Source: a virus | IMG/VR virus record: IMGVR_UViG_3300031718_000013 | Coordinates: 1-56,445 of that record | Length of the DNA stretch: 56,445 nucleotides | Reading direction: 5' to 3' (one strand) | Part shown: in pieces, positions 1-56,445 of the stretch | Position numbering within the stretch: position 1 is the first letter of the stretch | Layout of the letters: every line of letters starts with the position of its first letter | Made by a program: the position numbers and the translations under genes | Notes under the pieces: generated by a model | What the model was told of the DNA's origin: nothing | Database searches by the model: none | Seen by the model: the letters and a program-made list of their open reading frames with translations, nothing else

Positions 1-127
1 ATCCACGTGCCGAGCCGCACCAACAGACCGTCGATCGTCGATTTTGCCTTGACCGGCGCCGGCGCGATCAATTCCTCAAGAATGCCGAAATCCTTGCTGG
101 CGATCGCGCGCGCGATTGTTCTCTTTT
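1..127. repeat. Terminal direct repeat, left copy (circle junction)
   Basis: These 127 bases are identical to the last 127 bases of the window (56319-56445). The length equals a common maximum assembler k-mer, and a reading frame continues without a break across the join. I therefore read it as the overlap of a closed circular contig and not as a biological terminal repeat. Confidence 0.9.
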
Positions 128-140
128 CTGTTGCGTTCAT
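1..140 (-). CDS. Zinc-binding phage protein, N-terminal part (continues at window right end)
   Basis: This is the N-terminus of the gene whose remainder lies at 55844-56318. Joined across the circle it is 615 nt, 204 aa, starting at the ATG at 140 with MNATEKRTIARAIASKDFGI. The start overlaps the stop of the upstream 58-aa gene (ATGA), so translation is probably coupled. The full protein has several Cys/His clusters (CRVC, CLCISC, CACGHDGSC, CPCDHFHY), which suggests at least two zinc-binding sites. The function is unknown. It belongs to the leftward early/lysogeny operon. Confidence 0.8.
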   Translation of the reverse strand, partial: MNATEKRTIARAIASKDFGILEELIAPAPVKAKSTIDGLLVRLGTW

Positions 141-313
141 TTTCTCGCCCCGGTTAATTGTCTAACGAGCTTGCGACCGCAATTCTCCGCAGCTTGGATC
201 GTCCGATGATGATGGTCGCAGCCCCGGATTATGCGCGCAGTCTCGCTATCAAACGCATACGCGCGATGAATCCGGGGCTTGCCAGTGAATTGCCGTGTGA
301 TCGGAAGAATCAT
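137..313 (-). CDS. Small hypothetical protein (58 aa)
   Basis: A 58-codon frame beginning MILPITRQFTGKPRIH. Its ATG (313-311) overlaps the stop of the upstream gene as TAATG, and its stop overlaps the next ATG as ATGA. This double overlap is the main argument that it is real. It contains a HHH segment and two Cys (GCDHHHR, ENCGR), possibly a metal site. I do not recognise the family. Confidence 0.65.
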   Translation of the reverse strand: MILPITRQFTGKPRIHRAYAFDSETARIIRGCDHHHRTIQAAENCGRKLVRQLTGARK

Positions 314-552
314 TAAACAGCCCTGTAGCAGTCTCCGTGCTTGGTCAGACGGCCCACGCGCACCAGTCCGGACATGATCATTTCGAATTGATGCAGTGTT
401 ACCCCGTGCGCCATCGCGGCCGCGTACATAGGTCCACCAGGGACGCCAAAGCCCGTGTCCCCCTCGCGCACGGTATCGACGATCGCATTGGCCAGCATCG
501 CGACGGCCAGCATTTGCTTCGTTGTCGGATTCTTTCCCATTGGATGCGCCAT
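313..552 (-). CDS. Conserved phage hypothetical protein (79 aa)
   Basis: First gene of the leftward operon. The start ATG at 552 is preceded by a GAGG-type ribosome site. The C-terminal half (GGPMYAAAMAHGVTLHQFEM, then a Gly/Val segment) resembles small helical phage proteins of the type 'GPLYAALMG..sLd.F..li..L', but no function is known for them. Its position immediately downstream of the divergent control region suggests early or lysogenic expression. Confidence 0.75.
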   Translation of the reverse strand: MAHPMGKNPTTKQMLAVAMLANAIVDTVREGDTGFGVPGGPMYAAAMAHGVTLHQFEMIMSGLVRVGRLTKHGDCYRAV

Positions 553-599
553 GATTATTTCCTCACTCCCGCTTGGTGTTTAGTAGCTTGCGTAACCGA

Positions 600-644
600 T
601 AATTGTGAGTACCGTATTTCATCGGTGTATGTCAATACCCTCAC
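600..644. promoter_or_regulatory. Leftward promoter candidate with imperfect operator
   Basis: On the minus strand a perfect -35 TTGACA (635-630) lies about 80 bp upstream of the ATG at 552, followed by a weak -10 candidate of TACTCA type about 18 bp away. GTGAG (606-610) and CTCAC (640-644) form the outer arms of an imperfect inverted repeat spanning the promoter (GTGAG..GTATT against AATAC.CTCAC). This could be a repressor operator. No repressor gene is recognised nearby apart from the RHH protein at 686. Confidence 0.45.
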
Positions 645-649
645 GCCGT

Positions 650-679
650 TTGACTGACATTTATTTTGCGCGCTAAGAT
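650..679 (+). promoter_or_regulatory. Rightward sigma70-type promoter, probably leaderless
   Basis: -35 TTGACT (650-655), an 18-bp spacer and -10 TAAGAT (674-679). The ATG of the next gene starts at 686, six bases beyond the -10 box, exactly where transcription should begin. No Shine-Dalgarno sequence is possible, so the mRNA would be leaderless. Confidence 0.55.
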
Positions 680-685
680 GCTCGC

Positions 686-865
686 ATGAAAATCAAGATA
701 CCCGCTAAACCCGAGACTCAATCCCGCCTGGTATCCGTCCGCTTCACGCCGTCTGAATATGGCGAGCTGGCCCAGGCGGCCGCGGCTGTAGGCTTGGACG
801 TTGCCCCGTTTATCCGCGTCGTCGTGGCTAACGCCGTGCGGCTCGGTGTCGAGCTCGCAGACTGA
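686..865 (+). CDS. Ribbon-helix-helix DNA-binding protein (59 aa)
   Basis: A short basic N-terminus is followed by a strand of the form LVSVRFTPSEYGEL (residues 15-28) and two helices (about 26-35 and 40-54). This is the layout of Arc/MobC-type ribbon-helix-helix domains: the strand inserts into the DNA major groove and the helices dimerise. It is the first rightward gene, beside a divergent promoter pair with an inverted repeat, so it is the best candidate for the regulator of this switch region. That role is inferred. Its stop overlaps the next start (TGATG). Confidence 0.7.
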   Translation: MKIKIPAKPETQSRLVSVRFTPSEYGELAQAAAAVGLDVAPFIRVVVANAVRLGVELAD

Positions 866-1053
866 TGGGCCGTCGCAATTTCGGCAAGCGCTTCAATGAC
901 CCGCGCAGCAAGGGCGGCCGAACCCGGCGCCAAATACTCGCGGAAGCGATGCAGGGCAAACCCCTCGCTTCGCACCACAAAGATGCCCGCTGCCGGAATT
1001 GCGGGTTTGCGCTCGGCTCCCACGCTCAGGGCCGCGGTTGCCCGCCCTATTGA
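865..1053 (+). CDS. Small basic zinc-ribbon-like protein (62 aa)
   Basis: Starts at an ATG overlapping the upstream stop (TGATG), so it is probably translationally coupled to the RHH gene. The N-terminal half is basic (Lys/Arg/Gly rich). The C-terminal part has CRNCGF, then a His and a Cys (GSHAQGRGC), a possible C2HC zinc site. It may bind nucleic acid. Family not recognised. Confidence 0.6.
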   Translation: MGRRNFGKRFNDPRSKGGRTRRQILAEAMQGKPLASHHKDARCRNCGFALGSHAQGRGCPPY

Positions 1054-1155
1054 CCACCGCAAGATAATTCGGATACACCTAGCGCTAGGCATTCCGGTTG
1101 ACTGGATACCCGCGTGTCAGCTCGCGGTCTCCATTCGCATCATACCCGGAGAGCA

Positions 1156-1494
1156 TTAGGGGCCAGGGAGACTTGGCCCCGTCCCTTTTTTACCCGCCCC
1201 TGTTGACAGTCTCCCCGCCCCGGCGTACAAAGCGATCATGATGCGAATCTGGAGACGTTCACAGCTGACCCATTCCTGAGACCTGGGAGACCCGCCCGTA
1301 ACCCCTGCCTTGCGCTCTCCGTGCGCTCGCGACAACCCTTGCGGTCTATTCAACTCTGGAGAGTAGCTTCTCCAGCGCTTCGCAACCTCGCTGAGCGTCA
1401 TCAGCAGCCGCAACCGCTCCCGCCCCGCGTCACTTATCCAACCTCGGGCGGATTTGAGAGCGTCGTTGGTTTGGTCGTTGGCCCAAAATGACAT
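1156..1494 (-). CDS. Possible minus-strand protein (112 aa), weak
   Basis: An open frame starting MSFWANDQTNDALKSARGWI, with AAAGG 3-8 bases before the ATG (1494). The first 45 codons show G/C-rich third positions like the real genes. The C-terminal half is Gly/Ser/Arg rich and looks less coding, and the rightward promoter at 1203 and terminator at 1159 lie inside it. It may be a decayed gene or chance. Family not recognised. Confidence 0.3.
   Translation of the reverse strand: MSFWANDQTNDALKSARGWISDAGRERLRLLMTLSEVAKRWRSYSPELNRPQGLSRAHGERKAGVTGGSPRSQEWVSCERLQIRIMIALYAGAGRLSTGAGKKGTGPSLPGP
1159..1191 (+). terminator. Rho-independent terminator
   Basis: GGGGCCA (1159-1165) pairs with TGGCCCC (1174-1180) around an 8-nt loop. 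It is followed within five bases by a six-T run (1186-1191). It ends the short operon that begins at 686. Confidence 0.75.
1203..1231 (+). promoter_or_regulatory. Rightward promoter candidate without an obvious gene
   Basis: A perfect -35 TTGACA (1203-1208), a 17-bp spacer and TACAAA (1226-1231, 4 of 6 matches to TATAAT). Two ATGs follow at 1238 and 1241 but open only a 13-codon frame. It may drive an untranslated or leader RNA, or be left over from a lost gene. Confidence 0.4.
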
Positions 1495-1993
1495 GCCTTT
1501 CAGACGCGAAAGACAAGCAGGGGGGAGCGGAAGATCTGATCTGCTCGCATTATCTCGCCATGCCAAGGCGCCTCAACCTGATTGCTTCCCCCTCTCTCTC
1601 AATCAGAGCTGGAGTCCGCACCGTGCACGTTCACTCGCACGTGCACTTCGATGTTGCCCAGCATCCAAGGCGAGTGAGACTGCCTACCGAATGGTAGGTT
1701 GATAAACGCTGTTACCGTGCTCAGAGCTCGCCAGGACGCTCCGAGCGGCGCCGGGATAACCGAGCACCCGTGCCCTCGCACGCGCGGCGCGATGCGCTGT
1801 GCATGTTCTCTCTCACACGTCGAGCAAAAAAAATTCTGGGAATGAACAGTGAGAAGGAAAACCCGACATGTTGAAGCGTGTTCGCGATCGAGGATCTGGA
1901 TCCGGAAGTAGAGGCTGAGATGGTGCATGATCCAGAGAGGGTAGTCGGGGCGGAAAAATTGGAGTAGAAATTCTGTGCAAGCCAATCCATTCG
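1495..1993. other. Gene-poor, degenerate stretch
   Basis: About 500 bases with no convincing gene on either strand. Third-position bias is absent and the short open frames have atypical composition. A 29-codon frame at 1878-1967 (GTG start) reads like an acidic protein C-terminus (PEVEAEMVHDPERVVGAEKL) and may be the tail of a deleted gene. The stretch lies directly before the QueC remnant, which fits a recombination scar. Confidence 0.5.
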
Positions 1994-2458
1994 TTCAATC
2001 CGCTACCAGGTCCGGCGAACTATTTTCCGGCTCGCAATACGATTTTCCTGAGTTTTGCCTACCAACTAGCTGAACAACGTGACGCTGCGGTGATTGTGAT
2101 CGGCGCAAACAAGGATGACTATGACGATTATCCTGACTGCCGACCGGAATACATCAAGGCCATTCAGAATGTCTTCAGGATCGCTTGTCGCCGAAATATT
2201 AGCGTATGGGCACCGTTAATTGGCATGACCAAAGCAGAAGTCGTAGCCGAAGCTGTCAAACTTAGAGTGCCTCTCGAAAAGACAATCAGTTGCTACAAGC
2301 CGCGCGACCGAACGCCATGCGGCACCTGCAACGCCTGTTTACTCCGCAAACGGGCCTACGAAGCAAATGGACTGGAGTTCAAACTGGAACGGTTGGAAGT
2401 CGATTTCGGGGAGTCAAAACCGTGGGAGAAGTTGACGGAGCGAACGGAAAGGGCGTAA
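1994..2458 (+). pseudogene. queC: QueC (7-cyano-7-deazaguanine synthase) C-terminal remnant
   Basis: From 1994 the frame reads like the second half of QueC: PARNTIFLSFA, VIGANKDDYDDYPDCRPEY, GMTKAEVV, then a four-Cys zinc site (SCYKPRDRTPCGTCNAC). QueC makes preQ0, the precursor of queuosine and of 7-deazaguanine DNA modifications in phages. The N-terminal ATP PP-loop (SGGxDS) and roughly half of the usual ~220 aa are absent, and the frame upstream of 1994 has no homology and a stop at 1928. A GTG at 2090 could start a 122-aa protein, but without the PP-loop it should not be an active synthase. No QueD, QueE, FolE or DpdA was seen. Base composition is more AT-rich than its neighbours, suggesting transfer. 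Confidence 0.8.
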
Positions 2459-2471
2459 GACAAGTTCACCG

Positions 2472-2549
2472 ATGGTGATGCCGGCAAACTACACGGTGAT
2501 TCGCTTTACGTGGGTGCTCGGGACGGGGCGGCCGGTGCTGAAATACTGA
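2472..2549 (+). CDS. Possible 25-aa peptide before methyltransferase fragment
   Basis: A short frame, MVMPANYTVIRFTWVLGTGR and five more residues, whose stop lies one base before the ATG at 2551. The spacing suggests coupling to the old methyltransferase start. No recognised family; it could be chance. Confidence 0.3.
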   Translation: MVMPANYTVIRFTWVLGTGRPVLKY

Positions 2550-2550
2550 G

Positions 2551-2628
2551 ATGATCCTGAGAGGCGATGCGAGGTCGATACCGCTGGCCGATGGCTGCGT
2601 GCAGACCTGCGTGACGAGTCCGCCGTAT
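2551..2628 (+). pseudogene. Original 5' end of DNA methyltransferase gene, cut off by insertion
   Basis: 26 codons read MILRGDARSIPLADGCVQTC then VTSPPY: the start of an amino-methyltransferase up to catalytic motif IV (SPPY). Directly after TAT the similarity ends (Leu-Glu-Asp-Asp...). The rest of the enzyme resumes only at 3268, after the homing endonuclease and a second, recoded copy of this 5' segment. The frame stays open to 3192, but beyond 2628 that reading is antisense to the endonuclease and has no methyltransferase character. Confidence 0.75.
2614..2628 (+). repeat. Direct repeat flanking the homing endonuclease, left copy
   Basis: ACGAGTCCGCCGTAT matches 14 of 15 bases of 3252-3266. 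Both encode Thr-Ser-Pro-Pro-Tyr of methyltransferase motif IV and mark the edges of the inserted segment. Confidence 0.75.
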
Positions 2629-2664
2629 CTCGAAGATGACGCTATTACACGTAGGGTGGCAGAG

Positions 2665-3150
2665 CTAAATTCCGACGTGATTCAGCGACTTTGCCTGCTG
2701 GTATCGAGCTTCCATGCGATTGCTCAGGTCGAGCGAACGCACAGATGCGCCGACATGACCGCGGCCTTTGGCGATGCGTTGTTTGGCGGATGTGGTCTTG
2801 AGCGCGCGCAAGGCGATGCAGTTGATGGCTTGGCTGCGCTTGATTCGCAGGAAGGGAATAAGCGCGCGAAGAACCGTGACCGCGCGCTTGTCGGTGACTC
2901 CCCACGTCCACAGTTCGCGACCATTGGGCGCGCTCGGCTTCGCTTTGCCCAGCTTGCCGCCGAATACTTCTACAAACAGGTCGAGCGCTTGCGGAGTTAC
3001 CTGCCGAATGTGGACGCGCTCGCTGTAGGTTGCCTGCGTCGAATTTTTGAGAACGCGCACGGCGTAAGTATTTTTCTTGATTCCGATGGTGCCGTCCGAG
3101 TCGAGGACGCCAGCCAGATACGCAAGGTCGATTTTCTTCATGTCGCGCAT
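2665..3150 (-). CDS. LAGLIDADG homing endonuclease (161 aa)
   Basis: The motif LAGVLDSDGTIGI (about residues 12-24) is a LAGLIDADG helix with catalytic acidic residue, followed by alternating strands and helices and a Phe-Gly-Gly-Lys-Leu turn (EVFGGKLGKAK) common in this family. A single motif means it should act as a homodimer that cuts DNA leaving 4-nt 3' overhangs. I chose the ATG at 3150; an ATG at 3141 is equally close to the domain and the frame is open to 3222. Neither start has a good ribosome site. The gene is antisense to the methyltransferase it interrupts, so it cannot be an intein. Only about 35 and 40-100 bases lie outside the gene, too few for a group I intron core. Confidence 0.8.
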   Translation of the reverse strand: MRDMKKIDLAYLAGVLDSDGTIGIKKNTYAVRVLKNSTQATYSERVHIRQVTPQALDLFVEVFGGKLGKAKPSAPNGRELWTWGVTDKRAVTVLRALIPFLRIKRSQAINCIALRALKTTSAKQRIAKGRGHVGASVRSLDLSNRMEARYQQAKSLNHVGI

Positions 3151-3188
3151 ACTACCAGATGGGGGCGACGTGATAAAGGGGGTGAAGG

Positions 3189-4467
3189 ATGATAATTCGA
3201 GCAGATGCGCGAAACATCCCATTGGCGGACTCGTCGGTTCAAACCGTAGTAACGAGTCCGCCTTATTGACTGGGGCCTGCGCGACTACGGACTATCGCCC
3301 TTGATTTGGGGCGGGAGCATCGGTTGCGCGCACGAATGGAACGAATCGGTCTCGCGCGAAGGATTCATTTCGAAAACGCGCTGGCAGCATACGACGAACG
3401 GGCGCGGGGAGGCTCAGCCGGACGAAAAGCGGTTGCGGACGTCGACCACACGCGAGATGAGGCCCGAGGCTTGGGGCCAGGTCAGTCAGGGATCAGTCTG
3501 CGGTGACTGCGGGGCGTGGCGCGGGAACTTCGGTCTTGAACCAACACCGGAACTGTACGTTCAGCACGCGGTCGAGATTTTCAGGGAAGTGCGGCGGGTG
3601 CTGCTGAATGACGGGACGGTGTGGCTGAATCTGGGGGATTCCTACAGCGGCGGAAACAAGGGGAACTCGGGACCGCTGAGACCGGGCGATAAGCAGGCGA
3701 CCAATTCCGGCTCGCACGATACCCGCCGGCGCGACAGCGGGAATCTGACGCCGGCGCGCAATGGCGGCTCGGGCCTTGAGTCGAAGCAGCTAGTTGGACT
3801 GCCGTGGCGGGTGGCGTTCGCGCTTCAAGCCGATGGTTGGTATTTGCGGTCGGACATCATCTATTCGAAACCGAACCCGATGCCCGAGTCAGTTCAAGAT
3901 CGGCCTACTCGATCCCATGAATACCTCTTTCTGCTTTCCAAGAACCCGCGCTACTACTACGACGCGCGCGCCATCATGGAACCGGCCAGCGAGAGTACGC
4001 ACGCGAGAATCGCGCAACCGAGGATTCTTTCGCAGATGGGTGGCGATAAAGACTATGGCCAGGAATCAAATCGGTCGTGTCGAAAGGCGCTAACGAACCT
4101 CGCCTTGCGGGCGCGCGGCGTTACACCCAAAGCCGAACTGGGAACCATCGGGGTCGTGAGGAACAATCCAGACTTTCAGAAAGCGACCGCCGACATAGTG
4201 CTCGAGCGCAACAAGCGATCAGTCTGGACGATAAACGGCCAGCCAACGCCCGAAGCCCACTTCGCCGTATTTCCCGAGAAGCTGGTCGAGCCTTGTGTGC
4301 TTGCTGGCTCGCGCGCGGGCGACCTTGTTCTGGATCCGTTTCTTGGCTCGGGAACGACAGGTCGCGTGGCAGAGAGATTGGGCCGACGCTGGATCGGACT
4401 CGAGCTTTCGGCGCCCTACATCGAAATCGCGCGCAATCGAACCGCGCAACAGGGACTCGGACTCTGA
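3189..4467 (+). CDS. DNA amino-methyltransferase, recoded start, needs +1 frameshift at 3267
   Basis: The ATG at 3189 follows a strong AGGGGGT ribosome site and reads [20 protein letters not shown] then VTSPPY (3189-3266), a second version of the 5' end at 2551. The next codon is TGA (3267-3269). Skipping the T gives Asp-Trp and then [14 protein letters not shown], continuing in the frame that ends at 4467. The body contains CxxC (CGDCGAW), [14 protein letters not shown], a [20 protein letters not shown] segment and the SAM-binding motif [17 protein letters not shown] (about 4333-4383). Motif IV before motif I is the beta-group order, so it should methylate adenine-N6 or cytosine-N4. Without frameshifting, translation from TTG 3301 would give 388 aa lacking SPPY, probably inactive. 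No partner restriction gene was seen; protection of phage DNA from host restriction is a likely role. Confidence 0.75.
3224..3262 (+). repeat. 11-bp inverted repeat / hairpin at insertion edge
   Basis: GGCGGACTCGT (3224-3234) is perfectly complementary to ACGAGTCCGCC (3252-3262). The 17-nt loop contains a second small hairpin, CGGT-TCAA-ACCG (3235-3246). It lies inside the recoded methyltransferase 5' copy and ends just before the TAT-TGA-C shift site. It could slow ribosomes or be an end of the mobile segment. Confidence 0.65.
3252..3266 (+). repeat. Direct repeat flanking the homing endonuclease, right copy
   Basis: ACGAGTCCGCCTTAT, one base different from 2614-2628. It also forms the right arm of the 11-bp hairpin. 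Confidence 0.75.
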
Positions 4468-4468
4468 G

Positions 4469-5134
4469 ATGGCCAAGCTACGCAAGCGCCCACGGAGCCG
4501 GAAGCAGCGGATGCGAGACGCGCAGCCGTACCGGCGCCGGACCGATCGAGCGCCCAGGTGCGGAAGGTGCGGACGGTGCCACAAGCGATTCACCGAGGCT
4601 CAGTGCTTTCGCCGGCCAAAGAGACGCAAGCGCGGTCCAAGCCCGCGGGTGCGGAGAGTGAACGAGCTCGGCCAGAAGGTCTACGCGCCTTACGGGTATC
4701 TGACGACGATCCAGCGATTCGGCCACCTGCTGACCTGGAGCGAGATGACGGGGAAGGAGCAGTACGTGACGTCGCTCCGGATCAAGGGTGCGTACAATCG
4801 GAACAAGTATTGGCGCGATCTCGGGTATCCGAACCTGGTGAACGCGCGCGCGGCGCTGGTGAAATACCGGGAAGAGCGGCTGCGAGAGGGATTACTGCCG
4901 GCTGAGAAGGCCCGACGTCTTGAGCGGGTAGTCAGCCACGAGGCCGAGCCACGGAGCGCGGACGAGACTCGCGCGGCCCAGATTTACGAAGAGGGGAGGC
5001 TTGAGCGGGCGCGAGTCAGGGACGGGAGCCGGCCGCTTTTGGGCGGATTGCTTGTGGCGGGGAATTACGACCCCGAATATCTGATGCGGCGGGAAATGAG
5101 AATTCTGGACGTAATGAGCAGGTGCGCGCAATGA
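4469..5134 (+). CDS. Basic zinc-ribbon DNA-binding protein (221 aa)
   Basis: The ATG at 4469 lies one base after the methyltransferase stop. The first 75 residues are very Arg/Lys rich and hold a Cys cluster, RCGRCGRCHKRFTEAQCF, that looks like a zinc knuckle. The middle has YGYLTTIQRFGHLLTWSEMT and aromatic/Arg-rich helices, and the C-terminus is acidic/Arg helical. It probably binds nucleic acid. I do not recognise the family. It overlaps the next gene by 4 nt. Confidence 0.65.
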   Translation: MAKLRKRPRSRKQRMRDAQPYRRRTDRAPRCGRCGRCHKRFTEAQCFRRPKRRKRGPSPRVRRVNELGQKVYAPYGYLTTIQRFGHLLTWSEMTGKEQYVTSLRIKGAYNRNKYWRDLGYPNLVNARAALVKYREERLREGLLPAEKARRLERVVSHEAEPRSADETRAAQIYEEGRLERARVRDGSRPLLGGLLVAGNYDPEYLMRREMRILDVMSRCAQ

Positions 5135-5388
5135 AGTGGATCGTCGTTGAGCCGATTATTACCCCTACCAAAACCAAGGCGTTCCGTGTGCTGACCAAGG
5201 AAGGTGCCCCGCTCGGATATATCCGTTTCTTTCCCCGCTGGCGTAAATTCTCGTTCTACCCCGACCCCTATACGCTTTACGAAACCGACTGCCTGCGAGA
5301 TATTGCCAATTTTTGCGAAGCGGAGACTCGGGCTTGGCGCGAGGGAATTAAATCGCGTAATAATTCCGATCTGAATATTCAGAATTAA
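5131..5388 (+). CDS. Conserved phage hypothetical protein, MKWIV family (85 aa)
   Basis: The start ATG overlaps the upstream stop (ATGA). The protein begins MKWIVVEPI and has the pattern KTKAFRVLTKEGAPLGYIRF, then W-R-K-F-SFYP and CLRDIANFC. This small beta-rich protein recurs in tailed phages with unknown function. The 3' end contains a nested inverted repeat (5343-5393). Confidence 0.75.
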   Translation: MKWIVVEPIITPTKTKAFRVLTKEGAPLGYIRFFPRWRKFSFYPDPYTLYETDCLRDIANFCEAETRAWREGIKSRNNSDLNIQN

Positions 5389-5393
5389 TTCCC
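5343..5393. repeat. Nested AT-rich inverted repeats
   Basis: GGGAATTAA (5343-5351) and TTAATTCCC (5385-5393) are exact inverted repeats. Between them is the perfect 12-bp palindrome CTGAATATTCAG (5371-5382). They span the end of the MKWIV-family gene and stop five bases before the next promoter, so they may be a regulator site or a weak terminator. Confidence 0.5.
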
Positions 5394-5397
5394 CTGT

Positions 5398-5428
5398 TTG
5401 CTATCTCGCGCGCGATGTGAAATAAAAT
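5398..5428 (+). promoter_or_regulatory. Promoter candidate, leaderless
   Basis: TTGCTA (5398-5403), a 19-bp spacer and TAAAAT (5423-5428). The ATG at 5434 starts five bases after the -10 box, so the transcript would have no leader. Confidence 0.4.
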
Positions 5429-5433
5429 CGCGC

Positions 5434-6276
5434 ATGGCTCAAGAACCGAATGAACCGCCAGTCGGCGCTATGGCGGCGCGCGCGGTCCCGACAGTAGGGA
5501 ACGAAGGCTTGGCGGTCGCAACTCGACCCGCAGATTGGAATTCCGGAGATTCGAATAATGCGATGTACCGCGACCCCGCGGAACTCGCGTGGGAGCGTGC
5601 TCAGCAGATGGCACAGGAAAATCAGGCCGACACCGCATCGGCGGGAACGACGGAGGCGAACGAAGCAAATGGAAGCGCCCAGGTGCAGCAACCCAAAGTG
5701 CCCAAGCGTGGCCGGGGGCGACCGAAGAAAAGCGTCAAAGACCCGAGTACTCGAGCGGGACGAGACGTGGACCTTCGAGTGTCTGACGTGCGGGGGGATC
5801 TCAACCCAGACTCGACCCAACTTTCGACGGTACGTGAACCGCGAGCTGATCAAGGAAGGGAAGCTCCCGCCGAGCGCCGCAATCTGAAACCGAACGGCCA
5901 TGCCGAGTCATCGTGGATCGCCGCGCAGCGGACCCAGGCTCAGGCCGGCTTTCAGGCTTTCGAGCGATTCGCGCAGGAGGCGCCGCTCAAGGATGCGTTC
6001 GATCTCTACAATGAATTCGTGAGGCGAATCACCGACGCCGGCAACCGGATCGAGTCGCGGCGCCAGCAGGATAAGGCGACGGAGAATACCTGCTCGTTCT
6101 GCGAACACGTGTTCACCTATCGCGGGACGGACAGTTACTACGCTAGGCGCGCGTTCGATCTCCCCGACGGCCGGGTTCAGGTCGTGATGAGTTGCCGGAA
6201 GAGCCGGTGCATCGACGAGTTCGATCGGTACGTGAACGACATGGCGATGCGGTCGCGCGCGACACTTCACGAGTAG
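5434..6276 (+). CDS. AT-hook and zinc-finger protein (280 aa)
   Basis: The frame is open from 5398, but the ATG at 5434 (MAQEPNEPPVGAMAARA) is placed for leaderless initiation. The N-terminal ~85 residues are polar. An AT-hook (KRGRGRPKKS) follows near residue 92. Residues about 100-150 are charged and probably disordered, and this stretch overlaps the 5669-5887 gene in another frame. The C-terminal domain has a helical part (FQAFERFAQEAPLKDAFDLY) and a Cys4-type site (CSFCEHVF ... CRKSRC). Together these suggest a DNA-binding regulator or DNA-structuring protein. Third-position G/C bias is clear before 5670 and after 5890 but weak in the overlapped part. Confidence 0.6.
   Translation: MAQEPNEPPVGAMAARAVPTVGNEGLAVATRPADWNSGDSNNAMYRDPAELAWERAQQMAQENQADTASAGTTEANEANGSAQVQQPKVPKRGRGRPKKSVKDPSTRAGRDVDLRVSDVRGDLNPDSTQLSTVREPRADQGREAPAERRNLKPNGHAESSWIAAQRTQAQAGFQAFERFAQEAPLKDAFDLYNEFVRRITDAGNRIESRRQQDKATENTCSFCEHVFTYRGTDSYYARRAFDLPDGRVQVVMSCRKSRCIDEFDRYVNDMAMRSRATLHE
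5669..5887 (+). CDS. Overprinted zinc-ribbon protein (72 aa)
   Basis: Lies in another frame entirely inside the AT-hook gene. It begins MEAPRCSNPKCPSVAGGDRR and has a second Cys pair (FECLTCGG) 26-35 residues later, then RPNFRRYVNRELIKEGKLPP. This is a CxxxxC...CxxC zinc-ribbon arrangement. Over this stretch about three quarters of third codon positions are G or C in this frame, against about half in the longer frame, so this frame is the better coding candidate locally. A GGAGG lies about 13 nt upstream of the ATG. Either the two genes overlap or one frame is spurious. Confidence 0.6.
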   Translation: MEAPRCSNPKCPSVAGGDRRKASKTRVLERDETWTFECLTCGGISTQTRPNFRRYVNRELIKEGKLPPSAAI

Positions 6277-6280
6277 GCCG

Positions 6281-6496
6281 ATGCCGGGTATTCCAATTCC
6301 GCGATTGACGAAGCAAGGGGCCGTAATTCAGCGCCGAGAGTTCAAGGTGATCCACGCGGTCACTCCCGCTGAATTTGAGAAGGCGCTGAACGCGGCTGCC
6401 GAACTCGAAGATTGGACGCTGACTCACTTCGCGGTGGCGACAATTCCGAATGGGACCGGCGCCCACTTTACCGCCGTGATGGAGCGCGATGCCTGA
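6281..6496 (+). CDS. DUF1737-like small protein (71 aa)
   Basis: MPGIPIPRLTKQGAVIQRRE is followed by FKVIHAVTPAEFEKALN and a Trp-containing strand (EDWTLTHFAV). The pattern resembles small 'DUF1737'-type proteins with a strand-helix-strand fold and unknown role. It overlaps the following gene by 8 nt. Confidence 0.6.
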   Translation: MPGIPIPRLTKQGAVIQRREFKVIHAVTPAEFEKALNAAAELEDWTLTHFAVATIPNGTGAHFTAVMERDA

Positions 6497-6806
6497 AATC
6501 GACAAGAACGGCACCCCCGGCAAACTGATCCATAGCAAGGTCCGGCTCATCCCGCTCGGTCCTGCCGGTCCATTCGTCCTTCAAGGCTTTATGATCGAGA
6601 TGGACGCCGATGGCCCGAATCCGGTCGGTCACATGGAGTTTCAGGCGGACTCTCTCGCACTACTCGAACACGGCTTCCGAGGTCTCCAGCAGGCTTACGC
6701 GGCAGCGATGAAGCAGATGATCGACGAATTCAACGCGGCGAAGCTGATGACCCAGCACGACGCCTCGACCGTGGCGCGGATCAACAAGAGCAAGGGCGGT
6801 TCCTGA
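6489..6806 (+). CDS. Hypothetical protein (105 aa)
   Basis: N-terminal beta-rich part (VRLIPLGPAGPFVLQGFMIE) and a long C-terminal helix (LEHGFRGLQQAYAAAMKQMI). Overlaps the upstream gene and ends one base before the next ATG. Not recognised. Confidence 0.6.
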   Translation: MPEIDKNGTPGKLIHSKVRLIPLGPAGPFVLQGFMIEMDADGPNPVGHMEFQADSLALLEHGFRGLQQAYAAAMKQMIDEFNAAKLMTQHDASTVARINKSKGGS

Positions 6807-6807
6807 G

Positions 6808-6942
6808 ATGAAAGCGAATACTGGTCCCGGTAGCGGCACGAACACGCCGAATATCAAGGGCAAGTTGCAAACCACGTCGCACTGGTCCGGCAAAGACCAT
6901 AAGGACAAGACGCACACTCGGCGGAAAAAGGGCGCGAAGTAG
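6808..6942 (+). CDS. Small Lys/Arg-tailed protein (44 aa)
   Basis: MKANTGPGSGTNTPNIKGKL ends in a basic tail, KDKTHTRRKKGAK. It is packed stop-to-start between two genes (TAG then ATG at 6943). One of several short proteins here with a polar front and a very basic tail; a role in binding packaged DNA is a guess. Confidence 0.5.
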   Translation: MKANTGPGSGTNTPNIKGKLQTTSHWSGKDHKDKTHTRRKKGAK

Positions 6943-7164
6943 ATGCCGGACGAGTTCGAGCAGATTCGCGATGCGATGAGTCGCGCCGCCAAGCGAAACG
7001 GTCGAGCGCATCTTTTCGACGAGGAAATACTCCTGCTCGACAACCAGCGCGCGATCTGCGCGACACTGGCGCTCATCATCCGCGGTGGTCGCGTGCCGAT
7101 CGAGACCGCGCGCGAGATGCAGGAACGCGCGAAGGCGATCACGAAGATTCTCGAAGGAACTTAG
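6943..7164 (+). CDS. Hypothetical helical protein (73 aa)
   Basis: All-helical protein (MPDEFEQIRDAMSRAAKRNG ... VPIETAREMQERAKAITKIL) starting directly after the previous stop. It lies upstream of the terminase, so a small-terminase role cannot be excluded, but nothing specific supports it. Confidence 0.55.
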   Translation: MPDEFEQIRDAMSRAAKRNGRAHLFDEEILLLDNQRAICATLALIIRGGRVPIETAREMQERAKAITKILEGT

Positions 7165-7166
7165 GT

Positions 7167-7184
7167 CTTCGCTGAAAAGCGAAG
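7167..7184 (+). other. RNA hairpin with GAAA tetraloop
   Basis: CTTCGCT (7167-7173) pairs perfectly with AGCGAAG (7178-7184) around a GAAA tetraloop, a very stable RNA hairpin. It lacks a T run. It begins two bases after the stop of the previous gene and may be a processing or attenuation element before the terminase. Confidence 0.6.
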
Positions 7185-7211
7185 TGGCGGGAGGCGAGCC
7201 AGCCCCCTCGT

Positions 7212-7237
7212 GAGCGATTAGACCACTCCAATCGCTC
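7212..7237 (+). promoter_or_regulatory. Hairpin directly before HTH-gene start
   Basis: GAGCGATT (7212-7219) and AATCGCTC (7230-7237) are exact inverted repeats with a 10-nt loop. The ATG at 7240 follows two bases later, where a ribosome site would be. It could be an operator for the HTH protein it precedes or a translational control hairpin. Confidence 0.5.
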
Positions 7238-7239
7238 TC

Positions 7240-7581
7240 ATGGCGAGTCGATCAAGCTCGCCGCACAAAATGAAAACACCTATTGAGCCGCGCCAGCTTG
7301 AATTTGCCCGAATGCGATTGGCCGAACAGTTTCACGCTGCGCTCCTGAAAATGCTAATCGAGTGCGAAGTGGATGAGAAATTCGTTGCCAAGCGAATAGG
7401 CAAATCAGAAGGCTATGTCCGTGAGAAATTGAACGATCCGAGCAAGCTCACGTTAGACGACATAGCCACCTTCCCGCTGGCGGTGGCCGCCGACTTCAAC
7501 AATGTCAGTTTCACGCCGATTCGCTATCGAGACCTCACCGCGGAATTTGAGCGCTTCCGACAGTTGCGCGCCGTTGCATGA
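7240..7581 (+). CDS. Helix-turn-helix protein, XRE-like; small-terminase candidate (113 aa)
   Basis: Residues about 30-75 (FHAALLKMLIECEVDEKFVA, KRIGKSEGYVREKLNDPSKL) form an XRE-type helix-turn-helix, with the recognition helix around KSEGYVREKL. An ATG at 7270 (MKTPIEPRQL) is an alternative start; neither has a Shine-Dalgarno. The gene overlaps the large terminase start (ATGA). In many phages the protein upstream of the large terminase is an HTH-bearing small terminase that selects the packaging site, so this is the best candidate. A transcription regulator is the alternative. Confidence 0.6.
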   Translation: MASRSSSPHKMKTPIEPRQLEFARMRLAEQFHAALLKMLIECEVDEKFVAKRIGKSEGYVREKLNDPSKLTLDDIATFPLAVAADFNNVSFTPIRYRDLTAEFERFRQLRAVA

Positions 7582-9275
7582 AACTCGACTACAGCCGCGT
7601 TCGCGAATTCATCCGCCGCCTCAAGATTCGCGACAAGGGCAAGCAGCTCGTCCCGTTCCATCCCAATCCCTGCCAAGATCGCTTTCTCGATCTGCTCGAA
7701 AAGATGGCCAAGGAGCATCGGCCACCCCGAGTCATCATCGACAAGTCTCGCCGCGTCGGGATCTCGACGATCTGCATCGCGCTCCTGAACGCGCAGTGCT
7801 GCGGAGCCTCAGCGATGGAAGCTCGCGTGCTCGCCCACCTTGGAGACACCGCGCGCATCCTGCTCGACATGGCCAAGGGAATGCACCAATCGATCGGCCT
7901 TCCCGCCGACTGGCGCCGGCGGCACAACCTGCTGTACGACGTCGACGAAGTGAATAGCTCGAAGCTGACGGTGCAGACTGCGAAGACGACCGGTGGTGGT
8001 CGCGGCGGCGGATTCACTTCACTCTTGGCCAGCGAGGCCGCGTATTACGAGAAAGAAGGATCGTTCTTGGCGCTGCTCCCGACTCTGCCGAGATACGAAA
8101 ACTTTTTCTGTTTCATCGAGAGTACGGCGAACGGTCGCGTCGATGTGGGCGGCGAGTTCTACGATACCTTCCGCGCCGCGATCAATCACGAGAGCGAGTT
8201 CGAAGCGTTCTTCGTGCCCTGGTACGAAGATCCGACGTGTCTCGCCGATCCGATCATCCTGAAGCGCCCAACTGACGATGAGAACGCCAAAGAGGAAAAG
8301 GAGATCCGCAAGAAGTATAAACTCACAGATCAGCAAATGGCTTGGCGGCGGCTGGCCTACATGAACGAGGCCGAGGGGCTGTTGCAGAAGCTCCACCAGG
8401 AGTTTCCGATCTCGTGGGAAGAGAGTTTCATTTCGTCAGATAATCCCACTTTCGGTAAAGACGAGATTGAGCTCTGCGAGAAGAACGTCAAACCTCCCCG
8501 CTGGCGCACGAATTTGATGCGGAGACCGGATGGTCGCGTCGAGATGAGCGGGAGCGGTGGATTCTTCAAACTGTGGGAGCAGCCGCATCCTGGCCACGAG
8601 TACTTTCTCGGTGCTGATGCCGCGCGCGGAGAGTTGCATGGAGACTTTTCAGCCGCGGTAGTGTGGAACGGAACGACTGGCCATCAAGCGGCGGCATTTC
8701 AGGAGCGGGCTGGCGTCGATGAGTTTGCGGATCTGCTCGATAAGCTAGGGCGCTTCTATAACAACGCCATGATGACGCCCGAGACCTCGTGCAATCTCGG
8801 GAACACGGTCATGCAGCGGCTGCTCAAGGAATTCAAGTATCCGCGCTGGTACAGGTGGCAGGGACGTGATGATCGACTGCGGCCGGGAACGTCGAGTCGA
8901 CCGTCGATCGGTTTCGAAACGACCGCGCGCACCCGACACATGCTGACTCACCACTTCCGGATCTCGCTCCGAGAGGGCGAAGTTTTCCCGCACGATGAGG
9001 AATTTGTGTCTCAGGTGAAGTTGGCCGAGACGACCTTCGGGATGCGGTGGGACGTGAGATTTGGCCACGACGATGTTCTGATGGCGGGACTCGTGGGCTG
9101 GCTGGCGCGGATCCAGTTTCCACCGAGAAGAACAATCGCACAGGCGGTGCGAGCGGTAGACAATCCAGAAGACCCGGCGAATCCGGAAACGATCAGGGAC
9201 GTGGGGCCGGTGGCGGAGGCCCATAGACTCAAGGTGATGAGCCGGGCGAGCTGGCGAGAGGGACAAGCAGGATGA
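7578..9275 (+). CDS. terL: Terminase large subunit (565 aa)
   Basis: ATP-driven DNA packaging motor and nuclease. The ATPase P-loop is of the phage type, DKSRRVGIST (residues 55-64), and Walker B with catalytic acid is LLASEAAYYEKE (149-160). The C-terminal nuclease half has FLGADAARG..DFSAAVVW (first acidic strand) and a late HDDVLMAGLVGW acidic pair. Length is typical. Start ATG 7578 overlaps the HTH gene stop, and the stop overlaps the next gene by 4 nt. It opens the virion module. Confidence 0.92.
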   Translation: MKLDYSRVREFIRRLKIRDKGKQLVPFHPNPCQDRFLDLLEKMAKEHRPPRVIIDKSRRVGISTICIALLNAQCCGASAMEARVLAHLGDTARILLDMAKGMHQSIGLPADWRRRHNLLYDVDEVNSSKLTVQTAKTTGGGRGGGFTSLLASEAAYYEKEGSFLALLPTLPRYENFFCFIESTANGRVDVGGEFYDTFRAAINHESEFEAFFVPWYEDPTCLADPIILKRPTDDENAKEEKEIRKKYKLTDQQMAWRRLAYMNEAEGLLQKLHQEFPISWEESFISSDNPTFGKDEIELCEKNVKPPRWRTNLMRRPDGRVEMSGSGGFFKLWEQPHPGHEYFLGADAARGELHGDFSAAVVWNGTTGHQAAAFQERAGVDEFADLLDKLGRFYNNAMMTPETSCNLGNTVMQRLLKEFKYPRWYRWQGRDDRLRPGTSSRPSIGFETTARTRHMLTHHFRISLREGEVFPHDEEFVSQVKLAETTFGMRWDVRFGHDDVLMAGLVGWLARIQFPPRRTIAQAVRAVDNPEDPANPETIRDVGPVAEAHRLKVMSRASWREGQAG

Positions 9276-9466
9276 TCCACGTCAGACTTGAGCGGGTGAG
9301 TGTTCGCCAGTTGAACAATCCTGTCGGCTTTAAAATCATCGGCGTTAAAAGCGTTCTCTCCGCTCGGTATCTTGGAGAAAACGGGATCGGCGGCGACTAC
9401 GAGTTGCTGTGCGAAGTTGAAGAGCCGATAGCGACCACGCGACCGATGGGATGGGGCCAAGAATAA
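9272..9466 (+). CDS. Hypothetical protein (64 aa)
   Basis: Small beta-rich protein (MIHVRLERVSVRQLNNPVGF) coupled to the terminase by ATGA and to the next gene by TAATG. Not recognised. Confidence 0.6.
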   Translation: MIHVRLERVSVRQLNNPVGFKIIGVKSVLSARYLGENGIGGDYELLCEVEEPIATTRPMGWGQE

Positions 9467-10077
9467 TGGCCACCCGGATCGCACCGCCGACCGAAGAAGA
9501 ACTCGCCGAGCACGAGTCACGCATCCTTCGCCGGCAGCAGGAGCAGGAATTTGAAGAGAGCCGCCGAAAGCTGGAAAACCTCCGCCCGAAAGGCGCGGCC
9601 AAGTTGAGTCGAACGCGCGCCTTTCGAGTGACGGAACCACCGCGCAGTCGAGGGCCGATGGATCTCGAACCGGAAGAGCCGGGACCGGCAGCGGAAGAGA
9701 CGCCGGCCGATGTTCTCCGTCGAGCGAACGCAGGTAAACCGCCGGTCTCTACGAACGGAAAGCCAAAAAGGAAAGGCAGGTACGACGTGCCCGAAGTCCG
9801 AAACGCAAGCACCATCCTGAAAGCGATGGGCGTCATCTACGTCGAAGAGCGCAAGAAAGACCCGATCACGGCCTATCAAAATCTCCGCGATTCGATCATG
9901 CTGAACCTCGACGTCTTGATACCGGCGATGCCGCAGATTAAACAGATGTTCGAGCTACTGCAGATCGGGGAGCCGACGAAACAGGATAAGGGCGGTGGCA
10001 GCAAAGAGGATGCGCTCTCCAAACAAGTGAGGGGTTTGCAGAATTTCCTGACGGGCGAGGATGCTGAGGACGAGTGA
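9466..10077 (+). CDS. Hypothetical helical protein between terminase and portal (203 aa)
   Basis: ATG 9466 overlaps the upstream stop. Residues 8-45 are a charged helix (EEELAEHESRILRRQQEQEF). The middle is Pro/Arg/Glu rich and probably disordered, and the C-terminal domain is helical (LRDSIMLNLDVLIPAMPQIK) with an acidic end. Its position suggests a head or packaging accessory role; the family is unknown. Confidence 0.55.
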   Translation: MATRIAPPTEEELAEHESRILRRQQEQEFEESRRKLENLRPKGAAKLSRTRAFRVTEPPRSRGPMDLEPEEPGPAAEETPADVLRRANAGKPPVSTNGKPKRKGRYDVPEVRNASTILKAMGVIYVEERKKDPITAYQNLRDSIMLNLDVLIPAMPQIKQMFELLQIGEPTKQDKGGGSKEDALSKQVRGLQNFLTGEDAEDE

Positions 10078-10247
10078 GTATCGCGATTGATTGCCCCATC
10101 TGCGGTGAGCACTTTGAACGGTCCTATGGAAATAATGGACTGCGCGGGCATCTGATGCGCGAGCATAGGCGAAATGGTGACGAGGCGGTTGATCTGGTCT
10201 TTTGGCTTTTGGACCTGAAAAATGGCAGCAGCCGTTCAAATAAGTAG
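10074..10247 (+). CDS. C2H2 zinc-finger protein (57 aa)
   Basis: A GTG start overlaps the upstream stop (GTGA). The protein reads VSIAIDCPICGEHFERSYGN and then LRGHLMREHRRNG, a classic C-x2-C-x12-H-x4-H finger with the conserved Phe and Leu. The C-terminus overlaps the portal start by 26 nt. Single C2H2 fingers are uncommon in phages; a DNA-binding role near packaging genes is inferred. Confidence 0.65.
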   Translation: MSIAIDCPICGEHFERSYGNNGLRGHLMREHRRNGDEAVDLVFWLLDLKNGSSRSNK

Positions 10248-11958
10248 CCGTCGCACTCAGACGCCCGAGATGCAGGTCGTCGGCATTCTCGACGAACTCC
10301 AAACCTACGCCACCCAAGGCCGCAACAAATCTCTCGGCGAAGGATTCTTCGAGGAAGCGGATCGCTTCTACCAGTTCAATCTTCCCCTGTCGCGTTCTGC
10401 CAGTTACCGGCCCCTAGTCAGATTGTCAGAAGTCCAGCGCCTGCTGATCCAGGAAGCGAATGAGATCACTTCCCCGGTCCCGAAGTTTTTCATCACAAAG
10501 AATGGTGAGCGCGATAAGGACCGTGAGAAGGCATTTCAGGCGAATTGGGTCGAGCAGGATTACGCCGCCGAGTTTCTTACCGCCGAGATTCACGCTGGCA
10601 TCTCAGGCTGCGGATTCATTCAGCCCTTTCTCGATGAGAACGCAAACAACGGGTTCGGTGCCGCGAGAATCAGATCGCGCCACCCTCGAAGTGTCTATCC
10701 CGACCCCGGCTCCCTCGACGATTCGGAGCTCAATTATGTGATCTTCGAGGATTATAAGACCGTCGAAGAACTGCGAGCCTGGTTCGGGAAACGCGCGACC
10801 AAAAATATCAGCCTCAAACGCGAAGTAGCTGGTGGCGGATCGAGTCGTCTCCCGCGCTTCACGAATGAAACGTATCCGGCGCACGGTCTGCAACTGCCGT
10901 ATGGACCGATGCGTAGCATGGGACCGCTGGCCGGCGGTGCCTTTGGGTTGATGGGACCGGGGGCAGGGCGCATACGGCTTAGAACCATGTTCATACGTGA
11001 TTCTACCGCTGCACCATTCAATGACGAATTAGCGCTCAGGCTGATCGAGCGGCACCAGTTACCCGAGCCTGACGTGCTGGAGCAATTTCCGACCGGAAGG
11101 ATGATCTGCGAAGCTCAAGGCGATCTTCTATTCGACGACGCGAACCCCTATCCCGCGTTTCCGCTATTTCGACTGTGCGCTTTCCCTGCGATCGCTGGCT
11201 ATTGGGCACCACCGCCGAAGCAGTATTTCATCGACATGCAGAATCTCGCCGAGAAGATGTTTTCGGCCAACTTCGAGAACTCGTATCGAATGAACAACGT
11301 GGTCGCCGTGGTCAACACAAATAGCGGCCTTAGTGCCGAGAACTTTCAGATCCTGCCAGGTGAGACCTATTTTGTTGATCCGCAGGGCGGCGATAAGCCA
11401 ATCCAGTTCTTAACCCCGCCAGCATTGTCCGCCGATGCGATCGCGCTTCCGCAATGGATGCTCGCCTACGTCCGCGAGGGCATGGGTTTCCCACCGATCC
11501 GACAGGGCAAGGCTGGCGCTGGCAATATCTCAGCCGGACTCGCCGATCAGCAGACGCAGCAGGGATCGGGACTCACGGCGACGAAGGCCAAGATGTACTC
11601 GCGCACAGTGAAGGCCGTCGGCGAATTCCAGTTCCAGCTGATGATGCAGCACGTCGGGACTCAGAAGTTTCCGTTCGCTCTCGGAGGCGAAGGACCGGAT
11701 GCGCTGTGGACCGAGCCGGAAGAATTACAGCTTGAGCAATGGAAGTGTTCTCTCGATCAGCGCAGCCTCAAGGTCGAGTCGCCGTCGAGTCTCAGGAATC
11801 TTGCGCTTGCTCTCAAACGGTTGAACGCGATTGACAACCAGACTTTGTTTGACTGGTTGGAGGCACCCGATGCCGAGGCGATGGCGCAGCGTCTCAACCA
11901 GCAACTCATGCTCGCTGCGATGGCAGCGCAAAATAAACCGGGCGGAAAGAAGAAGTGA
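10222..11958 (+). CDS. Portal protein (578 aa)
   Basis: Large protein directly downstream of the terminase, of usual portal length. Features typical of podovirus portals: an N-terminal helical part with FYQFNLPLSRSASYRP, a region with GCGFIQPFLDENANNGFGAA and RHPRSVYPDPGSLDDSE (the 'dP..v~~Dp~s~~~~d' portal pattern), and a C-terminal helical, Gln-rich section (DAEAMAQRLNQQLMLAAMAA). It would form the dodecameric vertex through which DNA enters and leaves. No catalytic motif is expected. The call rests on context and these patterns. Confidence 0.8.
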   Translation: MAAAVQISSRRTQTPEMQVVGILDELQTYATQGRNKSLGEGFFEEADRFYQFNLPLSRSASYRPLVRLSEVQRLLIQEANEITSPVPKFFITKNGERDKDREKAFQANWVEQDYAAEFLTAEIHAGISGCGFIQPFLDENANNGFGAARIRSRHPRSVYPDPGSLDDSELNYVIFEDYKTVEELRAWFGKRATKNISLKREVAGGGSSRLPRFTNETYPAHGLQLPYGPMRSMGPLAGGAFGLMGPGAGRIRLRTMFIRDSTAAPFNDELALRLIERHQLPEPDVLEQFPTGRMICEAQGDLLFDDANPYPAFPLFRLCAFPAIAGYWAPPPKQYFIDMQNLAEKMFSANFENSYRMNNVVAVVNTNSGLSAENFQILPGETYFVDPQGGDKPIQFLTPPALSADAIALPQWMLAYVREGMGFPPIRQGKAGAGNISAGLADQQTQQGSGLTATKAKMYSRTVKAVGEFQFQLMMQHVGTQKFPFALGGEGPDALWTEPEELQLEQWKCSLDQRSLKVESPSSLRNLALALKRLNAIDNQTLFDWLEAPDAEAMAQRLNQQLMLAAMAAQNKPGGKKK

Positions 11959-12209
11959 CGATCCCTACCCCGCCGTGGGTGAAGCGACCGCGCGAAAAAC
12001 ATCTCTGGGTGCCCGCTAAGATTGCCGCGCGCGAGTGGTTCCGCCGATCTCGCGAACACGTTGTCCGCCTATGCAAAGCTGGCGATTACGACGGCGTGTA
12101 CGAAGTCTATTTTGACGGCGAAAGGTGGTGGATTAAGCTGCCTGAAAAGCTCCCAGCATCAGCCTTCAAAAAAGCCGAGCGTCCTTTGATACTTGTGATG
12201 GCTCGCTGA
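11955..12209 (+). CDS. Winged-helix/excisionase-like small protein (84 aa)
   Basis: GTG start overlapping the portal stop. WVPAKIAAREWFRRSREHVV then RLCKAGDYDG resembles the helix-turn-helix and wing of excisionase/MerR-like domains (recognition helix RSREHVVRLCKAG), followed by a strand with WWIKLP. It may bind DNA. Its place in the head module is unusual for an excisionase, so the role is open. Confidence 0.5.
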   Translation: MTIPTPPWVKRPREKHLWVPAKIAAREWFRRSREHVVRLCKAGDYDGVYEVYFDGERWWIKLPEKLPASAFKKAERPLILVMAR

Positions 12210-12258
12210 CCGCCCCTTCTATCTATTTCAGAAAATAAAACGTAACGCTCATCTCATC

Positions 12259-12594
12259 GTGGAGATCGAGCGAATATCCATCCGCAGGCAAGGTGACTGG
12301 TACGAGTGTCGCTTAGCTGTCGGTGGAATTCCATGCTCCTACTCACCCTGCATTTTTGAATTCTGGGATCTCGAAGAAGAATTCGGCGGCGGTAGTGACC
12401 GCTTCTATCAGGCGCTCGCCGTCAAGTGTCTCGTCTCTCACGTCCAGGAAGCAAACTACTGGATTGAGAACGGGCATCCTTCGATGAAACCCGAACGAGA
12501 CCGGGCTGTGAAATTGATTGGTCAACTCCGAGCCGACCTGCTGAGAGAAATCCATGATGCAGAATCGGCCGGTATGAGCGCGGTGGCAGCTTAG
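12259..12594 (+). CDS. Hypothetical protein (111 aa)
   Basis: GTG start. N-terminal strands with two Cys (WYECRLAVGGIPCSYSPCIF) and a helical C-terminus (ERDRAVKLIGQLRADLLREI). Not recognised. The 49 bases upstream carry no clear ribosome site. Confidence 0.55.
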   Translation: MEIERISIRRQGDWYECRLAVGGIPCSYSPCIFEFWDLEEEFGGGSDRFYQALAVKCLVSHVQEANYWIENGHPSMKPERDRAVKLIGQLRADLLREIHDAESAGMSAVAA

Positions 12595-12605
12595 GCTCTC
12601 GCGCA

Positions 12606-12680
12606 ATGAACGATAAGGAGCCAACTCAAATGGAACGCTATCGAAAGCGCGGCCATAAAAAGTCGCACAAGCGGAAGTAG
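12606..12680 (+). CDS. Very small basic peptide (24 or 16 aa)
   Basis: The inner ATG at 12630 follows AAGGAG with ideal spacing and gives MERYRKRGHKKSHKRK; the ATG at 12606 gives 24 aa. Half of the residues are Lys/Arg. It is similar in style to the tiny basic DNA-condensing peptides of some phages (for example microvirus protein J), but there is no homology evidence. Confidence 0.5.
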   Translation: MNDKEPTQMERYRKRGHKKSHKRK

Positions 12681-12772
12681 TTTCCGGTCCCGTAGTGTTT
12701 TCAGGCCAAGGCATCGGGGCGGGTTCTCGGTCCCGCTCCGGTGTCAACTCTCTTAGAGAGGGCAATGACCGA

Positions 12773-12880
12773 ATGAACAAGTCGAAAATCAAAAAAGTGG
12801 GGCCGCGAGCCAAGAAGCGGACCAATCGCCATAAGATGCACAAAATGGTGGGCAAAAAGTCCACCGGAAAGATGGACTGA
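12773..12880 (+). CDS. Small basic peptide (35 aa)
   Basis: MNKSKIKKVGPRAKKRTNRH and a further 15 residues, 14 Lys/Arg in total. GAGAGGG lies 10-16 nt before the start. It follows the 12606 peptide in the head module and may likewise neutralise packaged DNA. Confidence 0.5.
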   Translation: MNKSKIKKVGPRAKKRTNRHKMHKMVGKKSTGKMD

Positions 12881-12910
12881 GGACCGAATCTCTACTGAGG
12901 ACTAATCTCT

Positions 12911-13123
12911 ATGGCCGAAAAGAAAAGCAAGCGCACAGACGGAGCCTCGTCGCTGGGCACTCCCGGCTTCAAGTCTCCGATGGACGTTCCCTCGACTTCG
13001 AAAAATGAGACTTGGGACAAGCCTTTCGCAGTTCCCGGTTTCGACAGCGCGCGCGATCCTCTCGGCGTTCTGCCGGGTAGTGGCGCCAGCGCTCCGAAGA
13101 CGAATCCTCGGCGCGGGAAATAG
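12911..13123 (+). CDS. Hypothetical virion-region protein (70 aa)
   Basis: Low-complexity Ser/Pro/Gly-rich polar protein (MAEKKSKRTDGASSLGTPGF) with a basic end. Probably disordered. It lies between portal and scaffold. Not recognised. Confidence 0.55.
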   Translation: MAEKKSKRTDGASSLGTPGFKSPMDVPSTSKNETWDKPFAVPGFDSARDPLGVLPGSGASAPKTNPRRGK

Positions 13124-13126
13124 TCG

Positions 13127-13519
13127 ATGGCCGCAGGTTTGCCAGGGATGATGATGCCGCCAGGTGGTGGCGGCGCTCCCGGTGCTCCGGGTGGCGCTCC
13201 GAATCCGATCAGCGGCTTGATGGCGCTCATCGGCAAGGGTCTCGGCTCGAACAAGATGGCCGGCGGTAATCTCGACGTGAAATCGGTCGAGGACGCGATG
13301 GCTACCGTTCAGAAAATCGCATCTACGACGATGAAGTCAAATCCGAAAGCCTACCAATCGTTTCTACGCGCATTGCAAGCCCTGCACGCCGGACTAACTG
13401 AACTCAAAAATCAACCATCGGCTGGTGGTGAGTCTGGACCGCCGCTCACGTCGTCCCTGCTCTCGATGATGGCGCCCAGCAATTCGATGGCGAATCCGCT
13501 CGGCGGAGGTAATGAGTAA
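13127..13519 (+). CDS. Gly/Pro-rich hypothetical virion protein (130 aa)
   Basis: N-terminus LPGMMMPPGGGGAPGAPGGA, then a helical segment (VEDAMATVQKIASTTMKSNP) and a Ser/Met-rich tail. It ends sharing one base with the scaffold start (TAATG). Possibly a small head or scaffold accessory. Not recognised. Confidence 0.55.
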   Translation: MAAGLPGMMMPPGGGGAPGAPGGAPNPISGLMALIGKGLGSNKMAGGNLDVKSVEDAMATVQKIASTTMKSNPKAYQSFLRALQALHAGLTELKNQPSAGGESGPPLTSSLLSMMAPSNSMANPLGGGNE

Positions 13520-14361
13520 TGGCCTACAAGGATCTGCTCGCAGCGCTCCCCGAAGACTTCAAGATCACCGTCGGCGACAAGGAAATCGACCGCGCCGCCC
13601 TGATGGCAGAGATCGACAACGAATTTGGCACGGTCAATACCCGCGTCACCGAGCTCACCGCGCGCGAGAAGCAGCTCGCCGAAGAGCGGGATGCCGCGAT
13701 CGCAGCGGCCACTCTGACGCGGCGAGAAGACAAGAAAGAAGCTCCCGTCGACACTCGCCAAGCGCTGCTCGAGGCAATGAAGGGCCTCGTCAACGAAGGC
13801 AACGAGTACGACTTTTCGGACCCCTACTCGAAGCAGCTCCTAGCCCGGGTTACCAAGGTCATCGAAGATTCCACCGGCAAGGCAACCAGCGGCCTGCAGT
13901 CCATGATCGAGCAGTTGAATCAGGGCATCATGGGCACCGCGGCGATCGCCCTCCAGCAGCAAATGAACTCTGAATTCCGCCAGTACAAGTGGCCGGAAGG
14001 CTACGATCCGAAACGCGCATGGGCCGAAGCTCTCAAAGCCGGCTATTTCGATCCGCAGACCAAGATTCCCGACATCGGCCGGTACAACGAATTCGTGATG
14101 ACGCCGGTTCGCATGAAGGAAGCGGCTGACAAGCGGTACGAGGAAGGTCTCGCGGCCGGAAGAGCATCGGCACTGGAAGAGCAGCGCGCGCTCAGGACGA
14201 ATCGAGGCAGACTCGGACTCGTGCCGCGACCTGGTGGCGGACCTCTCGGGGGCGGAAAGAAAGGTTCCGCTAAGGAGCCTCAAACGCTGGCGGAGGCGAT
14301 CGACTCGATTGAGATCACCGATGCCGACATCGCAGCGAACAGCGGGCTAAGAGCCGGGTAA
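13519..14361 (+). CDS. Capsid scaffolding protein candidate (280 aa)
   Basis: Acidic/helical protein directly upstream of the capsid gene (separated only by an inserted endonuclease). Residues 45-70 form a coiled coil (TELTAREKQLAEERDAAIAA). A Gln/Met-rich helix follows, then a basic Gly-rich segment (GGPLGGGKKGSAKEP) before an acidic C-terminus. This matches scaffolding proteins of podoviruses in position, size and character; the assignment is by context. Confidence 0.65.
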   Translation: MAYKDLLAALPEDFKITVGDKEIDRAALMAEIDNEFGTVNTRVTELTAREKQLAEERDAAIAAATLTRREDKKEAPVDTRQALLEAMKGLVNEGNEYDFSDPYSKQLLARVTKVIEDSTGKATSGLQSMIEQLNQGIMGTAAIALQQQMNSEFRQYKWPEGYDPKRAWAEALKAGYFDPQTKIPDIGRYNEFVMTPVRMKEAADKRYEEGLAAGRASALEEQRALRTNRGRLGLVPRPGGGPLGGGKKGSAKEPQTLAEAIDSIEITDADIAANSGLRAG

Positions 14362-14364
14362 TTC

Positions 14365-14982
14365 ATGTTGCGCTTAGTCCACAGCCGCGATACTCGATCA
14401 CCCATGCATGTAAAACAATTCTGCAAGTATGGGCACGAGTTCGCAGTTGTCGGCTACACGAAGATCGGTAGCTGCGCGGCGTGCAAAACCGAGTACAACC
14501 AGAAATACCGCGCGGAGCATCTTGAGCAGCTTCGCGAATATGACCGGACGCGCGGGTGGGAGAGACCGAAGGCGAAGCGCACCGCTTGCCGCAAGGGCCA
14601 CGAGTACGCCGTCTTTGGACAGAACCGTTTCGGCAAGTGTCGCGAATGCGATCGGCTGAAACAGAACCGCGAATGGCACCGCGTCGGCTACCTGCGAACC
14701 ATCAAAAAGAATTTTGGTGTCACTCCTGAGCAGTATCAGGCGATGTTCGACGCGCAGGAAGGTCGCTGCGCGATCTGTCGACAACCTCAATCGGAGAATC
14801 TTGACGCGAAGGGCAAACCCAAGCGTCTAGCGGTCGATCATGATCACGCGACCACCGAAGTACGAGCGCTGCTTTGTTACTATTGCAATCTCGCGATCGG
14901 CGCGATGGACGAAAGCGTCGTCCGCCTGTTCGCGGCAATATCCTACTTAAAGAAGTTCCAGAAGATAGAAGAAGTAGGATAA
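14365..14982 (+). CDS. Recombination endonuclease VII-like HNH homing endonuclease (205 aa)
   Basis: The C-terminal domain has CAIC (residues 135-138), VDHDHATTEVRALLCYYC (157-174) and NLAIGAMDE, the ββα-metal active site with zinc Cys pairs of the T4 endonuclease VII family. The N-terminal ~100 residues contain repeated Cys-x2-GHE motifs (CKYGHEF, CRKGHEY) with paired Cys, probably DNA-binding zinc modules. An ATG at 14404 is an alternative start. Placement between scaffold and major capsid genes is typical of a free-standing homing endonuclease that spreads into conserved structural loci. Confidence 0.8.
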   Translation: MLRLVHSRDTRSPMHVKQFCKYGHEFAVVGYTKIGSCAACKTEYNQKYRAEHLEQLREYDRTRGWERPKAKRTACRKGHEYAVFGQNRFGKCRECDRLKQNREWHRVGYLRTIKKNFGVTPEQYQAMFDAQEGRCAICRQPQSENLDAKGKPKRLAVDHDHATTEVRALLCYYCNLAIGAMDESVVRLFAAISYLKKFQKIEEVG

Positions 14983-14997
14983 CAAGGAGTAGGGAAA

Positions 14998-15996
14998 ATG
15001 GCCGTAACCGGCACTGGCGTTTCACAACCTCCAGCTCAGCTTGTAGCTACAGCACAGGCCGTGTTGGCCAAAATCCCTGAAGATATTTTAGGCGATCAGG
15101 TTTTAACCCCGTCTCCGCTCTTATGGGCCTTCACGCGCAAGGGCAAAATAGGCGGCGGCTCAGCATCGATCGTCTACGGCGCGCTCTCCGCAAAGAACCT
15201 GAACAACGGCGCCTACTTCGGCGACATGCTGCTGAACAACCAGGTCGTCGATGTGGTGCAGGCGGTCGAGCAGCAGTGGCGGTTCAACTATCAGGCCGTG
15301 ACGATTCCGATTACGGACCTGGTGCTGCAGAGCGGATCGGGGATGGACGGGATCCGGGACATCGTGAAGCAGCAGCTCACGATTGCAGCGGGGTCTTTCA
15401 CCGATTATCTGTCTCGGGCGGAGTGGCATCTGTCGCCGGCGAATAGCGCGCTCGACGTGGATGATCTGGATAGCTGGGTCGGGAGCACGACGAACACGAT
15501 CGGCGGGATCAGCCGGACGGCGAATACCTGGTGGCAACCGCAGGCTCCAAGGGCGGTCCAGAACGCCGGCACGCTGGCGATCTTCGATGCCGAGGCCGCG
15601 TATCAACTGCTCGGATTCGGGAACGACTTCCCGGACATTATGACGATGCGGCCGCTGGTGTACGCGCAGTTCAAAACGAACTTCGTGAACCAGATCCGGT
15701 ACATCGACAACGACAAGGTTCTGGACGGGTCGATTCCGGAGCACTTTCTCTTCAATCGGATGGTGGTGCTGTCGGACCGGTTCACTCCGGATACGGCGGC
15801 TTACCTTTTCAACAGCCGATATATCTATCCGAAGTTTCACGTCGCCGACTACTTCACGCTGGATCCTTGGTTGAAGCCGAGTCGCCAGCGAACGGTGACG
15901 ACGATGATGTACCTGACCTGGCAGATCATTTGTCCGGTGCCGTCTTTGGCCGGGCTGAAACTGACGGGCGTAGCGACTTCGCCGGGGCCGCGGTAA
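14998..15996 (+). CDS. Major capsid protein (332 aa)
   Basis: Has the strongest ribosome site of the region: AAGGAG at 14984-14989, 8 nt before the ATG. Protein of usual HK97-fold size, Thr/Ala-rich N-terminus, few charged clusters, downstream of the scaffold. Features include VVDVVQAVEQQWRFNYQAVT, ADYFTLDPWLKPSRQRTVTT and a late Val/Leu-rich strand. No Cys-rich or catalytic motif. The call rests on position, expression signal and composition. Confidence 0.75.
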   Translation: MAVTGTGVSQPPAQLVATAQAVLAKIPEDILGDQVLTPSPLLWAFTRKGKIGGGSASIVYGALSAKNLNNGAYFGDMLLNNQVVDVVQAVEQQWRFNYQAVTIPITDLVLQSGSGMDGIRDIVKQQLTIAAGSFTDYLSRAEWHLSPANSALDVDDLDSWVGSTTNTIGGISRTANTWWQPQAPRAVQNAGTLAIFDAEAAYQLLGFGNDFPDIMTMRPLVYAQFKTNFVNQIRYIDNDKVLDGSIPEHFLFNRMVVLSDRFTPDTAAYLFNSRYIYPKFHVADYFTLDPWLKPSRQRTVTTMMYLTWQIICPVPSLAGLKLTGVATSPGPR

Positions 15997-16008
15997 GGGA
16001 GAAAGATC

Positions 16009-16467
16009 ATGGCTGACGATCCAAATCAGGTCGCGGGTGAAGAAGCGCAGTGGCCGAAGCGAAAGCGCAAGTGGCAAGGCGGCGGTTCTGAGGCTGCGGG
16101 TTCAATGCCGCCATTTGGCGCAGACTTCCGTGCGCTGATGGACGCTGACGCGGCGTTGAAGGAGAAGCAGGCTGCGGCTGCGGTCGCCAAAGAGGAACGA
16201 GAACTGGTCGCGCGCGCCGAAGCAGCGTCCAAGGTTCCCGGCGGAGAGTTTGCTGAGCTTCACAGAGAAGCGGCAATGGTCGCGCTCGATGAGTTGAACG
16301 GCTCCAGTCCGGCAGAGAAAGTCGCCGCGGTGCTTCGGCAGTGCGAATCCGCAGGGGTTCCCGAGGGCGAGGTCTCGGCTAAGCTGGCGGCGCGCGGAAT
16401 TGACCAGGCCCGGCTCTCGATGATGACCTCTCAGTTGCAGGCCGCCGCGGCAAAGATTCAGGTCTAG
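16009..16467 (+). CDS. Hypothetical virion protein (152 aa)
   Basis: Ala/Glu/Lys-rich helical protein (ALKEKQAAAAVAKEERELVA) with a basic N-terminus (WPKRKRKW). Sits between capsid and a likely decoration protein. Not recognised. Confidence 0.55.
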   Translation: MADDPNQVAGEEAQWPKRKRKWQGGGSEAAGSMPPFGADFRALMDADAALKEKQAAAAVAKEERELVARAEAASKVPGGEFAELHREAAMVALDELNGSSPAEKVAAVLRQCESAGVPEGEVSAKLAARGIDQARLSMMTSQLQAAAAKIQV

Positions 16468-16479
16468 GAGGAAACGGCA

Positions 16480-16959
16480 ATGCCGATTCTTGCGGGAAGC
16501 GATACGATCAAAGCCGACTATGCCGGAATGGGCGAGCCGTCACTGAATACGTCGGCAGTCTCAGGCGCGCTCGCGTACAATGCGGCCTCACCACAGACTG
16601 TCACAGCAACGATTGCGAAACCGGACGGCGTGACTCAGCCGCAGTGCAAGCGCGGGAAATATCGCCTTCGAATCACTGGCGTCACGGCGGGAACTACCTT
16701 GGGAATCATCAAGGTCACAGTCGATGACGGCGCCGGGAAGACCTGCACGATCGATCTCATCGCCGCTGGAATCGTCGGGAACTGTTTCGACACTCAGCGC
16801 GAGATTCCGCCGATCGACAACGCAGTGAACGGCGGCGGCGCGAACGACGGGATGCCGCTGAATATCGTGAACATCAACGCGATCGTGGCGTTCACGACCA
16901 CCGACGGAGCGGGGAACTCGATCGGCGACGTGGCGCTGGAGTTTTTCGGCGGACCGTAG
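16480..16959 (+). CDS. Probable head decoration / minor capsid protein (159 aa)
   Basis: Preceded by AGGAGG six to seven bases before the ATG, so strongly translated. Beta-rich, Gly/Thr/Ala-rich protein (ITGVTAGTTLGIIKVTVDDG), of the size of decoration proteins, followed by a terminator. A structural role is inferred from position and expression. Confidence 0.55.
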   Translation: MPILAGSDTIKADYAGMGEPSLNTSAVSGALAYNAASPQTVTATIAKPDGVTQPQCKRGKYRLRITGVTAGTTLGIIKVTVDDGAGKTCTIDLIAAGIVGNCFDTQREIPPIDNAVNGGGANDGMPLNIVNINAIVAFTTTDGAGNSIGDVALEFFGGP

Positions 16960-16988
16960 CATCGAGGAAAGCAAACGCTTATCGAAGG

Positions 16989-17023
16989 GCGCAGGTGCGG
17001 ACGGTGCCTGCGCTCTTTGTGTT
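16989..17023 (+). terminator. Rho-independent terminator after capsid genes
   Basis: GCGCAGG (16989-16995) pairs with CCTGCGC (17007-17013) around an 11-nt loop, followed by a T-rich tract (TCTTTGTGTTT). It probably reduces read-through from highly expressed head genes into the tail genes. Confidence 0.6.
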
Positions 17024-17032
17024 TGAGGGAAG

Positions 17033-17194
17033 ATGCGGGACTCAGACGATACCGGGGTAGATACGACGGGCGTGCCGCTCAAGCCGTTGGGAACTTTGCC
17101 CGATTCTGGCGATGACGGTAACAAGTCCGCGAAGAGGAAATCCGGTCGTCGGAGTCACAAGCGGTCGATGAAGAAGGGCGCGCGGAAGAAGTAG
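17033..17194 (+). CDS. Small protein with acidic front and basic tail (53 aa)
   Basis: MRDSDDTGVDTTGVPLKPLG, then SAKRKSGRRSHKRSMKKGAR and KK. The stop is directly followed by the ATG of the next gene. One of the recurring Lys/Arg-tailed small proteins of this genome. Confidence 0.55.
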   Translation: MRDSDDTGVDTTGVPLKPLGTLPDSGDDGNKSAKRKSGRRSHKRSMKKGARKK

Positions 17195-18484
17195 ATGCCT
17201 ACCTTAGCAGGCGATGTAATCAACGCGGCGAGACTCGAGTGGCCTGACCCGCCACAGGTGCTCCCGCGTCCGATCGTCCTGAACGTCTCTCTATCCGCGG
17301 GCGGTTCTATTGCAGGCGGTTGGGCACCGGGCGTCACCGGCTTTTTCGTTGCGACCGCGAAGAATCAGTGGGGCGAGACGACAGCGACCGGCGAAGTGAG
17401 CTTGGCGACGACTCCTGGCAATCAGGTGTTCAAGGTCGAGGTTGGGACTGGCCCAGGCGTTACAAGCGTCCGCGTCTATTGGGGTCTGAGCACTGGACAA
17501 GAAACTCAGTATCTCGAAACCAGTATCATCGATCCGATCACCGGCCTTTTTGAAGTGCTCGTGCCGGCTCCGCAAGGTGGAAGTCCCGCGACTCCGCCTG
17601 TCAGCAATTCGGCGATTTTGCCGGACACCGATGGATCCGCCATCTCGGCGAGCCAAGCCTATGCGTGGCTGAACGATGGACTGACGGAGTTGACCGAGCT
17701 GGCTGGCGGGATTCTTGACTCAACCGGTATGCAGGGCATCGCGCAGAATATGTACTACGTGGTGCCGGGGAAGTGGTACGAGATCACCGAGATTCGCTGG
17801 GACAACTGGCCGGGATTCGCGGCAAAGCGAAACGAGGTCTTCTATCGGATCGTGCTCTCGGGCGTACCGACCTTGTTCACCGAGGAAGGCCGGACGTCTC
17901 AGCAGATAATCGGTGCGTGGCCTGCGCCGGGCGCTGACGGAAATCAGACGACGCTTCAAGGCGGCGCGGCCGGCTTGGGGCAACCGTTAGGCCCGACGGA
18001 TACCACGATGATCGTAGCGAACGCGCTGAACTTCACGGTGCAGCAGCGGGTGCTCATCGACAACGAAGTGATTCTCTACGGCCAGGTGAACGCGGGACCG
18101 GGGGGCAATTACACGCTCTCAGGCTTGATCCGCGGAGTAGGCGGGGCGCGCGCGGCAAGCCATGCGGTCAACGCGACCGTCACCGAGCTCAAGATCACGG
18201 TGGTTGGCTATCGCTATCCGACTCAGTACATGGTCGGAGATTCAGCGGCCACTCTCGACGTGCCACCAGCGTGGGAAGTGCCGATCCGCCAGTACATGAG
18301 GTATCGCTATCTGAGTCTCGAGCAGGGCGACGACGACGCGCAGAAAGTGTACGAGTCGTTTCAGGCGCATGGAAATAGACTACGCATTCAACGAATGGGA
18401 GCGGTGAGATCGTTGCAAGTCGGTCCACCGTTGCTCTCAGAGGATCCAGCGGGCGCGTGGGAAGGAAGAATCCTGATTCCTTAA
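17195..18484 (+). CDS. Head-tail adaptor / tail protein (429 aa)
   Basis: N-terminal MPTLAGDVINAARLEWPDPP resembles the start of podovirus adaptor proteins. Residues about 45-130 form Ig-like strands (GFFVATAKNQWGETTATGEV). The C-terminal half has AYAWLNDGLTELTELAGGIL and AWEVPIRQYMRYRYLSLEQG, the helical core seen in P22 gp4-type connectors ('DdA..yes..'). It should dock on the portal after DNA packaging. Inferred from these patterns and position. Confidence 0.6.
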   Translation: MPTLAGDVINAARLEWPDPPQVLPRPIVLNVSLSAGGSIAGGWAPGVTGFFVATAKNQWGETTATGEVSLATTPGNQVFKVEVGTGPGVTSVRVYWGLSTGQETQYLETSIIDPITGLFEVLVPAPQGGSPATPPVSNSAILPDTDGSAISASQAYAWLNDGLTELTELAGGILDSTGMQGIAQNMYYVVPGKWYEITEIRWDNWPGFAAKRNEVFYRIVLSGVPTLFTEEGRTSQQIIGAWPAPGADGNQTTLQGGAAGLGQPLGPTDTTMIVANALNFTVQQRVLIDNEVILYGQVNAGPGGNYTLSGLIRGVGGARAASHAVNATVTELKITVVGYRYPTQYMVGDSAATLDVPPAWEVPIRQYMRYRYLSLEQGDDDAQKVYESFQAHGNRLRIQRMGAVRSLQVGPPLLSEDPAGAWEGRILIP

Positions 18485-18493
18485 TGTAGGATT

Positions 18494-19519
18494 ATGGATC
18501 CGCAAGTATTAATGATGCTGCTCCCCTTGCTGCTACAAAACAGCGGTGGCAGTGCGGGGCCACCGATACAGGACATTCTTGCGTCGATCAGTGGTGGCGC
18601 GTTTCCGAGTCAGCCGGGATCGGGTAGTAGTTCGGGCGGTGGCGGTCTTGGGAGTTTGCTCGGACTACTAACGAGCGGAAGTCCTCTTGGAAGTATTTTG
18701 TTGTCTGGATCAGGCGGAATCGGTCTCGGAAACCTTATCGGTCCACTTCTGGGCGAACAGGGTGGCCTCGGCAGTTCTCTTGGCGGTCTCGGCGGTGCCG
18801 GCTTGGGCCTGCTCGCTGGTCTTCCGTTCGGCCCTATCGGGGCTATTCTCGGACCTCTGGTTGGCGGTTTCGGTGGCGATTTGCTCGGGGGATTGTTTGG
18901 TGGCGGAATCCCAAACACGGCGAAAACGGGCGCGATCGAATCGAACCTTGCGGCCTCGGGGAACCCCAGCGAGCAGTTGCTAGCGGACTTCATCAATAAT
19001 CAGGTGCTCGGCCAAGGCAAAGTGCTATCCAGTCCGGGCGGTGCGAACACTGGCAAGATGGCTCAGATCATCGAATGGCTGACGGGGCAATCGTTTCCCG
19101 GCCAGACGAAGGGCGGCGCGAACATCGGCGACATTGGCTTTTCAAACCCGGGTGAGATTCCAGTGCCGCGCGATCTGTCGAGGCTCAATCAGCTTTTCGG
19201 GGCATCGCCGGAATTGTCGGCCAGCGAGATTCTGCCGTTCCTGCCGCAGATCGAGGCGATGGTGGGCGGCAATGGCGCCGGCGGATTCAAAGACTTGGGC
19301 GGTCAAGTGCTGGCCCTGATCAACAGCGTGAGCGGGCAGCAGAAAGCGAACCAGGCGGGAGGATCGACGAACCCGACTGGAACCGGCGGGAATGCTCTCG
19401 CGGCCGCGTTCGGTGCGGGCGGTGGAAACCCGAATATGAGCAAGCTCAAGGCACAGCTCGCGCGACTAATGGGAAGCGGCGAAGGCGCGGGCGCTGGAAA
19501 CTTGGTGGGAGCGACCTGA
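18494..19519 (+). CDS. Glycine-zipper protein, probable DNA-ejection protein (341 aa)
   Basis: Starts with a hydrophobic helix (MDPQVLMMLLPLLLQNSG). Residues about 45-140 are an extreme Gly/Leu repeat (GLGSLLGLLTSG, LLAGLPFGPIGAILGPLVGG, DLLGGLFGGG) of glycine-zipper type able to insert in membranes. The C-terminal part is more polar. It opens a run of seven head-to-tail genes (18494-23448), where podoviruses encode internal proteins injected with the DNA to bridge the periplasm. That role is inferred; no homolog is recognised. Confidence 0.55.
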   Translation: MDPQVLMMLLPLLLQNSGGSAGPPIQDILASISGGAFPSQPGSGSSSGGGGLGSLLGLLTSGSPLGSILLSGSGGIGLGNLIGPLLGEQGGLGSSLGGLGGAGLGLLAGLPFGPIGAILGPLVGGFGGDLLGGLFGGGIPNTAKTGAIESNLAASGNPSEQLLADFINNQVLGQGKVLSSPGGANTGKMAQIIEWLTGQSFPGQTKGGANIGDIGFSNPGEIPVPRDLSRLNQLFGASPELSASEILPFLPQIEAMVGGNGAGGFKDLGGQVLALINSVSGQQKANQAGGSTNPTGTGGNALAAAFGAGGGNPNMSKLKAQLARLMGSGEGAGAGNLVGAT

Positions 19520-19713
19520 TGAGAATAAAAACCAACGAGCTACCTCCGGAGATCATTGTCGCGATCGAATTGACGTGCGAGATGATTCGCGCCGCGCGTG
19601 GGACGATGACCGCCGAATACATCGGCGATGCATTTGATCTTCTTCAAGCGAGGGCGCTCAAGTCGCTTTACGATCACCAAACCAACAAAGAGAAGTTGAG
19701 AGTGCTTAAATAA
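19519..19713 (+). CDS. Hypothetical helical protein (64 aa)
   Basis: Overlaps the genes on both sides by one base or so (TGATG, TAATG). Helical (EIIVAIELTCEMIRAARGTM). Not recognised; part of the probable ejection-protein operon. Confidence 0.55.
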   Translation: MRIKTNELPPEIIVAIELTCEMIRAARGTMTAEYIGDAFDLLQARALKSLYDHQTNKEKLRVLK

Positions 19714-19952
19714 TGGCGCGACCGTTCGACAGCGTTGACTCCCCGTTGCAGAGGCAGCAGCCATTCTCGCAGTTTGGCGGTGCGCCGACGAGAGAGCCGA
19801 GGATGCAGCACCCGAAGGATACGAGTGCGGTCACGCATCCGGGATTTGAGCCGATGATGCAGCACGCGCCAATCGCGATCCTGATGGCCTTGCTTTCGCA
19901 TCCGGCGTTCGGGCCGTTGATCATCAGGATGCTTTTAGGAGCGAGTAGATGA
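19713..19952 (+). CDS. Hypothetical protein with C-terminal hydrophobic helix (79 aa)
   Basis: The polar first half is followed by a hydrophobic segment near residues 52-76 (PIAILMALLSHPAFGPLIIR) that could cross a membrane. Overlaps the next gene by 4 nt. It fits a minor ejection or membrane-contact protein, uncertain. Confidence 0.5.
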   Translation: MARPFDSVDSPLQRQQPFSQFGGAPTREPRMQHPKDTSAVTHPGFEPMMQHAPIAILMALLSHPAFGPLIIRMLLGASR

Positions 19953-20560
19953 ACCCTATTCTTCAAGCGATTCTGGCAGCACTCGGAACGGGTGGCGGTG
20001 GACTATTCGGCGGTCTCAACACGCCCGCGAGCGGCGGCGGTCTGTCTCCCGCGATTCTCGCGCAGCTTGGCATCACGGCTCCCGTCGCGGCAGGCGGTGC
20101 GAATCCCGGCATCCTGACTCAGCTCGGGCAGATGCTCAATCCAGCGAATCCGATGGCGGGCTTGCTCCAACTGGTCTCGGGTGGAGCGATGCTCCCGTTC
20201 GCATCGAAGGGCGAATCGTCGATCGAGAACGTAATGAGCTTTCTGAGCAATCCGCAGAAGTTCGCGAATCTCTTCAAGCAGATCGCGGCGCCGATGAATA
20301 AGACGCTGGTGAAGACTTTGCAGAGTGAGGGCGAGGGCGCTGCGGCGGAATCGGGACTCGGGCAATCGGCTGGCGCGGTATCATCAGCGGTTGCGAAAGC
20401 GGCGGCCCCTTACGTGCAGCAGAATATTTCGGCAGCACCGGGTAACGCGCTGAATCTCTTACAGCAGCAGATGGCCGGTGCGAGCCAGTTCGGCAGTCCC
20501 TATGCGGCGATCGCGCGGATGTTCCAGAATCCGGAGCAAGGGGGATCGTTGGGCTTCTAA
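19949..20560 (+). CDS. Gly-rich probable ejection protein (203 aa)
   Basis: N-terminus MNPILQAILAALGTGGGGLF is again a hydrophobic Gly-zipper. It is followed by Gly/Ala-rich and helical segments (VMSFLSNPQKFANLFKQIAA). Same style as the 341-aa protein upstream; likely an internal virion protein. No recognised family. Confidence 0.5.
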   Translation: MNPILQAILAALGTGGGGLFGGLNTPASGGGLSPAILAQLGITAPVAAGGANPGILTQLGQMLNPANPMAGLLQLVSGGAMLPFASKGESSIENVMSFLSNPQKFANLFKQIAAPMNKTLVKTLQSEGEGAAAESGLGQSAGAVSSAVAKAAAPYVQQNISAAPGNALNLLQQQMAGASQFGSPYAAIARMFQNPEQGGSLGF

Positions 20561-21180
20561 TGGCTGGCGCAATCTTCGGTCCAATCGCCGGTCTTGCCGG
20601 ATTAGCGGCTAATAGTCGCAGCGCGGGCCAGCGCGAGGCTCAGCTCGAAGCGCTGAATCAGCTCAAAATGAGCGGAATGCTCGAAGAGAACGCGGCGAAC
20701 GCTTTCACTCTCAAACAGACGCAGGCCCAGGACGCAGCGCGCCAGAAGATTTTGAACGATCCGAAGACTCCGCAATCGGTGAAGGATGCTCTCGCGCTCG
20801 GGGCGACTCCGACGGACGCTCTCAAGATGCAGACGCAAATGCTCACGAGCAAGGTCGAGGCGGTGCTCCTTCAAATGCCGGACAAAGCCAGTCGGCAGGC
20901 GTTCTGGTCAACGGCGGCGGAAGCGAACCCGAGTCTCGTGATGACGCCGACGATCGCGAAACTGCTTGGGATCGGCGGAACCGACGATGATTATAACGCC
21001 GCGCGAACAGCGCTTGCGAAGTCGCGGACGACGCAGATCGACCTTCTGAACAAGATGATGCAAGACCCCGCGATGAAGGCGCTGGTTCTGAAAGCGCTCG
21101 GTGGTGGTGCATTGGGCGGACCGGATGACCTCGGGGGCGGAGCGACTGGCGCTCCCGACGATTTGGAAGAGATCAAGTAA
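20560..21180 (+). CDS. Probable internal virion / DNA-transfer protein (206 aa)
   Basis: A short hydrophobic start (MAGAIFGPIAGLAGLAANSR) followed by a long Gln/Ala-rich amphipathic helix (QREAQLEALNQLKMSGMLEE), the layout of P22 gp7-like DNA-transfer proteins. It ends in an acidic Gly tail. Start and stop both overlap neighbours. The role is inferred from layout and place. Confidence 0.5.
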   Translation: MAGAIFGPIAGLAGLAANSRSAGQREAQLEALNQLKMSGMLEENAANAFTLKQTQAQDAARQKILNDPKTPQSVKDALALGATPTDALKMQTQMLTSKVEAVLLQMPDKASRQAFWSTAAEANPSLVMTPTIAKLLGIGGTDDDYNAARTALAKSRTTQIDLLNKMMQDPAMKALVLKALGGGALGGPDDLGGGATGAPDDLEEIK

Positions 21181-22118
21181 TGGCTGACACCACCTATCTC
21201 TACAGCCGATCGCGAAAGGCGTGGTTTGCCAAGGATGCCAGCGGGCACATTATCCAAGTGCCGGATGCTGCGGTGCCTCAAGCGAAGCGCGATGCGGTAT
21301 CGAAGAAATACGCTGCTGGTGGTGAAGGGCCGCCGACTGCTTCGAGCTTCGGTGTGCGAATGGGACCGTTCACTATCGGCAAGAAAACTCAGACCGGCAT
21401 GAGCGTGTCTGAGAAAGCGCAGCGCGAAAAACTTGATCGGGAATCCGCTGATCTGCTCCGACAGGCTACGGACCTTCAGCGGCTCTACCGCGAGAAAATC
21501 AAGCCCAAGCTCGACAGCGGGCAGATCAGTTCAACGAAGGCCGGCCTCCAATACACTCGCAGGGGCATGGCTCGAATGCTCGGACAGGGTGAACTCGATC
21601 CCGACGTCGAGAACTTCATCACCAAAACGGGACAATTCGCCACGGCGGTCAATTCGTTCTATATGCAGGCCGGCCAAGGTCGCGCGAGCGCACTCGGTTT
21701 CAAGACGATCGTGATGCCGCACGTTCCTCATCCGCCATCGGGACCGGGCGAAGTACTCGGGTTGGATTCCGGCGTGCCGCAATGGGATTTGCAGCAGCAG
21801 GGCGGACAGATCGACACGATCATCGACAACATCAAAAGGGAGCGCGCCGCGGGCTGGACGTTTCAGGAAGGTGGTGGAGCGAATCCTAGCGCGACGGCTA
21901 CGCCATCGAATCGCAAGCCGCTTCCGGGCGGATACACGCTCGATCCGGCCACCGGCAAGGTTTATCCGCCAAGTGCGACTCCGACGCCCACGGCCAAGCC
22001 AAATGCGATGCCGCCAGGATTGCCGGTTCCTTTGATGAAGCGGGCGGGCGCTGGTGCTAAACCACCGCCGAACCCGTTCAAGGTTTTGGAGATTCCGCCA
22101 ATGGTAGGCGGGGGCTGA
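21180..22118 (+). CDS. Hypothetical internal virion protein (312 aa)
   Basis: Starts MADTTYLYSRSRKAWFAKDA. The central part is helical with long Lys/Arg/Leu runs (ATDLQRLYREKIKPKLDSGQ). The last 90 residues are Pro/Thr/Ala rich and probably disordered (PPSATPTPTAKPNAMPPGLP). The family is unknown; operon position suggests an ejection protein. Confidence 0.5.
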   Translation: MADTTYLYSRSRKAWFAKDASGHIIQVPDAAVPQAKRDAVSKKYAAGGEGPPTASSFGVRMGPFTIGKKTQTGMSVSEKAQREKLDRESADLLRQATDLQRLYREKIKPKLDSGQISSTKAGLQYTRRGMARMLGQGELDPDVENFITKTGQFATAVNSFYMQAGQGRASALGFKTIVMPHVPHPPSGPGEVLGLDSGVPQWDLQQQGGQIDTIIDNIKRERAAGWTFQEGGGANPSATATPSNRKPLPGGYTLDPATGKVYPPSATPTPTAKPNAMPPGLPVPLMKRAGAGAKPPPNPFKVLEIPPMVGGG

Positions 22119-22119
22119 T

Positions 22120-23448
22120 ATGGCCGACGAAACGCCAATCGATCCGAAAGACCTCCCGCCCGAAGTCGCGGCGGCCGCTGCTGCTGCTATGGGCGCGAAA
22201 GGTCAGAGCTGGTGGGAGCGGAATATCAAGCCGTACCAGAGGCCGGTCGCGAATGTGCTGGGCTACTGGCCACCCGGGACGCCGGACTTTATCAAGAAGC
22301 TCGGACCTCCAGGTGCAGCGAAGGAACTCAGCGAGCAGATCGTACCGAGTACCGCGACCGATGCGGCGCTGAATGCGCTCATGCTCGCGATGCCCGAAGG
22401 ACGGATGCTTGAAGCACTGCCGCCACCAGTGCGCGCATTGCTCAAGAGCCGGCTCGGCAGAATCGGGATGATGACCGGAGCGGGCTATGGGGCCGGCAAA
22501 CTGACTGGCGAGGGAGGCCCGAAAGGTGCGGCCAAGGGAGCGTTCGGACAGACTGCCGGTGAAGTGGGTAGCGTGGCCTTCCGGCGACTCACGGAGGGCA
22601 ACGAAGCGGCTCGGTATATACGCAATCTTGGACCGAAGATTCAGGATCAGTACCCGATAATTGGAAGCGCCTTGCAACGTCTCAAGAAGAATCTTTCGAC
22701 CGCGTCGGATTACCTAGTGTTTAAGGGTGGCATGAAGTCGCCAGCGATGAAGGAAGCGAGCGCCATTCTCGATGAGATGAAAACCGCCGTCGAGGGCGCA
22801 ATCGGCGGGCGTTATCAGGCGATGCGTCGTTCGCCCGCTTTTCAGAACCTGATTCGAGACAATCCGGCCGAGGCGAGAGAATTAGGCATCGGCACCGGAT
22901 CGCCGTTGACGTTTCGACGCATGGATGAATTTATCAGTCGCGCGCGCGCTAATGCGTACAGTCTCGCGACGGGCGCGGGGAAAGATGCCGCCAAGGCTGC
23001 CCGCATCAGAATCAACGCGGATCAAGCGCTCGACGATCTGGCGAGCCAACTGAACACACTCGCGCCGGGAAGTGGCGAACTATACAGGTCCGCTCAAGGC
23101 GACTGGCATCAAGCGCGGCAGTTGGCCGATATGTTCACCGAGAAAGGCGTCTTTGAGGGTGGAGCCGTCTCGCCATCGCGACTACAGGAACTGGCGATGG
23201 AGGGTGAGCGAACGGGATATTTCACCGACCTTGGTGACACGCCAGTACGGAGTCAGATTTTCCGAGGCGGTGACGCGACAGGTACGGATCGACCGCGTGG
23301 CGGCATTCGAATCCATTACGGTCACATGGGAGCGCATATTAATCCGTTCGGCACGAAGCGCGTCGGGGCGGAACCGGTCGAGCTTTACCACGGCATCCCG
23401 GCGATCACAGGGAAGGCCGTCGCGAATTGGTTCTCGGGGGATAACTGA
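22120..23448 (+). CDS. Large probable ejection protein (442 aa)
   Basis: Contains a Trp-rich N-terminal patch (QSWWERNIKPYQRPVANVLG), a Gly-rich hydrophobic segment (MMTGAGYGAGKLTGEGGPKG) and long helical stretches to the end (ARANAYSLATGAGKDAAKAA). Size, helical content and place at the end of the block match the largest DNA-ejection protein of podoviruses (P22 gp16/gp20-like role). No lytic transglycosylase motif was seen. Confidence 0.5.
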   Translation: MADETPIDPKDLPPEVAAAAAAAMGAKGQSWWERNIKPYQRPVANVLGYWPPGTPDFIKKLGPPGAAKELSEQIVPSTATDAALNALMLAMPEGRMLEALPPPVRALLKSRLGRIGMMTGAGYGAGKLTGEGGPKGAAKGAFGQTAGEVGSVAFRRLTEGNEAARYIRNLGPKIQDQYPIIGSALQRLKKNLSTASDYLVFKGGMKSPAMKEASAILDEMKTAVEGAIGGRYQAMRRSPAFQNLIRDNPAEARELGIGTGSPLTFRRMDEFISRARANAYSLATGAGKDAAKAARIRINADQALDDLASQLNTLAPGSGELYRSAQGDWHQARQLADMFTEKGVFEGGAVSPSRLQELAMEGERTGYFTDLGDTPVRSQIFRGGDATGTDRPRGGIRIHYGHMGAHINPFGTKRVGAEPVELYHGIPAITGKAVANWFSGDN

Positions 23449-23625
23449 TTGCCGAGTGTGTCAAATCGCCAGCGGCGCTTTTTCGGTGCCGAGCTTGGAA
23501 GGAAACGCCACGGCAAAGCAACCAAGACGAACATGCCTGAATCGCAGCTCAGGGACTTCGCGAAGAAGCCCATCGCAAAGAAGAGGTCAAAGGCGCGTAC
23601 CAAAAAGAGCGCGCACAGGAGATAG
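23449..23625 (+). CDS. DUF3008-like small basic protein (58 aa)
   Basis: Begins at TTG overlapping region after the previous stop. SNRQRRFFGAELGRKRHGKA, then MPESQLRDFAKKPIAKKRSK match the conserved pattern of small phage proteins of DUF3008 type ('s.aQrrffg..l..k..gk...~~ms..qlrdfa..k.kgLp'), whose role is unknown. The tail is very basic. It is too short for routine gene calls. Confidence 0.65.
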   Translation: MPSVSNRQRRFFGAELGRKRHGKATKTNMPESQLRDFAKKPIAKKRSKARTKKSAHRR

Positions 23626-23629
23626 AGAT

Positions 23630-24187
23630 ATGAAAAGGATACTCGGAAAAGTGCTCGCTCTGCTTTTCGCCGTCTTGGTGATCGGAATCGCCGGATCGGC
23701 GCACGCGCAGACCGCGACCGCAACAGCAACTGCAACCGCCACGGCAACTGCGACTGCCACCGCTACTGCCACGGCCACAGCAACCGCGACCGCAACTGCG
23801 ACCGCGACTGCCACAGCCACACCGCAGCCGCCAGGAAACGTGGCTTGCCTCACGGCGAACTCGACGGCGAGCGGAACAAACTGTAGCGGCTGTACGCCTC
23901 TATTCATCTCGAACCCAGGGCGTCGCGGCTTGCAGTGCGAGAATCTGAGCTCGTCGATCGTGGCTACCTACTGCATTGCACCCGACAACGCTCCAAACAC
24001 GCTGACGGACCAGTGTACGAGCTTGCTCGGCTTCCAGTTGCCGGTGACGACCTCGGGCACTAACAACATCGTCACGTATCCGGCGACGGGAAGCATCGCA
24101 GGAAGCGCAGGGGCTGGTGCTCCGACAGGCGCGGTCTATCTCTCGACCGCCTCGTCAACGGCGCTCGTCTGCTGTCTGCAGTGGTGA
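23630..24187 (+). CDS. Secreted Thr-Ala-repeat protein (185 aa)
   Basis: The ATG at 23630 (GGAGA 6-10 nt upstream) gives a clear Sec signal peptide, MKRILGKVLALLFAVLVIGI then AGSAHA, cleaved before QTATA. It is followed by 18 Thr-Ala pairs, a Pro-rich hinge and a Cys-rich beta domain (six or more Cys, GRRGLQCENLSSSIVATYCI, ending ALVCCLQW). That end domain resembles the small 'RRGL.iqN.s...v' beta domains common in phage head or tail fibres. The Cys pairs fit oxidation in the periplasm. Signal peptides are very unusual in virion proteins. Confidence 0.7.
   Translation: MKRILGKVLALLFAVLVIGIAGSAHAQTATATATATATATATATATATATATATATATATATATPQPPGNVACLTANSTASGTNCSGCTPLFISNPGRRGLQCENLSSSIVATYCIAPDNAPNTLTDQCTSLLGFQLPVTTSGTNNIVTYPATGSIAGSAGAGAPTGAVYLSTASSTALVCCLQW
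23711..23821 (+). repeat. Thr-Ala hexanucleotide repeat 1
   Basis: Eighteen ACN-GCN units plus a final Thr codon, encoding (Thr-Ala)18-Thr. The synonymous codons vary from unit to unit, so the protein repeat is conserved while the DNA repeat is not. Confidence 0.9.
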
Positions 24188-24188
24188 C

Positions 24189-24536
24189 GTGAAGAGGCGA
24201 CTTATATGGCTGGCGCTGGCGTTTGGCCTTTGGTGGTCGACGCCAGCGCTCGCCAACGGGGTCTCGGCGTCCTATGCGTGTCTGAGCACAGGCTCGACGC
24301 AGCTAGTCGGAATAAACGGTGGCCGCAAGGGATTCATGTGGCAGAACACCGGAACCGTTCCCGAGGTCATCGCGATCGGAACCGGGAATGGGTGTAATGG
24401 TGCCGGCCCGAATGGGACGGTCCTATATCCTGGCGACGTCTGGAAACTGCCGGATGGATCTGAGCCGGTCCCGACGGCGGACATTTCCTGCTGCACAGCG
24501 ACGGGAACCGGGGTAGTCTCCGGGATGGAGTGGTAG
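24189..24536 (+). CDS. Secreted small beta-domain protein (115 aa)
   Basis: GTG at 24189, overlapping no gene, gives the signal peptide MKRRLIWLALAFGLWWSTPA-LA followed by NGVSAS. The mature domain (GGRKGFMWQNTGTVPEVIAI, GTVLYPGDVW, ISCCTATG, ending GMEW) follows the same pattern as the C-terminal domain of the 185-aa protein upstream: R/K-G-hydrophobic-x-N, a Tyr-Pro turn, paired CC and terminal W. The two are probably paralogs. Confidence 0.6.
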   Translation: MKRRLIWLALAFGLWWSTPALANGVSASYACLSTGSTQLVGINGGRKGFMWQNTGTVPEVIAIGTGNGCNGAGPNGTVLYPGDVWKLPDGSEPVPTADISCCTATGTGVVSGMEW

Positions 24537-24538
24537 CC

Positions 24539-24760
24539 ATGAAGCGAGAAATAGCGTCAGAACCCGGCAAGGACGAGAAGCCTCGCTACTCCGTTCACTT
24601 TCATGCGGAAGGTGACTCGATGGATGACCTCCACCGGAAGATGGGCAAAGCTTTCGGCAAGGATGGCGGTTCCAAAGAGGGCGAGAACAAGCGCCCGAAT
24701 CGACGCGCGCGGAAGTCCATGAAGCGCGATATGAAGAAGCACGGTGCAAAGAGAGGCTGA
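24539..24760 (+). CDS. Basic-tailed protein (73 aa)
   Basis: MKREIASEPGKDEKPRYSVH, a His/Asp-rich middle (FHAEGDSMDDLHRKMGKAFG) and a Lys/Arg tail (RARKSMKRDMKKHGAKRG). The GTG at 24530 is an alternative start. A member of the small basic protein set, placed among secreted proteins but without a signal peptide. Confidence 0.55.
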   Translation: MKREIASEPGKDEKPRYSVHFHAEGDSMDDLHRKMGKAFGKDGGSKEGENKRPNRRARKSMKRDMKKHGAKRG

Positions 24761-24765
24761 CCCCC

Positions 24766-25203
24766 ATGAAGCGATTTCTGATCGTGCTTTCTGTCGGCCT
24801 GCTCGTGTGGCTGGTGTGGATCGCGTCCGCAAAGGCTCAGACGATACCCCAGCGCGCGAAGATTAGCGCTGCCGTGGGTTCGCCAGCCGCCGCGGTGAGC
24901 TGCGGTCCTGCCGCTCCATCAGGTTCGACGCTCCCTCTCGTGAATCACCTGACCGGCTATACAGTCATGTGCGGGAAGGCCAGCGGAACGACCAGCGAAG
25001 CGACCGTGACCGTGACCGGGCTGAGTGGAGGCACCGCCACGCTCGGATATATAGACGAGTCTCAAACCGGCGTCTCCTTTATTGCGGAAGACCTGACCTA
25101 TCCCGCGATTGCGGCGTCGGGGTCGTCGGCGATCACGATCTCCATGCCGGCCGTGACGAACGGAGGACCGTGTACGTGTGTCGCCATCTACGCACAGTAT
25201 TAA
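24766..25203 (+). CDS. Secreted beta-rich protein (145 aa)
   Basis: Signal peptide MKRFLIVLSVGLLVWLVWIA then SAKA, cleaved before QT. The mature part is Ser/Thr/Gly rich with beta pattern (ATVTVTGLSGGTATLGYIDE) and two pairs of Cys (SCGPA, MCGK, CTCVAIYAQY). Overlaps the start of the next gene by 28 nt. Function unknown; probably part of the exported fibre-like set. Confidence 0.6.
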   Translation: MKRFLIVLSVGLLVWLVWIASAKAQTIPQRAKISAAVGSPAAAVSCGPAAPSGSTLPLVNHLTGYTVMCGKASGTTSEATVTVTGLSGGTATLGYIDESQTGVSFIAEDLTYPAIAASGSSAITISMPAVTNGGPCTCVAIYAQY

Positions 25204-27857
25204 ACGCCTTCCTGATCGGCCTGCTCCTGTCCGGTACGTCGCAGGGACTGGTCGCGCCACTGCCGCCGTGGTGCTCGCCGAACTCGCATAAGCCGGGATG
25301 CGGCGGTGGAAGCTCGGTCAATCCGACTGTTCCCGCGAATCTGAAATCGACGTCGACCGTCGTACAATGCACGGCGACGGCTGGAAACAATACCCTCACG
25401 GCCTGCTCGCCCTCGGGCATCATTGCCGTGGGAGATGCGATCGCAATACCTGCTGCTGGCCCAACGCCGGTCATCGCGGCACCGTCGATCAATGCGATCA
25501 ACTACGTGTCCTCGAGCATGGGGGTGAATCCGCCTCACACTGGCACTTGCGTCCATTGCTACGCGGCGTCCGCGATCGAACTGGATAACCTCTCAGAGAC
25601 CGGATGCGGGCAGGCGTGGTGTACGCAGGCGACCGAGCCTTGCACGCTGAGCGCGGGGCAGGAAGAGAACGTGATCATCACGCCGGTAACTGGCGCGCTG
25701 TCCTATGTGATGCACGCCTGCACGGTGCCGACTGCCACGGCAACGAGCACGGCAACCGCTACGGCGACGGCGAGCGCATCTCCGACGAGCACTGCCACGG
25801 CGACGGCCACAGCCACAGCAAGCACCAGCGCCACGGCGACTGCTACCGCGACCGCAACTCCGAGCGCCACAGCGACTAGCACCGCGACCGCGACCTCGAC
25901 GGCTACCGCGACGACGACCCCAGCGGTGACGGCCACTCCGACGCCCACGCCGAGCGCGGTCCCGACCAACTCGCCAGCCTGCACGCCGCTGAGTGTCGCA
26001 TGGCCGATCCCGCAAGCAATCCTGCCGGGTTATCCGGACATGGGCCTGACGAACGTGCAAGGTGACGCCTGCGGTGCTCCCACGCATGGGACGATCTATG
26101 GGACGGTGACGGTTGTTACGAACTCCACGATCACCTATTCAGGGCCAGCGCCTACGATCAATGGCTCGGTGAGCGTGGTCGAAGAGAACGGCGCCACGAT
26201 CAACGCCAAGAGTGCGTCGTACACCGCGGCGACTCCGCCTGGCGGGGCCGTGAACGTGATTCCCACTGGCGACTATTATTTCGCGCGGGTTCTGACGGTG
26301 CCCAACCAAGTCACGTTAGCTGCTCAGGCACCTAGCGGCGTCGAGTACCCGGGGAAGGCAGTCGCGATTCCGCCATTGGGATCGCTTGAGAACGGGACTC
26401 GCCTAATCTCGGCACTGCCGGATCATCTTTTCGGCGTTCAAATGTGGAACGGGGTGAACGAGGGATTCAAGAATTTCGTGCTCGACATGACCCATATCAA
26501 CGCGAGCTCGACGGTCAGCCGCGGGCAGACGGGAATCATCGGAGATGCGGACGGGACGCCGGGGCAGCAGATCAGCAATAACAAAGCGCGCATCAGCCAT
26601 ATCGAGATTTACGGCGCCGCGACGTGGGGCCGCTTCGGCGGGAACTTGACGATCGCCAACCAGGCACCACAGACGGACGTGAGTGAGACCACCGTCGAGG
26701 ACTCTCACGGCTACAATGACAGCAGCATTGGGGGTACGGGCCAAGCGGCTTACGGCATCCTTCTGGTGGGTGGAAACGTCTTCCGCGACACGATTGACCG
26801 GACGACGATGCTCGGCAATGCGATGTGTCAGGGCTATACCTTGCTGGGCACTGGATCCCTAAACGCTCTCTACGACGATGAGATGGCGGGAACGTGCGCG
26901 CAGTCCTCGGGGAAAGCTGGCTACGGGCTGTGGCTGAACACCGGGAATACTCAACTCGTGTTGGGCTTCCATACCGAAGGCCCGCATCTGCTCGATTCGC
27001 TCTATGTCGCGCCGAGTGTTGGCGAGATCCTTCAAGGCAGCAACGGCGGCGAGACCGTTCCGCTTCTGGTGATCGGCGGGAGCTCGCTCTTTAACAACGT
27101 CGAGCATTTAGGAACCGGGGCGATCGTTGACCTTGGCAATATGAGCGTCCCGACCGGCGTGTGGGCGATGGAGAGCACGGTGTCCACGGTGATCGGCGGC
27201 TTGGGACAGTGGCAGGCGACGGTAGCGGGCGGCGGTGTGACTGGCGACACGATCGGGGCGAGTTCGGACGTGACGTTGGGAACGCATGTCAGCAGGCTCG
27301 TGGTGGCTCCAAGCATAGACGAATTTGGAACCTTGGGGTCGGCGGCGTACTACACATCGCCTGGTGTGCGGACCTCGACGCGGGGCTGGTGCCAAGGGGC
27401 GAGCATCGTTACTGGCGGCTTCGATATTCTGCCGATGGCGATCAACGCGAATAACTGGGCACCGAATACGACCTATTCGAGCGGTGAGCAGATCATCCCA
27501 TCCCAAACCGGATCGGGTGGCGGCTACTCATCCGTGTTCCAGAACGAAGGCGGCTCTTGCACGACCGGCAGCAGTCCCCCTGAATGGTGTCGCGGACCGC
27601 TGTGTGTGAACGCGGATGGCGGCTGTAATCAGTGGCAGTGGATAAGCAATTCCTGCGTTACGCCAGTCTTGTCGATCTTCCCGACTGGCCCGAAATTCAC
27701 CTGCTATTATGCGAGTCAACTGCCGACGCTGAATGTGACGATGGGAACCCCGGCTTGCGTGCTCGATTGGAACGGGACGCCGGGAACGTGCGTGGGCGGT
27801 AGCTACGGAAACTATAAGCTCGCGATCTACAATGGGACGCGGTGGCAGTGCCAATAA
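25176..27857 (+). CDS. Secreted Thr-Ala-repeat tail-spike-like protein (893 aa)
   Basis: The frame is open from 24969, but GGAGG (25162-25166) with 9-nt spacing points to the GTG at 25176. That start gives a signal-like N-terminus, MCRHLRTVLNAFLIGLLLSG. Domains in order: a Cys-rich beta domain (to about residue 185), a Thr-Ala/Ser/Pro linker (about 186-262) and a long Gly/Asn/Thr-rich region with parallel beta-helix character (GTVTVVTNSTITYSGPAPTI, SHIEIYGAATWGRFGGNLTI, NVFRDTIDRTTMLGNAMCQG). The region ends with Trp/Cys-rich strands. Beta-helices of this type form receptor-binding tail spikes, often polysaccharide-degrading. A spike with an export signal is odd. Confidence 0.65.
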   Translation: MCRHLRTVLNAFLIGLLLSGTSQGLVAPLPPWCSPNSHKPGCGGGSSVNPTVPANLKSTSTVVQCTATAGNNTLTACSPSGIIAVGDAIAIPAAGPTPVIAAPSINAINYVSSSMGVNPPHTGTCVHCYAASAIELDNLSETGCGQAWCTQATEPCTLSAGQEENVIITPVTGALSYVMHACTVPTATATSTATATATASASPTSTATATATATASTSATATATATATPSATATSTATATSTATATTTPAVTATPTPTPSAVPTNSPACTPLSVAWPIPQAILPGYPDMGLTNVQGDACGAPTHGTIYGTVTVVTNSTITYSGPAPTINGSVSVVEENGATINAKSASYTAATPPGGAVNVIPTGDYYFARVLTVPNQVTLAAQAPSGVEYPGKAVAIPPLGSLENGTRLISALPDHLFGVQMWNGVNEGFKNFVLDMTHINASSTVSRGQTGIIGDADGTPGQQISNNKARISHIEIYGAATWGRFGGNLTIANQAPQTDVSETTVEDSHGYNDSSIGGTGQAAYGILLVGGNVFRDTIDRTTMLGNAMCQGYTLLGTGSLNALYDDEMAGTCAQSSGKAGYGLWLNTGNTQLVLGFHTEGPHLLDSLYVAPSVGEILQGSNGGETVPLLVIGGSSLFNNVEHLGTGAIVDLGNMSVPTGVWAMESTVSTVIGGLGQWQATVAGGGVTGDTIGASSDVTLGTHVSRLVVAPSIDEFGTLGSAAYYTSPGVRTSTRGWCQGASIVTGGFDILPMAINANNWAPNTTYSSGEQIIPSQTGSGGGYSSVFQNEGGSCTTGSSPPEWCRGPLCVNADGGCNQWQWISNSCVTPVLSIFPTGPKFTCYYASQLPTLNVTMGTPACVLDWNGTPGTCVGGSYGNYKLAIYNGTRWQCQ
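25731..25962 (+). repeat. Thr-Ala/Ser repeat 2
   Basis: About 77 codons of Thr-Ala pairs interrupted by Ser and Pro (for example TATATATATASTSATATA), grading into a Pro-Thr linker. Codon choice is scrambled as in repeat 1. Confidence 0.85.
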
Positions 27858-29932
27858 GGAAGTTCCTCTGGCTCGCGCTTTTGGCGCTTGCCGGTTGCGC
27901 CGCGCCAGCATCGACGAACGTGATTCACCTTGCAAACGGCGACCCTAAGTGTATGACGGGGCAATTCGTGACCGGAATGAGTCCTATGGCCTGCTCAGGG
28001 GGATTGGCGACCGGCGTGGAGAACGTGACCACCTTCGGTGCGACAGGGCAGGGTTTAGTCACTGACGCGCCAAGCTCACAGGCGGCAATCAACGCGGCGG
28101 GCGTCAGCCACTCGACGGGCTTCGGCGGCAACGACAACGGCACCCAGGTCGTGTTCCCGCCAGGATATTACCTGCTCGATTATCCGCTGTGGCTAAATCA
28201 AAGCGGCGTGTCTCTGGTCGGGATGGGCACCTTCGCCTCGGCACTCGGACCCACCTACGACTTCGGGCCGACGATCGTAGCCACGGAATCCACCTATGCC
28301 GGGATGCCGACGCACGCATCGCTGGTGACGGGTGCGGGCGCGGCCTTCGACTTCACGCAGAATCAACTCAAGTACTGGCTGAACCTGCGCGAGTGGGACG
28401 GCGTGAATGGGCCGTTCGGCACGCATAGCGGCTTGAACATGAACGGCCTCGGCGCGTTCTCTATCGAAGCCTTCGTGAATGACAAGACCGCTGGCGATGG
28501 AACAATAGTCAGTAGCGGCGGCACGCCTGACAGCGTGACGGGATTCGTACAGGCGTTTCAGCTAGGGATCAATGGTGGCAACTGGCAGGCCCGATTCTTG
28601 ACGACCACGAATGGCTACCTGAACACTGCGGGCGCGGTGTCCCTCAACACGCTGGAATACCTGCTGTTCCAGTACACCGGCTCCCATTACTGCATCTACG
28701 TCTGCACGCCGGGAAGCACGAACTGCGCGGTGACTGCTTCAGGAACTGCGACGGGCACCTTAATTCAGAATCCGCTCGAAGATGTGACGATAGGCCCGCA
28801 GGCTGCGATTTCGCCGAACAGTTCCCGCGAAGGCAACGCCATCAACGGCTACATCGACTCCGTGCGCATCTCCAGCGTGGCGCGCTATAGCGCGGGCGGT
28901 CTCTGCGACACGATAGCCAGCGTGCCGAATGCGAAGCTCACAGCGGACGCGAACACGTTGATTCTCACGAATGGCGAAAAAGACCCGAACGGGCTGACGG
29001 TGAAAGCCTACGACGGCGCGAGCACTTACGGTTGGCTCTTTCCCTACAACATCACCTCGGCGACGGGAGTAAGCCGGATCTCGATCAGCAACCTCGCGAT
29101 CAACCCGACGCAGTTCAAGGACGTGTCGGGAATCATCGCGGAGAGCGTCCACGACTCGCAGTTTGGGCCGCTCTACATGACGCCGAACATCGAAGCGCCG
29201 ATTGAGATGTTCAACCTGTCCTATAACAACAACCACGTTCACGACATCTACGCGATAGGACCGGGGCGCTTCGGAATCGCGAATCTCGGTGGCGGCTTCA
29301 ACCAGTTCGACAACCTGAGAATGCGCACCTACTTCGCCTGCTACGACATGGTGATCGGATCGGGATCGTTGCGGAACGCGCTCTGCGCGGACAACACCGG
29401 CGGCGGCGTGGCGTATCGGTTGATAACCGGTGGCGGGGCGAATGTCGATGACTATAGCCCTGCGAACGACTTCGAGAACGGCGGCAACATGAAGGCCAAC
29501 GTCTTGCAGACCGGCGGCGGCAACGTGCAGATTCACGGCGGTGCACTGGCGACGACCGACAACGCCCCGCTTGTGTGGATGGATGGCGGTGGCAATGCGA
29601 CCCTGACCGGAACTGCCTTGGGAGCGACGGGCACACCGAGCGAGATAGTCCATTCGACCGGCACGGCGGGAACGGTGCAATTCACCAACTCGCAATTCGC
29701 CAGCGGGCTAAGTGCGGTGTCGATAGATGACGTGGCGGGAGTGTCGGTGGTGACGCCGTGCAAGGGCAAGGTGACGCTATCCAGCGGCTCGGGCACCTTC
29801 ACCAACACCTGCGTCAGGGCCAACAGCCAGTGCGGCGTGAGCGCGGCGCATACCTGCACGCCGACAGTTAGCGCGGGCAGTGTGGCCTTATCGGGAACGG
29901 GGAGCGACGTATGCAGCATAAATTGCAACTAG
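27842..29932 (+). CDS. Lipoprotein-signal tail-spike-like protein (696 aa)
   Basis: Start GTG 27842 (or GTG 27848), inside the end of the previous gene. The N-terminus MAVPIRKFLWLALLALAGCA has a textbook lipobox (LAGC, Cys19) for signal peptidase II. Next comes a pre-spike segment (NVTTFGATGQGLVTDAPSSQ and VVFPPGYYLLDYPL), the start pattern of pectin-lyase-like spikes. A LamG-like insertion follows (GAFSIEAFVNDKTAGDGTIV ... YIDSVRISSVARYS), then beta-helix coils and a Cys-containing C-terminal domain. It is probably glycan-binding or degrading. Lipid anchoring would put it on a membrane and not in a virion unless processed. Confidence 0.65.
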   Translation: MAVPIRKFLWLALLALAGCAAPASTNVIHLANGDPKCMTGQFVTGMSPMACSGGLATGVENVTTFGATGQGLVTDAPSSQAAINAAGVSHSTGFGGNDNGTQVVFPPGYYLLDYPLWLNQSGVSLVGMGTFASALGPTYDFGPTIVATESTYAGMPTHASLVTGAGAAFDFTQNQLKYWLNLREWDGVNGPFGTHSGLNMNGLGAFSIEAFVNDKTAGDGTIVSSGGTPDSVTGFVQAFQLGINGGNWQARFLTTTNGYLNTAGAVSLNTLEYLLFQYTGSHYCIYVCTPGSTNCAVTASGTATGTLIQNPLEDVTIGPQAAISPNSSREGNAINGYIDSVRISSVARYSAGGLCDTIASVPNAKLTADANTLILTNGEKDPNGLTVKAYDGASTYGWLFPYNITSATGVSRISISNLAINPTQFKDVSGIIAESVHDSQFGPLYMTPNIEAPIEMFNLSYNNNHVHDIYAIGPGRFGIANLGGGFNQFDNLRMRTYFACYDMVIGSGSLRNALCADNTGGGVAYRLITGGGANVDDYSPANDFENGGNMKANVLQTGGGNVQIHGGALATTDNAPLVWMDGGGNATLTGTALGATGTPSEIVHSTGTAGTVQFTNSQFASGLSAVSIDDVAGVSVVTPCKGKVTLSSGSGTFTNTCVRANSQCGVSAAHTCTPTVSAGSVALSGTGSDVCSINCN

Positions 29933-30885
29933 CTCTTATCGTCCTTGTGCTAGCTTGCGCACAGGTCGCGTCGGCGCAAATCAGCGGCCCCATCACGCAG
30001 GCGGTAGGCGGCGGCAATGGCGGCAATGCCGTGATCTCCATGTCGCCCACCGGCACGACGCACAGCATGATCGCTATCGCGATGTGCTCCAACTCAGCCG
30101 GAACCACCAACGTCACGGTCAGCGATGCGCACAATACTTGGGCTAGAGTGGTCGGCTATAACAACGATGGCACATCTGATGTTGAGATTTGGCGAGCGAA
30201 CAGCGTATTCGCTGGCACCTATAACGTCACGGTCGCGCGGGGCGGCTGCAATCGAGTCGCCGCGAATATCTCGGAATGGTCGGGTCTCGGTGCGTTGGAA
30301 CTGACGGGTAACGGGCATGGTTCAGCGCAATTTACAGGCACCAGCGAATCTTCGGGAACCATAACCACCACGAACGCGCAAGACCTAATCATTGGTGGGA
30401 TAGGGGACGCGAGTGATAATAGCGGCGTTCTAAGCCTCTCGTGCGGACCGACAAGTTGTACCGGCACACCGAATACTATGACTGGGTTGACTATTACTAA
30501 TAGCGGTGGTGGCTTCGTGGCGATATACCCCGCATACAGCAACTCGACGGCAGCGGGGCTGTGGCAGGAAAACATGAGCAAGGCCGGGAATAGCTCACTC
30601 GGCGCCTACAGCGGCATTCTGGTCGGGATAGAGGGGCCGACGCCCTCTGCCACCGCAACTGCTACAGCGACAGCCACGGCGACAGCGACAAGTACGGCAA
30701 CTAGCACTGCGACGGCAACCAGTACAGCCACAGCGACCGCAACTAGCACTGCGACCGCTACTGCGACCTCTACTGCAACTGCAACGGCTACAAGTACGGC
30801 CACCGCCACCAGCACAGCGACCGCGACACCCACTTGTCCCGGTCGAACCTCATCCTCGATGTGGAGGCGCGCGCTGTGCCCTTAG
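29911..30885 (+). CDS. Secreted protein with C-terminal Thr-Ala repeat (324 aa)
   Basis: Signal peptide MQHKLQLALIVLVLACAQVA then SA, cleaved before QIS. The mature domain is a beta-sandwich-like fold (AISMSPTGTT..., AGTTNVTVSDAHNTWARVVG, VEIWRANSVFAGTYNVTVAR) with a few Cys. It is followed at residues about 247-307 by (Thr-Ala/Ser) repeats and a short basic end. Unlike the other two repeat proteins, the repeat is near the C-terminus. Overlaps the next gene start. Confidence 0.65.
   Translation: MQHKLQLALIVLVLACAQVASAQISGPITQAVGGGNGGNAVISMSPTGTTHSMIAIAMCSNSAGTTNVTVSDAHNTWARVVGYNNDGTSDVEIWRANSVFAGTYNVTVARGGCNRVAANISEWSGLGALELTGNGHGSAQFTGTSESSGTITTTNAQDLIIGGIGDASDNSGVLSLSCGPTSCTGTPNTMTGLTITNSGGGFVAIYPAYSNSTAAGLWQENMSKAGNSSLGAYSGILVGIEGPTPSATATATATATATATSTATSTATATSTATATATSTATATATSTATATATSTATATSTATATPTCPGRTSSSMWRRALCP
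30649..30831 (+). repeat. Thr-Ala/Ser repeat 3
   Basis: About 60 codons of Thr-Ala and Thr-Ser-Thr-Ala units, again with varied synonymous codons, ending just before the gp10-like gene start. Confidence 0.88.
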
Positions 30886-33035
30886 CATCGAAAACCGTAC
30901 AGAACTTTCAAGGGCTTTTCGCGAATTACCAGATCCTCTCGCAGCCCAAGGGAACCGTCTCGCGCGACTCAAACTTGTGGTTTGCTACTCGCGGCGCGCT
31001 TAGGACGATCCCCGGATCGAAGATCATTTGCGCTCCGGGCGTCGGCGCTCCATCGGTTTTCTGGCGTGCGATTCAGGTGTTTTTTCCCTCGATCGCAGCA
31101 TCGTACCGGCTCTTTGCGCTTTCGGTGATCGCCAGCGGCAGTTCAACCGCTGTGATGTACGACGTCACCGGAGCGACCTGGAATACGCCTGCAGCGATGA
31201 CGATCCCGAGCCAGGGTGGATCGTTCGCCAAGCGCCCTGCCATTCTCGGCGGCACTCCACAACCGACACCAGTTCTGTTGCCCTACGCTGACAAACTGAT
31301 CGCGGCAGTCAGCGATTCCGTGCCACCGTTCGAATACGACGGATCGACGCCAGCGGCCGCACCAACCTTGAGCAGCACCGCGGGCGGTGCGCTTCCCCCG
31401 ACAACGTACTACGTTCGCGTGGTCTACAACGGTTACGCGACCCCGAGCGCTGAATCAGTCCTCGCAGTTGCAGGCGGCAACGTCCTGGTCGTTCATTCAC
31501 CGCCAGCGGTCGTGCTGCCCCTCGTGACGACCACCTATGACGTCTACGTCGGAACCTCTTCCGGAACCGAGACGAAGCAGAACACCGCGCCGATCAACAT
31601 CGGCACCAACTGGACCGAGCCAAATACCGGCCTCGTGGCAGGCGGCGCCCATCTATCCGCTCTCACCGACTCCCCCGGCGGCAAGCAGCTCATCAACGAT
31701 TTCAACTCGAATGCGAAATACGCGAAGTGGAAGCCCAATCACACCTATAGCCAGGGCAAGATCATCACGATCATTGTCGATAATATCTCGTTCGAGTACT
31801 CAGCGACTCAGCAGGGAACGACAGGCGACGGATCGGGCACTCCCGGTAATCCCAACGGTGCCGACAATGCCGACCAGTTCCCCACGCAAGTCAACGCCAC
31901 CATCGTCGACGGGGATATGGGCTGGGAGTGCTTAGGACCGCTCCCCGGGCCTCCGCCGGGTGCCGCCTACGTCTTCAACCATCTCGGCTTCCTGTGGCTC
32001 TGGGGAACGGCTAGCGACTATCTGGCGGACGGTATCTCGGGACCGGATGCAATCTGGCAATCGGGCCTGAATGACCCCGAGAGCTTCGATCCGGCCTATA
32101 CCGGGTACGTCGCCAAGGGGAACGGGGAAACGGCTCAGGGTGGCGCCGTGCTGACGCTCGAGGAAAGCGGGATCGCCGCGACTCAGCAGTTGGTGCTCTT
32201 TAAGGACGCCTCGACGTACAGCGTGTTTGGCGACTTCTCGACCTCGATCGAGATTTTGCAGGCTCCGGGCGGTGTCGGGTGCATCGCTCCAGGGACCATT
32301 CAGTTTATGGCCGATCTCGGGATTCTGCGGCTCTCGTACAAGGGCGTGACCCTCTTCGACGGGCAGAACGACACCACCGAGCTCTACACCGATCCGATCC
32401 GGTCGTACATTTTCGGCGAGATAGACCCCAACAGCGGCGCCTATGTAATTCAGCCGCTGGACTTCGCCAATATCCAACTGGCTAAATCGACTCAGGTGAA
32501 GAACCCGAGCTGCTACGCTTTCATTGCCCCGGTCCTCGGCGGCACGACGACGCGCCTGTTCATCTACGACCTCGAAGCTCAGATTTGGGCGATCGGGGAT
32601 CTGCCTTGGAATATAGGCGCGGCGAGTTTCCAGCCGACTCTTTCGGGGATGGAATCGGTCGTCGGCCTTGCGAACGATGGCACGATTCGCAGGATACTCA
32701 ATCCTTCGGACCTCGATTGGGACGGGACGCCGATCGTGTCGAGCGTGCGACTGCCGGAATTCGGTCGAGCGGCTCAACCGCTCTATATCCGGGGCTTCAA
32801 CATCCGCGCGCGAGGCTCAGGGCGCGTTACGAGCGTCACGGCGACCTATAAGGGGGTGCAGGGCAAGGAGATTCTGAGAGCGCCGCTATTGCCTCCGCAG
32901 ATGATGACTGGACCGGTCGATTTCAAGGTCAAGGTGCTCTCGGTCCATATTGACCTCGCTTTTGTCGGCCAGGTGCTGATCGAGGGGATCGAGTACCAGA
33001 TCAAAGAGAAGCAGACCACGAGGGTTGGCGCATGA
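30876..33035 (+). CDS. P22 gp10-like tail hub / DNA-stabilisation protein (719 aa)
   Basis: I place the start at GTG 30876: GGAGG lies 8-9 nt upstream and the protein then begins MPLASKTVQNFQGLFANYQI, like podovirus hub proteins. The TTG at 30834 gives 14 more residues. The protein has repeated beta-propeller-like strands (TTYYVRVVYNGYATPSAESV, GFLWLWGTASDYLADGISGP, ATQQLVLFKDASTYSVFGDF) and late strands QPLYIRGFNIRARGSG. P22 gp10-type hubs close the tail below the adaptor, and 'NDPESFDPAY' after a Trp-containing strand is typical. No signal peptide, in contrast to its neighbours. Confidence 0.65.
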   Translation: MPLASKTVQNFQGLFANYQILSQPKGTVSRDSNLWFATRGALRTIPGSKIICAPGVGAPSVFWRAIQVFFPSIAASYRLFALSVIASGSSTAVMYDVTGATWNTPAAMTIPSQGGSFAKRPAILGGTPQPTPVLLPYADKLIAAVSDSVPPFEYDGSTPAAAPTLSSTAGGALPPTTYYVRVVYNGYATPSAESVLAVAGGNVLVVHSPPAVVLPLVTTTYDVYVGTSSGTETKQNTAPINIGTNWTEPNTGLVAGGAHLSALTDSPGGKQLINDFNSNAKYAKWKPNHTYSQGKIITIIVDNISFEYSATQQGTTGDGSGTPGNPNGADNADQFPTQVNATIVDGDMGWECLGPLPGPPPGAAYVFNHLGFLWLWGTASDYLADGISGPDAIWQSGLNDPESFDPAYTGYVAKGNGETAQGGAVLTLEESGIAATQQLVLFKDASTYSVFGDFSTSIEILQAPGGVGCIAPGTIQFMADLGILRLSYKGVTLFDGQNDTTELYTDPIRSYIFGEIDPNSGAYVIQPLDFANIQLAKSTQVKNPSCYAFIAPVLGGTTTRLFIYDLEAQIWAIGDLPWNIGAASFQPTLSGMESVVGLANDGTIRRILNPSDLDWDGTPIVSSVRLPEFGRAAQPLYIRGFNIRARGSGRVTSVTATYKGVQGKEILRAPLLPPQMMTGPVDFKVKVLSVHIDLAFVGQVLIEGIEYQIKEKQTTRVGA

Positions 33036-33571
33036 GTTCGAGCACCCCTGGCATGGGCGGCGTCAGTTCGCCGGCAATCCGGCAGATGCTCCAGCGCATC
33101 TTGAAGCCACATTGCTTCCGCGGGCTGTCGGTCATGGACGTCGCCGGCCTGCAGACGGATTCACGCGGCAACGTGATTGCGTCGGTGATTTCAGACGGCG
33201 TGACGATCGCGGGCGGTATGAACGGCGTCCCGATAAGCGGGATGGGCGGTCCTGCCGGCCTCGGGACACTGATCGTGGTCACCAAGGCTTTCGGGGCGTC
33301 TCCGTTTGCGGCGGCCCTCAGTCCACAGGCAGGGACGGTTTTTCGATGCTCGGCGGGCGCTGGCGCGGATTTCGTTTTCAATCTGCCGGCCGCAACGGGT
33401 AGCGGACAGTGGTGCGTCATCAAGAAGATGGACGCCAACGCGCACAATATCGCGGTGACGCCGAACGGGGGAGATACGATCGACGGAGCGAACGCGGCGG
33501 TCAATGTGGCCGTCCAGAATGACGCGCTCTGGCTCTGCGATACGGTCGCCGGTGCGTGGGATAGTCTATAG
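33032..33571 (+). CDS. Small tail fibre / tail tip protein (179 aa)
   Basis: Coupled to the hub gene by ATGA. Gly/Ala-rich, beta-type C-terminal domain (ADFVFNLPAATGSGQWCVIK then KMDANAHNIAVTP.GGDTI) seen in phage fibre tips. Receptor contact is inferred. Confidence 0.55.
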   Translation: MSSSTPGMGGVSSPAIRQMLQRILKPHCFRGLSVMDVAGLQTDSRGNVIASVISDGVTIAGGMNGVPISGMGGPAGLGTLIVVTKAFGASPFAAALSPQAGTVFRCSAGAGADFVFNLPAATGSGQWCVIKKMDANAHNIAVTPNGGDTIDGANAAVNVAVQNDALWLCDTVAGAWDSL

Positions 33572-33587
33572 TGACAATCAGTGTCAC
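33571..33587. repeat. Short palindrome after tail genes
   Basis: GTGACA (33571-33576) and TGTCAC (33582-33587) are inverted repeats with a 5-nt loop, without a T run. TATTAT at 33606-33611 could be a -10 box for the lysis genes. The palindrome would then overlap the -35 position as an operator. Weak. Confidence 0.4.
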
Positions 33588-33662
33588 AACCCGTAGCGTA
33601 TGGTGTATTATCAGCCCATAGCGGAAGTAGAATCCTACGAAAGGACGACCGGAGAAATATGA

Positions 33663-33980
33663 TTGTCTACCAACGGAGATGCAACGCAGAACAAGCAAGT
33701 CATCGGTTGGGCCGTGAGCGCTCTGGCGGCAATCGGCATGATGCTTTTCCAGTGGGCCATTCTCGGCAGTATTTCCGAACTCCGCACCGACGTATCCAAC
33801 TTGCGTTCCGATATGAGTAGCCTCAACGCCACGGTGTCCTCTCTGAATACGGCGGTCTCGGATATAAAGCAGGACGGAATTGACTCGAAGGCCAAGGAGC
33901 AGTCCGACGTGGACAAGCTGTGGACAGCGCAGGAGCGCACCGACGATGCTATACAAGGGCACGACGGTCGTAGAAGATAA
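33663..33980 (+). CDS. Membrane protein with coiled coil, holin candidate (105 aa)
   Basis: TTG start 33663 with GGAG 8 nt upstream. One transmembrane helix at about residues 13-36 (VIGWAVSALAAIGMMLFQWA) is followed by a long coiled coil (LRTDVSNLRSDMSSLNATVS) and a basic end. It lies directly before the muramidase, so a holin or other lysis accessory is likely, by position only. Confidence 0.5.
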   Translation: MSTNGDATQNKQVIGWAVSALAAIGMMLFQWAILGSISELRTDVSNLRSDMSSLNATVSSLNTAVSDIKQDGIDSKAKEQSDVDKLWTAQERTDDAIQGHDGRRR

Positions 33981-33995
33981 TCGGTGAGGTAAGCG

Positions 33996-34598
33996 ATGGC
34001 TAAATCAAAGCGGCGAAAGCGTGGCGGTCCACCTGTCCGCGCCACCTTGGGAGGCTTGCTAACCGCCTTCGACGCCGCGCTCGCCATCACGCTCCAGTAC
34101 GAAGGGGGAGCCTCTAACAATCCGAACGATCCGGGTGGACTCACCTACAAAGGCATCACCCAGCAGCTTTACGAAACCTGCTGCCGCCACTACGGATGGC
34201 CGATGCAGCTCGTCACTCAAGCAACCGCCGATCAGATCCGAACGATCTACCACGATCAGTTTTGGGTGCCCGCGCGCTGTGAAGCCATGTCAGAGCCGTG
34301 GGCGATAGCGGCGTTCGACTTCGCGGTCAACTCAGGCGTGAATGCCGCGCTCATCGGAATCCAGGTCGCGCTCAAGGTCCGGGGTCTCTACAAGGGCAAG
34401 ATAGACGGCAACGTAGGCCCATTGACGCTGGCGGCGATGAAACAGAACCCGGCTACGATCCTGCTCGACCACCGCGGCGGCTTCAATCACGGATTGTGGG
34501 TGGAGAATGCGCGACTGACGGACTTTATGAACGGGTGGATCGCGAGAGACCAAGACTTGCGCGCGCGGATTTCCGCGATGTGGAAGGAAGGCGGCTAA
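33996..34598 (+). CDS. Endolysin, GH108-type muramidase (200 aa)
   Basis: After a basic N-terminus, residues 30-60 read ITLQYEGGASNNPNDPGGLT, YKGIT: the catalytic Glu36 of glycoside hydrolase family 108 in the EGG..N.pxDPGG.T.~GIt context. The C-terminal half (VGPLTLAAMKQNPATILLDH and DGNVG) fits the PG_binding_3 domain normally paired with GH108. It cleaves the peptidoglycan backbone for host lysis. No signal peptide, so it depends on a holin. Confidence 0.88.
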   Translation: MAKSKRRKRGGPPVRATLGGLLTAFDAALAITLQYEGGASNNPNDPGGLTYKGITQQLYETCCRHYGWPMQLVTQATADQIRTIYHDQFWVPARCEAMSEPWAIAAFDFAVNSGVNAALIGIQVALKVRGLYKGKIDGNVGPLTLAAMKQNPATILLDHRGGFNHGLWVENARLTDFMNGWIARDQDLRARISAMWKEGG

Positions 34599-34600
34599 AG

Positions 34601-35119
34601 GTGCCCAACGAACTCGACCCCAACGGCAACGTATGGACGATAGACGCTCTCCGAGTCTATTTGCTCGCCCAGATGGCGGCGCTGCGCGAGATGATGAACT
34701 CGCAGGAAGCCACCAACAAAGAGCGGTTTCTGAACGCTGAGAAGAACGTAGCGTTCGCGCTATCTGCGGCCGAGAAGGCCGTCTCAAAATCGGACGATGC
34801 CTACAACAAGCGCTTTGAACAGGCCAACGAAACCAAATCACTAGCGGCGGACCTCGGCGCCCGGATGGCGACACGGATCGAAGTGGAGCAGCAGATCCGG
34901 GGCGTGCTCGACAAGATCGAAGGCCCCCAAGGACTCGGGCAGCGGGTCGGTGAATTGGCCAGTCGCATAGACAAGGTTGTCACGATTGGCTCGGCACAGG
35001 CGGAATTACGCGGAGAGTCGCGGTCGCAGGGGCATTGGACTGTCCAGACCGCGATCCTCAGCTTGGGGCTGATCGTCAGCTTGGCGTTCTCGATACTGTC
35101 GCTCTTTATCAAGCGTTGA
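34601..35119 (+). CDS. Coiled-coil, tail-anchored membrane protein (172 aa)
   Basis: GTG 34601, two bases after the muramidase stop. Long helical coiled-coil body (MMNSQEATNKERFLNAEKNV, AAEKAVSKSDDAYNKRFEQA) and one C-terminal transmembrane helix (AILSLGLIVSLAFSILSLFI). Probably a lysis-module protein (holin or spanin-like). Confidence 0.6.
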   Translation: MPNELDPNGNVWTIDALRVYLLAQMAALREMMNSQEATNKERFLNAEKNVAFALSAAEKAVSKSDDAYNKRFEQANETKSLAADLGARMATRIEVEQQIRGVLDKIEGPQGLGQRVGELASRIDKVVTIGSAQAELRGESRSQGHWTVQTAILSLGLIVSLAFSILSLFIKR

Positions 35120-35132
35120 AGGAGGCAAAGCG

Positions 35133-35294
35133 GTGTTACTGCTAATCATCATCCTTATTCTGCTTTTCGGAGGTGGCGGATACTATGGCGGGTGGTACGG
35201 CCCCTACAACTATGGCTCCTATGGTCCGGGTGGCTTATTGCCGCTGATTCTTATAATCGTGCTCATAGTTCTCTTGATGCGAGGGAGGTTCTAA
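35133..35294 (+). CDS. Small two-helix membrane protein, DUF3309-like (53 aa)
   Basis: AGGAGG lies 8-9 nt before the GTG. The protein is two hydrophobic helices (LLLIIILILLFGGGG and LLPLILIIVLIVLLM) around a Gly/Tyr/Trp-rich loop (YYGGWYGPYNYGSYGPGG). This resembles small DUF3309-type membrane proteins of bacteria. It may be a holin. Confidence 0.65.
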   Translation: MLLLIIILILLFGGGGYYGGWYGPYNYGSYGPGGLLPLILIIVLIVLLMRGRF

Positions 35295-35296
35295 AC

Positions 35297-35470
35297 ATGG
35301 ACGCTTCTGTACTAACCTGCATCGTCGCGATCTGGGCATTTTGCTATATCTTCTGCGAGTACAGCCCGCCCCCGCAGCCGGCCCGGCAGTTTGTTCTTAT
35401 GCTCGGCCTCGTGCTGATCTTCGTGCTGATGATCTTCGGCGGCTACGGCATTTACCACGGAATACGGTGA
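35297..35470 (+). CDS. Two-helix membrane protein, holin candidate (57 aa)
   Basis: ATG 35297 just after the previous stop. Hydrophobic helices TCIVAIWAFCYIFCEY and FVLMLGLVLIFVLMIFGGYG joined by a Pro-rich turn. Size and topology fit a class II holin. Confidence 0.55.
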   Translation: MDASVLTCIVAIWAFCYIFCEYSPPPQPARQFVLMLGLVLIFVLMIFGGYGIYHGIR

Positions 35471-35847
35471 TGCCCACCGTGCCGCTCCCACCTTGGCTCC
35501 GCAAGATTCAGCAAAGCTGGTACTGGCAATTTCTCGGCCTGCCGCTGCTCGTCGGTTTCGGCGGATCGATGGTGACGATGGGCTGTCTCAAGGACGGCAT
35601 CCAGAACGTCGCGCCGGCCTGCTTTTGGGGCGCGGTGAACACAACCATCATTTCGTTTTTCACGGTGCTTATCTCGGGACATTCGCCGGGCAGCGCCAGT
35701 TTCGAACCGAACGGGACGACTAACACCCCCGTCGAGAACTTGGTCACGATCCAGAAGGCGGCGGATACCACCCGGCCCGAGATGAAGGACGTTGTAACCC
35801 ACGTCGAGCAGCAAGTGGCGATGGCCGCCAACGTAGCGAAGAACTGA
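35470..35847 (+). CDS. Membrane protein of lysis module (125 aa)
   Basis: ATG 35470 overlaps the previous stop (TGATG). Two hydrophobic segments (WQFLGLPLLVGFGGSMVTMG and NTTIISFFTVLISGH) and a polar helical tail ending EQQVAMAANVAKN. Function unknown; possibly a lysis regulator. Confidence 0.55.
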   Translation: MPTVPLPPWLRKIQQSWYWQFLGLPLLVGFGGSMVTMGCLKDGIQNVAPACFWGAVNTTIISFFTVLISGHSPGSASFEPNGTTNTPVENLVTIQKAADTTRPEMKDVVTHVEQQVAMAANVAKN

Positions 35848-35860
35848 CTTAGGAGATCCT

Positions 35861-36391
35861 ATGAAACGACTCGCAATTCTCTTGCTCGCCCTCGCGCTCT
35901 TCCCGCTCACGGCTCATGCCGCACACCACAGAGCGCACCACGTCTCTTTTCCCTTGCGCGGAGTCTACAGCGTCACGATCAATAACACGCAGAAGATGCC
36001 GGTCAGTTGCGGGGCGATCGCGCCTCCGAATCCGACGACCGGCTACCCTGTTAGCTGGTGGCCGAACACGGCGCCGGTGTTCACTTCCGACAATGCGAGC
36101 GTCACACTGGCGCCGATAAGCGGTGGCTCGAACCAGGTGTGGGCGATACCGAAATCAGGATTCGTTGGAACCGCCAACATCACGTGCTCATACACGAATC
36201 CCGATGGCAAGGTCGCGACTCCCAGCTCGGGGCAGATAATCGTTGCGGGAGCGCCGGCACCGACTCCGGAGCCGTCACCAAGCGCGAGTCCTGCCCCTAC
36301 CGCTATTCCATCAGCGAAGCCTTCGCCGGATATTACCGGAACCGGCATTAGCTTTTGTGGCCCGAGCGGGTGTAATCCAGTAGCGCAGTGA
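35861..36391 (+). CDS. Secreted beta-domain protein with Pro-rich tail (176 aa)
   Basis: Signal peptide MKRLAILLLALALFPLTAHA followed by AHHRAHH. The mature part is an Ig-like beta domain with one Cys pair (PVSCGAIAP ... ITCSY), then a Pro/Ala/Ser linker (APAPTPEPSPSASPAPTAIP) and a short Cys-containing end. Exported to the periplasm. It overlaps the next gene by 4 nt. Confidence 0.6.
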   Translation: MKRLAILLLALALFPLTAHAAHHRAHHVSFPLRGVYSVTINNTQKMPVSCGAIAPPNPTTGYPVSWWPNTAPVFTSDNASVTLAPISGGSNQVWAIPKSGFVGTANITCSYTNPDGKVATPSSGQIIVAGAPAPTPEPSPSASPAPTAIPSAKPSPDITGTGISFCGPSGCNPVAQ

Positions 36392-36807
36392 GCGACAAGC
36401 TGACAGCGTTCGGCTCCCTCTTTCTGATCTTGATGGTCGTCTTCGTGCTCGTCCAGGTTCAGCGGGACGTGGATAACGATTTTATCTATCCGATGCCGCT
36501 CCACCCCGGCGTGAACGTGATTCTGCACGATGCCGGATACGCGCAGCTCTACAGCTTCCGATTCATCAACGCGAACAAGCCGGTGTCGCTCTTTATAGGC
36601 GCTCCAAATACCGACTGCAGGGCGCGCGTGGGCGATCTCGCTGATTTGACTGAGGGCGTGAAGTTCACACTCACCGCTTCGGACGCGAGCTATTTGCACA
36701 AGGATTTCTGCGCGACCGTGCAGGCCGGGGAATGGCCGATGGTGTACGAATGCTGGCCAGCGTCGGGGATGGCCGGGGCGTGGAAGTCTTGTAGGAGGAT
36801 GCCATGA
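36388..36807 (+). CDS. Single-pass membrane protein (139 aa)
   Basis: GTG start overlapping the upstream stop. An N-terminal transmembrane helix (FGSLFLILMVVFVLVQVQ) anchors a periplasmic domain with four Cys, probably disulfide bonded. Could be a spanin-like or superinfection-related protein; not recognised. Confidence 0.55.
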   Translation: MSDKLTAFGSLFLILMVVFVLVQVQRDVDNDFIYPMPLHPGVNVILHDAGYAQLYSFRFINANKPVSLFIGAPNTDCRARVGDLADLTEGVKFTLTASDASYLHKDFCATVQAGEWPMVYECWPASGMAGAWKSCRRMP

Positions 36808-37313
36808 AGGCTATCGCGTGGGTTTATTGGGCGGTTCTCATTGTGTTCGGCCTATTGTACTTAGGCGGAACTCTCGTCGTTGTTCATTACCACCGCCAAG
36901 CTCGCGCGCTACAGGCAAGCAAGATAGCCGCCGCGCGCGCCGCTATTCTTAAGCACGGCCCCTGCATCGACCGTCCGTGCGATACGACCGTGCCGCTACC
37001 GTCGATGGAGTCGTATCAATGTTCCTATAGTACTGAGTGGCCACCAAAGGTCAGTTGGCCTGCAAAATGTCGCCAGATGCCCGATGGTGCCATGAACTGT
37101 GATTGTGGGGCGAATGACCCCGGCAGTGCAGCTACCAATCAGTATTATATGTGGCCTGCCGATTCTGCTACCGCTGCCAAGCCCTGCGCCGAGGTCAAAT
37201 CCAAGAAAGACGGCTGCAAGACGCCCAAGGGTAAGCCGACACCCTGCCTCATCCTGGATATTTACAACGCCTGCCACGCCGCGACTCCCGTACCGACGCC
37301 CCATGCCGGCTGA
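36804..37313 (+). CDS. Membrane-anchored Cys-rich protein (169 aa)
   Basis: Coupled to the upstream gene (ATGA). N-terminal transmembrane helix (VYWAVLIVFGLLYLGGTLVV), then a Cys-rich periplasmic domain with about ten Cys (CIDRPC, CDCG, CKTPKGKPTPC) and a Pro/Thr end. Not recognised. Confidence 0.55.
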   Translation: MKAIAWVYWAVLIVFGLLYLGGTLVVVHYHRQARALQASKIAAARAAILKHGPCIDRPCDTTVPLPSMESYQCSYSTEWPPKVSWPAKCRQMPDGAMNCDCGANDPGSAATNQYYMWPADSATAAKPCAEVKSKKDGCKTPKGKPTPCLILDIYNACHAATPVPTPHAG

Positions 37314-37473
37314 CCCGCTGACCGCCTATCGTCTACTCGCAGTGGATATTAACATCCTGTCTAATCTCGCGCGGTTTTTGCACCAGGCTGGCTACGACAT
37401 TCGCGCCAAGGAACTCGAAGACCTCATCGAGCGGGCGAAGGCGAATCCATATCGCGAAGGCGGACTCGACTAA
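37303..37473 (+). CDS. Small helical hypothetical protein (56 aa)
   Basis: ATG 37303 inside the end of the previous gene. MPADPLTAYRLLAVDINILS, LARFLHQAGYDIRAKELEDL: all helical. Not recognised. Confidence 0.5.
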   Translation: MPADPLTAYRLLAVDINILSNLARFLHQAGYDIRAKELEDLIERAKANPYREGGLD

Positions 37474-37482
37474 GCGTTCCGT

Positions 37483-37626
37483 TTGCTGTTCCGTTCGCAT
37501 CGGAGTACCGTTCGTCCTGTGCGATGCGGAACGTGTAGAAAGAAACTCACAGGCACTAAGCGCCGCCGATACTGCGATTCTTCCTGCCGCGCTCGTGCAT
37601 TTCGAAAGAGGCGGGCGAAGCGGTGA
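37483..37626 (+). CDS. Zinc-finger peptide (47 aa; start uncertain)
   Basis: The frame contains VRCGTCRKKLTGTKRRRYCD then SSCRARAFRKRR, a CxxC...CxxxC zinc finger on a basic backbone, and ends overlapping the next start (GTGA). The start could be TTG 37483 or a GTG just before the first Cys; no ribosome site decides. Similar short zinc fingers occur in phages near DNA-metabolism genes. Confidence 0.5.
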   Translation: MLFRSHRSTVRPVRCGTCRKKLTGTKRRRYCDSSCRARAFRKRRAKR

Positions 37627-37880
37627 AGCAATTCACGATCGGTGAGCAAGATTGGAGTGAACTCACGAGACTGGCCTCTCAGCCTTTTATTACGGTTGGT
37701 TCATTCACCCACGCAGAACTTCTTGAACTTTCCGGGATCCGCGATAAATGGCGCGAGATCGGCAAGCGGCTGGGGTTCAACGCTAACAAGGACATTCGCA
37801 CTATCGACAAAGACGCGCGCATCATCGAGGCGCATCCAATTAAGGCGCATCGGAGAAAGCTCAGAAGGAAGCGCCGGTGA
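37623..37880 (+). CDS. Hypothetical basic-ended protein (85 aa)
   Basis: GTG start overlapping the zinc-finger stop. Mixed domain (VGSFTHAELLELSGIRDKWR) and a basic end (KAHRRKLRRKRR). Overlaps the glycosyltransferase gene by 4 nt. Not recognised. Confidence 0.5.
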   Translation: MKQFTIGEQDWSELTRLASQPFITVGSFTHAELLELSGIRDKWREIGKRLGFNANKDIRTIDKDARIIEAHPIKAHRRKLRRKRR

Positions 37881-39196
37881 AGATCGTATTTTGCAGCACG
37901 GTAAAAAATCGGTCCGCCCATCTCGCCCTGACGCTGCCGAAGAATCTTGAAGGCAACCCAAAATCGAAGTTTATCGTTCTGGATTATGGTAGCGACGAAT
38001 CCCTGCCTGAGATTAAGTCGGATCGCGTCAGCATTTACAGGTACGAAGCGCCCAGCTTCAAAATGGCGCACGCCAAAAATATGAGCCACAGGCTCGGGAT
38101 GCTCGAAGGCGCAGACGTGCTCGTGAACCTCGATGCGGACAATTACCTCGGCGACGGCTTCGAAGACTTCGTGGAGGGCTGGTTTGAAGAGGCGGCTCTA
38201 TCGAAGTTCGCGCCGAAACCAATCTTTCTCTGGTCAGGTCTGGTCAAAGGTCTCGGTCGGAAGTTCCGTGGCGTGAGCGGTCGCATCGCAGTGACTCCCG
38301 CGGCGTTCATCAAAGCTGGCGGCTATGACGAGAAATATGACACTTGGGCGCCTGACGACAAGGATTTCAACGCGCGGCTTTGCTGCCTCGGCTATAGGCC
38401 GGTGCAGATCGATCGCGAGTATTTGGAAGCGATCCCGCATGGCCACGGAATGAGATTTCAGGAGTATCCCCACGCTCGAGAGGCAGCGGATGGCGAAGAG
38501 CAAGAGTTGCCGCCGTTCAAAAGCGCGGTAGTAAATGGCGGTAAGATCGGGTGCGGATTCCTTACCGGGACGGACGGTTCAAATGTCGATCTCAAACCGA
38601 TCCCTACCCGCATTTTCGGGATTGGGATGCACAAGACCGCGACCACTTCCCTGCATACGGCCTTGAAGATCCTCGGCTACGAGAGCGAGCATTGGGGAGC
38701 GAACGGATGGGCGCGCAAGGTCTGGGACGAGATGCGCGCGGCCGGCGTCTCTCCGAGCCTCGAGCGATTCTATGCGGCGTCGGACCTACCGATCAGCCTT
38801 TTGTACCGCGAGCTGGACAAGGCGTATCCAGGCTCGAAGTTCATCCTGACAATCCGTGAGGAATTCGACTGGCTGCGTAGCGTGCGGAATCACTTTTCCT
38901 ACCGGTTCAATCCGTACCGCTGGGAATGGGACCGGTATCCATTTTCGAACAGGATTCACCAGGCGCTCTACGGGCGCAGGGACTTCGACGCCACGACGAT
39001 GCTGAATCGCTACCGGAAGCACAACGCCGAAGTGCGTGCGTATTTCAAGAATCGGCCGGGCGATCTGTTGGTGCTCGACATGGACAAGCGGGGAGGGTGG
39101 ACAGAGCTTTGCGGGTTCCTTCAAAAGCCGCTGCCCAGCGTCGAATACCCGAGGAAATTCGTAACCAACAATCTTTCGAAAGGAGCAGGAATTTAA
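37877..39196 (+). CDS. Glycosyltransferase-sulfotransferase fusion (439 aa)
   Basis: Residues 1-245 are a GT-A fold family-2-like glycosyltransferase: MKIVFCSTVKNRSAHL, VLDYGSDESL (about 34-43), MAHAKNMSHRLG (63-74), the metal-binding LDAD (85-88) and GGYDEKYDTWAPDDKDF (148-164). Residues 246-439 are a sulfotransferase: the PAPS 5'-phosphosulfate loop FGIGMHKTATTSL (247-259) and the 3'-phosphate motif ILTIREEFDWLRSVRNHF (323-340). It could transfer a sugar and then sulfate it, presumably on cell-surface or protein-linked glycans, acting in the cytoplasm. Start ATG/GTG 37877 overlaps the upstream gene. The fused pair in a phage is unusual; substrates are unknown. Likely a lysogenic-conversion or virion-modification gene. 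Confidence 0.75.
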   Translation: MKIVFCSTVKNRSAHLALTLPKNLEGNPKSKFIVLDYGSDESLPEIKSDRVSIYRYEAPSFKMAHAKNMSHRLGMLEGADVLVNLDADNYLGDGFEDFVEGWFEEAALSKFAPKPIFLWSGLVKGLGRKFRGVSGRIAVTPAAFIKAGGYDEKYDTWAPDDKDFNARLCCLGYRPVQIDREYLEAIPHGHGMRFQEYPHAREAADGEEQELPPFKSAVVNGGKIGCGFLTGTDGSNVDLKPIPTRIFGIGMHKTATTSLHTALKILGYESEHWGANGWARKVWDEMRAAGVSPSLERFYAASDLPISLLYRELDKAYPGSKFILTIREEFDWLRSVRNHFSYRFNPYRWEWDRYPFSNRIHQALYGRRDFDATTMLNRYRKHNAEVRAYFKNRPGDLLVLDMDKRGGWTELCGFLQKPLPSVEYPRKFVTNNLSKGAGI

Positions 39197-39525
39197 TGTT
39201 TCAGGAGAGTAAGGAACTAACCGTTACGAGCGCGCCGCGAACGGGGAAGTGGCACGAGTTGGCGGAGGCGATTCGGCGTGGGATCGCGAAAGCGCCTAAG
39301 CAATGTTTCGGTGCTATCAATCGCGGATTCAACGCGACATGCGCTATTGGGGCAGCGCTAGACGGCGGGGCATCAGAGTGGGGTATTGCCGAACCTTGTC
39401 CTGTCTGCGGCAAGGGAGATGACGGCGGAGGTGTTGGCCCACATTGTTTAGCCCTGCTCGCGCACCTCAACGACGACCACCGCTGGACGCGCGAGCGAAT
39501 CGCGGATTGGCTCGACACGCTATAA
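39196..39525 (+). CDS. Hypothetical zinc-binding-like protein, MFQ-SKELTV paralog A (109 aa)
   Basis: Start ATG overlaps the upstream stop (TAATG). N-terminus MFQESKELTVTSAPRTGKWH matches the start of the protein at 50325. The middle holds CFGAINRGFNATCAIGAALD and CPVCGKGDDGGGVGPHC, a possible zinc site, then RWTRERIADWL. Not recognised. Confidence 0.6.
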   Translation: MFQESKELTVTSAPRTGKWHELAEAIRRGIAKAPKQCFGAINRGFNATCAIGAALDGGASEWGIAEPCPVCGKGDDGGGVGPHCLALLAHLNDDHRWTRERIADWLDTL

Positions 39526-39540
39526 GGAGAGACCTTTCTA

Positions 39541-40245
39541 ATGCCCCCACGATTATTGAAGGGAGCGAATCCCACCCCGAGACACCTACTCGCAGCGGCG
39601 ATGCCTCACGTCGCCACGACACCGACGCCGCCACAATTCCTGTGGTTGCCTAAGCAGCTGAACCTTTGGGGAAACGGTATGTTTGGTGACTGTTGTACGG
39701 CCGAGGAAGCCTTCGCGAAAGCCTGCAACTTTCCTGAGATTTTCATTCCTCCCGCCAAGATCGTTAAATGGGCGAGAAATCACTTCGTCCTGAACGGCGC
39801 GGGCCTCTACGAAGTCCTCCAACTGATGCAGACGATCGGTATCGATCACGACCTCGTGACGTATAAGGACGGTCCGTTTCACTCGGTTAATTGGATGGAC
39901 GTGCCGCTGCTGCAGAACGCGATCGCGCAAGGGCCGGTCAAGATCGGTGTCGCGTCGGATCACTTAATCCAAGTGCCGAATATCGGCGTCTCGAACGGCT
40001 GGATCGCTACAGGACTGCCGACTGGAGATCCACTAGATCATTGCATTTCGCTCGCCGGCTACGGGCCTGCATCGTGGCTGGCAACACAGCTTGGGGCGAC
40101 ACTGCCGGCGGAAATCGCGGGCGACACGCCGATGTACGCCGCCTTCACTTGGTCGACCGTGGGCCTGATCGACCCCGATTCCGTTTCGGCAATTACCGGT
40201 GAGGCGTGGCTCCGCACCCCTACGACGATCTCAAAACCCGACTGA
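39541..40245 (+). CDS. Papain-like fold protein (234 aa)
   Basis: WGNGMFGDCCTAEEAFAKA (Cys51/52 at the head of a helix) and LDHCISLAGYGPASW (His167) are in the order and spacing of the catalytic Cys and His of papain-like C1 peptidases, as in the bacterial/phage group with 'n..yGdC..aa..h' and 'GHav.~vGyd'. It may be an active protease or an inactive member. No signal peptide. AAGGAG lies 11-16 nt before the ATG. Role unknown; host-protein processing is possible. Confidence 0.6.
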   Translation: MPPRLLKGANPTPRHLLAAAMPHVATTPTPPQFLWLPKQLNLWGNGMFGDCCTAEEAFAKACNFPEIFIPPAKIVKWARNHFVLNGAGLYEVLQLMQTIGIDHDLVTYKDGPFHSVNWMDVPLLQNAIAQGPVKIGVASDHLIQVPNIGVSNGWIATGLPTGDPLDHCISLAGYGPASWLATQLGATLPAEIAGDTPMYAAFTWSTVGLIDPDSVSAITGEAWLRTPTTISKPD

Positions 40246-40255
40246 GGGAAAATAT

Positions 40256-40639
40256 ATGAAACGACGGCTAACTCTATGTTTGTTTGTCTATGTGCTGCTT
40301 CGCTGTGCGCTCTTTATTTCGGGGTGCGCGACGATCGACAGCTCCACGACTTGCCCTAGCGGCACGATTGGAACGTCCTGGGGGCTGAATGGCTCTCAGG
40401 TCGGAAACCAGTTGATTGCGATGGGTGCCGCGGCCGCTAAGGTCGCCGGCTTCATGGCGACAGCACCGGGTGCCAACCAGCCCGCACCGACGACGATCAC
40501 GATGCACTACTCTTATGTGCCGATCTTCGGGCAGGATGGCGGATCGACGACATGCGTGATGCCGGGCGGAATCGCTGCCGGTGGTGGCACCACGATCAAC
40601 AATAGCCAAGGCGGCGTCATCAACATGCCCCATCCTTGA
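40256..40639 (+). CDS. Lipoprotein (127 aa)
   Basis: MKRRLTLCLFVYVLLRCALF then ISGC (Cys24) is a lipoprotein signal peptide with lipobox ISGC. The mature part is Gly/Thr/Ala rich with two Cys and no charged clusters. A surface lipoprotein such as a superinfection-exclusion protein or an outer spanin is possible; nothing specific identifies it. Confidence 0.65.
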   Translation: MKRRLTLCLFVYVLLRCALFISGCATIDSSTTCPSGTIGTSWGLNGSQVGNQLIAMGAAAAKVAGFMATAPGANQPAPTTITMHYSYVPIFGQDGGSTTCVMPGGIAAGGGTTINNSQGGVINMPHP

Positions 40640-40696
40640 CTTCGAGTGGCCAAAAGCGGAGATAATCCGCTCAACCGAGATTTGGAGGTACGTTCG

Positions 40697-40924
40697 ATGA
40701 TGACAGGACAGCTACGCATTACAGGGCACGAGGGCGACGTGTCGCACGAGTGGGACAAGAACGATCCGGGGTCGGTTCAGGAAGCCGAGCGCGTGTTTAA
40801 CGACTTGCTGCACAGCCGCAAGGGGATGGCCTTCAAGATGGAGGGCATCGTCGGAGAGCGGCTTCTGAAATTCGATCCGGATGCGAAGGAGATCATCCTT
40901 TTCGGGCAGCCGCAGGGCGGCTGA
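40697..40924 (+). CDS. Conserved phage hypothetical protein (75 aa)
   Basis: The frame opens at 40646, but GGAGG lies 9 nt before the ATG at 40697, giving MMTGQLRITGHEGDVSHEWD. The pattern 'l.I.g.eGDv.htWd...p.~v~eA.rvFn.L', ending EIILFGQPQGG, recurs in phage genomes, where it is usually a small protein of unknown role. Confidence 0.65.
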   Translation: MMTGQLRITGHEGDVSHEWDKNDPGSVQEAERVFNDLLHSRKGMAFKMEGIVGERLLKFDPDAKEIILFGQPQGG

Positions 40925-40925
40925 G

Positions 40926-41621
40926 ATGGCGGCGCCTCGCGGAATTAGTGCCGCGCCAACGATCGAAGAGGAATTCAACCACCTGCTCGACCGAGCACTC
41001 AGAGAACAAGCTCGCTGGTACGAACGACGCCTCGCTGAATTGCAGGGGCAATTAGAGATCGAGCGCGAGCGGCACGCGCGACAGTTCGAAATGGCGCGGC
41101 AGATGTACTCGCATCGGTTCATCGAGACGCCGCGCTTTGAACCGTGGCTCACAGAGTCCGACCCTCGACTATCGCCGGTCTTTTTCAGCGCGGTTCGCTC
41201 AGATCCTGAGAGTTTCAACCCCGGAGCGATAGCACCTGGGGAGGTCATTACCGTCTCGGAGCCGCACGTCTCATTCTGGGAACCGCATCCCGAAGCCCGC
41301 GCGCGCGCCCGGAAGCTCCTGCTCGACCACCTGACGCCTGAACAACGGCAGACCTACGAGCGAAACCGTTATTTTCACGTTAGATCGAGCAGCGGTGCCA
41401 CTTGGACTGTCTCGGAAGAGGTAACTCGCCGGCTCACCGATCGTCACTCGTTTTGCATCGAGATCGCCGAGGCCGTGCCCGTCGAGGATAATCTCCTGAT
41501 GCGGAAGCTCCTGCTCGAAACCAACGAGGCGGAATTTCTCAGGGTGGCGAACGACCTTACCGAAATGACGGCCGGCCATCGCGGAGTCGCCTATTACGCA
41601 AATATGGTCATACCGAGGTAA
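40926..41621 (+). CDS. Conserved phage hypothetical protein (231 aa)
   Basis: N-terminal coiled coil (REQARWYERRLAELQGQLEI). The C-terminal domain has LTPEQRQTYERNRYFHVRSS, ATWTV, HSFCIEIAE then VPVEDNLLMRKLLLETNEAE. This domain, 'L.peq...~~~~~~f.v.gs.g..y.i' followed by 'P..D..la.kL~le.de..Fl~~an', is widespread in phages and plasmids without known function. Confidence 0.65.
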   Translation: MAAPRGISAAPTIEEEFNHLLDRALREQARWYERRLAELQGQLEIERERHARQFEMARQMYSHRFIETPRFEPWLTESDPRLSPVFFSAVRSDPESFNPGAIAPGEVITVSEPHVSFWEPHPEARARARKLLLDHLTPEQRQTYERNRYFHVRSSSGATWTVSEEVTRRLTDRHSFCIEIAEAVPVEDNLLMRKLLLETNEAEFLRVANDLTEMTAGHRGVAYYANMVIPR

Positions 41622-41624
41622 ATC

Positions 41625-42284
41625 ATGGGCCGAAGAAAGAAGCCAACCGAGGCTGACGAGCGCGACCCAAAAGGAGTCGCGTCCCAGCAAGCCATGAACG
41701 GCGACGAGCCTCATCCGGACGCCGACGAACCCTCCAATCGCAGAGCCATCGGCTACGAGCATCCGCCCAAGGAAGTCTACGATCTGCTCGACACGGCGAT
41801 GACGCGATGGCATCCCGAGCTCGTCCAGGCCCAGGTCAAGGTTGCGCCACTATTCGCGCGCGCCTACGACCGCCACGGAGACGCGATCCCGGCAATCAAG
41901 GTCCGCGGGCACGCCTGCATCGCGAAGATCAAGATCACGTCGCTCGAGGACCGTGTGCGCGCCGGCGGACTGTGCGATGCCAAGCTGCTGATCGATGGCT
42001 CCAGATGGGAGCGGATGGGCCACAATGCGCGCCTGGCCATGCTCGACCACGAGCTTGAGCACCTGATCGTGGACGAGGACAAGCTCGACGACGCCGGCCG
42101 GCCGAAGCTCAAGATGAAGCCGCATGACTGGTCCGTAGAAGGCTTCGATGAGGTCGCTAAACGTCAGGGTGAGAACTCGATCGAGGTACAGGGCGCCGCG
42201 GCGCTGCGGGAGAGATTCGCGCAGATGCTGTTGCAGTTCCCGGGTGATGCGCGGCCGGTTCTTTCGGATCTGAATCAGACATGA
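41625..42284 (+). CDS. Putative phage metallopeptidase (219 aa)
   Basis: LDHELEHL with HELEH at residues 142-146 is the zinc HExxH site; KVRGHACIAKIKIT upstream and MKPHDWSVEGFDEVAKRQGE downstream fit the phage metallopeptidase family. The role in phages is unknown; cleavage of a host protein early in infection has been suggested for such enzymes. It ends the accessory block before the replication genes. Confidence 0.75.
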   Translation: MGRRKKPTEADERDPKGVASQQAMNGDEPHPDADEPSNRRAIGYEHPPKEVYDLLDTAMTRWHPELVQAQVKVAPLFARAYDRHGDAIPAIKVRGHACIAKIKITSLEDRVRAGGLCDAKLLIDGSRWERMGHNARLAMLDHELEHLIVDEDKLDDAGRPKLKMKPHDWSVEGFDEVAKRQGENSIEVQGAAALRERFAQMLLQFPGDARPVLSDLNQT

Positions 42285-42287
42285 GGC

Positions 42288-42316
42288 TTGCGGTGAATTT
42301 TATTTTTCGGTAGAAC
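42288..42316 (+). promoter_or_regulatory. Promoter candidate for replication operon
   Basis: TTGCGG (42288-42293), a 17-bp AT-rich spacer and TAGAAC (42311-42316), in the 152-base gap before the initiator gene. No gene is supported in this gap; a short frame from GTG 42321 looks like a shadow. Confidence 0.4.
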
Positions 42317-42436
42317 GTAGGTGCGCGGCGGCTTGCGCGAGCCGTCAAATCCGCTTCACCGTCAGTCGGTCCTTTGTCCCAACTCAGGCCGGCTGGCGGT
42401 GGGGCTTCTCAAGCGGTGGAGTTGGGAGACGGTCCG

Positions 42437-43213
42437 GTGGCGGACGAATATCTTGTCGTCAAAAATTTCGAGAAGTTCCAGCACTACAAAAAACTGGCGA
42501 TCCCGGCCTGGATAAAACTCCACCGGTCGCTTCTCACTGACTTCGATTTTCAGGCTCTGCCGGACACATCGAAGGCGCATTTGATGATGATCTGGCTGCT
42601 CGTGAGCCAGCGAAACGACCGTCGCATACCAAATAACGCCCTCTGGATCGCCCAAAAAATAGGTTCCACCGAGCCTGTTAATTTACCGGATTTGATAGGC
42701 GGTGGTTGGCTTATTCCTCTAGACCACTTTCGAAAAGTAGGTCGCCCTAGATTAGATAAGAATAGATCAGATCAGATCAGATCAGACCCCCCTATAGTCC
42801 CCCCAACGGGGGACGTGGGGGTGATCTCGTTTGATACTTTCTGGACTGGCTATCCCCGGAAGGACGGAAAGAAGCCAGCCGCGGAAGCGTTTGCGAAATT
42901 GACTCTCGAGCAACAGGGCCTTGCTATCGCCGATGTTCCCCTTCGGGTCTCCGCGAATTGGGCTGGCCGTGAACTCAGCAAGATTCCGCACGCGACGACG
43001 TATCTGAACCAGCGCCGGTGGGAGGACGAGCTGATGCCCGCAAATGGGCGTGCGTCACCAGGACTGCGGTTGAACGACGGCCATCAAAATCTATTTCAAT
43101 CGATCGTGCTCTCGAAGGAGAAAGAAAATGGAAGAGTCGGAAACCAAACAAATCCTACTGAAAGTATCGGCCATTTGGAGCCGCCAACCGACCGACGACG
43201 TGGTTCAAGCTGA
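42437..43213 (+). CDS. Replication initiator / primosome-like protein (258 aa)
   Basis: GTG 42437, preceded by GGGAG 9-13 nt upstream, gives MADEYLVVKNFEKFQHYKKL. The N-terminal part is a winged-helix-like domain (AHLMMIWLLVSQRNDRRIPN, WIAQKIGSTEPVN). The C-terminal part, FDTFWTGYPRKDGKKPAAEA then HATTYLNQRRWEDEL, matches the C-terminal domain of phage replisome-organiser/DnaD/O-type proteins. It contains GATCA iterons and a GC hairpin inside the gene, the arrangement of an origin within an initiator gene. It precedes a helicase-loader candidate and DnaB. Confidence 0.7.
   Translation: MADEYLVVKNFEKFQHYKKLAIPAWIKLHRSLLTDFDFQALPDTSKAHLMMIWLLVSQRNDRRIPNNALWIAQKIGSTEPVNLPDLIGGGWLIPLDHFRKVGRPRLDKNRSDQIRSDPPIVPPTGDVGVISFDTFWTGYPRKDGKKPAAEAFAKLTLEQQGLAIADVPLRVSANWAGRELSKIPHATTYLNQRRWEDELMPANGRASPGLRLNDGHQNLFQSIVLSKEKENGRVGNQTNPTESIGHLEPPTDRRRGSS
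42765..42814. other. Candidate replication origin: GATCA iterons and GC hairpin
   Basis: Four exact tandem GATCA units (42765-42784) follow an AT-rich stretch. GTCCCCC (42797-42803) and GGGGGAC (42808-42814) then form a 7-bp hairpin with a CAAC loop. Each unit contains a GATC Dam site. The 5-bp period breaks codon phase, so the repeat is conserved at DNA level despite being in a gene. Confidence 0.5.
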
Positions 43214-43475
43214 ATGGGCCGAGTGCCTGTCGCGTGTGAGTTTCAAGGCAGCGCTCGACGTTGTTCGTGGATACCGGGACCAGGGAAATGCTGAGCCGCC
43301 AACGTGCGGCCAAATTTACCGAGATGCTTGGGATGCCGACGCGCGCGCCGAGCGATACCGCCGGCAAAAACAACGCCAGATCGAGGATGCGAACTTTGAA
43401 CGGGCGACACCAGAACAAATGGCGCGAATCCGCAAGCTGGTAGCCGATTCGTTGAACAAGGTGGCCCCGAAGTGA
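43128..43475 (+). CDS. Helicase-loader candidate (115 aa)
   Basis: AAGGAG lies 8-9 nt before the ATG. An all-helical protein (LLKVSAIWSRQPTDDVVQAE, FKAALDVVRGYRDQG) with a basic helical C-terminus, immediately upstream of DnaB and overlapping it by 4 nt. Size and fold pattern fit G39P/DnaI-type loaders that place DnaB on origin DNA. The assignment is by context and helical pattern. Confidence 0.55.
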   Translation: MEESETKQILLKVSAIWSRQPTDDVVQAEWAECLSRVSFKAALDVVRGYRDQGNAEPPTCGQIYRDAWDADARAERYRRQKQRQIEDANFERATPEQMARIRKLVADSLNKVAPK

Positions 43476-44842
43476 CGACCAGCGACGATATTCTCAAGCG
43501 CATTCCCCCGCAAAGTCTCGAAGCGGAGCAGTCGGTACTCGGTGCCGTGCTGATCGACGAAGCGGCGCTCGATCGCGCTCTGGATATTATCACCGCCGAA
43601 GATTTCTACCGTGAGTCACATCGGGAGATTTTCAAGGCGATGGTCGAACTGGTGGATCGTAAAATCGCGATCGACGCAGTGACACTGACGGACTGGCTTC
43701 GGATGCGTGGCGCGCTCGAGCAGATCGGAGGGCCGGCGTACTTGGCCGAGCTGGCGACCGTCGTTCCGACAACGGCAAACGTCACGTTCTACGCGCGCAT
43801 TGTTCACGACAAAGCGGTGCTTCGAAGCCTCGGATCGGTGGCAACCGACATCGCGAGCTCGTCCTACGAGGCACCGGTCGACGTCGACGGTTTTCTGGAC
43901 GAAGCGGAGCAGCGCATCTTCGAGCTAACGGAGCGTCGGCAAGTGCGCCGTTCGTTTCGGGGGATGGCCGAGGTCATGCGTGGCTCTCTGCAGCGCATCG
44001 AGCAACTAGCCGACCGCAGGGAATTGGTAACGGGCGTGTCGACGGGATTTCTCGATCTCGACCGCATCACGGCAGGACTGCAACCGACGGATTTGATAAT
44101 CATCGCGGCCAGGCCATCGGTGGGTAAGACCGCCCTCGCTCTCAATATCGCGGCGCACGCTGCGATGCAGGAGCCGAAAGAGGTCGTTGCGTTCTTCTCG
44201 CTGGAAATGTCGATCGACTCGCTGGCGATCCGGCTTTTGTGCTCGGAGGCCCGGATCGACGGAGCGCGAGTTCGCAGCGGATTTATAGGCGACAGGGATT
44301 ATCCCAAGCTGGCCCAAGCGGCCGCGGCGCTCAGTGAGTCCGAGCTGTGGATCGACGACGCGAGCGATTCGACGCTCACGCAGATTCGAGCGAAGTGCCG
44401 GCGCCTGAAACGAGACCGCGGGAGGCTGGGGCTGATCGTCGTCGATTATCTGCAACTGATTCGAAGCACCGGGCCGGTGCGCTCGCGCGAACAGGAAATC
44501 GCTGGATTCTCGCGCGGGCTGAAATCACTGGCGAAGGACTTGAAGGTCCCGATCGTTTTGATCTCGCAGTTAAATCGCCAAGTCGAGAGCAGGCAAAACA
44601 AACGGCCGATTTTGGCAGACTTGCGCGAGTCGGGAGCGATCGAACAGGATGCCGACGTGATCGCATTTATCTATCGCGAGGAAATGTACTCGGGCAGAGA
44701 GTGTCACGAGCCTGGGGTCGCCGAGGTCATCGTCGCGAAGCAGCGCAACGGGCCGACGGACGTGGCGAAATTGGCTTATATCAGCAACTATACGCGCTTC
44801 GAGAACTACACACCGGAAGAATTATTTCCGGAAGGGCAATAG
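43472..44842 (+). CDS. dnaB: Replicative DNA helicase DnaB (456 aa)
   Basis: N-terminal DnaB domain (IPPQSLEAEQSVLGAVLIDE, residues 11-30) and a RecA-like domain with Walker A ARPSVGKTA (213-221), SLEMS (243-247), Walker B LGLIVVDYLQLI (319-330), LKSLAKDLKVPIVLISQLNR and ESGAIEQDADVI. Full bacterial length, so it probably forms the hexameric replicative helicase and recruits the host polymerase. GTG start overlaps the loader gene. Confidence 0.95.
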   Translation: MTTSDDILKRIPPQSLEAEQSVLGAVLIDEAALDRALDIITAEDFYRESHREIFKAMVELVDRKIAIDAVTLTDWLRMRGALEQIGGPAYLAELATVVPTTANVTFYARIVHDKAVLRSLGSVATDIASSSYEAPVDVDGFLDEAEQRIFELTERRQVRRSFRGMAEVMRGSLQRIEQLADRRELVTGVSTGFLDLDRITAGLQPTDLIIIAARPSVGKTALALNIAAHAAMQEPKEVVAFFSLEMSIDSLAIRLLCSEARIDGARVRSGFIGDRDYPKLAQAAAALSESELWIDDASDSTLTQIRAKCRRLKRDRGRLGLIVVDYLQLIRSTGPVRSREQEIAGFSRGLKSLAKDLKVPIVLISQLNRQVESRQNKRPILADLRESGAIEQDADVIAFIYREEMYSGRECHEPGVAEVIVAKQRNGPTDVAKLAYISNYTRFENYTPEELFPEGQ

Positions 44843-44844
44843 CG

Positions 44845-45099
44845 ATGGCTCACTCGTATAGACCGTCGAACGGCACCGAAGGGATGTATTTCATGGCGCA
44901 ATTTTGCGACCACTGCACAAAATGTCCGATGGACCCGGACGCAGACGGGCAGTGTGATATTCTCGGGCGCAGCTTCGCCTACCAAGTTGACGAACCCGAA
45001 TATCCGAAGGAGTGGATCGTGGACGACGACGGCCTGAGTAATCCGCGATGTACGGCGTTCGAACCGAGGAACAAATGCTCAAACTCTGCACCGACCTAA
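44845..45099 (+). CDS. Conserved Cys-rich phage protein (84 aa)
   Basis: MAHSYRPSNGTEGMYFMAQF, CDHCTKCPMDPDADGQC, then PEYPKEWIVDDDGLSNPRCT. The pattern (CxxC...C...PEYPkEW...G.prCTaF) recurs in phage genomes; four or five Cys suggest zinc binding. It overlaps the ATPase gene by 25 nt. Function unknown. Confidence 0.65.
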   Translation: MAHSYRPSNGTEGMYFMAQFCDHCTKCPMDPDADGQCDILGRSFAYQVDEPEYPKEWIVDDDGLSNPRCTAFEPRNKCSNSAPT

Positions 45100-45692
45100 C
45101 GCTGCCGGCTGACGCTGCGACCCAAACTTACGGGATTGTCGGGCGCCGAGGCTCGGGCAAAACCTATCTCGCCGGGAAGCTGGTCGAGCTGCTGCTCGAG
45201 GCGCGCAAGCAGGTGGTCGTCGTCGATCCGGTGGGGATCTGGTACGGCCTTCGACTTCTGCCGAACGGTGAGGACTCGGAATTCAAGATTCCGATCCTGG
45301 GTGGCCAGCGCGGAGATATTCCGCTTGAGCCGACGAGCGGGAAGTCGCGCGATGCGTACATCCAGCGCTTACGCGAGAAGGGCTACGTCGATGCGGATGC
45401 TGGCGTAGTCGTGGCCACGGATGCAGGTATCGCAGCGCTACCCGAGATCGAACCGCTACCGACTGGCGAAGCGCTCCAGGACTGGCATCTCTCGCGCCTG
45501 CCGATCGGCGAGAAGGTGATTCTCGAAGAACTGATCCGCGCGTATCCGAAAGCGATCAGCCGAGACGACCTGACTGAGAGCACGGAATACAAGCGGTCAA
45601 GCCGAGACGCATATTTGCAGCGCCTGGCGGCGCGGATGCTGGTCGTTCGAGACCACGGCGGGATCAAGGCCAGCGACGAATTGTTTGAGTGA
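45075..45692 (+). CDS. HerA-like (DUF87) ATPase lacking its core (205 aa)
   Basis: N-terminus MLKLCTDLTLPADAATQTYG, Walker A GRRGSGKT (residues 23-30) and VVVVDPVGIWYGLR are the start of the HerA/DUF87-type ATPases of phages and plasmids. At about residue 87 it jumps to the C-terminal region of the family: two winged-helix repeats with SRDAYIQRL (91-99) and KRSSRDAYLQRL (173-184), EPLPTGEAL and IKASDELFE. The middle, with Walker B and arginine finger (normally some 300 aa), is missing without breaking the frame. It can probably bind but not hydrolyse nucleotide, and may be a regulator or decoy. Confidence 0.7.
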   Translation: MLKLCTDLTLPADAATQTYGIVGRRGSGKTYLAGKLVELLLEARKQVVVVDPVGIWYGLRLLPNGEDSEFKIPILGGQRGDIPLEPTSGKSRDAYIQRLREKGYVDADAGVVVATDAGIAALPEIEPLPTGEALQDWHLSRLPIGEKVILEELIRAYPKAISRDDLTESTEYKRSSRDAYLQRLAARMLVVRDHGGIKASDELFE

Positions 45693-45705
45693 CGGGATTG
45701 GACGC

Positions 45706-45734
45706 TTGACATATCGGGCGCGTTCCGGTACACG
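45706..45734 (+). promoter_or_regulatory. Promoter before RHH gene
   Basis: A perfect -35 TTGACA (45706-45711), a 17-bp spacer and TACACG (45729-45734). The next ATG is at 45744 with no Shine-Dalgarno sequence. Confidence 0.45.
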
Positions 45735-45743
45735 GTATCTTCC

Positions 45744-45926
45744 ATGAACAAACGATCCGAATCTGACGACTCGCAGGCGTTAGCGGAATTGCGTGTACGG
45801 ATTAATCCGGACGTATATCGAGCACTCAAAATCGCAGTAGCAAAGAATCGCGAGGGCCTTTCGATGGGCGATATGGTCGCCGTGGCCCTTTCGTCCTACA
45901 AGCCCGTCGCGCAGGAAATGGAATGA
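45744..45926 (+). CDS. Ribbon-helix-helix protein (60 aa)
   Basis: ALAELRVRINPDVYRALKIA, VAKNREGLSMGDMVAVALSS: a strand followed by two helices, as in RHH/Arc-type DNA-binding domains. It has its own promoter and probably regulates the genes downstream or itself. Confidence 0.65.
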   Translation: MNKRSESDDSQALAELRVRINPDVYRALKIAVAKNREGLSMGDMVAVALSSYKPVAQEME

Positions 45927-46117
45927 GGATCGAGCTGATCGAAATCGCCGACAACGGTTACGACCGCGTGGTGCTCTACGCTGACAATCCCTACGACCGC
46001 ATGATGATCGAGCGCTGGAAGTCGGGCACGCACAAAGTCTTCGTCGTGCAGGCCAAGGACGAGGCCGACGGCCGCGATAACACCGCCGTCACGCTGGAGC
46101 GGCAGGACCGAGAATGA
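45923..46117 (+). CDS. Hypothetical protein (64 aa)
   Basis: Overlaps both neighbours by 4 nt. Beta-rich start (MRIELIEIADNGYDRVVLYA), polar end. Not recognised. Confidence 0.6.
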   Translation: MRIELIEIADNGYDRVVLYADNPYDRMMIERWKSGTHKVFVVQAKDEADGRDNTAVTLERQDRE

Positions 46118-46434
46118 AAACCGATCCCATACCGACCGAAGCGGTGGAATCATCAAACATCGCGCAGCTCGGGTACGACTGGCCGAGTGGGACTCTCGCG
46201 GTGGTGTTCAAGAAGCACGAGATGATTTACCACTACCATCCGGTGCCGAAGCCGCTATTCGAGGGGCTGAAAAAGGCGCGGTCGATCGGAGGGTACTTTG
46301 CCGCTCACATCCGCAACAGTCCGAGCATCCGCGGGATTCTTTATTGCGACTGCGGCGCTTTCCTGCTGACGGGTGAGCACCTTGAGGAATGCGTGTCACA
46401 TCGTTTCGAACACGCCGAGGTCGAGAATGGCTAA
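46114..46434 (+). CDS. KTSC-domain protein (106 aa)
   Basis: VESSNIAQLGYDWPSGTLAV, VFKKHEMIYHYHPVPKPLFE, ARSIGGYFAAHIR is the KTSC domain pattern (V.SS.i..vgYd...l.V.F..g..Y.Y..VP...~..l..A.S.G.yf...Ir). A short Cys-containing tail (CDCGAFL ... ECVSHRF) may bind zinc. KTSC domains often accompany recombination or repair genes; precise role unknown. Confidence 0.75.
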   Translation: MKTDPIPTEAVESSNIAQLGYDWPSGTLAVVFKKHEMIYHYHPVPKPLFEGLKKARSIGGYFAAHIRNSPSIRGILYCDCGAFLLTGEHLEECVSHRFEHAEVENG

Positions 46435-46630
46435 ACAGTATTTCGTTCAGCAGGACGACGAGGGCTGCAGATCGTGTGGCCACGGTAAAAGCTGGGTTGT
46501 TGTCGATCCAGATGGCGTTGCCGGAAGCACCAGCTATTTTGAGAAAGACGACGCCGAAGAACTATGTGATCTACTCAATCAGGCGATGGAATTCGGACGT
46601 GGAGACAGAGATGCCGGAAGCACAGACTGA
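46427..46630 (+). CDS. Conserved phage protein (67 aa)
   Basis: ATG 46427 inside the end of the KTSC gene. MAKQYFVQQDDEGCRSCGHG, WVVVDPDGVAGSTSYFEKDD, AEELCDLLNQA: a small domain seen repeatedly in phages next to single-strand annealing genes. Unknown function. Overlaps the RecT start by 20 nt. Confidence 0.6.
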   Translation: MAKQYFVQQDDEGCRSCGHGKSWVVVDPDGVAGSTSYFEKDDAEELCDLLNQAMEFGRGDRDAGSTD

Positions 46631-47897
46631 ATCGAAGGGAGCGCTCACACCGCGCGGGCAATTCCTGACGACGCTGAATCAGAAGTTGAGTGAGCTGGAA
46701 CCGAAGTTGGCTCTATTGCTCCCGCGATACCTACCTGCGAAGCGTTTTTTCACAATTTGCTACGACTCCGTGACGCGCACGCCCGCCCTCCAGGAATGCA
46801 CGATCCCGTCGATCCTGAAATGCGTCGTCGAAGCGGCTGAGATTGGGCTTGAGGTCGGCGGTCCGAAAAAGCACGCCTATCTGGTGCCGTTTCGAAACAA
46901 TAAGACTGGCAAGCGAGAGGCGCAACTGATCATCGGCTACATCGGCCTCGCGCATCTCGCCTACGATGCTGGTGGCGTCGGTAATATCCAGGCGCACGTT
47001 GTTCGAGCTCGCGATCATTTCCGGTACGAGGAATCGCCGCTGGTGCTCGAGCACGTTCCCTTCGACGAACCGTGCCCGACGTGCGGCGGGATGGGCGAGG
47101 TCAAGGTAAAGGCCGAAGGCAATTCAGCGCTCAAGACCTGTGACGCTTGCGAAGGGACCGCACGACAGCCGCGAGGGCGGGCGATCAAATACTACACGGT
47201 CGCTACTCTATCGGACGGCGGCCAGAGCTTCGAGGTTATGGACCGCGCGGACGTTGAGCGGATCCGGATGCGGTCGAAGGCGAAGGACTCAGGGCCGTGG
47301 GTGACGGACTTTGACGAGATGGCGAAGAAGACGGTTTTCAAGCGCCACGAAAAATGGCTCCCGAAAACTGATGGCGAAGGGGCTGCTCGACTTGCGCGCG
47401 CGATCGAACTGGATAACCAGACGGTCGGACTCGAGGAAGCCGCCAATGCGGCCGCCGTTGAGACTACCGCTCGCCCGATGCCTCACGAGATCCTTGACGA
47501 AGATGACAATCGACAGGCTGACGTGTCGAAAGGCAAAGATGTTTCCTCCCCCGAAACAGCGCAGGCGCCGGCGGACTCGAAGGCAAATGCCGTCGGCTCT
47601 TCCCCATCCCCGGCGTCTGCGCCCCCATCTCGCGAGCCTGGCGACGAAGGCCCAGAAGACGAATTCCAGACCGCCGAAGAGAAGAAAGCGATGGACGTGA
47701 ACGCCGAGGTCATCAATCCTCAGAGGCTGGGGCTGCTGACGCAAACGGCGGCATCCGCTGGACTGGATGACATTGGCATTTCGGAACTGCTGAAAGAGTT
47801 CGGCGTGGGCGACTTGGCGCATGTGACGAACGGAATGTTCTCGGGCGTTCTCGGCAAGCTGGCGAAGCTGCCGCCGGCATCGAAGAGGAAGAAGTGA
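46611..47897 (+). CDS. recT: RecT-family annealing protein with zinc-finger insertion (428 aa)
   Basis: The frame is open from 46389, but GGAG 6-9 nt before the ATG at 46611 sets the start. RecT core: LKCVVEAAEIGLEVGGPKKH, AYLVPFRNNKTGKREAQLII, GYIGLAHLAYDAGGV, later DVERIRMRSKAKDSGPWVTD then FDEMAKKTVFKRHEKWLP. It anneals single strands together with the exonuclease at 48204. Residues 155-182 insert CPTCGGMGEV ... TCDACEGTAR, two CxxCxG-like units as in DnaJ zinc fingers. I know of no RecT with this. The C-terminal ~110 aa are disordered Pro/Ser/Glu-rich followed by a helical end. Confidence 0.88.
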   Translation: MPEAQTESKGALTPRGQFLTTLNQKLSELEPKLALLLPRYLPAKRFFTICYDSVTRTPALQECTIPSILKCVVEAAEIGLEVGGPKKHAYLVPFRNNKTGKREAQLIIGYIGLAHLAYDAGGVGNIQAHVVRARDHFRYEESPLVLEHVPFDEPCPTCGGMGEVKVKAEGNSALKTCDACEGTARQPRGRAIKYYTVATLSDGGQSFEVMDRADVERIRMRSKAKDSGPWVTDFDEMAKKTVFKRHEKWLPKTDGEGAARLARAIELDNQTVGLEEAANAAAVETTARPMPHEILDEDDNRQADVSKGKDVSSPETAQAPADSKANAVGSSPSPASAPPSREPGDEGPEDEFQTAEEKKAMDVNAEVINPQRLGLLTQTAASAGLDDIGISELLKEFGVGDLAHVTNGMFSGVLGKLAKLPPASKRKK

Positions 47898-48211
47898 AAA
47901 AGGTATCTTGCCCGTCCTGTAATGCCGATTCGGGGGATAATTTCATTACGATGCACTCAGGCGTCAATCACGAGCGCCAAGGCTTTGTGCATCTCGCTTG
48001 GGGGCGCGAATCGGAACTTCGAGCGCAATTTACGCCAGCGGAAGCCCGTCAACACGCGCTGAGTCTTCTGGAATGCGCCGAAGCTGCGGAGACTGATTCG
48101 CTATTGCTCCGACTGCTTGAGGAAAAGGTCGGAGTCGGGCTTGAGCGAGCATTCGCAGTGATCGCAGATTTGCGGAACATGCGAGACGAAAAGCGCAAGG
48201 CCGATGGCTAA
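47894..48211 (+). CDS. Hypothetical protein with CxxC (105 aa)
   Basis: GTG overlaps the RecT stop. MKKVSCPSCNADSGDNFITM may hold a half zinc site; the rest is helical (TPAEARQHALSLLECAEAAE). It lies between RecT and its exonuclease, so a recombination accessory is possible. Confidence 0.55.
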   Translation: MKKVSCPSCNADSGDNFITMHSGVNHERQGFVHLAWGRESELRAQFTPAEARQHALSLLECAEAAETDSLLLRLLEEKVGVGLERAFAVIADLRNMRDEKRKADG

Positions 48212-48974
48212 CGCCGCACAAACCGCCCGCGCCGCTCGAATCGACTTCGATCCGGAGAGCCACATCTACCGAGTGTGGGGACTCATCAAGCCGTCGGTGA
48301 CGCAGGTACTCGGCGCGATCGGCGCGCGTGTGACGACTGACGAAGGCTCCTTCTTCCGGACGTTCTTCGACTACTCGTTTCTGCCTGATTACTCTGCGGA
48401 CGTAGCGAAGACTCGGGGCCGCTGGGTGGCGGACCTGATCGCGTACCGGTTGAAGCAAGCAGATAAACCGATGCGAGTCTGGTCCTTGTCGGAAAGGCAA
48501 CTCGAAAAGCTGGCCACGTCCGAATCCTATCCCGGCATCCTCGGCGCCGCATGGCTTCCTTACTACGACTGTTTTGAACGCTGGTACTGTGGCCGGCGCG
48601 ACCTAAAAACGATCTTCGTCGAGAAGCCGCTATACGATCCCGGGATGGACTGCTGCGGGAGTCCCGATTGGTTTGGGACGATGGACGGGAAGTACACGAT
48701 CATCGACTGGAAGACGGGGATCGCGAGTCCGGACACGAGGTATCAGACGGCGGCGTATGAGATGCTGGTCAGCAACGAATGGGCGTGGCTGCTACCTAAC
48801 GGCAGTCGAGATTGGGAAAAACCACCATTCATCCATCGTGCGGCGCTCGAGCTTCACAACGACGGCACCGACGCCAAGCTCATCATGTACCCTGTCGCGG
48901 ATGCGGCGAACGACCGCGGCGTGTTCCTGGCGGCGCGGAGAGTTTATCAGGTGCAGGTCGAGGGGCTGCGATGA
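48204..48974 (+). CDS. PD-(D/E)XK exonuclease, RecT partner (256 aa)
   Basis: FDPESHIYRVWGLIKPSVTQ VLGAIGA is the entry motif of RecB/Cas4-like nucleases. The catalytic core is CGSPDWFGTMDG then YTIIDWKTG (D...D-x-K) and the following QTAAYEMLV (QxxxY) helix. It would degrade one strand to feed RecT, as Red-alpha or RecE do. Overlaps the preceding and following genes. Confidence 0.8.
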   Translation: MANAAQTARAARIDFDPESHIYRVWGLIKPSVTQVLGAIGARVTTDEGSFFRTFFDYSFLPDYSADVAKTRGRWVADLIAYRLKQADKPMRVWSLSERQLEKLATSESYPGILGAAWLPYYDCFERWYCGRRDLKTIFVEKPLYDPGMDCCGSPDWFGTMDGKYTIIDWKTGIASPDTRYQTAAYEMLVSNEWAWLLPNGSRDWEKPPFIHRAALELHNDGTDAKLIMYPVADAANDRGVFLAARRVYQVQVEGLR

Positions 48975-49258
48975 GTTTGTTTTGGCTCTCATTTGCCGAT
49001 GATTGCGGGTTTCGCGGCGGTCTACTTACCGAGGGTTCGGTCTCCGATATTGAGGCGATGATTCGTGAAACCCATCGGCGAGGAGTCAATCCAGGCGGAC
49101 AAATAAAGATCGTCGAAGTTGGCACCAAGGGACCGTTTGAATTGTGGCGTCTCTATTCGGCCGCCGACATTGACCGACTTGACAAAGGACTGCCGTGGCG
49201 CGGTGGCCCCGGCGTGATCGTCTGCGAGACTTGCGGGCGAGAGTGTCGAGGGCACTGA
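48971..49258 (+). CDS. Hypothetical protein (95 aa)
   Basis: ATG overlaps the nuclease stop. MSLFWLSFADDCGFRGGLLT, a middle with helix VSDIEAMIRETHRRGVNPGG, and CETCGRECRGH at the end, a probable zinc or metal clamp. Not recognised. Confidence 0.55.
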   Translation: MSLFWLSFADDCGFRGGLLTEGSVSDIEAMIRETHRRGVNPGGQIKIVEVGTKGPFELWRLYSAADIDRLDKGLPWRGGPGVIVCETCGRECRGH

Positions 49259-49315
49259 AATGACCCCATTCCTTAGCCTACGGTCGAGTGACGGACACTT
49301 TCGGGGCCGATCCCA

Positions 49316-49582
49316 ATGAGTACCCTGCCCAAAGCTCGCAAATCGCGCTACGAACGTCCTAGCGGGTTTCCGCCTCTCAAAAAGGGGACGTTTCAGCGTC
49401 CGCATACGCTCCATTGGGAAGGCAAACCGCTGGCCCTTGAAATCTGGTTCGCGCCTAATCACGGCTTCTGGATCGTCTGCAAATCGCGAAATATCACCGT
49501 TCACGCGGGCGATTATGACAGCACTTGGCTGGCATTTACGCGCGCGCTGGACCCAGAGATCGAGGAACTTCGACGAGCATGA
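49316..49582 (+). CDS. Hypothetical protein (88 aa)
   Basis: Basic N-terminus (MSTLPKARKSRYERPSGFPP), beta-rich core (FAPNHGFWIVCKSRNITVHA). Overlaps the next gene by 4 nt. Not recognised. Confidence 0.5.
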   Translation: MSTLPKARKSRYERPSGFPPLKKGTFQRPHTLHWEGKPLALEIWFAPNHGFWIVCKSRNITVHAGDYDSTWLAFTRALDPEIEELRRA

Positions 49583-49956
49583 ACAGCAATTTGATCGATC
49601 TCGAAGGCCGGCGTGAGCGAGAGATAGTGCGTGCCGAATGGTTCAATCAGGCAAGATGGCCGGCGCGATGGCGGCGGGAGCGACGGCGGCGCCGATTGCG
49701 AGCAGTCATGTACGCCGTTTTCGTCGTGCTCGTAGCCCTAGCTATCACCTTCGCGCTGGTCGCGCTCTATTCCTGCAAAGGAATCGGCGGGACCGCTTCG
49801 AACTATCAGACGCCCGCGCCTTCCCCGACGCTTCCCCCAAGCAACGACCTCGAGCGCTACTCGGAGCAGTGCAAGCAGCAGTGTGACGCTCTCGGACGGG
49901 CGATGCAGATGTTCGTCGTCACGGACGGGAAGATGACGAAGTGCCAGTGTGAATAA
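49579..49956 (+). CDS. Membrane protein with arginine-rich cytoplasmic part (125 aa)
   Basis: An Arg-rich start (WPARWRRERRRRRLRA) precedes one transmembrane helix (VMYAVFVVLVALAITFALVA), then a Pro/Thr linker and a domain with four Cys (CKQQCDALG ... KCQCE). Type II topology with the Cys domain outside. Among early genes it could affect superinfection or host envelope. Not recognised. Confidence 0.55.
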   Translation: MNSNLIDLEGRREREIVRAEWFNQARWPARWRRERRRRRLRAVMYAVFVVLVALAITFALVALYSCKGIGGTASNYQTPAPSPTLPPSNDLERYSEQCKQQCDALGRAMQMFVVTDGKMTKCQCE

Positions 49957-50320
49957 GCGCCAGTCCCAGGATGACCGCTTCGCCGACGACATGAGCCGGC
50001 GAGCGGAACTGATCGACGATCTCGTCAACGGAATGCCGGGACAGCCGCCGCCTCCTGAGAATATACCGGAGCGCTCCATCCTCGAAGAAGTCACCCGACT
50101 CTGCCAGGAGTGGGCGGCAGCGGATCCGTCAACTGAAAAAGGGCAGCAAGTATTCGGCACCTGGGCGCAAATCTGGGCCATCAACGGGCCCGGCGTGTTC
50201 TCGATCAACCTGAATACCGGCACGGTCTGGTGGGTGCGAAGGAATCCGCCACAGAAGCCGGTGGGGAAGGTCGCGGAGATGACCGGCGAGCAGATCGTCG
50301 AATTGTTGAAGGAGAGGTAA
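49949..50320 (+). CDS. Hypothetical protein (123 aa)
   Basis: GTG start inside the previous gene end. Pro-rich segment (NGMPGQPPPPENIPE) and Trp-containing strands (VFSINLNTGTVWWVRRNPPQ). Not recognised. Confidence 0.5.
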   Translation: MNKRQSQDDRFADDMSRRAELIDDLVNGMPGQPPPPENIPERSILEEVTRLCQEWAAADPSTEKGQQVFGTWAQIWAINGPGVFSINLNTGTVWWVRRNPPQKPVGKVAEMTGEQIVELLKER

Positions 50321-50324
50321 TCCA

Positions 50325-50669
50325 ATGTTCCAACCGAGCAAAGAACTGACCGTCACCGAAGGCGCGCATCCGTGTCTCAGCAAGTGGCGCAAGCGAATCG
50401 ACGAGGCTGAGCGGCGAGGTCGCTTCAATTGGGACGACCACTCAGCCGCGTGCAACTGGAATCTCTGCGCTACTGGCGAAGGAACGCAGATGTTTCCCCG
50501 CATTCCTACGCGCTTGGCGGTCTCCGGTGAGACGTACCCAATCGATGATGAACTCTACGACCTCGGCGCACGCTTCCCATCCGCTGTGCGACCAGACGAA
50601 AAGACGTTCGCCCTCGCTCGTAGCTACATCACGCGCATCGAAAACCGTCTCGCTGAGTTGAGCCGATGA
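50325..50669 (+). CDS. MFQ-SKELTV paralog B (114 aa)
   Basis: N-terminus MFQPSKELTVTEGAHPCLSK shares the MFQxSKELTVT start with the protein at 39196. The following WRKRIDEAERRGRFNWDDHS and CNWNLCATGEG resemble the same plan (helix, then a Cys/Gly motif). Not recognised; the two genes are 11 kb apart. Confidence 0.6.
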   Translation: MFQPSKELTVTEGAHPCLSKWRKRIDEAERRGRFNWDDHSAACNWNLCATGEGTQMFPRIPTRLAVSGETYPIDDELYDLGARFPSAVRPDEKTFALARSYITRIENRLAELSR

Positions 50670-51370
50670 CCGAGATCGGCCAAGCCGTCCTAAGCCTGCC
50701 CGACGCCGACCGCGCTACCGTCCTCGACTGGCTCTCCCAGGCCCGCGTCGACGACGCCGAATCCGCCAATCTGCTTTCAGCCTGGAAGAACGAGCTCGCC
50801 CAATTCGTAGAGACTGACGAGACGTTCACGGTGCGCGAGTCCAAGATCGCCGATGCGCACGCCCGGCATAGCGAGCTATGCGCCGAACGGAACCGAGCGG
50901 TTCGGCCGTTCAAGAATTTCATCGACTCGATCGGATCGAAGCTCAAGGCGTGGCTCCGAGAGCAGGAGCGATTGGTAGCCGCGGAGAAGGCCCGGATCGA
51001 GTCTGAGAACCGCAAGAGGGAAGAGGCCCGACGTGATGCCGAAGCGCAAGCAGCGATCGACCAAGGCGCAACCGAGGCGGAAGTCGACGCGATCGTCGAG
51101 CAACCGATGGTCGTGGCAGCGGCGCCGCTACCGAAACCGAAGATCGAAGGATTTCGCACGCCACCGAAGCGATTCAAGGCCGAGGTCATTCCTGTGACCG
51201 GCAAGATGAAACTGATCAAGGCGGTCGCGTGCGTGTGCGGGAAGTGCAAGTGTCAGGGGAATCCGGCACTGCTGGGGCTGCTGGAGCCGAATATACCAAG
51301 TCTTAATCAGATGGCGAATGCCCAAAAAGAACACCTGAATCTACCAGGCGTCAAGGCGGTGCCAGCGTGA
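50666..51370 (+). CDS. Coiled-coil protein with zinc-binding end (234 aa)
   Basis: A long coiled coil (SKLKAWLREQERLVAAEKAR and following) and a C-terminal ACVCGKCKCQGNPALLGL with four Cys. The architecture 'helical, rPfk.~id.i..~~~~w..e.e..~~~e' is found in phages next to RecT systems, possibly a nuclease inhibitor or recombination cofactor. Inferred from place. Confidence 0.55.
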   Translation: MTEIGQAVLSLPDADRATVLDWLSQARVDDAESANLLSAWKNELAQFVETDETFTVRESKIADAHARHSELCAERNRAVRPFKNFIDSIGSKLKAWLREQERLVAAEKARIESENRKREEARRDAEAQAAIDQGATEAEVDAIVEQPMVVAAAPLPKPKIEGFRTPPKRFKAEVIPVTGKMKLIKAVACVCGKCKCQGNPALLGLLEPNIPSLNQMANAQKEHLNLPGVKAVPA

Positions 51371-51570
51371 AAGATATCGCGAGCGATCCTGAGACTCAGG
51401 CGGCGTTTGTTCACGGAATGATGTTCGCGACTACATTGGCCGAGGCGGGGCTGAACGTCGGGGCCATCGGCGAGCATCTGTGCAAGGTCTGGAACATCGG
51501 CGACCCGACAAAGACCGCAAAGGAATACGGCGAGAAGATCGAAGCAATCTTGCTTGCGAGACCGATATGA
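51367..51570 (+). CDS. Hypothetical helical protein (67 aa)
   Basis: GTG overlaps the previous stop. MKDIASDPETQAAFVHGMMF and LCKVWNIGDPTKTAKEYGEK. Not recognised. Confidence 0.5.
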   Translation: MKDIASDPETQAAFVHGMMFATTLAEAGLNVGAIGEHLCKVWNIGDPTKTAKEYGEKIEAILLARPI

Positions 51571-51680
51571 ACCGTCTAACCCTCGCGCTATTCCAAGCCG
51601 CCGCTCGTCGATACGGCGTGACGCTGGAGCGCTTCCTACTCGACCTTGTGGCCGCTCAGAAAGGATGGAGAATGCGATGA
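51567..51680 (+). CDS. Small helical protein (37 aa)
   Basis: MNRLTLALFQAAARRYGVTL, then ERFLLDLVAAQKGWRMR. It overlaps both neighbours by 4 nt, which argues for a real gene despite its size. Confidence 0.5.
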   Translation: MNRLTLALFQAAARRYGVTLERFLLDLVAAQKGWRMR

Positions 51681-51877
51681 CCGTCTATTTGCCGTTCATT
51701 GTCTCGGCCTTATTTGCGATAGCTAGTGATGTAGGCGGTGCCAATTCCGATCAGACCGCAGGATTCTTCGCGTGGCTTTTTCTCTTTGTCGGAACCATCC
51801 GATTGATCGTCCGAGTCGCGCCAAAATTCGTTCGTTGGATGGACGGATTGGAAGATTATATCAGGGGAAGGAATTGA
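51677..51877 (+). CDS. Small membrane protein (66 aa)
   Basis: ATGA-coupled start. Two hydrophobic stretches (YLPFIVSALFAIAS and FAWLFLFVGTIRLIVRV). Not recognised. Confidence 0.55.
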   Translation: MTVYLPFIVSALFAIASDVGGANSDQTAGFFAWLFLFVGTIRLIVRVAPKFVRWMDGLEDYIRGRN

Positions 51878-51891
51878 CCACTTGGGGCAAG

Positions 51892-52266
51892 ATGAATTCT
51901 AACAAAAGCCGTGGCTCAGCCTTCGAGCGTGCGGTCCTAAAGCATCTCCAAGCCCGAGGCTACTACGCCATCCGCTCCGCCGGCTCGCATCAGATCGTCG
52001 ATATTCTCGCGGTGAGGGGTTTTCGCCCGACCTGGCCGCACGAGACGACAATTCTCTTTATCCAGTGCAAACGCTCGGGCGACATTCCACCGAAAGAATG
52101 GAACGACCTGTTCAGCACGGCGACCCGCTACCGGGCGAAACCACTCATGGCCGAAACCGGCGACCGCGGCAAAGGCCCGAAGTTCTGGGAGATCCTAACC
52201 CCGAAGTTGCCATCGACAGTTCACAAAGGTAGATATACCGGTGACGCAGACCTGTACGTTCCATGA
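51892..52266 (+). CDS. Holliday-junction-resolvase-like nuclease (124 aa)
   Basis: KSRGSAFERAVLKHLQARGY then YAIRSAGSHQIVDILAV and ILFIQCKRSG: the E...(S)D...(Q)xK order of Hjc/Hje-type PD-(D/E)XK resolvases. It would cut branched recombination intermediates before packaging. A TTG at 51874 that overlaps the upstream stop is an alternative start. Confidence 0.75.
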   Translation: MNSNKSRGSAFERAVLKHLQARGYYAIRSAGSHQIVDILAVRGFRPTWPHETTILFIQCKRSGDIPPKEWNDLFSTATRYRAKPLMAETGDRGKGPKFWEILTPKLPSTVHKGRYTGDADLYVP

Positions 52267-52269
52267 GCG

Positions 52270-52497
52270 ATGGCGAAAAATAGGTACATTCGAGAACTTG
52301 AAAGAGCCAATCGGGATGCGGCGCGAGCGGCTTATTGGGATGCCGTCCGACAGCGCAATCTATTCCGCCACGTCATCAAAAGTATCACGCTAGAAGCTAA
52401 GTATCAGATTTGGCGTTGCTGGACAGGGCGAGCACCCAATAGGCGCAAGAAATTCTGGCGGCAGACACAGGGCGGAACGCGTGTGAAATTCTCGTGA
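52270..52497 (+). CDS. Small basic protein (75 aa)
   Basis: Arg/Lys-rich helical protein (MAKNRYIRELERANRDAARA ... WTGRAPNRRKKFWRQTQGGT). Overlaps the next gene by 4 nt. Possibly binds nucleic acid. Confidence 0.5.
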   Translation: MAKNRYIRELERANRDAARAAYWDAVRQRNLFRHVIKSITLEAKYQIWRCWTGRAPNRRKKFWRQTQGGTRVKFS

Positions 52498-52931
52498 GCG
52501 ACCTTAACGACTATAGCCCGCACCGGATCGACGCCTTCCCCAGCGTTCCTGACACGATCCTAACTCGCGAGCAGTGGATCGAAATCCACCGCAAGAACAT
52601 CCGCACCCCCGAGCGCCGATTGTTCTACGCCATTCTCGAGGCCGCGCTGCAGACGCTGGCCCGAGGTCGAGAGGATCGCCAGCTCGACGTTCTAACCTGG
52701 ATCGATGGCGGCATGGCGACCGTGACGTTCGAGCGCGTCTGCGAAGTCCTAGATATTGAGCCGTCGTCACTTCGAACGGCGATCCACCGCAAGCGCGACG
52801 AGAACGACGGCCATCTAACCGGAGTCCCGAGGCGCCCGCCAGCTCACAACGGGATCGGCGAGATCGCGCTTCCACCGCCGCGGCAGAGTCGAGCTGGCCG
52901 GCGTGGAGGGCGGATTACAATTTTCGCGTGA
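52494..52931 (+). CDS. HTH-type phage protein, possible late regulator (145 aa)
   Basis: GTG start. Residues 38-95, ERRLFYAILEAALQTLARGR ... TFERVCEVLDIEPSSLRTAI, match a phage family with a helix-turn-helix (FE.VCevL.id...~R.~l). The role is unknown; the position at the end of the rightward early operon would fit an antiterminator or late activator. Confidence 0.6.
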   Translation: MSDLNDYSPHRIDAFPSVPDTILTREQWIEIHRKNIRTPERRLFYAILEAALQTLARGREDRQLDVLTWIDGGMATVTFERVCEVLDIEPSSLRTAIHRKRDENDGHLTGVPRRPPAHNGIGEIALPPPRQSRAGRRGGRITIFA

Positions 52932-52935
52932 TGCG

Positions 52936-53109
52936 ATGCGTCGTCGAAGCTGCGCGCATTGCGGCAAGCGGAGCCTGTTAGTCGAGGTCCGGACGCCTGC
53001 AGGCGTGCGCGTGTTGTGTTGGCGCTGCCGGCAGACCCGATTGATTCTCAGAGCAACCCCTTCCCGGCGTAATCGGAAAATAATTTCGCAGAACGCACGT
53101 AGGATCTGA
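52936..53109 (+). CDS. Zinc-ribbon protein (57 aa)
   Basis: From ATG 52936: MRRRSCAHCGKRSLLVEVRT PAGVRVLCWRCRQ, a CxxC-19 residues-CxxC zinc ribbon with basic flanks. The frame extends upstream to a GTG at 52903. The last 62 bases overlap the 3' end of the integrase on the opposite strand. Confidence 0.65.
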   Translation: MRRRSCAHCGKRSLLVEVRTPAGVRVLCWRCRQTRLILRATPSRRNRKIISQNARRI

Positions 53110-54040
53110 GTGTTTCGACACTGCGATGGCGTGACGTATCCATCATCGACCAGATCGATGCGCCCGCTTCGGCCGAACTGGTTAAGAAGCCGCTTCTGAG
53201 AGAGTGTGCAGAATAGGTGTTTGCTGGCAATCCGGCACCCTCGACGCGCCGTTTAAGGATTTGGCCGATTGCCGAGCCTGCCAGCCGTTCCCCAAGCTCC
53301 TGACGGCCCTGAACGGCCAAGAACACGGCTCCTGAGATGATATGGGCAAATCTAAGCCACCGCGTCACGGCGACCACCGGGCACGTCCTGGGCGACTTCG
53401 ACCCATAGGGAACGGCGATCACGGCTGACTGGCCGGCCTGGTCCGTCTTCGATCGTCGGATCGTCAATCTAAGGCCCTCGGGGCAGAACTGCAGGTCGTC
53501 AACGTCGAGCGCGACCAGCTCGGATCGACGCAGCGCGCCGGCAAATCCGAGCAGCAGCAAAGCGCGGTCCCGGAAGTCTCGAGCTTGGTTGGTGCCAGCG
53601 TAAGGAATGGCGTCGATAATTTTCAGCAGATCGACGGCGAGCAGTGGCGCCGATGGCTCGACCGCGGTCCCGAGCTTGTTTCGGATGCCGGCCAGCGTCG
53701 ATCGAGCGGCTTGATCGAAAGGATCGGGAAGCTCGAGCACTCGATAGGCGTGGCGGACGGCAGCAACGCGCCTCACGATCGTCATTGCCTTGACGTCGCT
53801 GGAGGCTTGAGAGGCAAGAAATTCGGCAAGCTGGCCAGCAGCAAGTCTAAACGGCTGATAGCCACGATCGCGGCACCAGTCGGCCAAGATCCGAACGTCC
53901 GAAGCATAGGATCGACGGGTGTTGTCGGACTTTTCAGCCCGGATGAATTCCTTGGCGACCTCGGGAATTGGGATTTTGTTGGTTATATTATTACCAGCAT
54001 TTACCAAACCGACAGATTGCCCTAGAGCGCGAGTTTTCAT
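53048..54040 (-). CDS. int: Tyrosine integrase (330 aa)
   Basis: Core-binding domain at residues 25-110 (VAKEFIRAEKSDNTRRSYAS) and catalytic domain with Arg171 (FAGALRRSELVALDVDDL), His279-Ser-Leu-Arg282 (SAHSLRSGF), His305 (SRHRSVETLRSYV) and nucleophile Tyr314. All five key residues are present, so the phage should integrate and excise by itself. The last gene of the leftward operon. The ATG overlaps the upstream stop (ATGA). I found no attP; it is expected near this gene. Confidence 0.92.
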   Translation of the reverse strand: MKTRALGQSVGLVNAGNNITNKIPIPEVAKEFIRAEKSDNTRRSYASDVRILADWCRDRGYQPFRLAAGQLAEFLASQASSDVKAMTIVRRVAAVRHAYRVLELPDPFDQAARSTLAGIRNKLGTAVEPSAPLLAVDLLKIIDAIPYAGTNQARDFRDRALLLLGFAGALRRSELVALDVDDLQFCPEGLRLTIRRSKTDQAGQSAVIAVPYGSKSPRTCPVVAVTRWLRFAHIISGAVFLAVQGRQELGERLAGSAIGQILKRRVEGAGLPANTYSAHSLRSGFLTSSAEAGASIWSMMDTSRHRSVETLRSYVRSAKLFSDYAGKGLL

Positions 54041-54357
54041 TTTTGCGACCTCGCGCGAGCTTGGGCGATAAAGTCTTCCATCTCAACCATTTCGACCGTT
54101 TCCGCGAAGTCCTCGGGCCCGCGCGCTAGCAGCTCGAGATTTTCTATCGGCTCGAAAAGCGCTTTTCCGCGATCGATATTATTGGTTCTAACAAATTCGA
54201 CCGCAGAAGAAATGTGTCGAGTCCGGGTTGTAAAACCGATGCCGCGCTCCGGGCGACCGATCAGAGTCCACACCTCCGCACCGATCATAAACCCCCACTT
54301 CTCGCGATCCGGAACCGAAATAAGCCGCGCCTTTTGCCATCGTGGTTGTTTGCTCAT
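54037..54357 (-). CDS. Hypothetical protein of lysogeny operon (106 aa)
   Basis: ATG 54357 overlaps the stop of the DnaA-like gene (ATGA). MSKQPRWQKARLISVPDREK then WTLIGRPERGIGFTTRTRHI: beta-rich start and an acidic helical end (EDFAETVEMVEMEDFIAQAR). Not recognised. Confidence 0.55.
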   Translation of the reverse strand: MSKQPRWQKARLISVPDREKWGFMIGAEVWTLIGRPERGIGFTTRTRHISSAVEFVRTNNIDRGKALFEPIENLELLARGPEDFAETVEMVEMEDFIAQARARSQK

Positions 54358-54665
54358 GGGAACACGCATCCTTGACCGCCCTTCGCGATCGCGTCGACCA
54401 GCAGGCCGAACGCCTTTTCTCGATCGACGCGCGCTTTAACCACCTTGCACGCATGGATCACCGTCGTATGATTCAGCCCGCCGAATTTCCGCGCTATTTC
54501 CGGGAAGCTCGCATCGGTCAATTCCCGGCACAAGTAGAGCGCGACCTGACGGACGAAGGCGATCCGCTGACCTCGAGCTCTAACCAGCTCGACCGGATCG
54601 ACGTGAAAAAAATCACAAACGCGCCGCTGTATCGACTCGCAAGTTTCGGTGTCGGTGCCGATCAT
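54354..54665 (-). CDS. Stand-alone DnaA domain IV protein (103 aa)
   Basis: From ATG 54665: MIGTDTETCESIQRRVCDFF, then RGQRIAFVRQVALYLCRELT, DASFPEIARKFGGLNHTTVI, HACKVVKARV. This is the C-terminal DnaA-box-binding domain of DnaA (helix-turn-helix plus the signature GGLNHTTVIHA), without the AAA+ domain. It should bind 9-mer DnaA boxes. It may compete with host DnaA, regulate phage promoters or mark an origin. Start and stop overlap the genes on both sides. Confidence 0.82.
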   Translation of the reverse strand: MIGTDTETCESIQRRVCDFFHVDPVELVRARGQRIAFVRQVALYLCRELTDASFPEIARKFGGLNHTTVIHACKVVKARVDREKAFGLLVDAIAKGGQGCVFP

Positions 54666-54886
54666 GATCGCACCGTTTTTAATTCGACTAGACGAGTGTT
54701 TGCATAGCCGCGCCGGACGACTTTGGGATCGCCGCAACCGTTCGACGCGATTACCTCGATCGAATCGACGCGCCGCCCTCGACGATCCGACAAACCGACG
54801 CGGATATTGACGATCCCTAATGGCGTCTCGATGTGCAGACACTGGCCAGCTCGATTGTGTGAAATGCTCTTTATTTCAGTGCTCAT
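54662..54886 (-). CDS. Hypothetical protein (74 aa)
   Basis: AAGGAG lies about 8 nt upstream of the ATG at 54886, the best ribosome site of the leftward operon. Beta-rich (CLHIETPLGIVNIRVGLSDR). Not recognised. Confidence 0.6.
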   Translation of the reverse strand: MSTEIKSISHNRAGQCLHIETPLGIVNIRVGLSDRRGRRVDSIEVIASNGCGDPKVVRRGYANTRLVELKTVRS

Positions 54887-54996
54887 CCTAAAATCTCCTT
54901 AATTTCGTCAAGGTTCCACGATGGGGGCAGGCCCCGGAACCACCAGAGCGCGACCGCCCAGGCGATCCCGAGACCATGCCGCCCAGTGAAAATCAC
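54883..54996 (-). CDS. Small Trp-rich protein (37 aa)
   Basis: GTG at 54996 overlaps the upstream stop (GTGA) and the TGA overlaps the next ATG. VIFTGRHGLGIAWAVALWWF then RGLPPSWNLDEIKEILG. The hydrophobic Trp patch could sit in a membrane. Supported mainly by its double overlap. Confidence 0.5.
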   Translation of the reverse strand: MIFTGRHGLGIAWAVALWWFRGLPPSWNLDEIKEILG

Positions 54997-55538
54997 CCTA
55001 ATTTGTCCCAATTCGGCGCTGGATCGGTGGCGAGATTGAACCGATGAATTACTTTCCAACCGGCTTTATCATCGCTAGGTCCGCAACCGAACGCCCCGAT
55101 TGCGTGTTTCCCCTGAAATTCCCCAGAGTGATACACCCGGTCAAGAATCAGCATTTCCCCGCTGGCTTCGTCGAAGGCGTACCCGTATTCCATGCCATTG
55201 TCTTCGGTCCCATCGACCGCGCACGCTTCCTCTGACCGCCACCCGTGGCAGAAGCAGTGTTGATCGTCCGGTCCGAACGCAGTGACCGTTTTATCGTGCT
55301 GCTTAATCTGCGTGTCAGGGCACCGGACTATGAAGCTAGACCAGCCCGCCGGATGATCGTCGATGGCGTATTTCAGGAACGCCGACAGATCGCCGTGAAA
55401 GTCATTTTTAATGGCGTGATAGAGCTCGGCGCCGAGCCAAGACGGGTAGCCGTCCCAATGGTGATAGACGCCTTTGAAAGCCATTCGATCCTTCTGTTCG
55501 CCTTTGACGATTCGGACAATCATAGATCGTGTACTCAT
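54993..55538 (-). CDS. Conserved 'MSTRS' phage/bacterial protein (181 aa)
   Basis: MSTRSMIVRIVKGEQKDRMA, FKGVYHHWDGYPSWLGAELY: the start pattern 'MsTRs.I.~....~~~~~Y.HwDGYp..~G..L' defines a widespread family of unknown function in phages and bacteria. GGGGAG lies about 11 nt before the ATG. Confidence 0.7.
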   Translation of the reverse strand: MSTRSMIVRIVKGEQKDRMAFKGVYHHWDGYPSWLGAELYHAIKNDFHGDLSAFLKYAIDDHPAGWSSFIVRCPDTQIKQHDKTVTAFGPDDQHCFCHGWRSEEACAVDGTEDNGMEYGYAFDEASGEMLILDRVYHSGEFQGKHAIGAFGCGPSDDKAGWKVIHRFNLATDPAPNWDKLG

Positions 55539-55580
55539 TTGTCTCTAACTCCCCTCGAAATTAATTCGCGGCCGCTGCCG

Positions 55581-55838
55581 CTACGGTTTCGGAATCCGCG
55601 CAACTTCGCCATTCGACGGATCGACAAAATCGATCCGGTCGTCGACGTCACCTAAAGACCCGACAAATTCCCGCTTAATCCGCCCTCGCTCGAGCATCAA
55701 GACCCCCTCGCCGGCGCCGCGGCCGACACCCGCTTTGGACAGATCGCGATAGTGCTCAAAGCATTGATCGGCCGTCCGATGAATCCCGCCGGCATACACC
55801 GTGCCGATATTTCCGACAATTACCCGATATTTTTCCAT
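55581..55838 (-). CDS. Conserved phage hypothetical protein (85 aa)
   Basis: I use the ATG at 55838 (MEKYRVIVGNIGTVYAGGIH), five bases after the upstream stop, in place of the upstream open frame. HRTADQCFEHYRDLSKAGVG, GEGVLMLERGRIKREFVGSL. Resembles small phage proteins of unknown role. Confidence 0.6.
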   Translation of the reverse strand: MEKYRVIVGNIGTVYAGGIHRTADQCFEHYRDLSKAGVGRGAGEGVLMLERGRIKREFVGSLGDVDDRIDFVDPSNGEVARIPKP

Positions 55839-55843
55839 TGGCG

Positions 55844-56445
55844 TTAATTCCCCGCGGCCGCCGATACGGTCGGCGCTTCGTCCGCCTGGTAGTGAAAATG
55901 ATCGCACGGACAGGATTGCATTTGGCACTTGAGTAAATTGTCCAGCTCGTCTTTAGCGTGACACGATCCATCGTGCCCACAGGCGCACAGGCGCAATTTC
56001 GCTTTCGCTGCGAATGCCGACACGCGCACGGCCGTCTTCTGGCCTAATAGCTGCTCCATATTCTGTGGTGGCAGCATCTTAGTCAGACCCGTGAAATTCA
56101 GCGGCTTAGCGGCTCGCGCGCGTCGAGTCCGGCACGATATACACAGGCAATCCGCCGGATGTATCCAGGGCGCGCACGCATAGTGCGCGTATCCCGATTG
56201 CTTCGATCCGATATGGAAAGGCACAAGCCGGCCCATCGAAAGCGGCCGCACGCATACCCGGCAATTCGTCTTGCCGGCAGTCTCGATCGCTTTCTTGGAC
56301 TCAGGATCGAATTTCCGGATCCACGTGCCGAGCCGCACCAACAGACCGTCGATCGTCGATTTTGCCTTGACCGGCGCCGGCGCGATCAATTCCTCAAGAA
56401 TGCCGAAATCCTTGCTGGCGATCGCGCGCGCGATTGTTCTCTTTT
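55844..56445 (-). CDS. Zinc-binding phage protein, C-terminal part (204 aa in full)
   Basis: Continues across the circle from the ATG at position 140 of the left edge; bases 56319-56445 repeat 1-127. Residues CRVCVRPLSMGRLVPFH, CLCISC, CACGHDGSC and CPCDHFHY give several potential zinc sites. Function unknown. Confidence 0.8.
   Translation of the reverse strand, partial: KRTIARAIASKDFGILEELIAPAPVKAKSTIDGLLVRLGTWIRKFDPESKKAIETAGKTNCRVCVRPLSMGRLVPFHIGSKQSGYAHYACAPWIHPADCLCISCRTRRARAAKPLNFTGLTKMLPPQNMEQLLGQKTAVRVSAFAAKAKLRLCACGHDGSCHAKDELDNLLKCQMQSCPCDHFHYQADEAPTVSAAAGN
56319..56445. repeat. Terminal direct repeat, right copy
   Basis: Identical to bases 1-127; redundant end of the circular assembly. 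Confidence 0.9.

Follow-up and report, generated by a model that had tools for sequence, protein, structure and literature searches.

Gene organization of the window

The window, that is, the whole 56,445-nucleotide stretch of DNA analysed, is a complete IMG/VR virus record of a soil phage and displays a direct terminal repeat of 127 bp. It encodes a large terminase (7578-9275), a portal (10222-11958), a major capsid protein (14998-15996), an endolysin (33996-34598) and an endonuclease VII. A conserved structural protein lacking a signal, possibly a head-tail adaptor, extends from 17195 to 18484 on the plus strand, and four further plus-strand genes (19949-23448, with starts at 19949, 20560, 21180 and 22120) code for signal-less, cysteine-free products that are presumed, from their position and composition, to be internal (ejection) virion proteins. 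3' of these four genes lies a run of seven plus-strand genes (23630-30885), placed within the tail module after the structural genes. The run is followed by a structural protein without a signal (30876-33035, plus strand) that resembles a tail hub or stabilization protein. Its GTG start at 30876 agrees with that of a homologue (73% identity) on L004, a 6.3-kb metagenomic fragment that has its genes in the order of the window and encodes four proteins with signals. L004 was the only sequence retrieved by the hub search. The 30876-33035 protein is retained in 9/9 records searched and weakly matches a PHROG virion structural protein; since the gene at the corresponding position in podovirus ctQWt234 bears the annotation 'phage stabilization protein', we infer that it points to a tail hub of the P22 gp10 type. 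The adjacent small protein (33032-33571, plus strand) carries no signal and returned no match in database searches; its C-terminal half appears tail-tip-like by eye, and it might be a cytoplasmic receptor-binding part.

The likely start of each run gene was judged from its translation, GTG starts being allowed. N-termini of the export type, in which a basic n-region is followed by a hydrophobic core and then by a cleavage site of the AXA or lipobox kind, were identified in six of the seven genes. The initial annotation had claimed Sec signals at 23630, 24189, 24766, 25176 and 29911 and a lipoprotein signal on 27842; all six were recovered, four as good type I signals, one (25176) as a weak signal and one (27842) as a good lipobox.

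The first product (23630-24187, plus strand; 185 aa) begins with MKRILGKVLALLFAVLVIGIAGSAHA↓Q, is predicted to be cut at AHA↓Q and continues into a (Thr-Ala)n linker, with eight cysteines in the mature form. PHROG matches considered for an exclusion role of this protein were low-scoring (E 0.014-0.083) and lay over the signal region, and this assignment was rejected. For the run as a whole, the family match and small size that mark superinfection-exclusion proteins were not found, the main products measuring 324-895 aa. The second (24189-24536, plus strand; 115 aa) starts with GTG, carries MKRRLIWLALAFGLWWSTPALA↓N with a cut at ALA↓N and retains four cysteines. A small basic protein without a signal (24539-24760, plus strand) comes next, and a similar small basic ORF occupies the same place in L004. 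The product of 24766-25203 (plus strand; 145 aa) displays MKRFLIVLSVGLLVWLVWIASAKA↓Q, a cut at AKA↓Q and four mature cysteines; its homologue at positions 225-659 of L004 is 57% identical, and although the h-region residues differ between the two, hydrophobicity is kept.

The remaining three proteins are larger. The gene at 25176-27857 (plus strand) encodes a spike-like protein of about 893 aa from a GTG start (alternative start 25170), with the weakest signal of the run, MCRHLRTVLNAFLIGLLLSGTSQG↓L, a probable cut at SQG↓L, a (Thr-Ala)n linker at about 25731-25966 and 24 cysteines in the mature form; no relatives of it were found in viral contigs. A second spike-like protein of 696 aa (27842-29932, plus strand), also starting with GTG, carries MAVPIRKFLWLALLALAG↓C with the lipobox LAG↓C, although a type I cut at APA↓S is also possible. 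It contains 14 further cysteines and, at its N-terminus, a β-helix motif of the pectate-lyase/GH55 type. The lipobox would tether this protein to the membrane, which counts against reading it as a spike; in its L004 homologue a type I signal stands in place of the lipobox, which is therefore not conserved. An AlphaFold2 model of 27842 built from two sequences gave a pLDDT of 30 and no usable fold. The last product (29911-30885, plus strand; 324 aa) begins with MQHKLQLALIVLVLACAQVASA↓Q, has a cut at ASA↓Q, six mature cysteines and a C-terminal (Thr-Ala)n linker (about 30640-30835).

Two more exported proteins claimed by the initial annotation were also recovered, both at or past the lysis genes. 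These are a protein of 176 aa that adjoins the lysis genes and has a type I signal cut at AHA↓A (35861-36391, plus strand), and a predicted lipoprotein of 127 aa with the lipobox ISG↓C (40256-40639, plus strand).

Export signals, cleavage and cysteine pairing

Signals were predicted with our own rule-based scorer, not SignalP. Of the 41 annotated E. coli genes on which it was checked, five encode exported proteins; four of these passed the cut-off, and the fifth, CueO, which carries a Tat signal, was missed. Three inner-membrane proteins passed as well. The sample comprised 14 sequences (the window, 12 metagenomic relatives and the isolate Tunturi_2), and all genes of these genomes were given equal freedom of start codon. 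Signal prediction on homologues, proposed in the initial annotation as a check, scored 49 of 51 run genes by this rule-based scorer, as against 30 of 471 other genes (Fisher p = 2.6e-45); among neighbouring virion genes, 1 of 102 scored as a signal.

The residues following the predicted cuts are far from random. Gln occupies position +1 in 31 of 48 run signals (65%), compared with a background of 4.3%, and this bias is not built in, as the scorer ignores Gln. A Gln at +1 is known as the Q-rule of Bacteroidetes (PMC5837995). The same bias was observed on a Granulicella plasmid (18/42), and the run signals therefore look adapted to a signal peptidase like that of Acidobacteriota. The (Thr-Ala)n linkers, which are found in 23630, 25176, 29911 and one L004 protein, are absent from the other relatives and from the Granulicella plasmid; therefore, the host of the window phage may be of another kind.

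Proteins folded in an oxidizing compartment show fully paired cysteines after cleavage. Mature run proteins contain 2.15% cysteine, compared with 0.39% in neighbouring virion genes. The cysteine number is even in 37 of 44 mature run proteins (p = 2.6e-6), against 27 of the 44 precursors and 144 of 253 other genes with at least two cysteines. Where removal of the signal shifts the parity, it does so to even 13 times and to odd three times (one-sided sign test, p about 0.011). The many paired cysteines remarked on in the initial annotation are reflected in the mature counts of 8, 4, 4, 24, 14 (lipobox cysteine aside) and 6 in the window, even in six out of six, with the cuts of 25176 and 27842 placed by hand for this count. 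Taken together, the signals, the Gln at +1 and the even cysteine numbers lend strong support to the view that exported, oxidized proteins lie inside the tail module, and at the level of sequence the run proteins can be considered, with high confidence, to be exported and cleaved.

Relatives of the window phage

An alignment search with the capsid protein revealed 13 IMG/VR contigs, and the hub homologue was present in 9/9 records searched. Eight records are long enough to show what comes after the internal-protein genes, and in 8/8 this is a set of one to four proteins with signals, 114 to 2094 aa in length. The signal run lies between the internal virion genes and the lysis genes in 8/8 large relatives that cover this region, and in three further ones. 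Many run proteins of the relatives share a domain of about 110 residues located right after the signal. A search with this N-terminal domain added three more contigs of the same capsid family, with three to six signal genes each. Over the genomes, the run comprises one to six genes; it stands before the hub gene in the window and after it in most relatives. GenBank phages searched directly with the hub, the portal and 27842 gave no matches, and the TerL search returned distant podoviruses only, among them CRP-7, in which no signal-bearing genes were found over the 50 kb scanned. Two scans of bacterial genomes, one with the capsid protein and one with the N-terminal domain, found no prophage or host.

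The podovirus Tunturi_2 plaques on Tunturiibacter psychrotolerans X5P2, a member of the Acidobacteriota (PMC11924767). Its capsid protein is distantly related to the window family (capsid HMM E 9e-5). Five of its tail-module proteins (gp12, gp13, gp14, gp16 and gp17) carry signals, which are already present at the deposited gene starts; gp13 is annotated 'tail fiber protein', gp14 'pectin lyase' and gp17 'virion structural protein'. The post-signal segment of gp12 matches the first residues of the tailspike of Serratia phage MTx, which itself lacks a signal, and Tunturi_1 has the same gp12 region. The tail fibres of Tunturi_3, which infects the same host strain X5P2, carry no signals, nor do the tail genes of siphovirus Tunturi_4 and of CRP-7. 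Export is therefore a trait of the phage lineage, judging from these gene sets, and not imposed by the host. Tunturi_2 constitutes a testable isolate, with Tunturi_3 as a natural signal-less control on the same strain. Signal peptides are nowhere mentioned in the main text of the paper that describes these phages (PMC11924767).

Nature of the run proteins

The run proteins look like receptor-binding proteins in being mosaic and variable. Full-length homologues in another of these genomes were found for 0/33 run proteins. Divergence of the shared N-terminal domain tracks that of the hub protein (Mantel r = 0.76, 0/5000 permutations), and the remainder of the proteins is about 21% identical, which is near noise. 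The C-terminal parts display pectate-lyase, GDSL (SGNH) and LamG modules. A further region in these C-terminal parts shares homology with proteins annotated as tail fibres in phages of Synechococcus, Pelagibacter and Methylophilales, and weak PHROG matches to tail and tail-fibre families were also obtained. The AlphaFold2 model of the N-terminal domain (pLDDT 86) presents a tail-fibre match in BFVD that is modest (best named E 6e-4, TM 0.63); in the PDB the best E was 0.009, with a cyanophage tail fibre at 0.012, weaker than the BFVD match. A PDB sequence search with the N-terminal domain gave no matches, and HHalign comparison of its profile with the N-termini of the signal-less Tunturi_3 fibres was not significant.

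These similarities in sequence or fold to tail fibres and spikes were seen in the relatives. The relatives' N-terminal domain was looked for in the window's own run proteins and was not found, and in the window the spike nature of the run is read from composition, position and one motif, the β-helix of 27842. We hold with moderate confidence that the run proteins are probably the spikes of the virion.

Proposed mechanism and alternative explanations

We propose that the run encodes tail spikes or fibres, that these pass through export, signal cleavage and disulfide bonding in the periplasm, and that they are joined to the virion around lysis, a reading that we judge slightly more probable than its negation. 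The first steps are backed by the sequence evidence: each exported run protein is synthesized with a Sec signal, which a host signal peptidase, mostly of type I and possibly of type II for 27842, removes, usually leaving Gln at the N-terminus, and the high, even cysteine number of the cleaved protein indicates that its disulfide bonds form outside the cytoplasm. The later steps are more conjectural. Heads, short tails and internal proteins would be put together in the cytoplasm in the ordinary way, and the exported spikes would remain in the periplasm or at the cell surface until the lysis proteins breach the envelope and bring both pools together. The N-terminal parts of the spikes may then attach to the tail hub, so that the virion is completed at lysis or later. 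The joining step follows from the other two assignments: run proteins that are both exported and virion spikes have to be added to the virion outside the cytoplasm, and the simplest occasion for this is the mixing of both pools at lysis. Whether a widespread short-tailed lineage has spikes that are always Sec-exported, disulfide-bonded and periplasmic, and that become part of the virion no earlier than lysis, is a broader proposition, for and against which we see the balance as even.

Of the two options offered by the initial annotation, the addition of tail parts outside the cytoplasm is the better supported, by the spike slot, the mosaicism and the relatives' tail-fibre homology and fold. 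Display on the host surface for exclusion or capsule remodelling is less so, and the lipobox favours it for 27842 alone. The main rival explanation, which we rank second and regard as doubtful, is that the run proteins are not virion parts and represent exported, spike-derived enzymes or adhesins, on the cell surface or in its surroundings. There they would cut back exopolysaccharide or receptor, prevent superinfection or stop newly released virions from being trapped on debris. Cleaved signals, paired cysteines, enzyme-like modules, the lipobox of 27842 and the presence of several paralogues per phage all agree with such roles. However, the run fills the spike slot in every relative that extends this far, with a shared tail-fibre-like fold and homology, and products of up to 2094 aa would be costly for a moron function. 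The second rank is given because most of these phages would be left without an evident receptor-binding protein, 33032-33571 being the possible exception in the window.

Mixed use of the run is unlikely. Some proteins, such as the 25176 spike, would join virions, and 27842 and the small cysteine-rich proteins would stay on the host envelope for display, exclusion or envelope remodelling. That proteins of a single run differ in size, linkers and kind of signal, and that the run varies from one to six genes, is consistent with such a division, but the type I signal of the L004 homologue of 27842 indicates that tethering is not conserved. Some phage proteins work on membranes via hydrophobic N-termini, and those of the run might likewise remain uncleaved, as spike anchors inside the virion or as membrane-active entry peptides; this is very improbable, as the Gln at +1 and the switch in cysteine parity are only sensible with cleavage and oxidation. 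Finally, the pattern might be an artefact, arising from assembly, from gene calling or from contaminating host DNA. This is conceivable with a home-made predictor and gene caller and mostly metagenomic relatives, but scarcely credible given that 13 other sequences show it too, one of them from a sequenced isolate with signals at the deposited starts, and given the 127-bp terminal repeat of the window.

Comparison with known systems

Morphogenesis of tailed phages is taught as a cytoplasmic process. Exported spikes, if true, would mean a further assembly step, in the periplasm or at the time of lysis, with the tailed phage completed outside the cytoplasm, and would open disulfide bonds to receptor binding; virions could also take up spikes from a co-infecting phage. 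For annotation, signal-bearing proteins of the tail module are easily mistaken for host genes or secreted enzymes. A search of open-access full text, with most subscription papers and preprints outside its scope, revealed no earlier description of tail fibres with signal peptides.

The run proteins resemble podovirus tailspikes and fibres (P22 gp9, T7 gp17 and the SGNH appendages of N4-like phages such as LIT1) in their position after hub and internal genes and in their variable C-terminal enzyme or lectin modules and β-helix motifs, and those of the relatives also in the shared N-terminal domain with its predicted tail-fibre-like fold. In contrast, the known spikes and fibres are produced in the cytoplasm and lack signals, whereas nearly all of those described here carry cleavable Sec signals and paired cysteines. 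Tunturi_2 is like the window in having signals on tail-module proteins and differs by its distant kinship. The Q-rule signal proteins of Porphyromonas phages are alike in that phage-encoded Sec signals expose an N-terminal Gln, but comprise five genes of unknown function in phages of Bacteroidota and are not called tail spikes or fibres (PMC10367356). Exported endolysins and the antiholin RI use host Sec (PMC6116005), a feature that the run proteins have in common with these, with spanins and with exclusion lipoproteins, all of which differ in being small lysis or exclusion proteins that are not spike-like. The kind of protein, the tail spike, is known, and the assembly route, if confirmed, would be new.

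Genome ends and gene content

The record probably represents a complete genome, since a direct terminal repeat of 127 bp occupies positions 1-127 and 56319-56445, and repeats of the same length terminate the related metagenomic genomes G003 and G006. The identical repeat length in all three might stem from the k-mer size of the assembler. Downstream of the lysis genes, positions 37877-39196 encode a weakly glycosyltransferase-like protein that displays 51% identity to its G006 counterpart. In the relative G010, a called gene at 34916-35992 of the oriented contig (the contig of locus L056) was judged by eye to be integrase-like, which suggests that some members of this phage family may be temperate.

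Features of the exported spike-like proteins

Three exported proteins of the window contain degenerate (Thr-Ala)n linkers, encoded at 23706-23820, 25731-25966 and 30628-30845. Such a linker is also present in one protein of L004, a 6.3-kb fragment with the same gene order, while none was found in the remaining scanned relatives. Two additional signal-bearing spike-like proteins are encoded upstream of the main exported run, among head and tail genes, in G003 (L102, 34676-36859) and G007 (L109, 28312-29820), and one of these two proteins contains a GDSL/SGNH hydrolase domain.

Comparison with other podoviruses and with Bacteroidetes

Exported fibres may not be confined to this phage family, as suggested by the podovirus ctQWt234 (L050, Manatee Spring), in which the gene following that of the stabilization protein (27247-28632) encodes a tail-fibre-like protein of 461 residues with a strong signal peptide and six Cys. 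Tail proteins of the podovirus Tunturi_2 (L059) carry signals, whereas those of Tunturi_3 (L060), a podovirus isolated on the same strain, Tunturiibacter psychrotolerans X5P2, have none. On plasmid pACIX901 of the acidobacterium Granulicella tundricola (L062, L067-L086), Gln is the first mature residue (+1) in 18 of the 42 predicted secreted proteins, and several others have a Gln a few residues away from this position. Judging from these predicted cleavage sites, Acidobacteriota, too, might follow a Q-rule (Gln at +1) resembling that known from Bacteroidetes.
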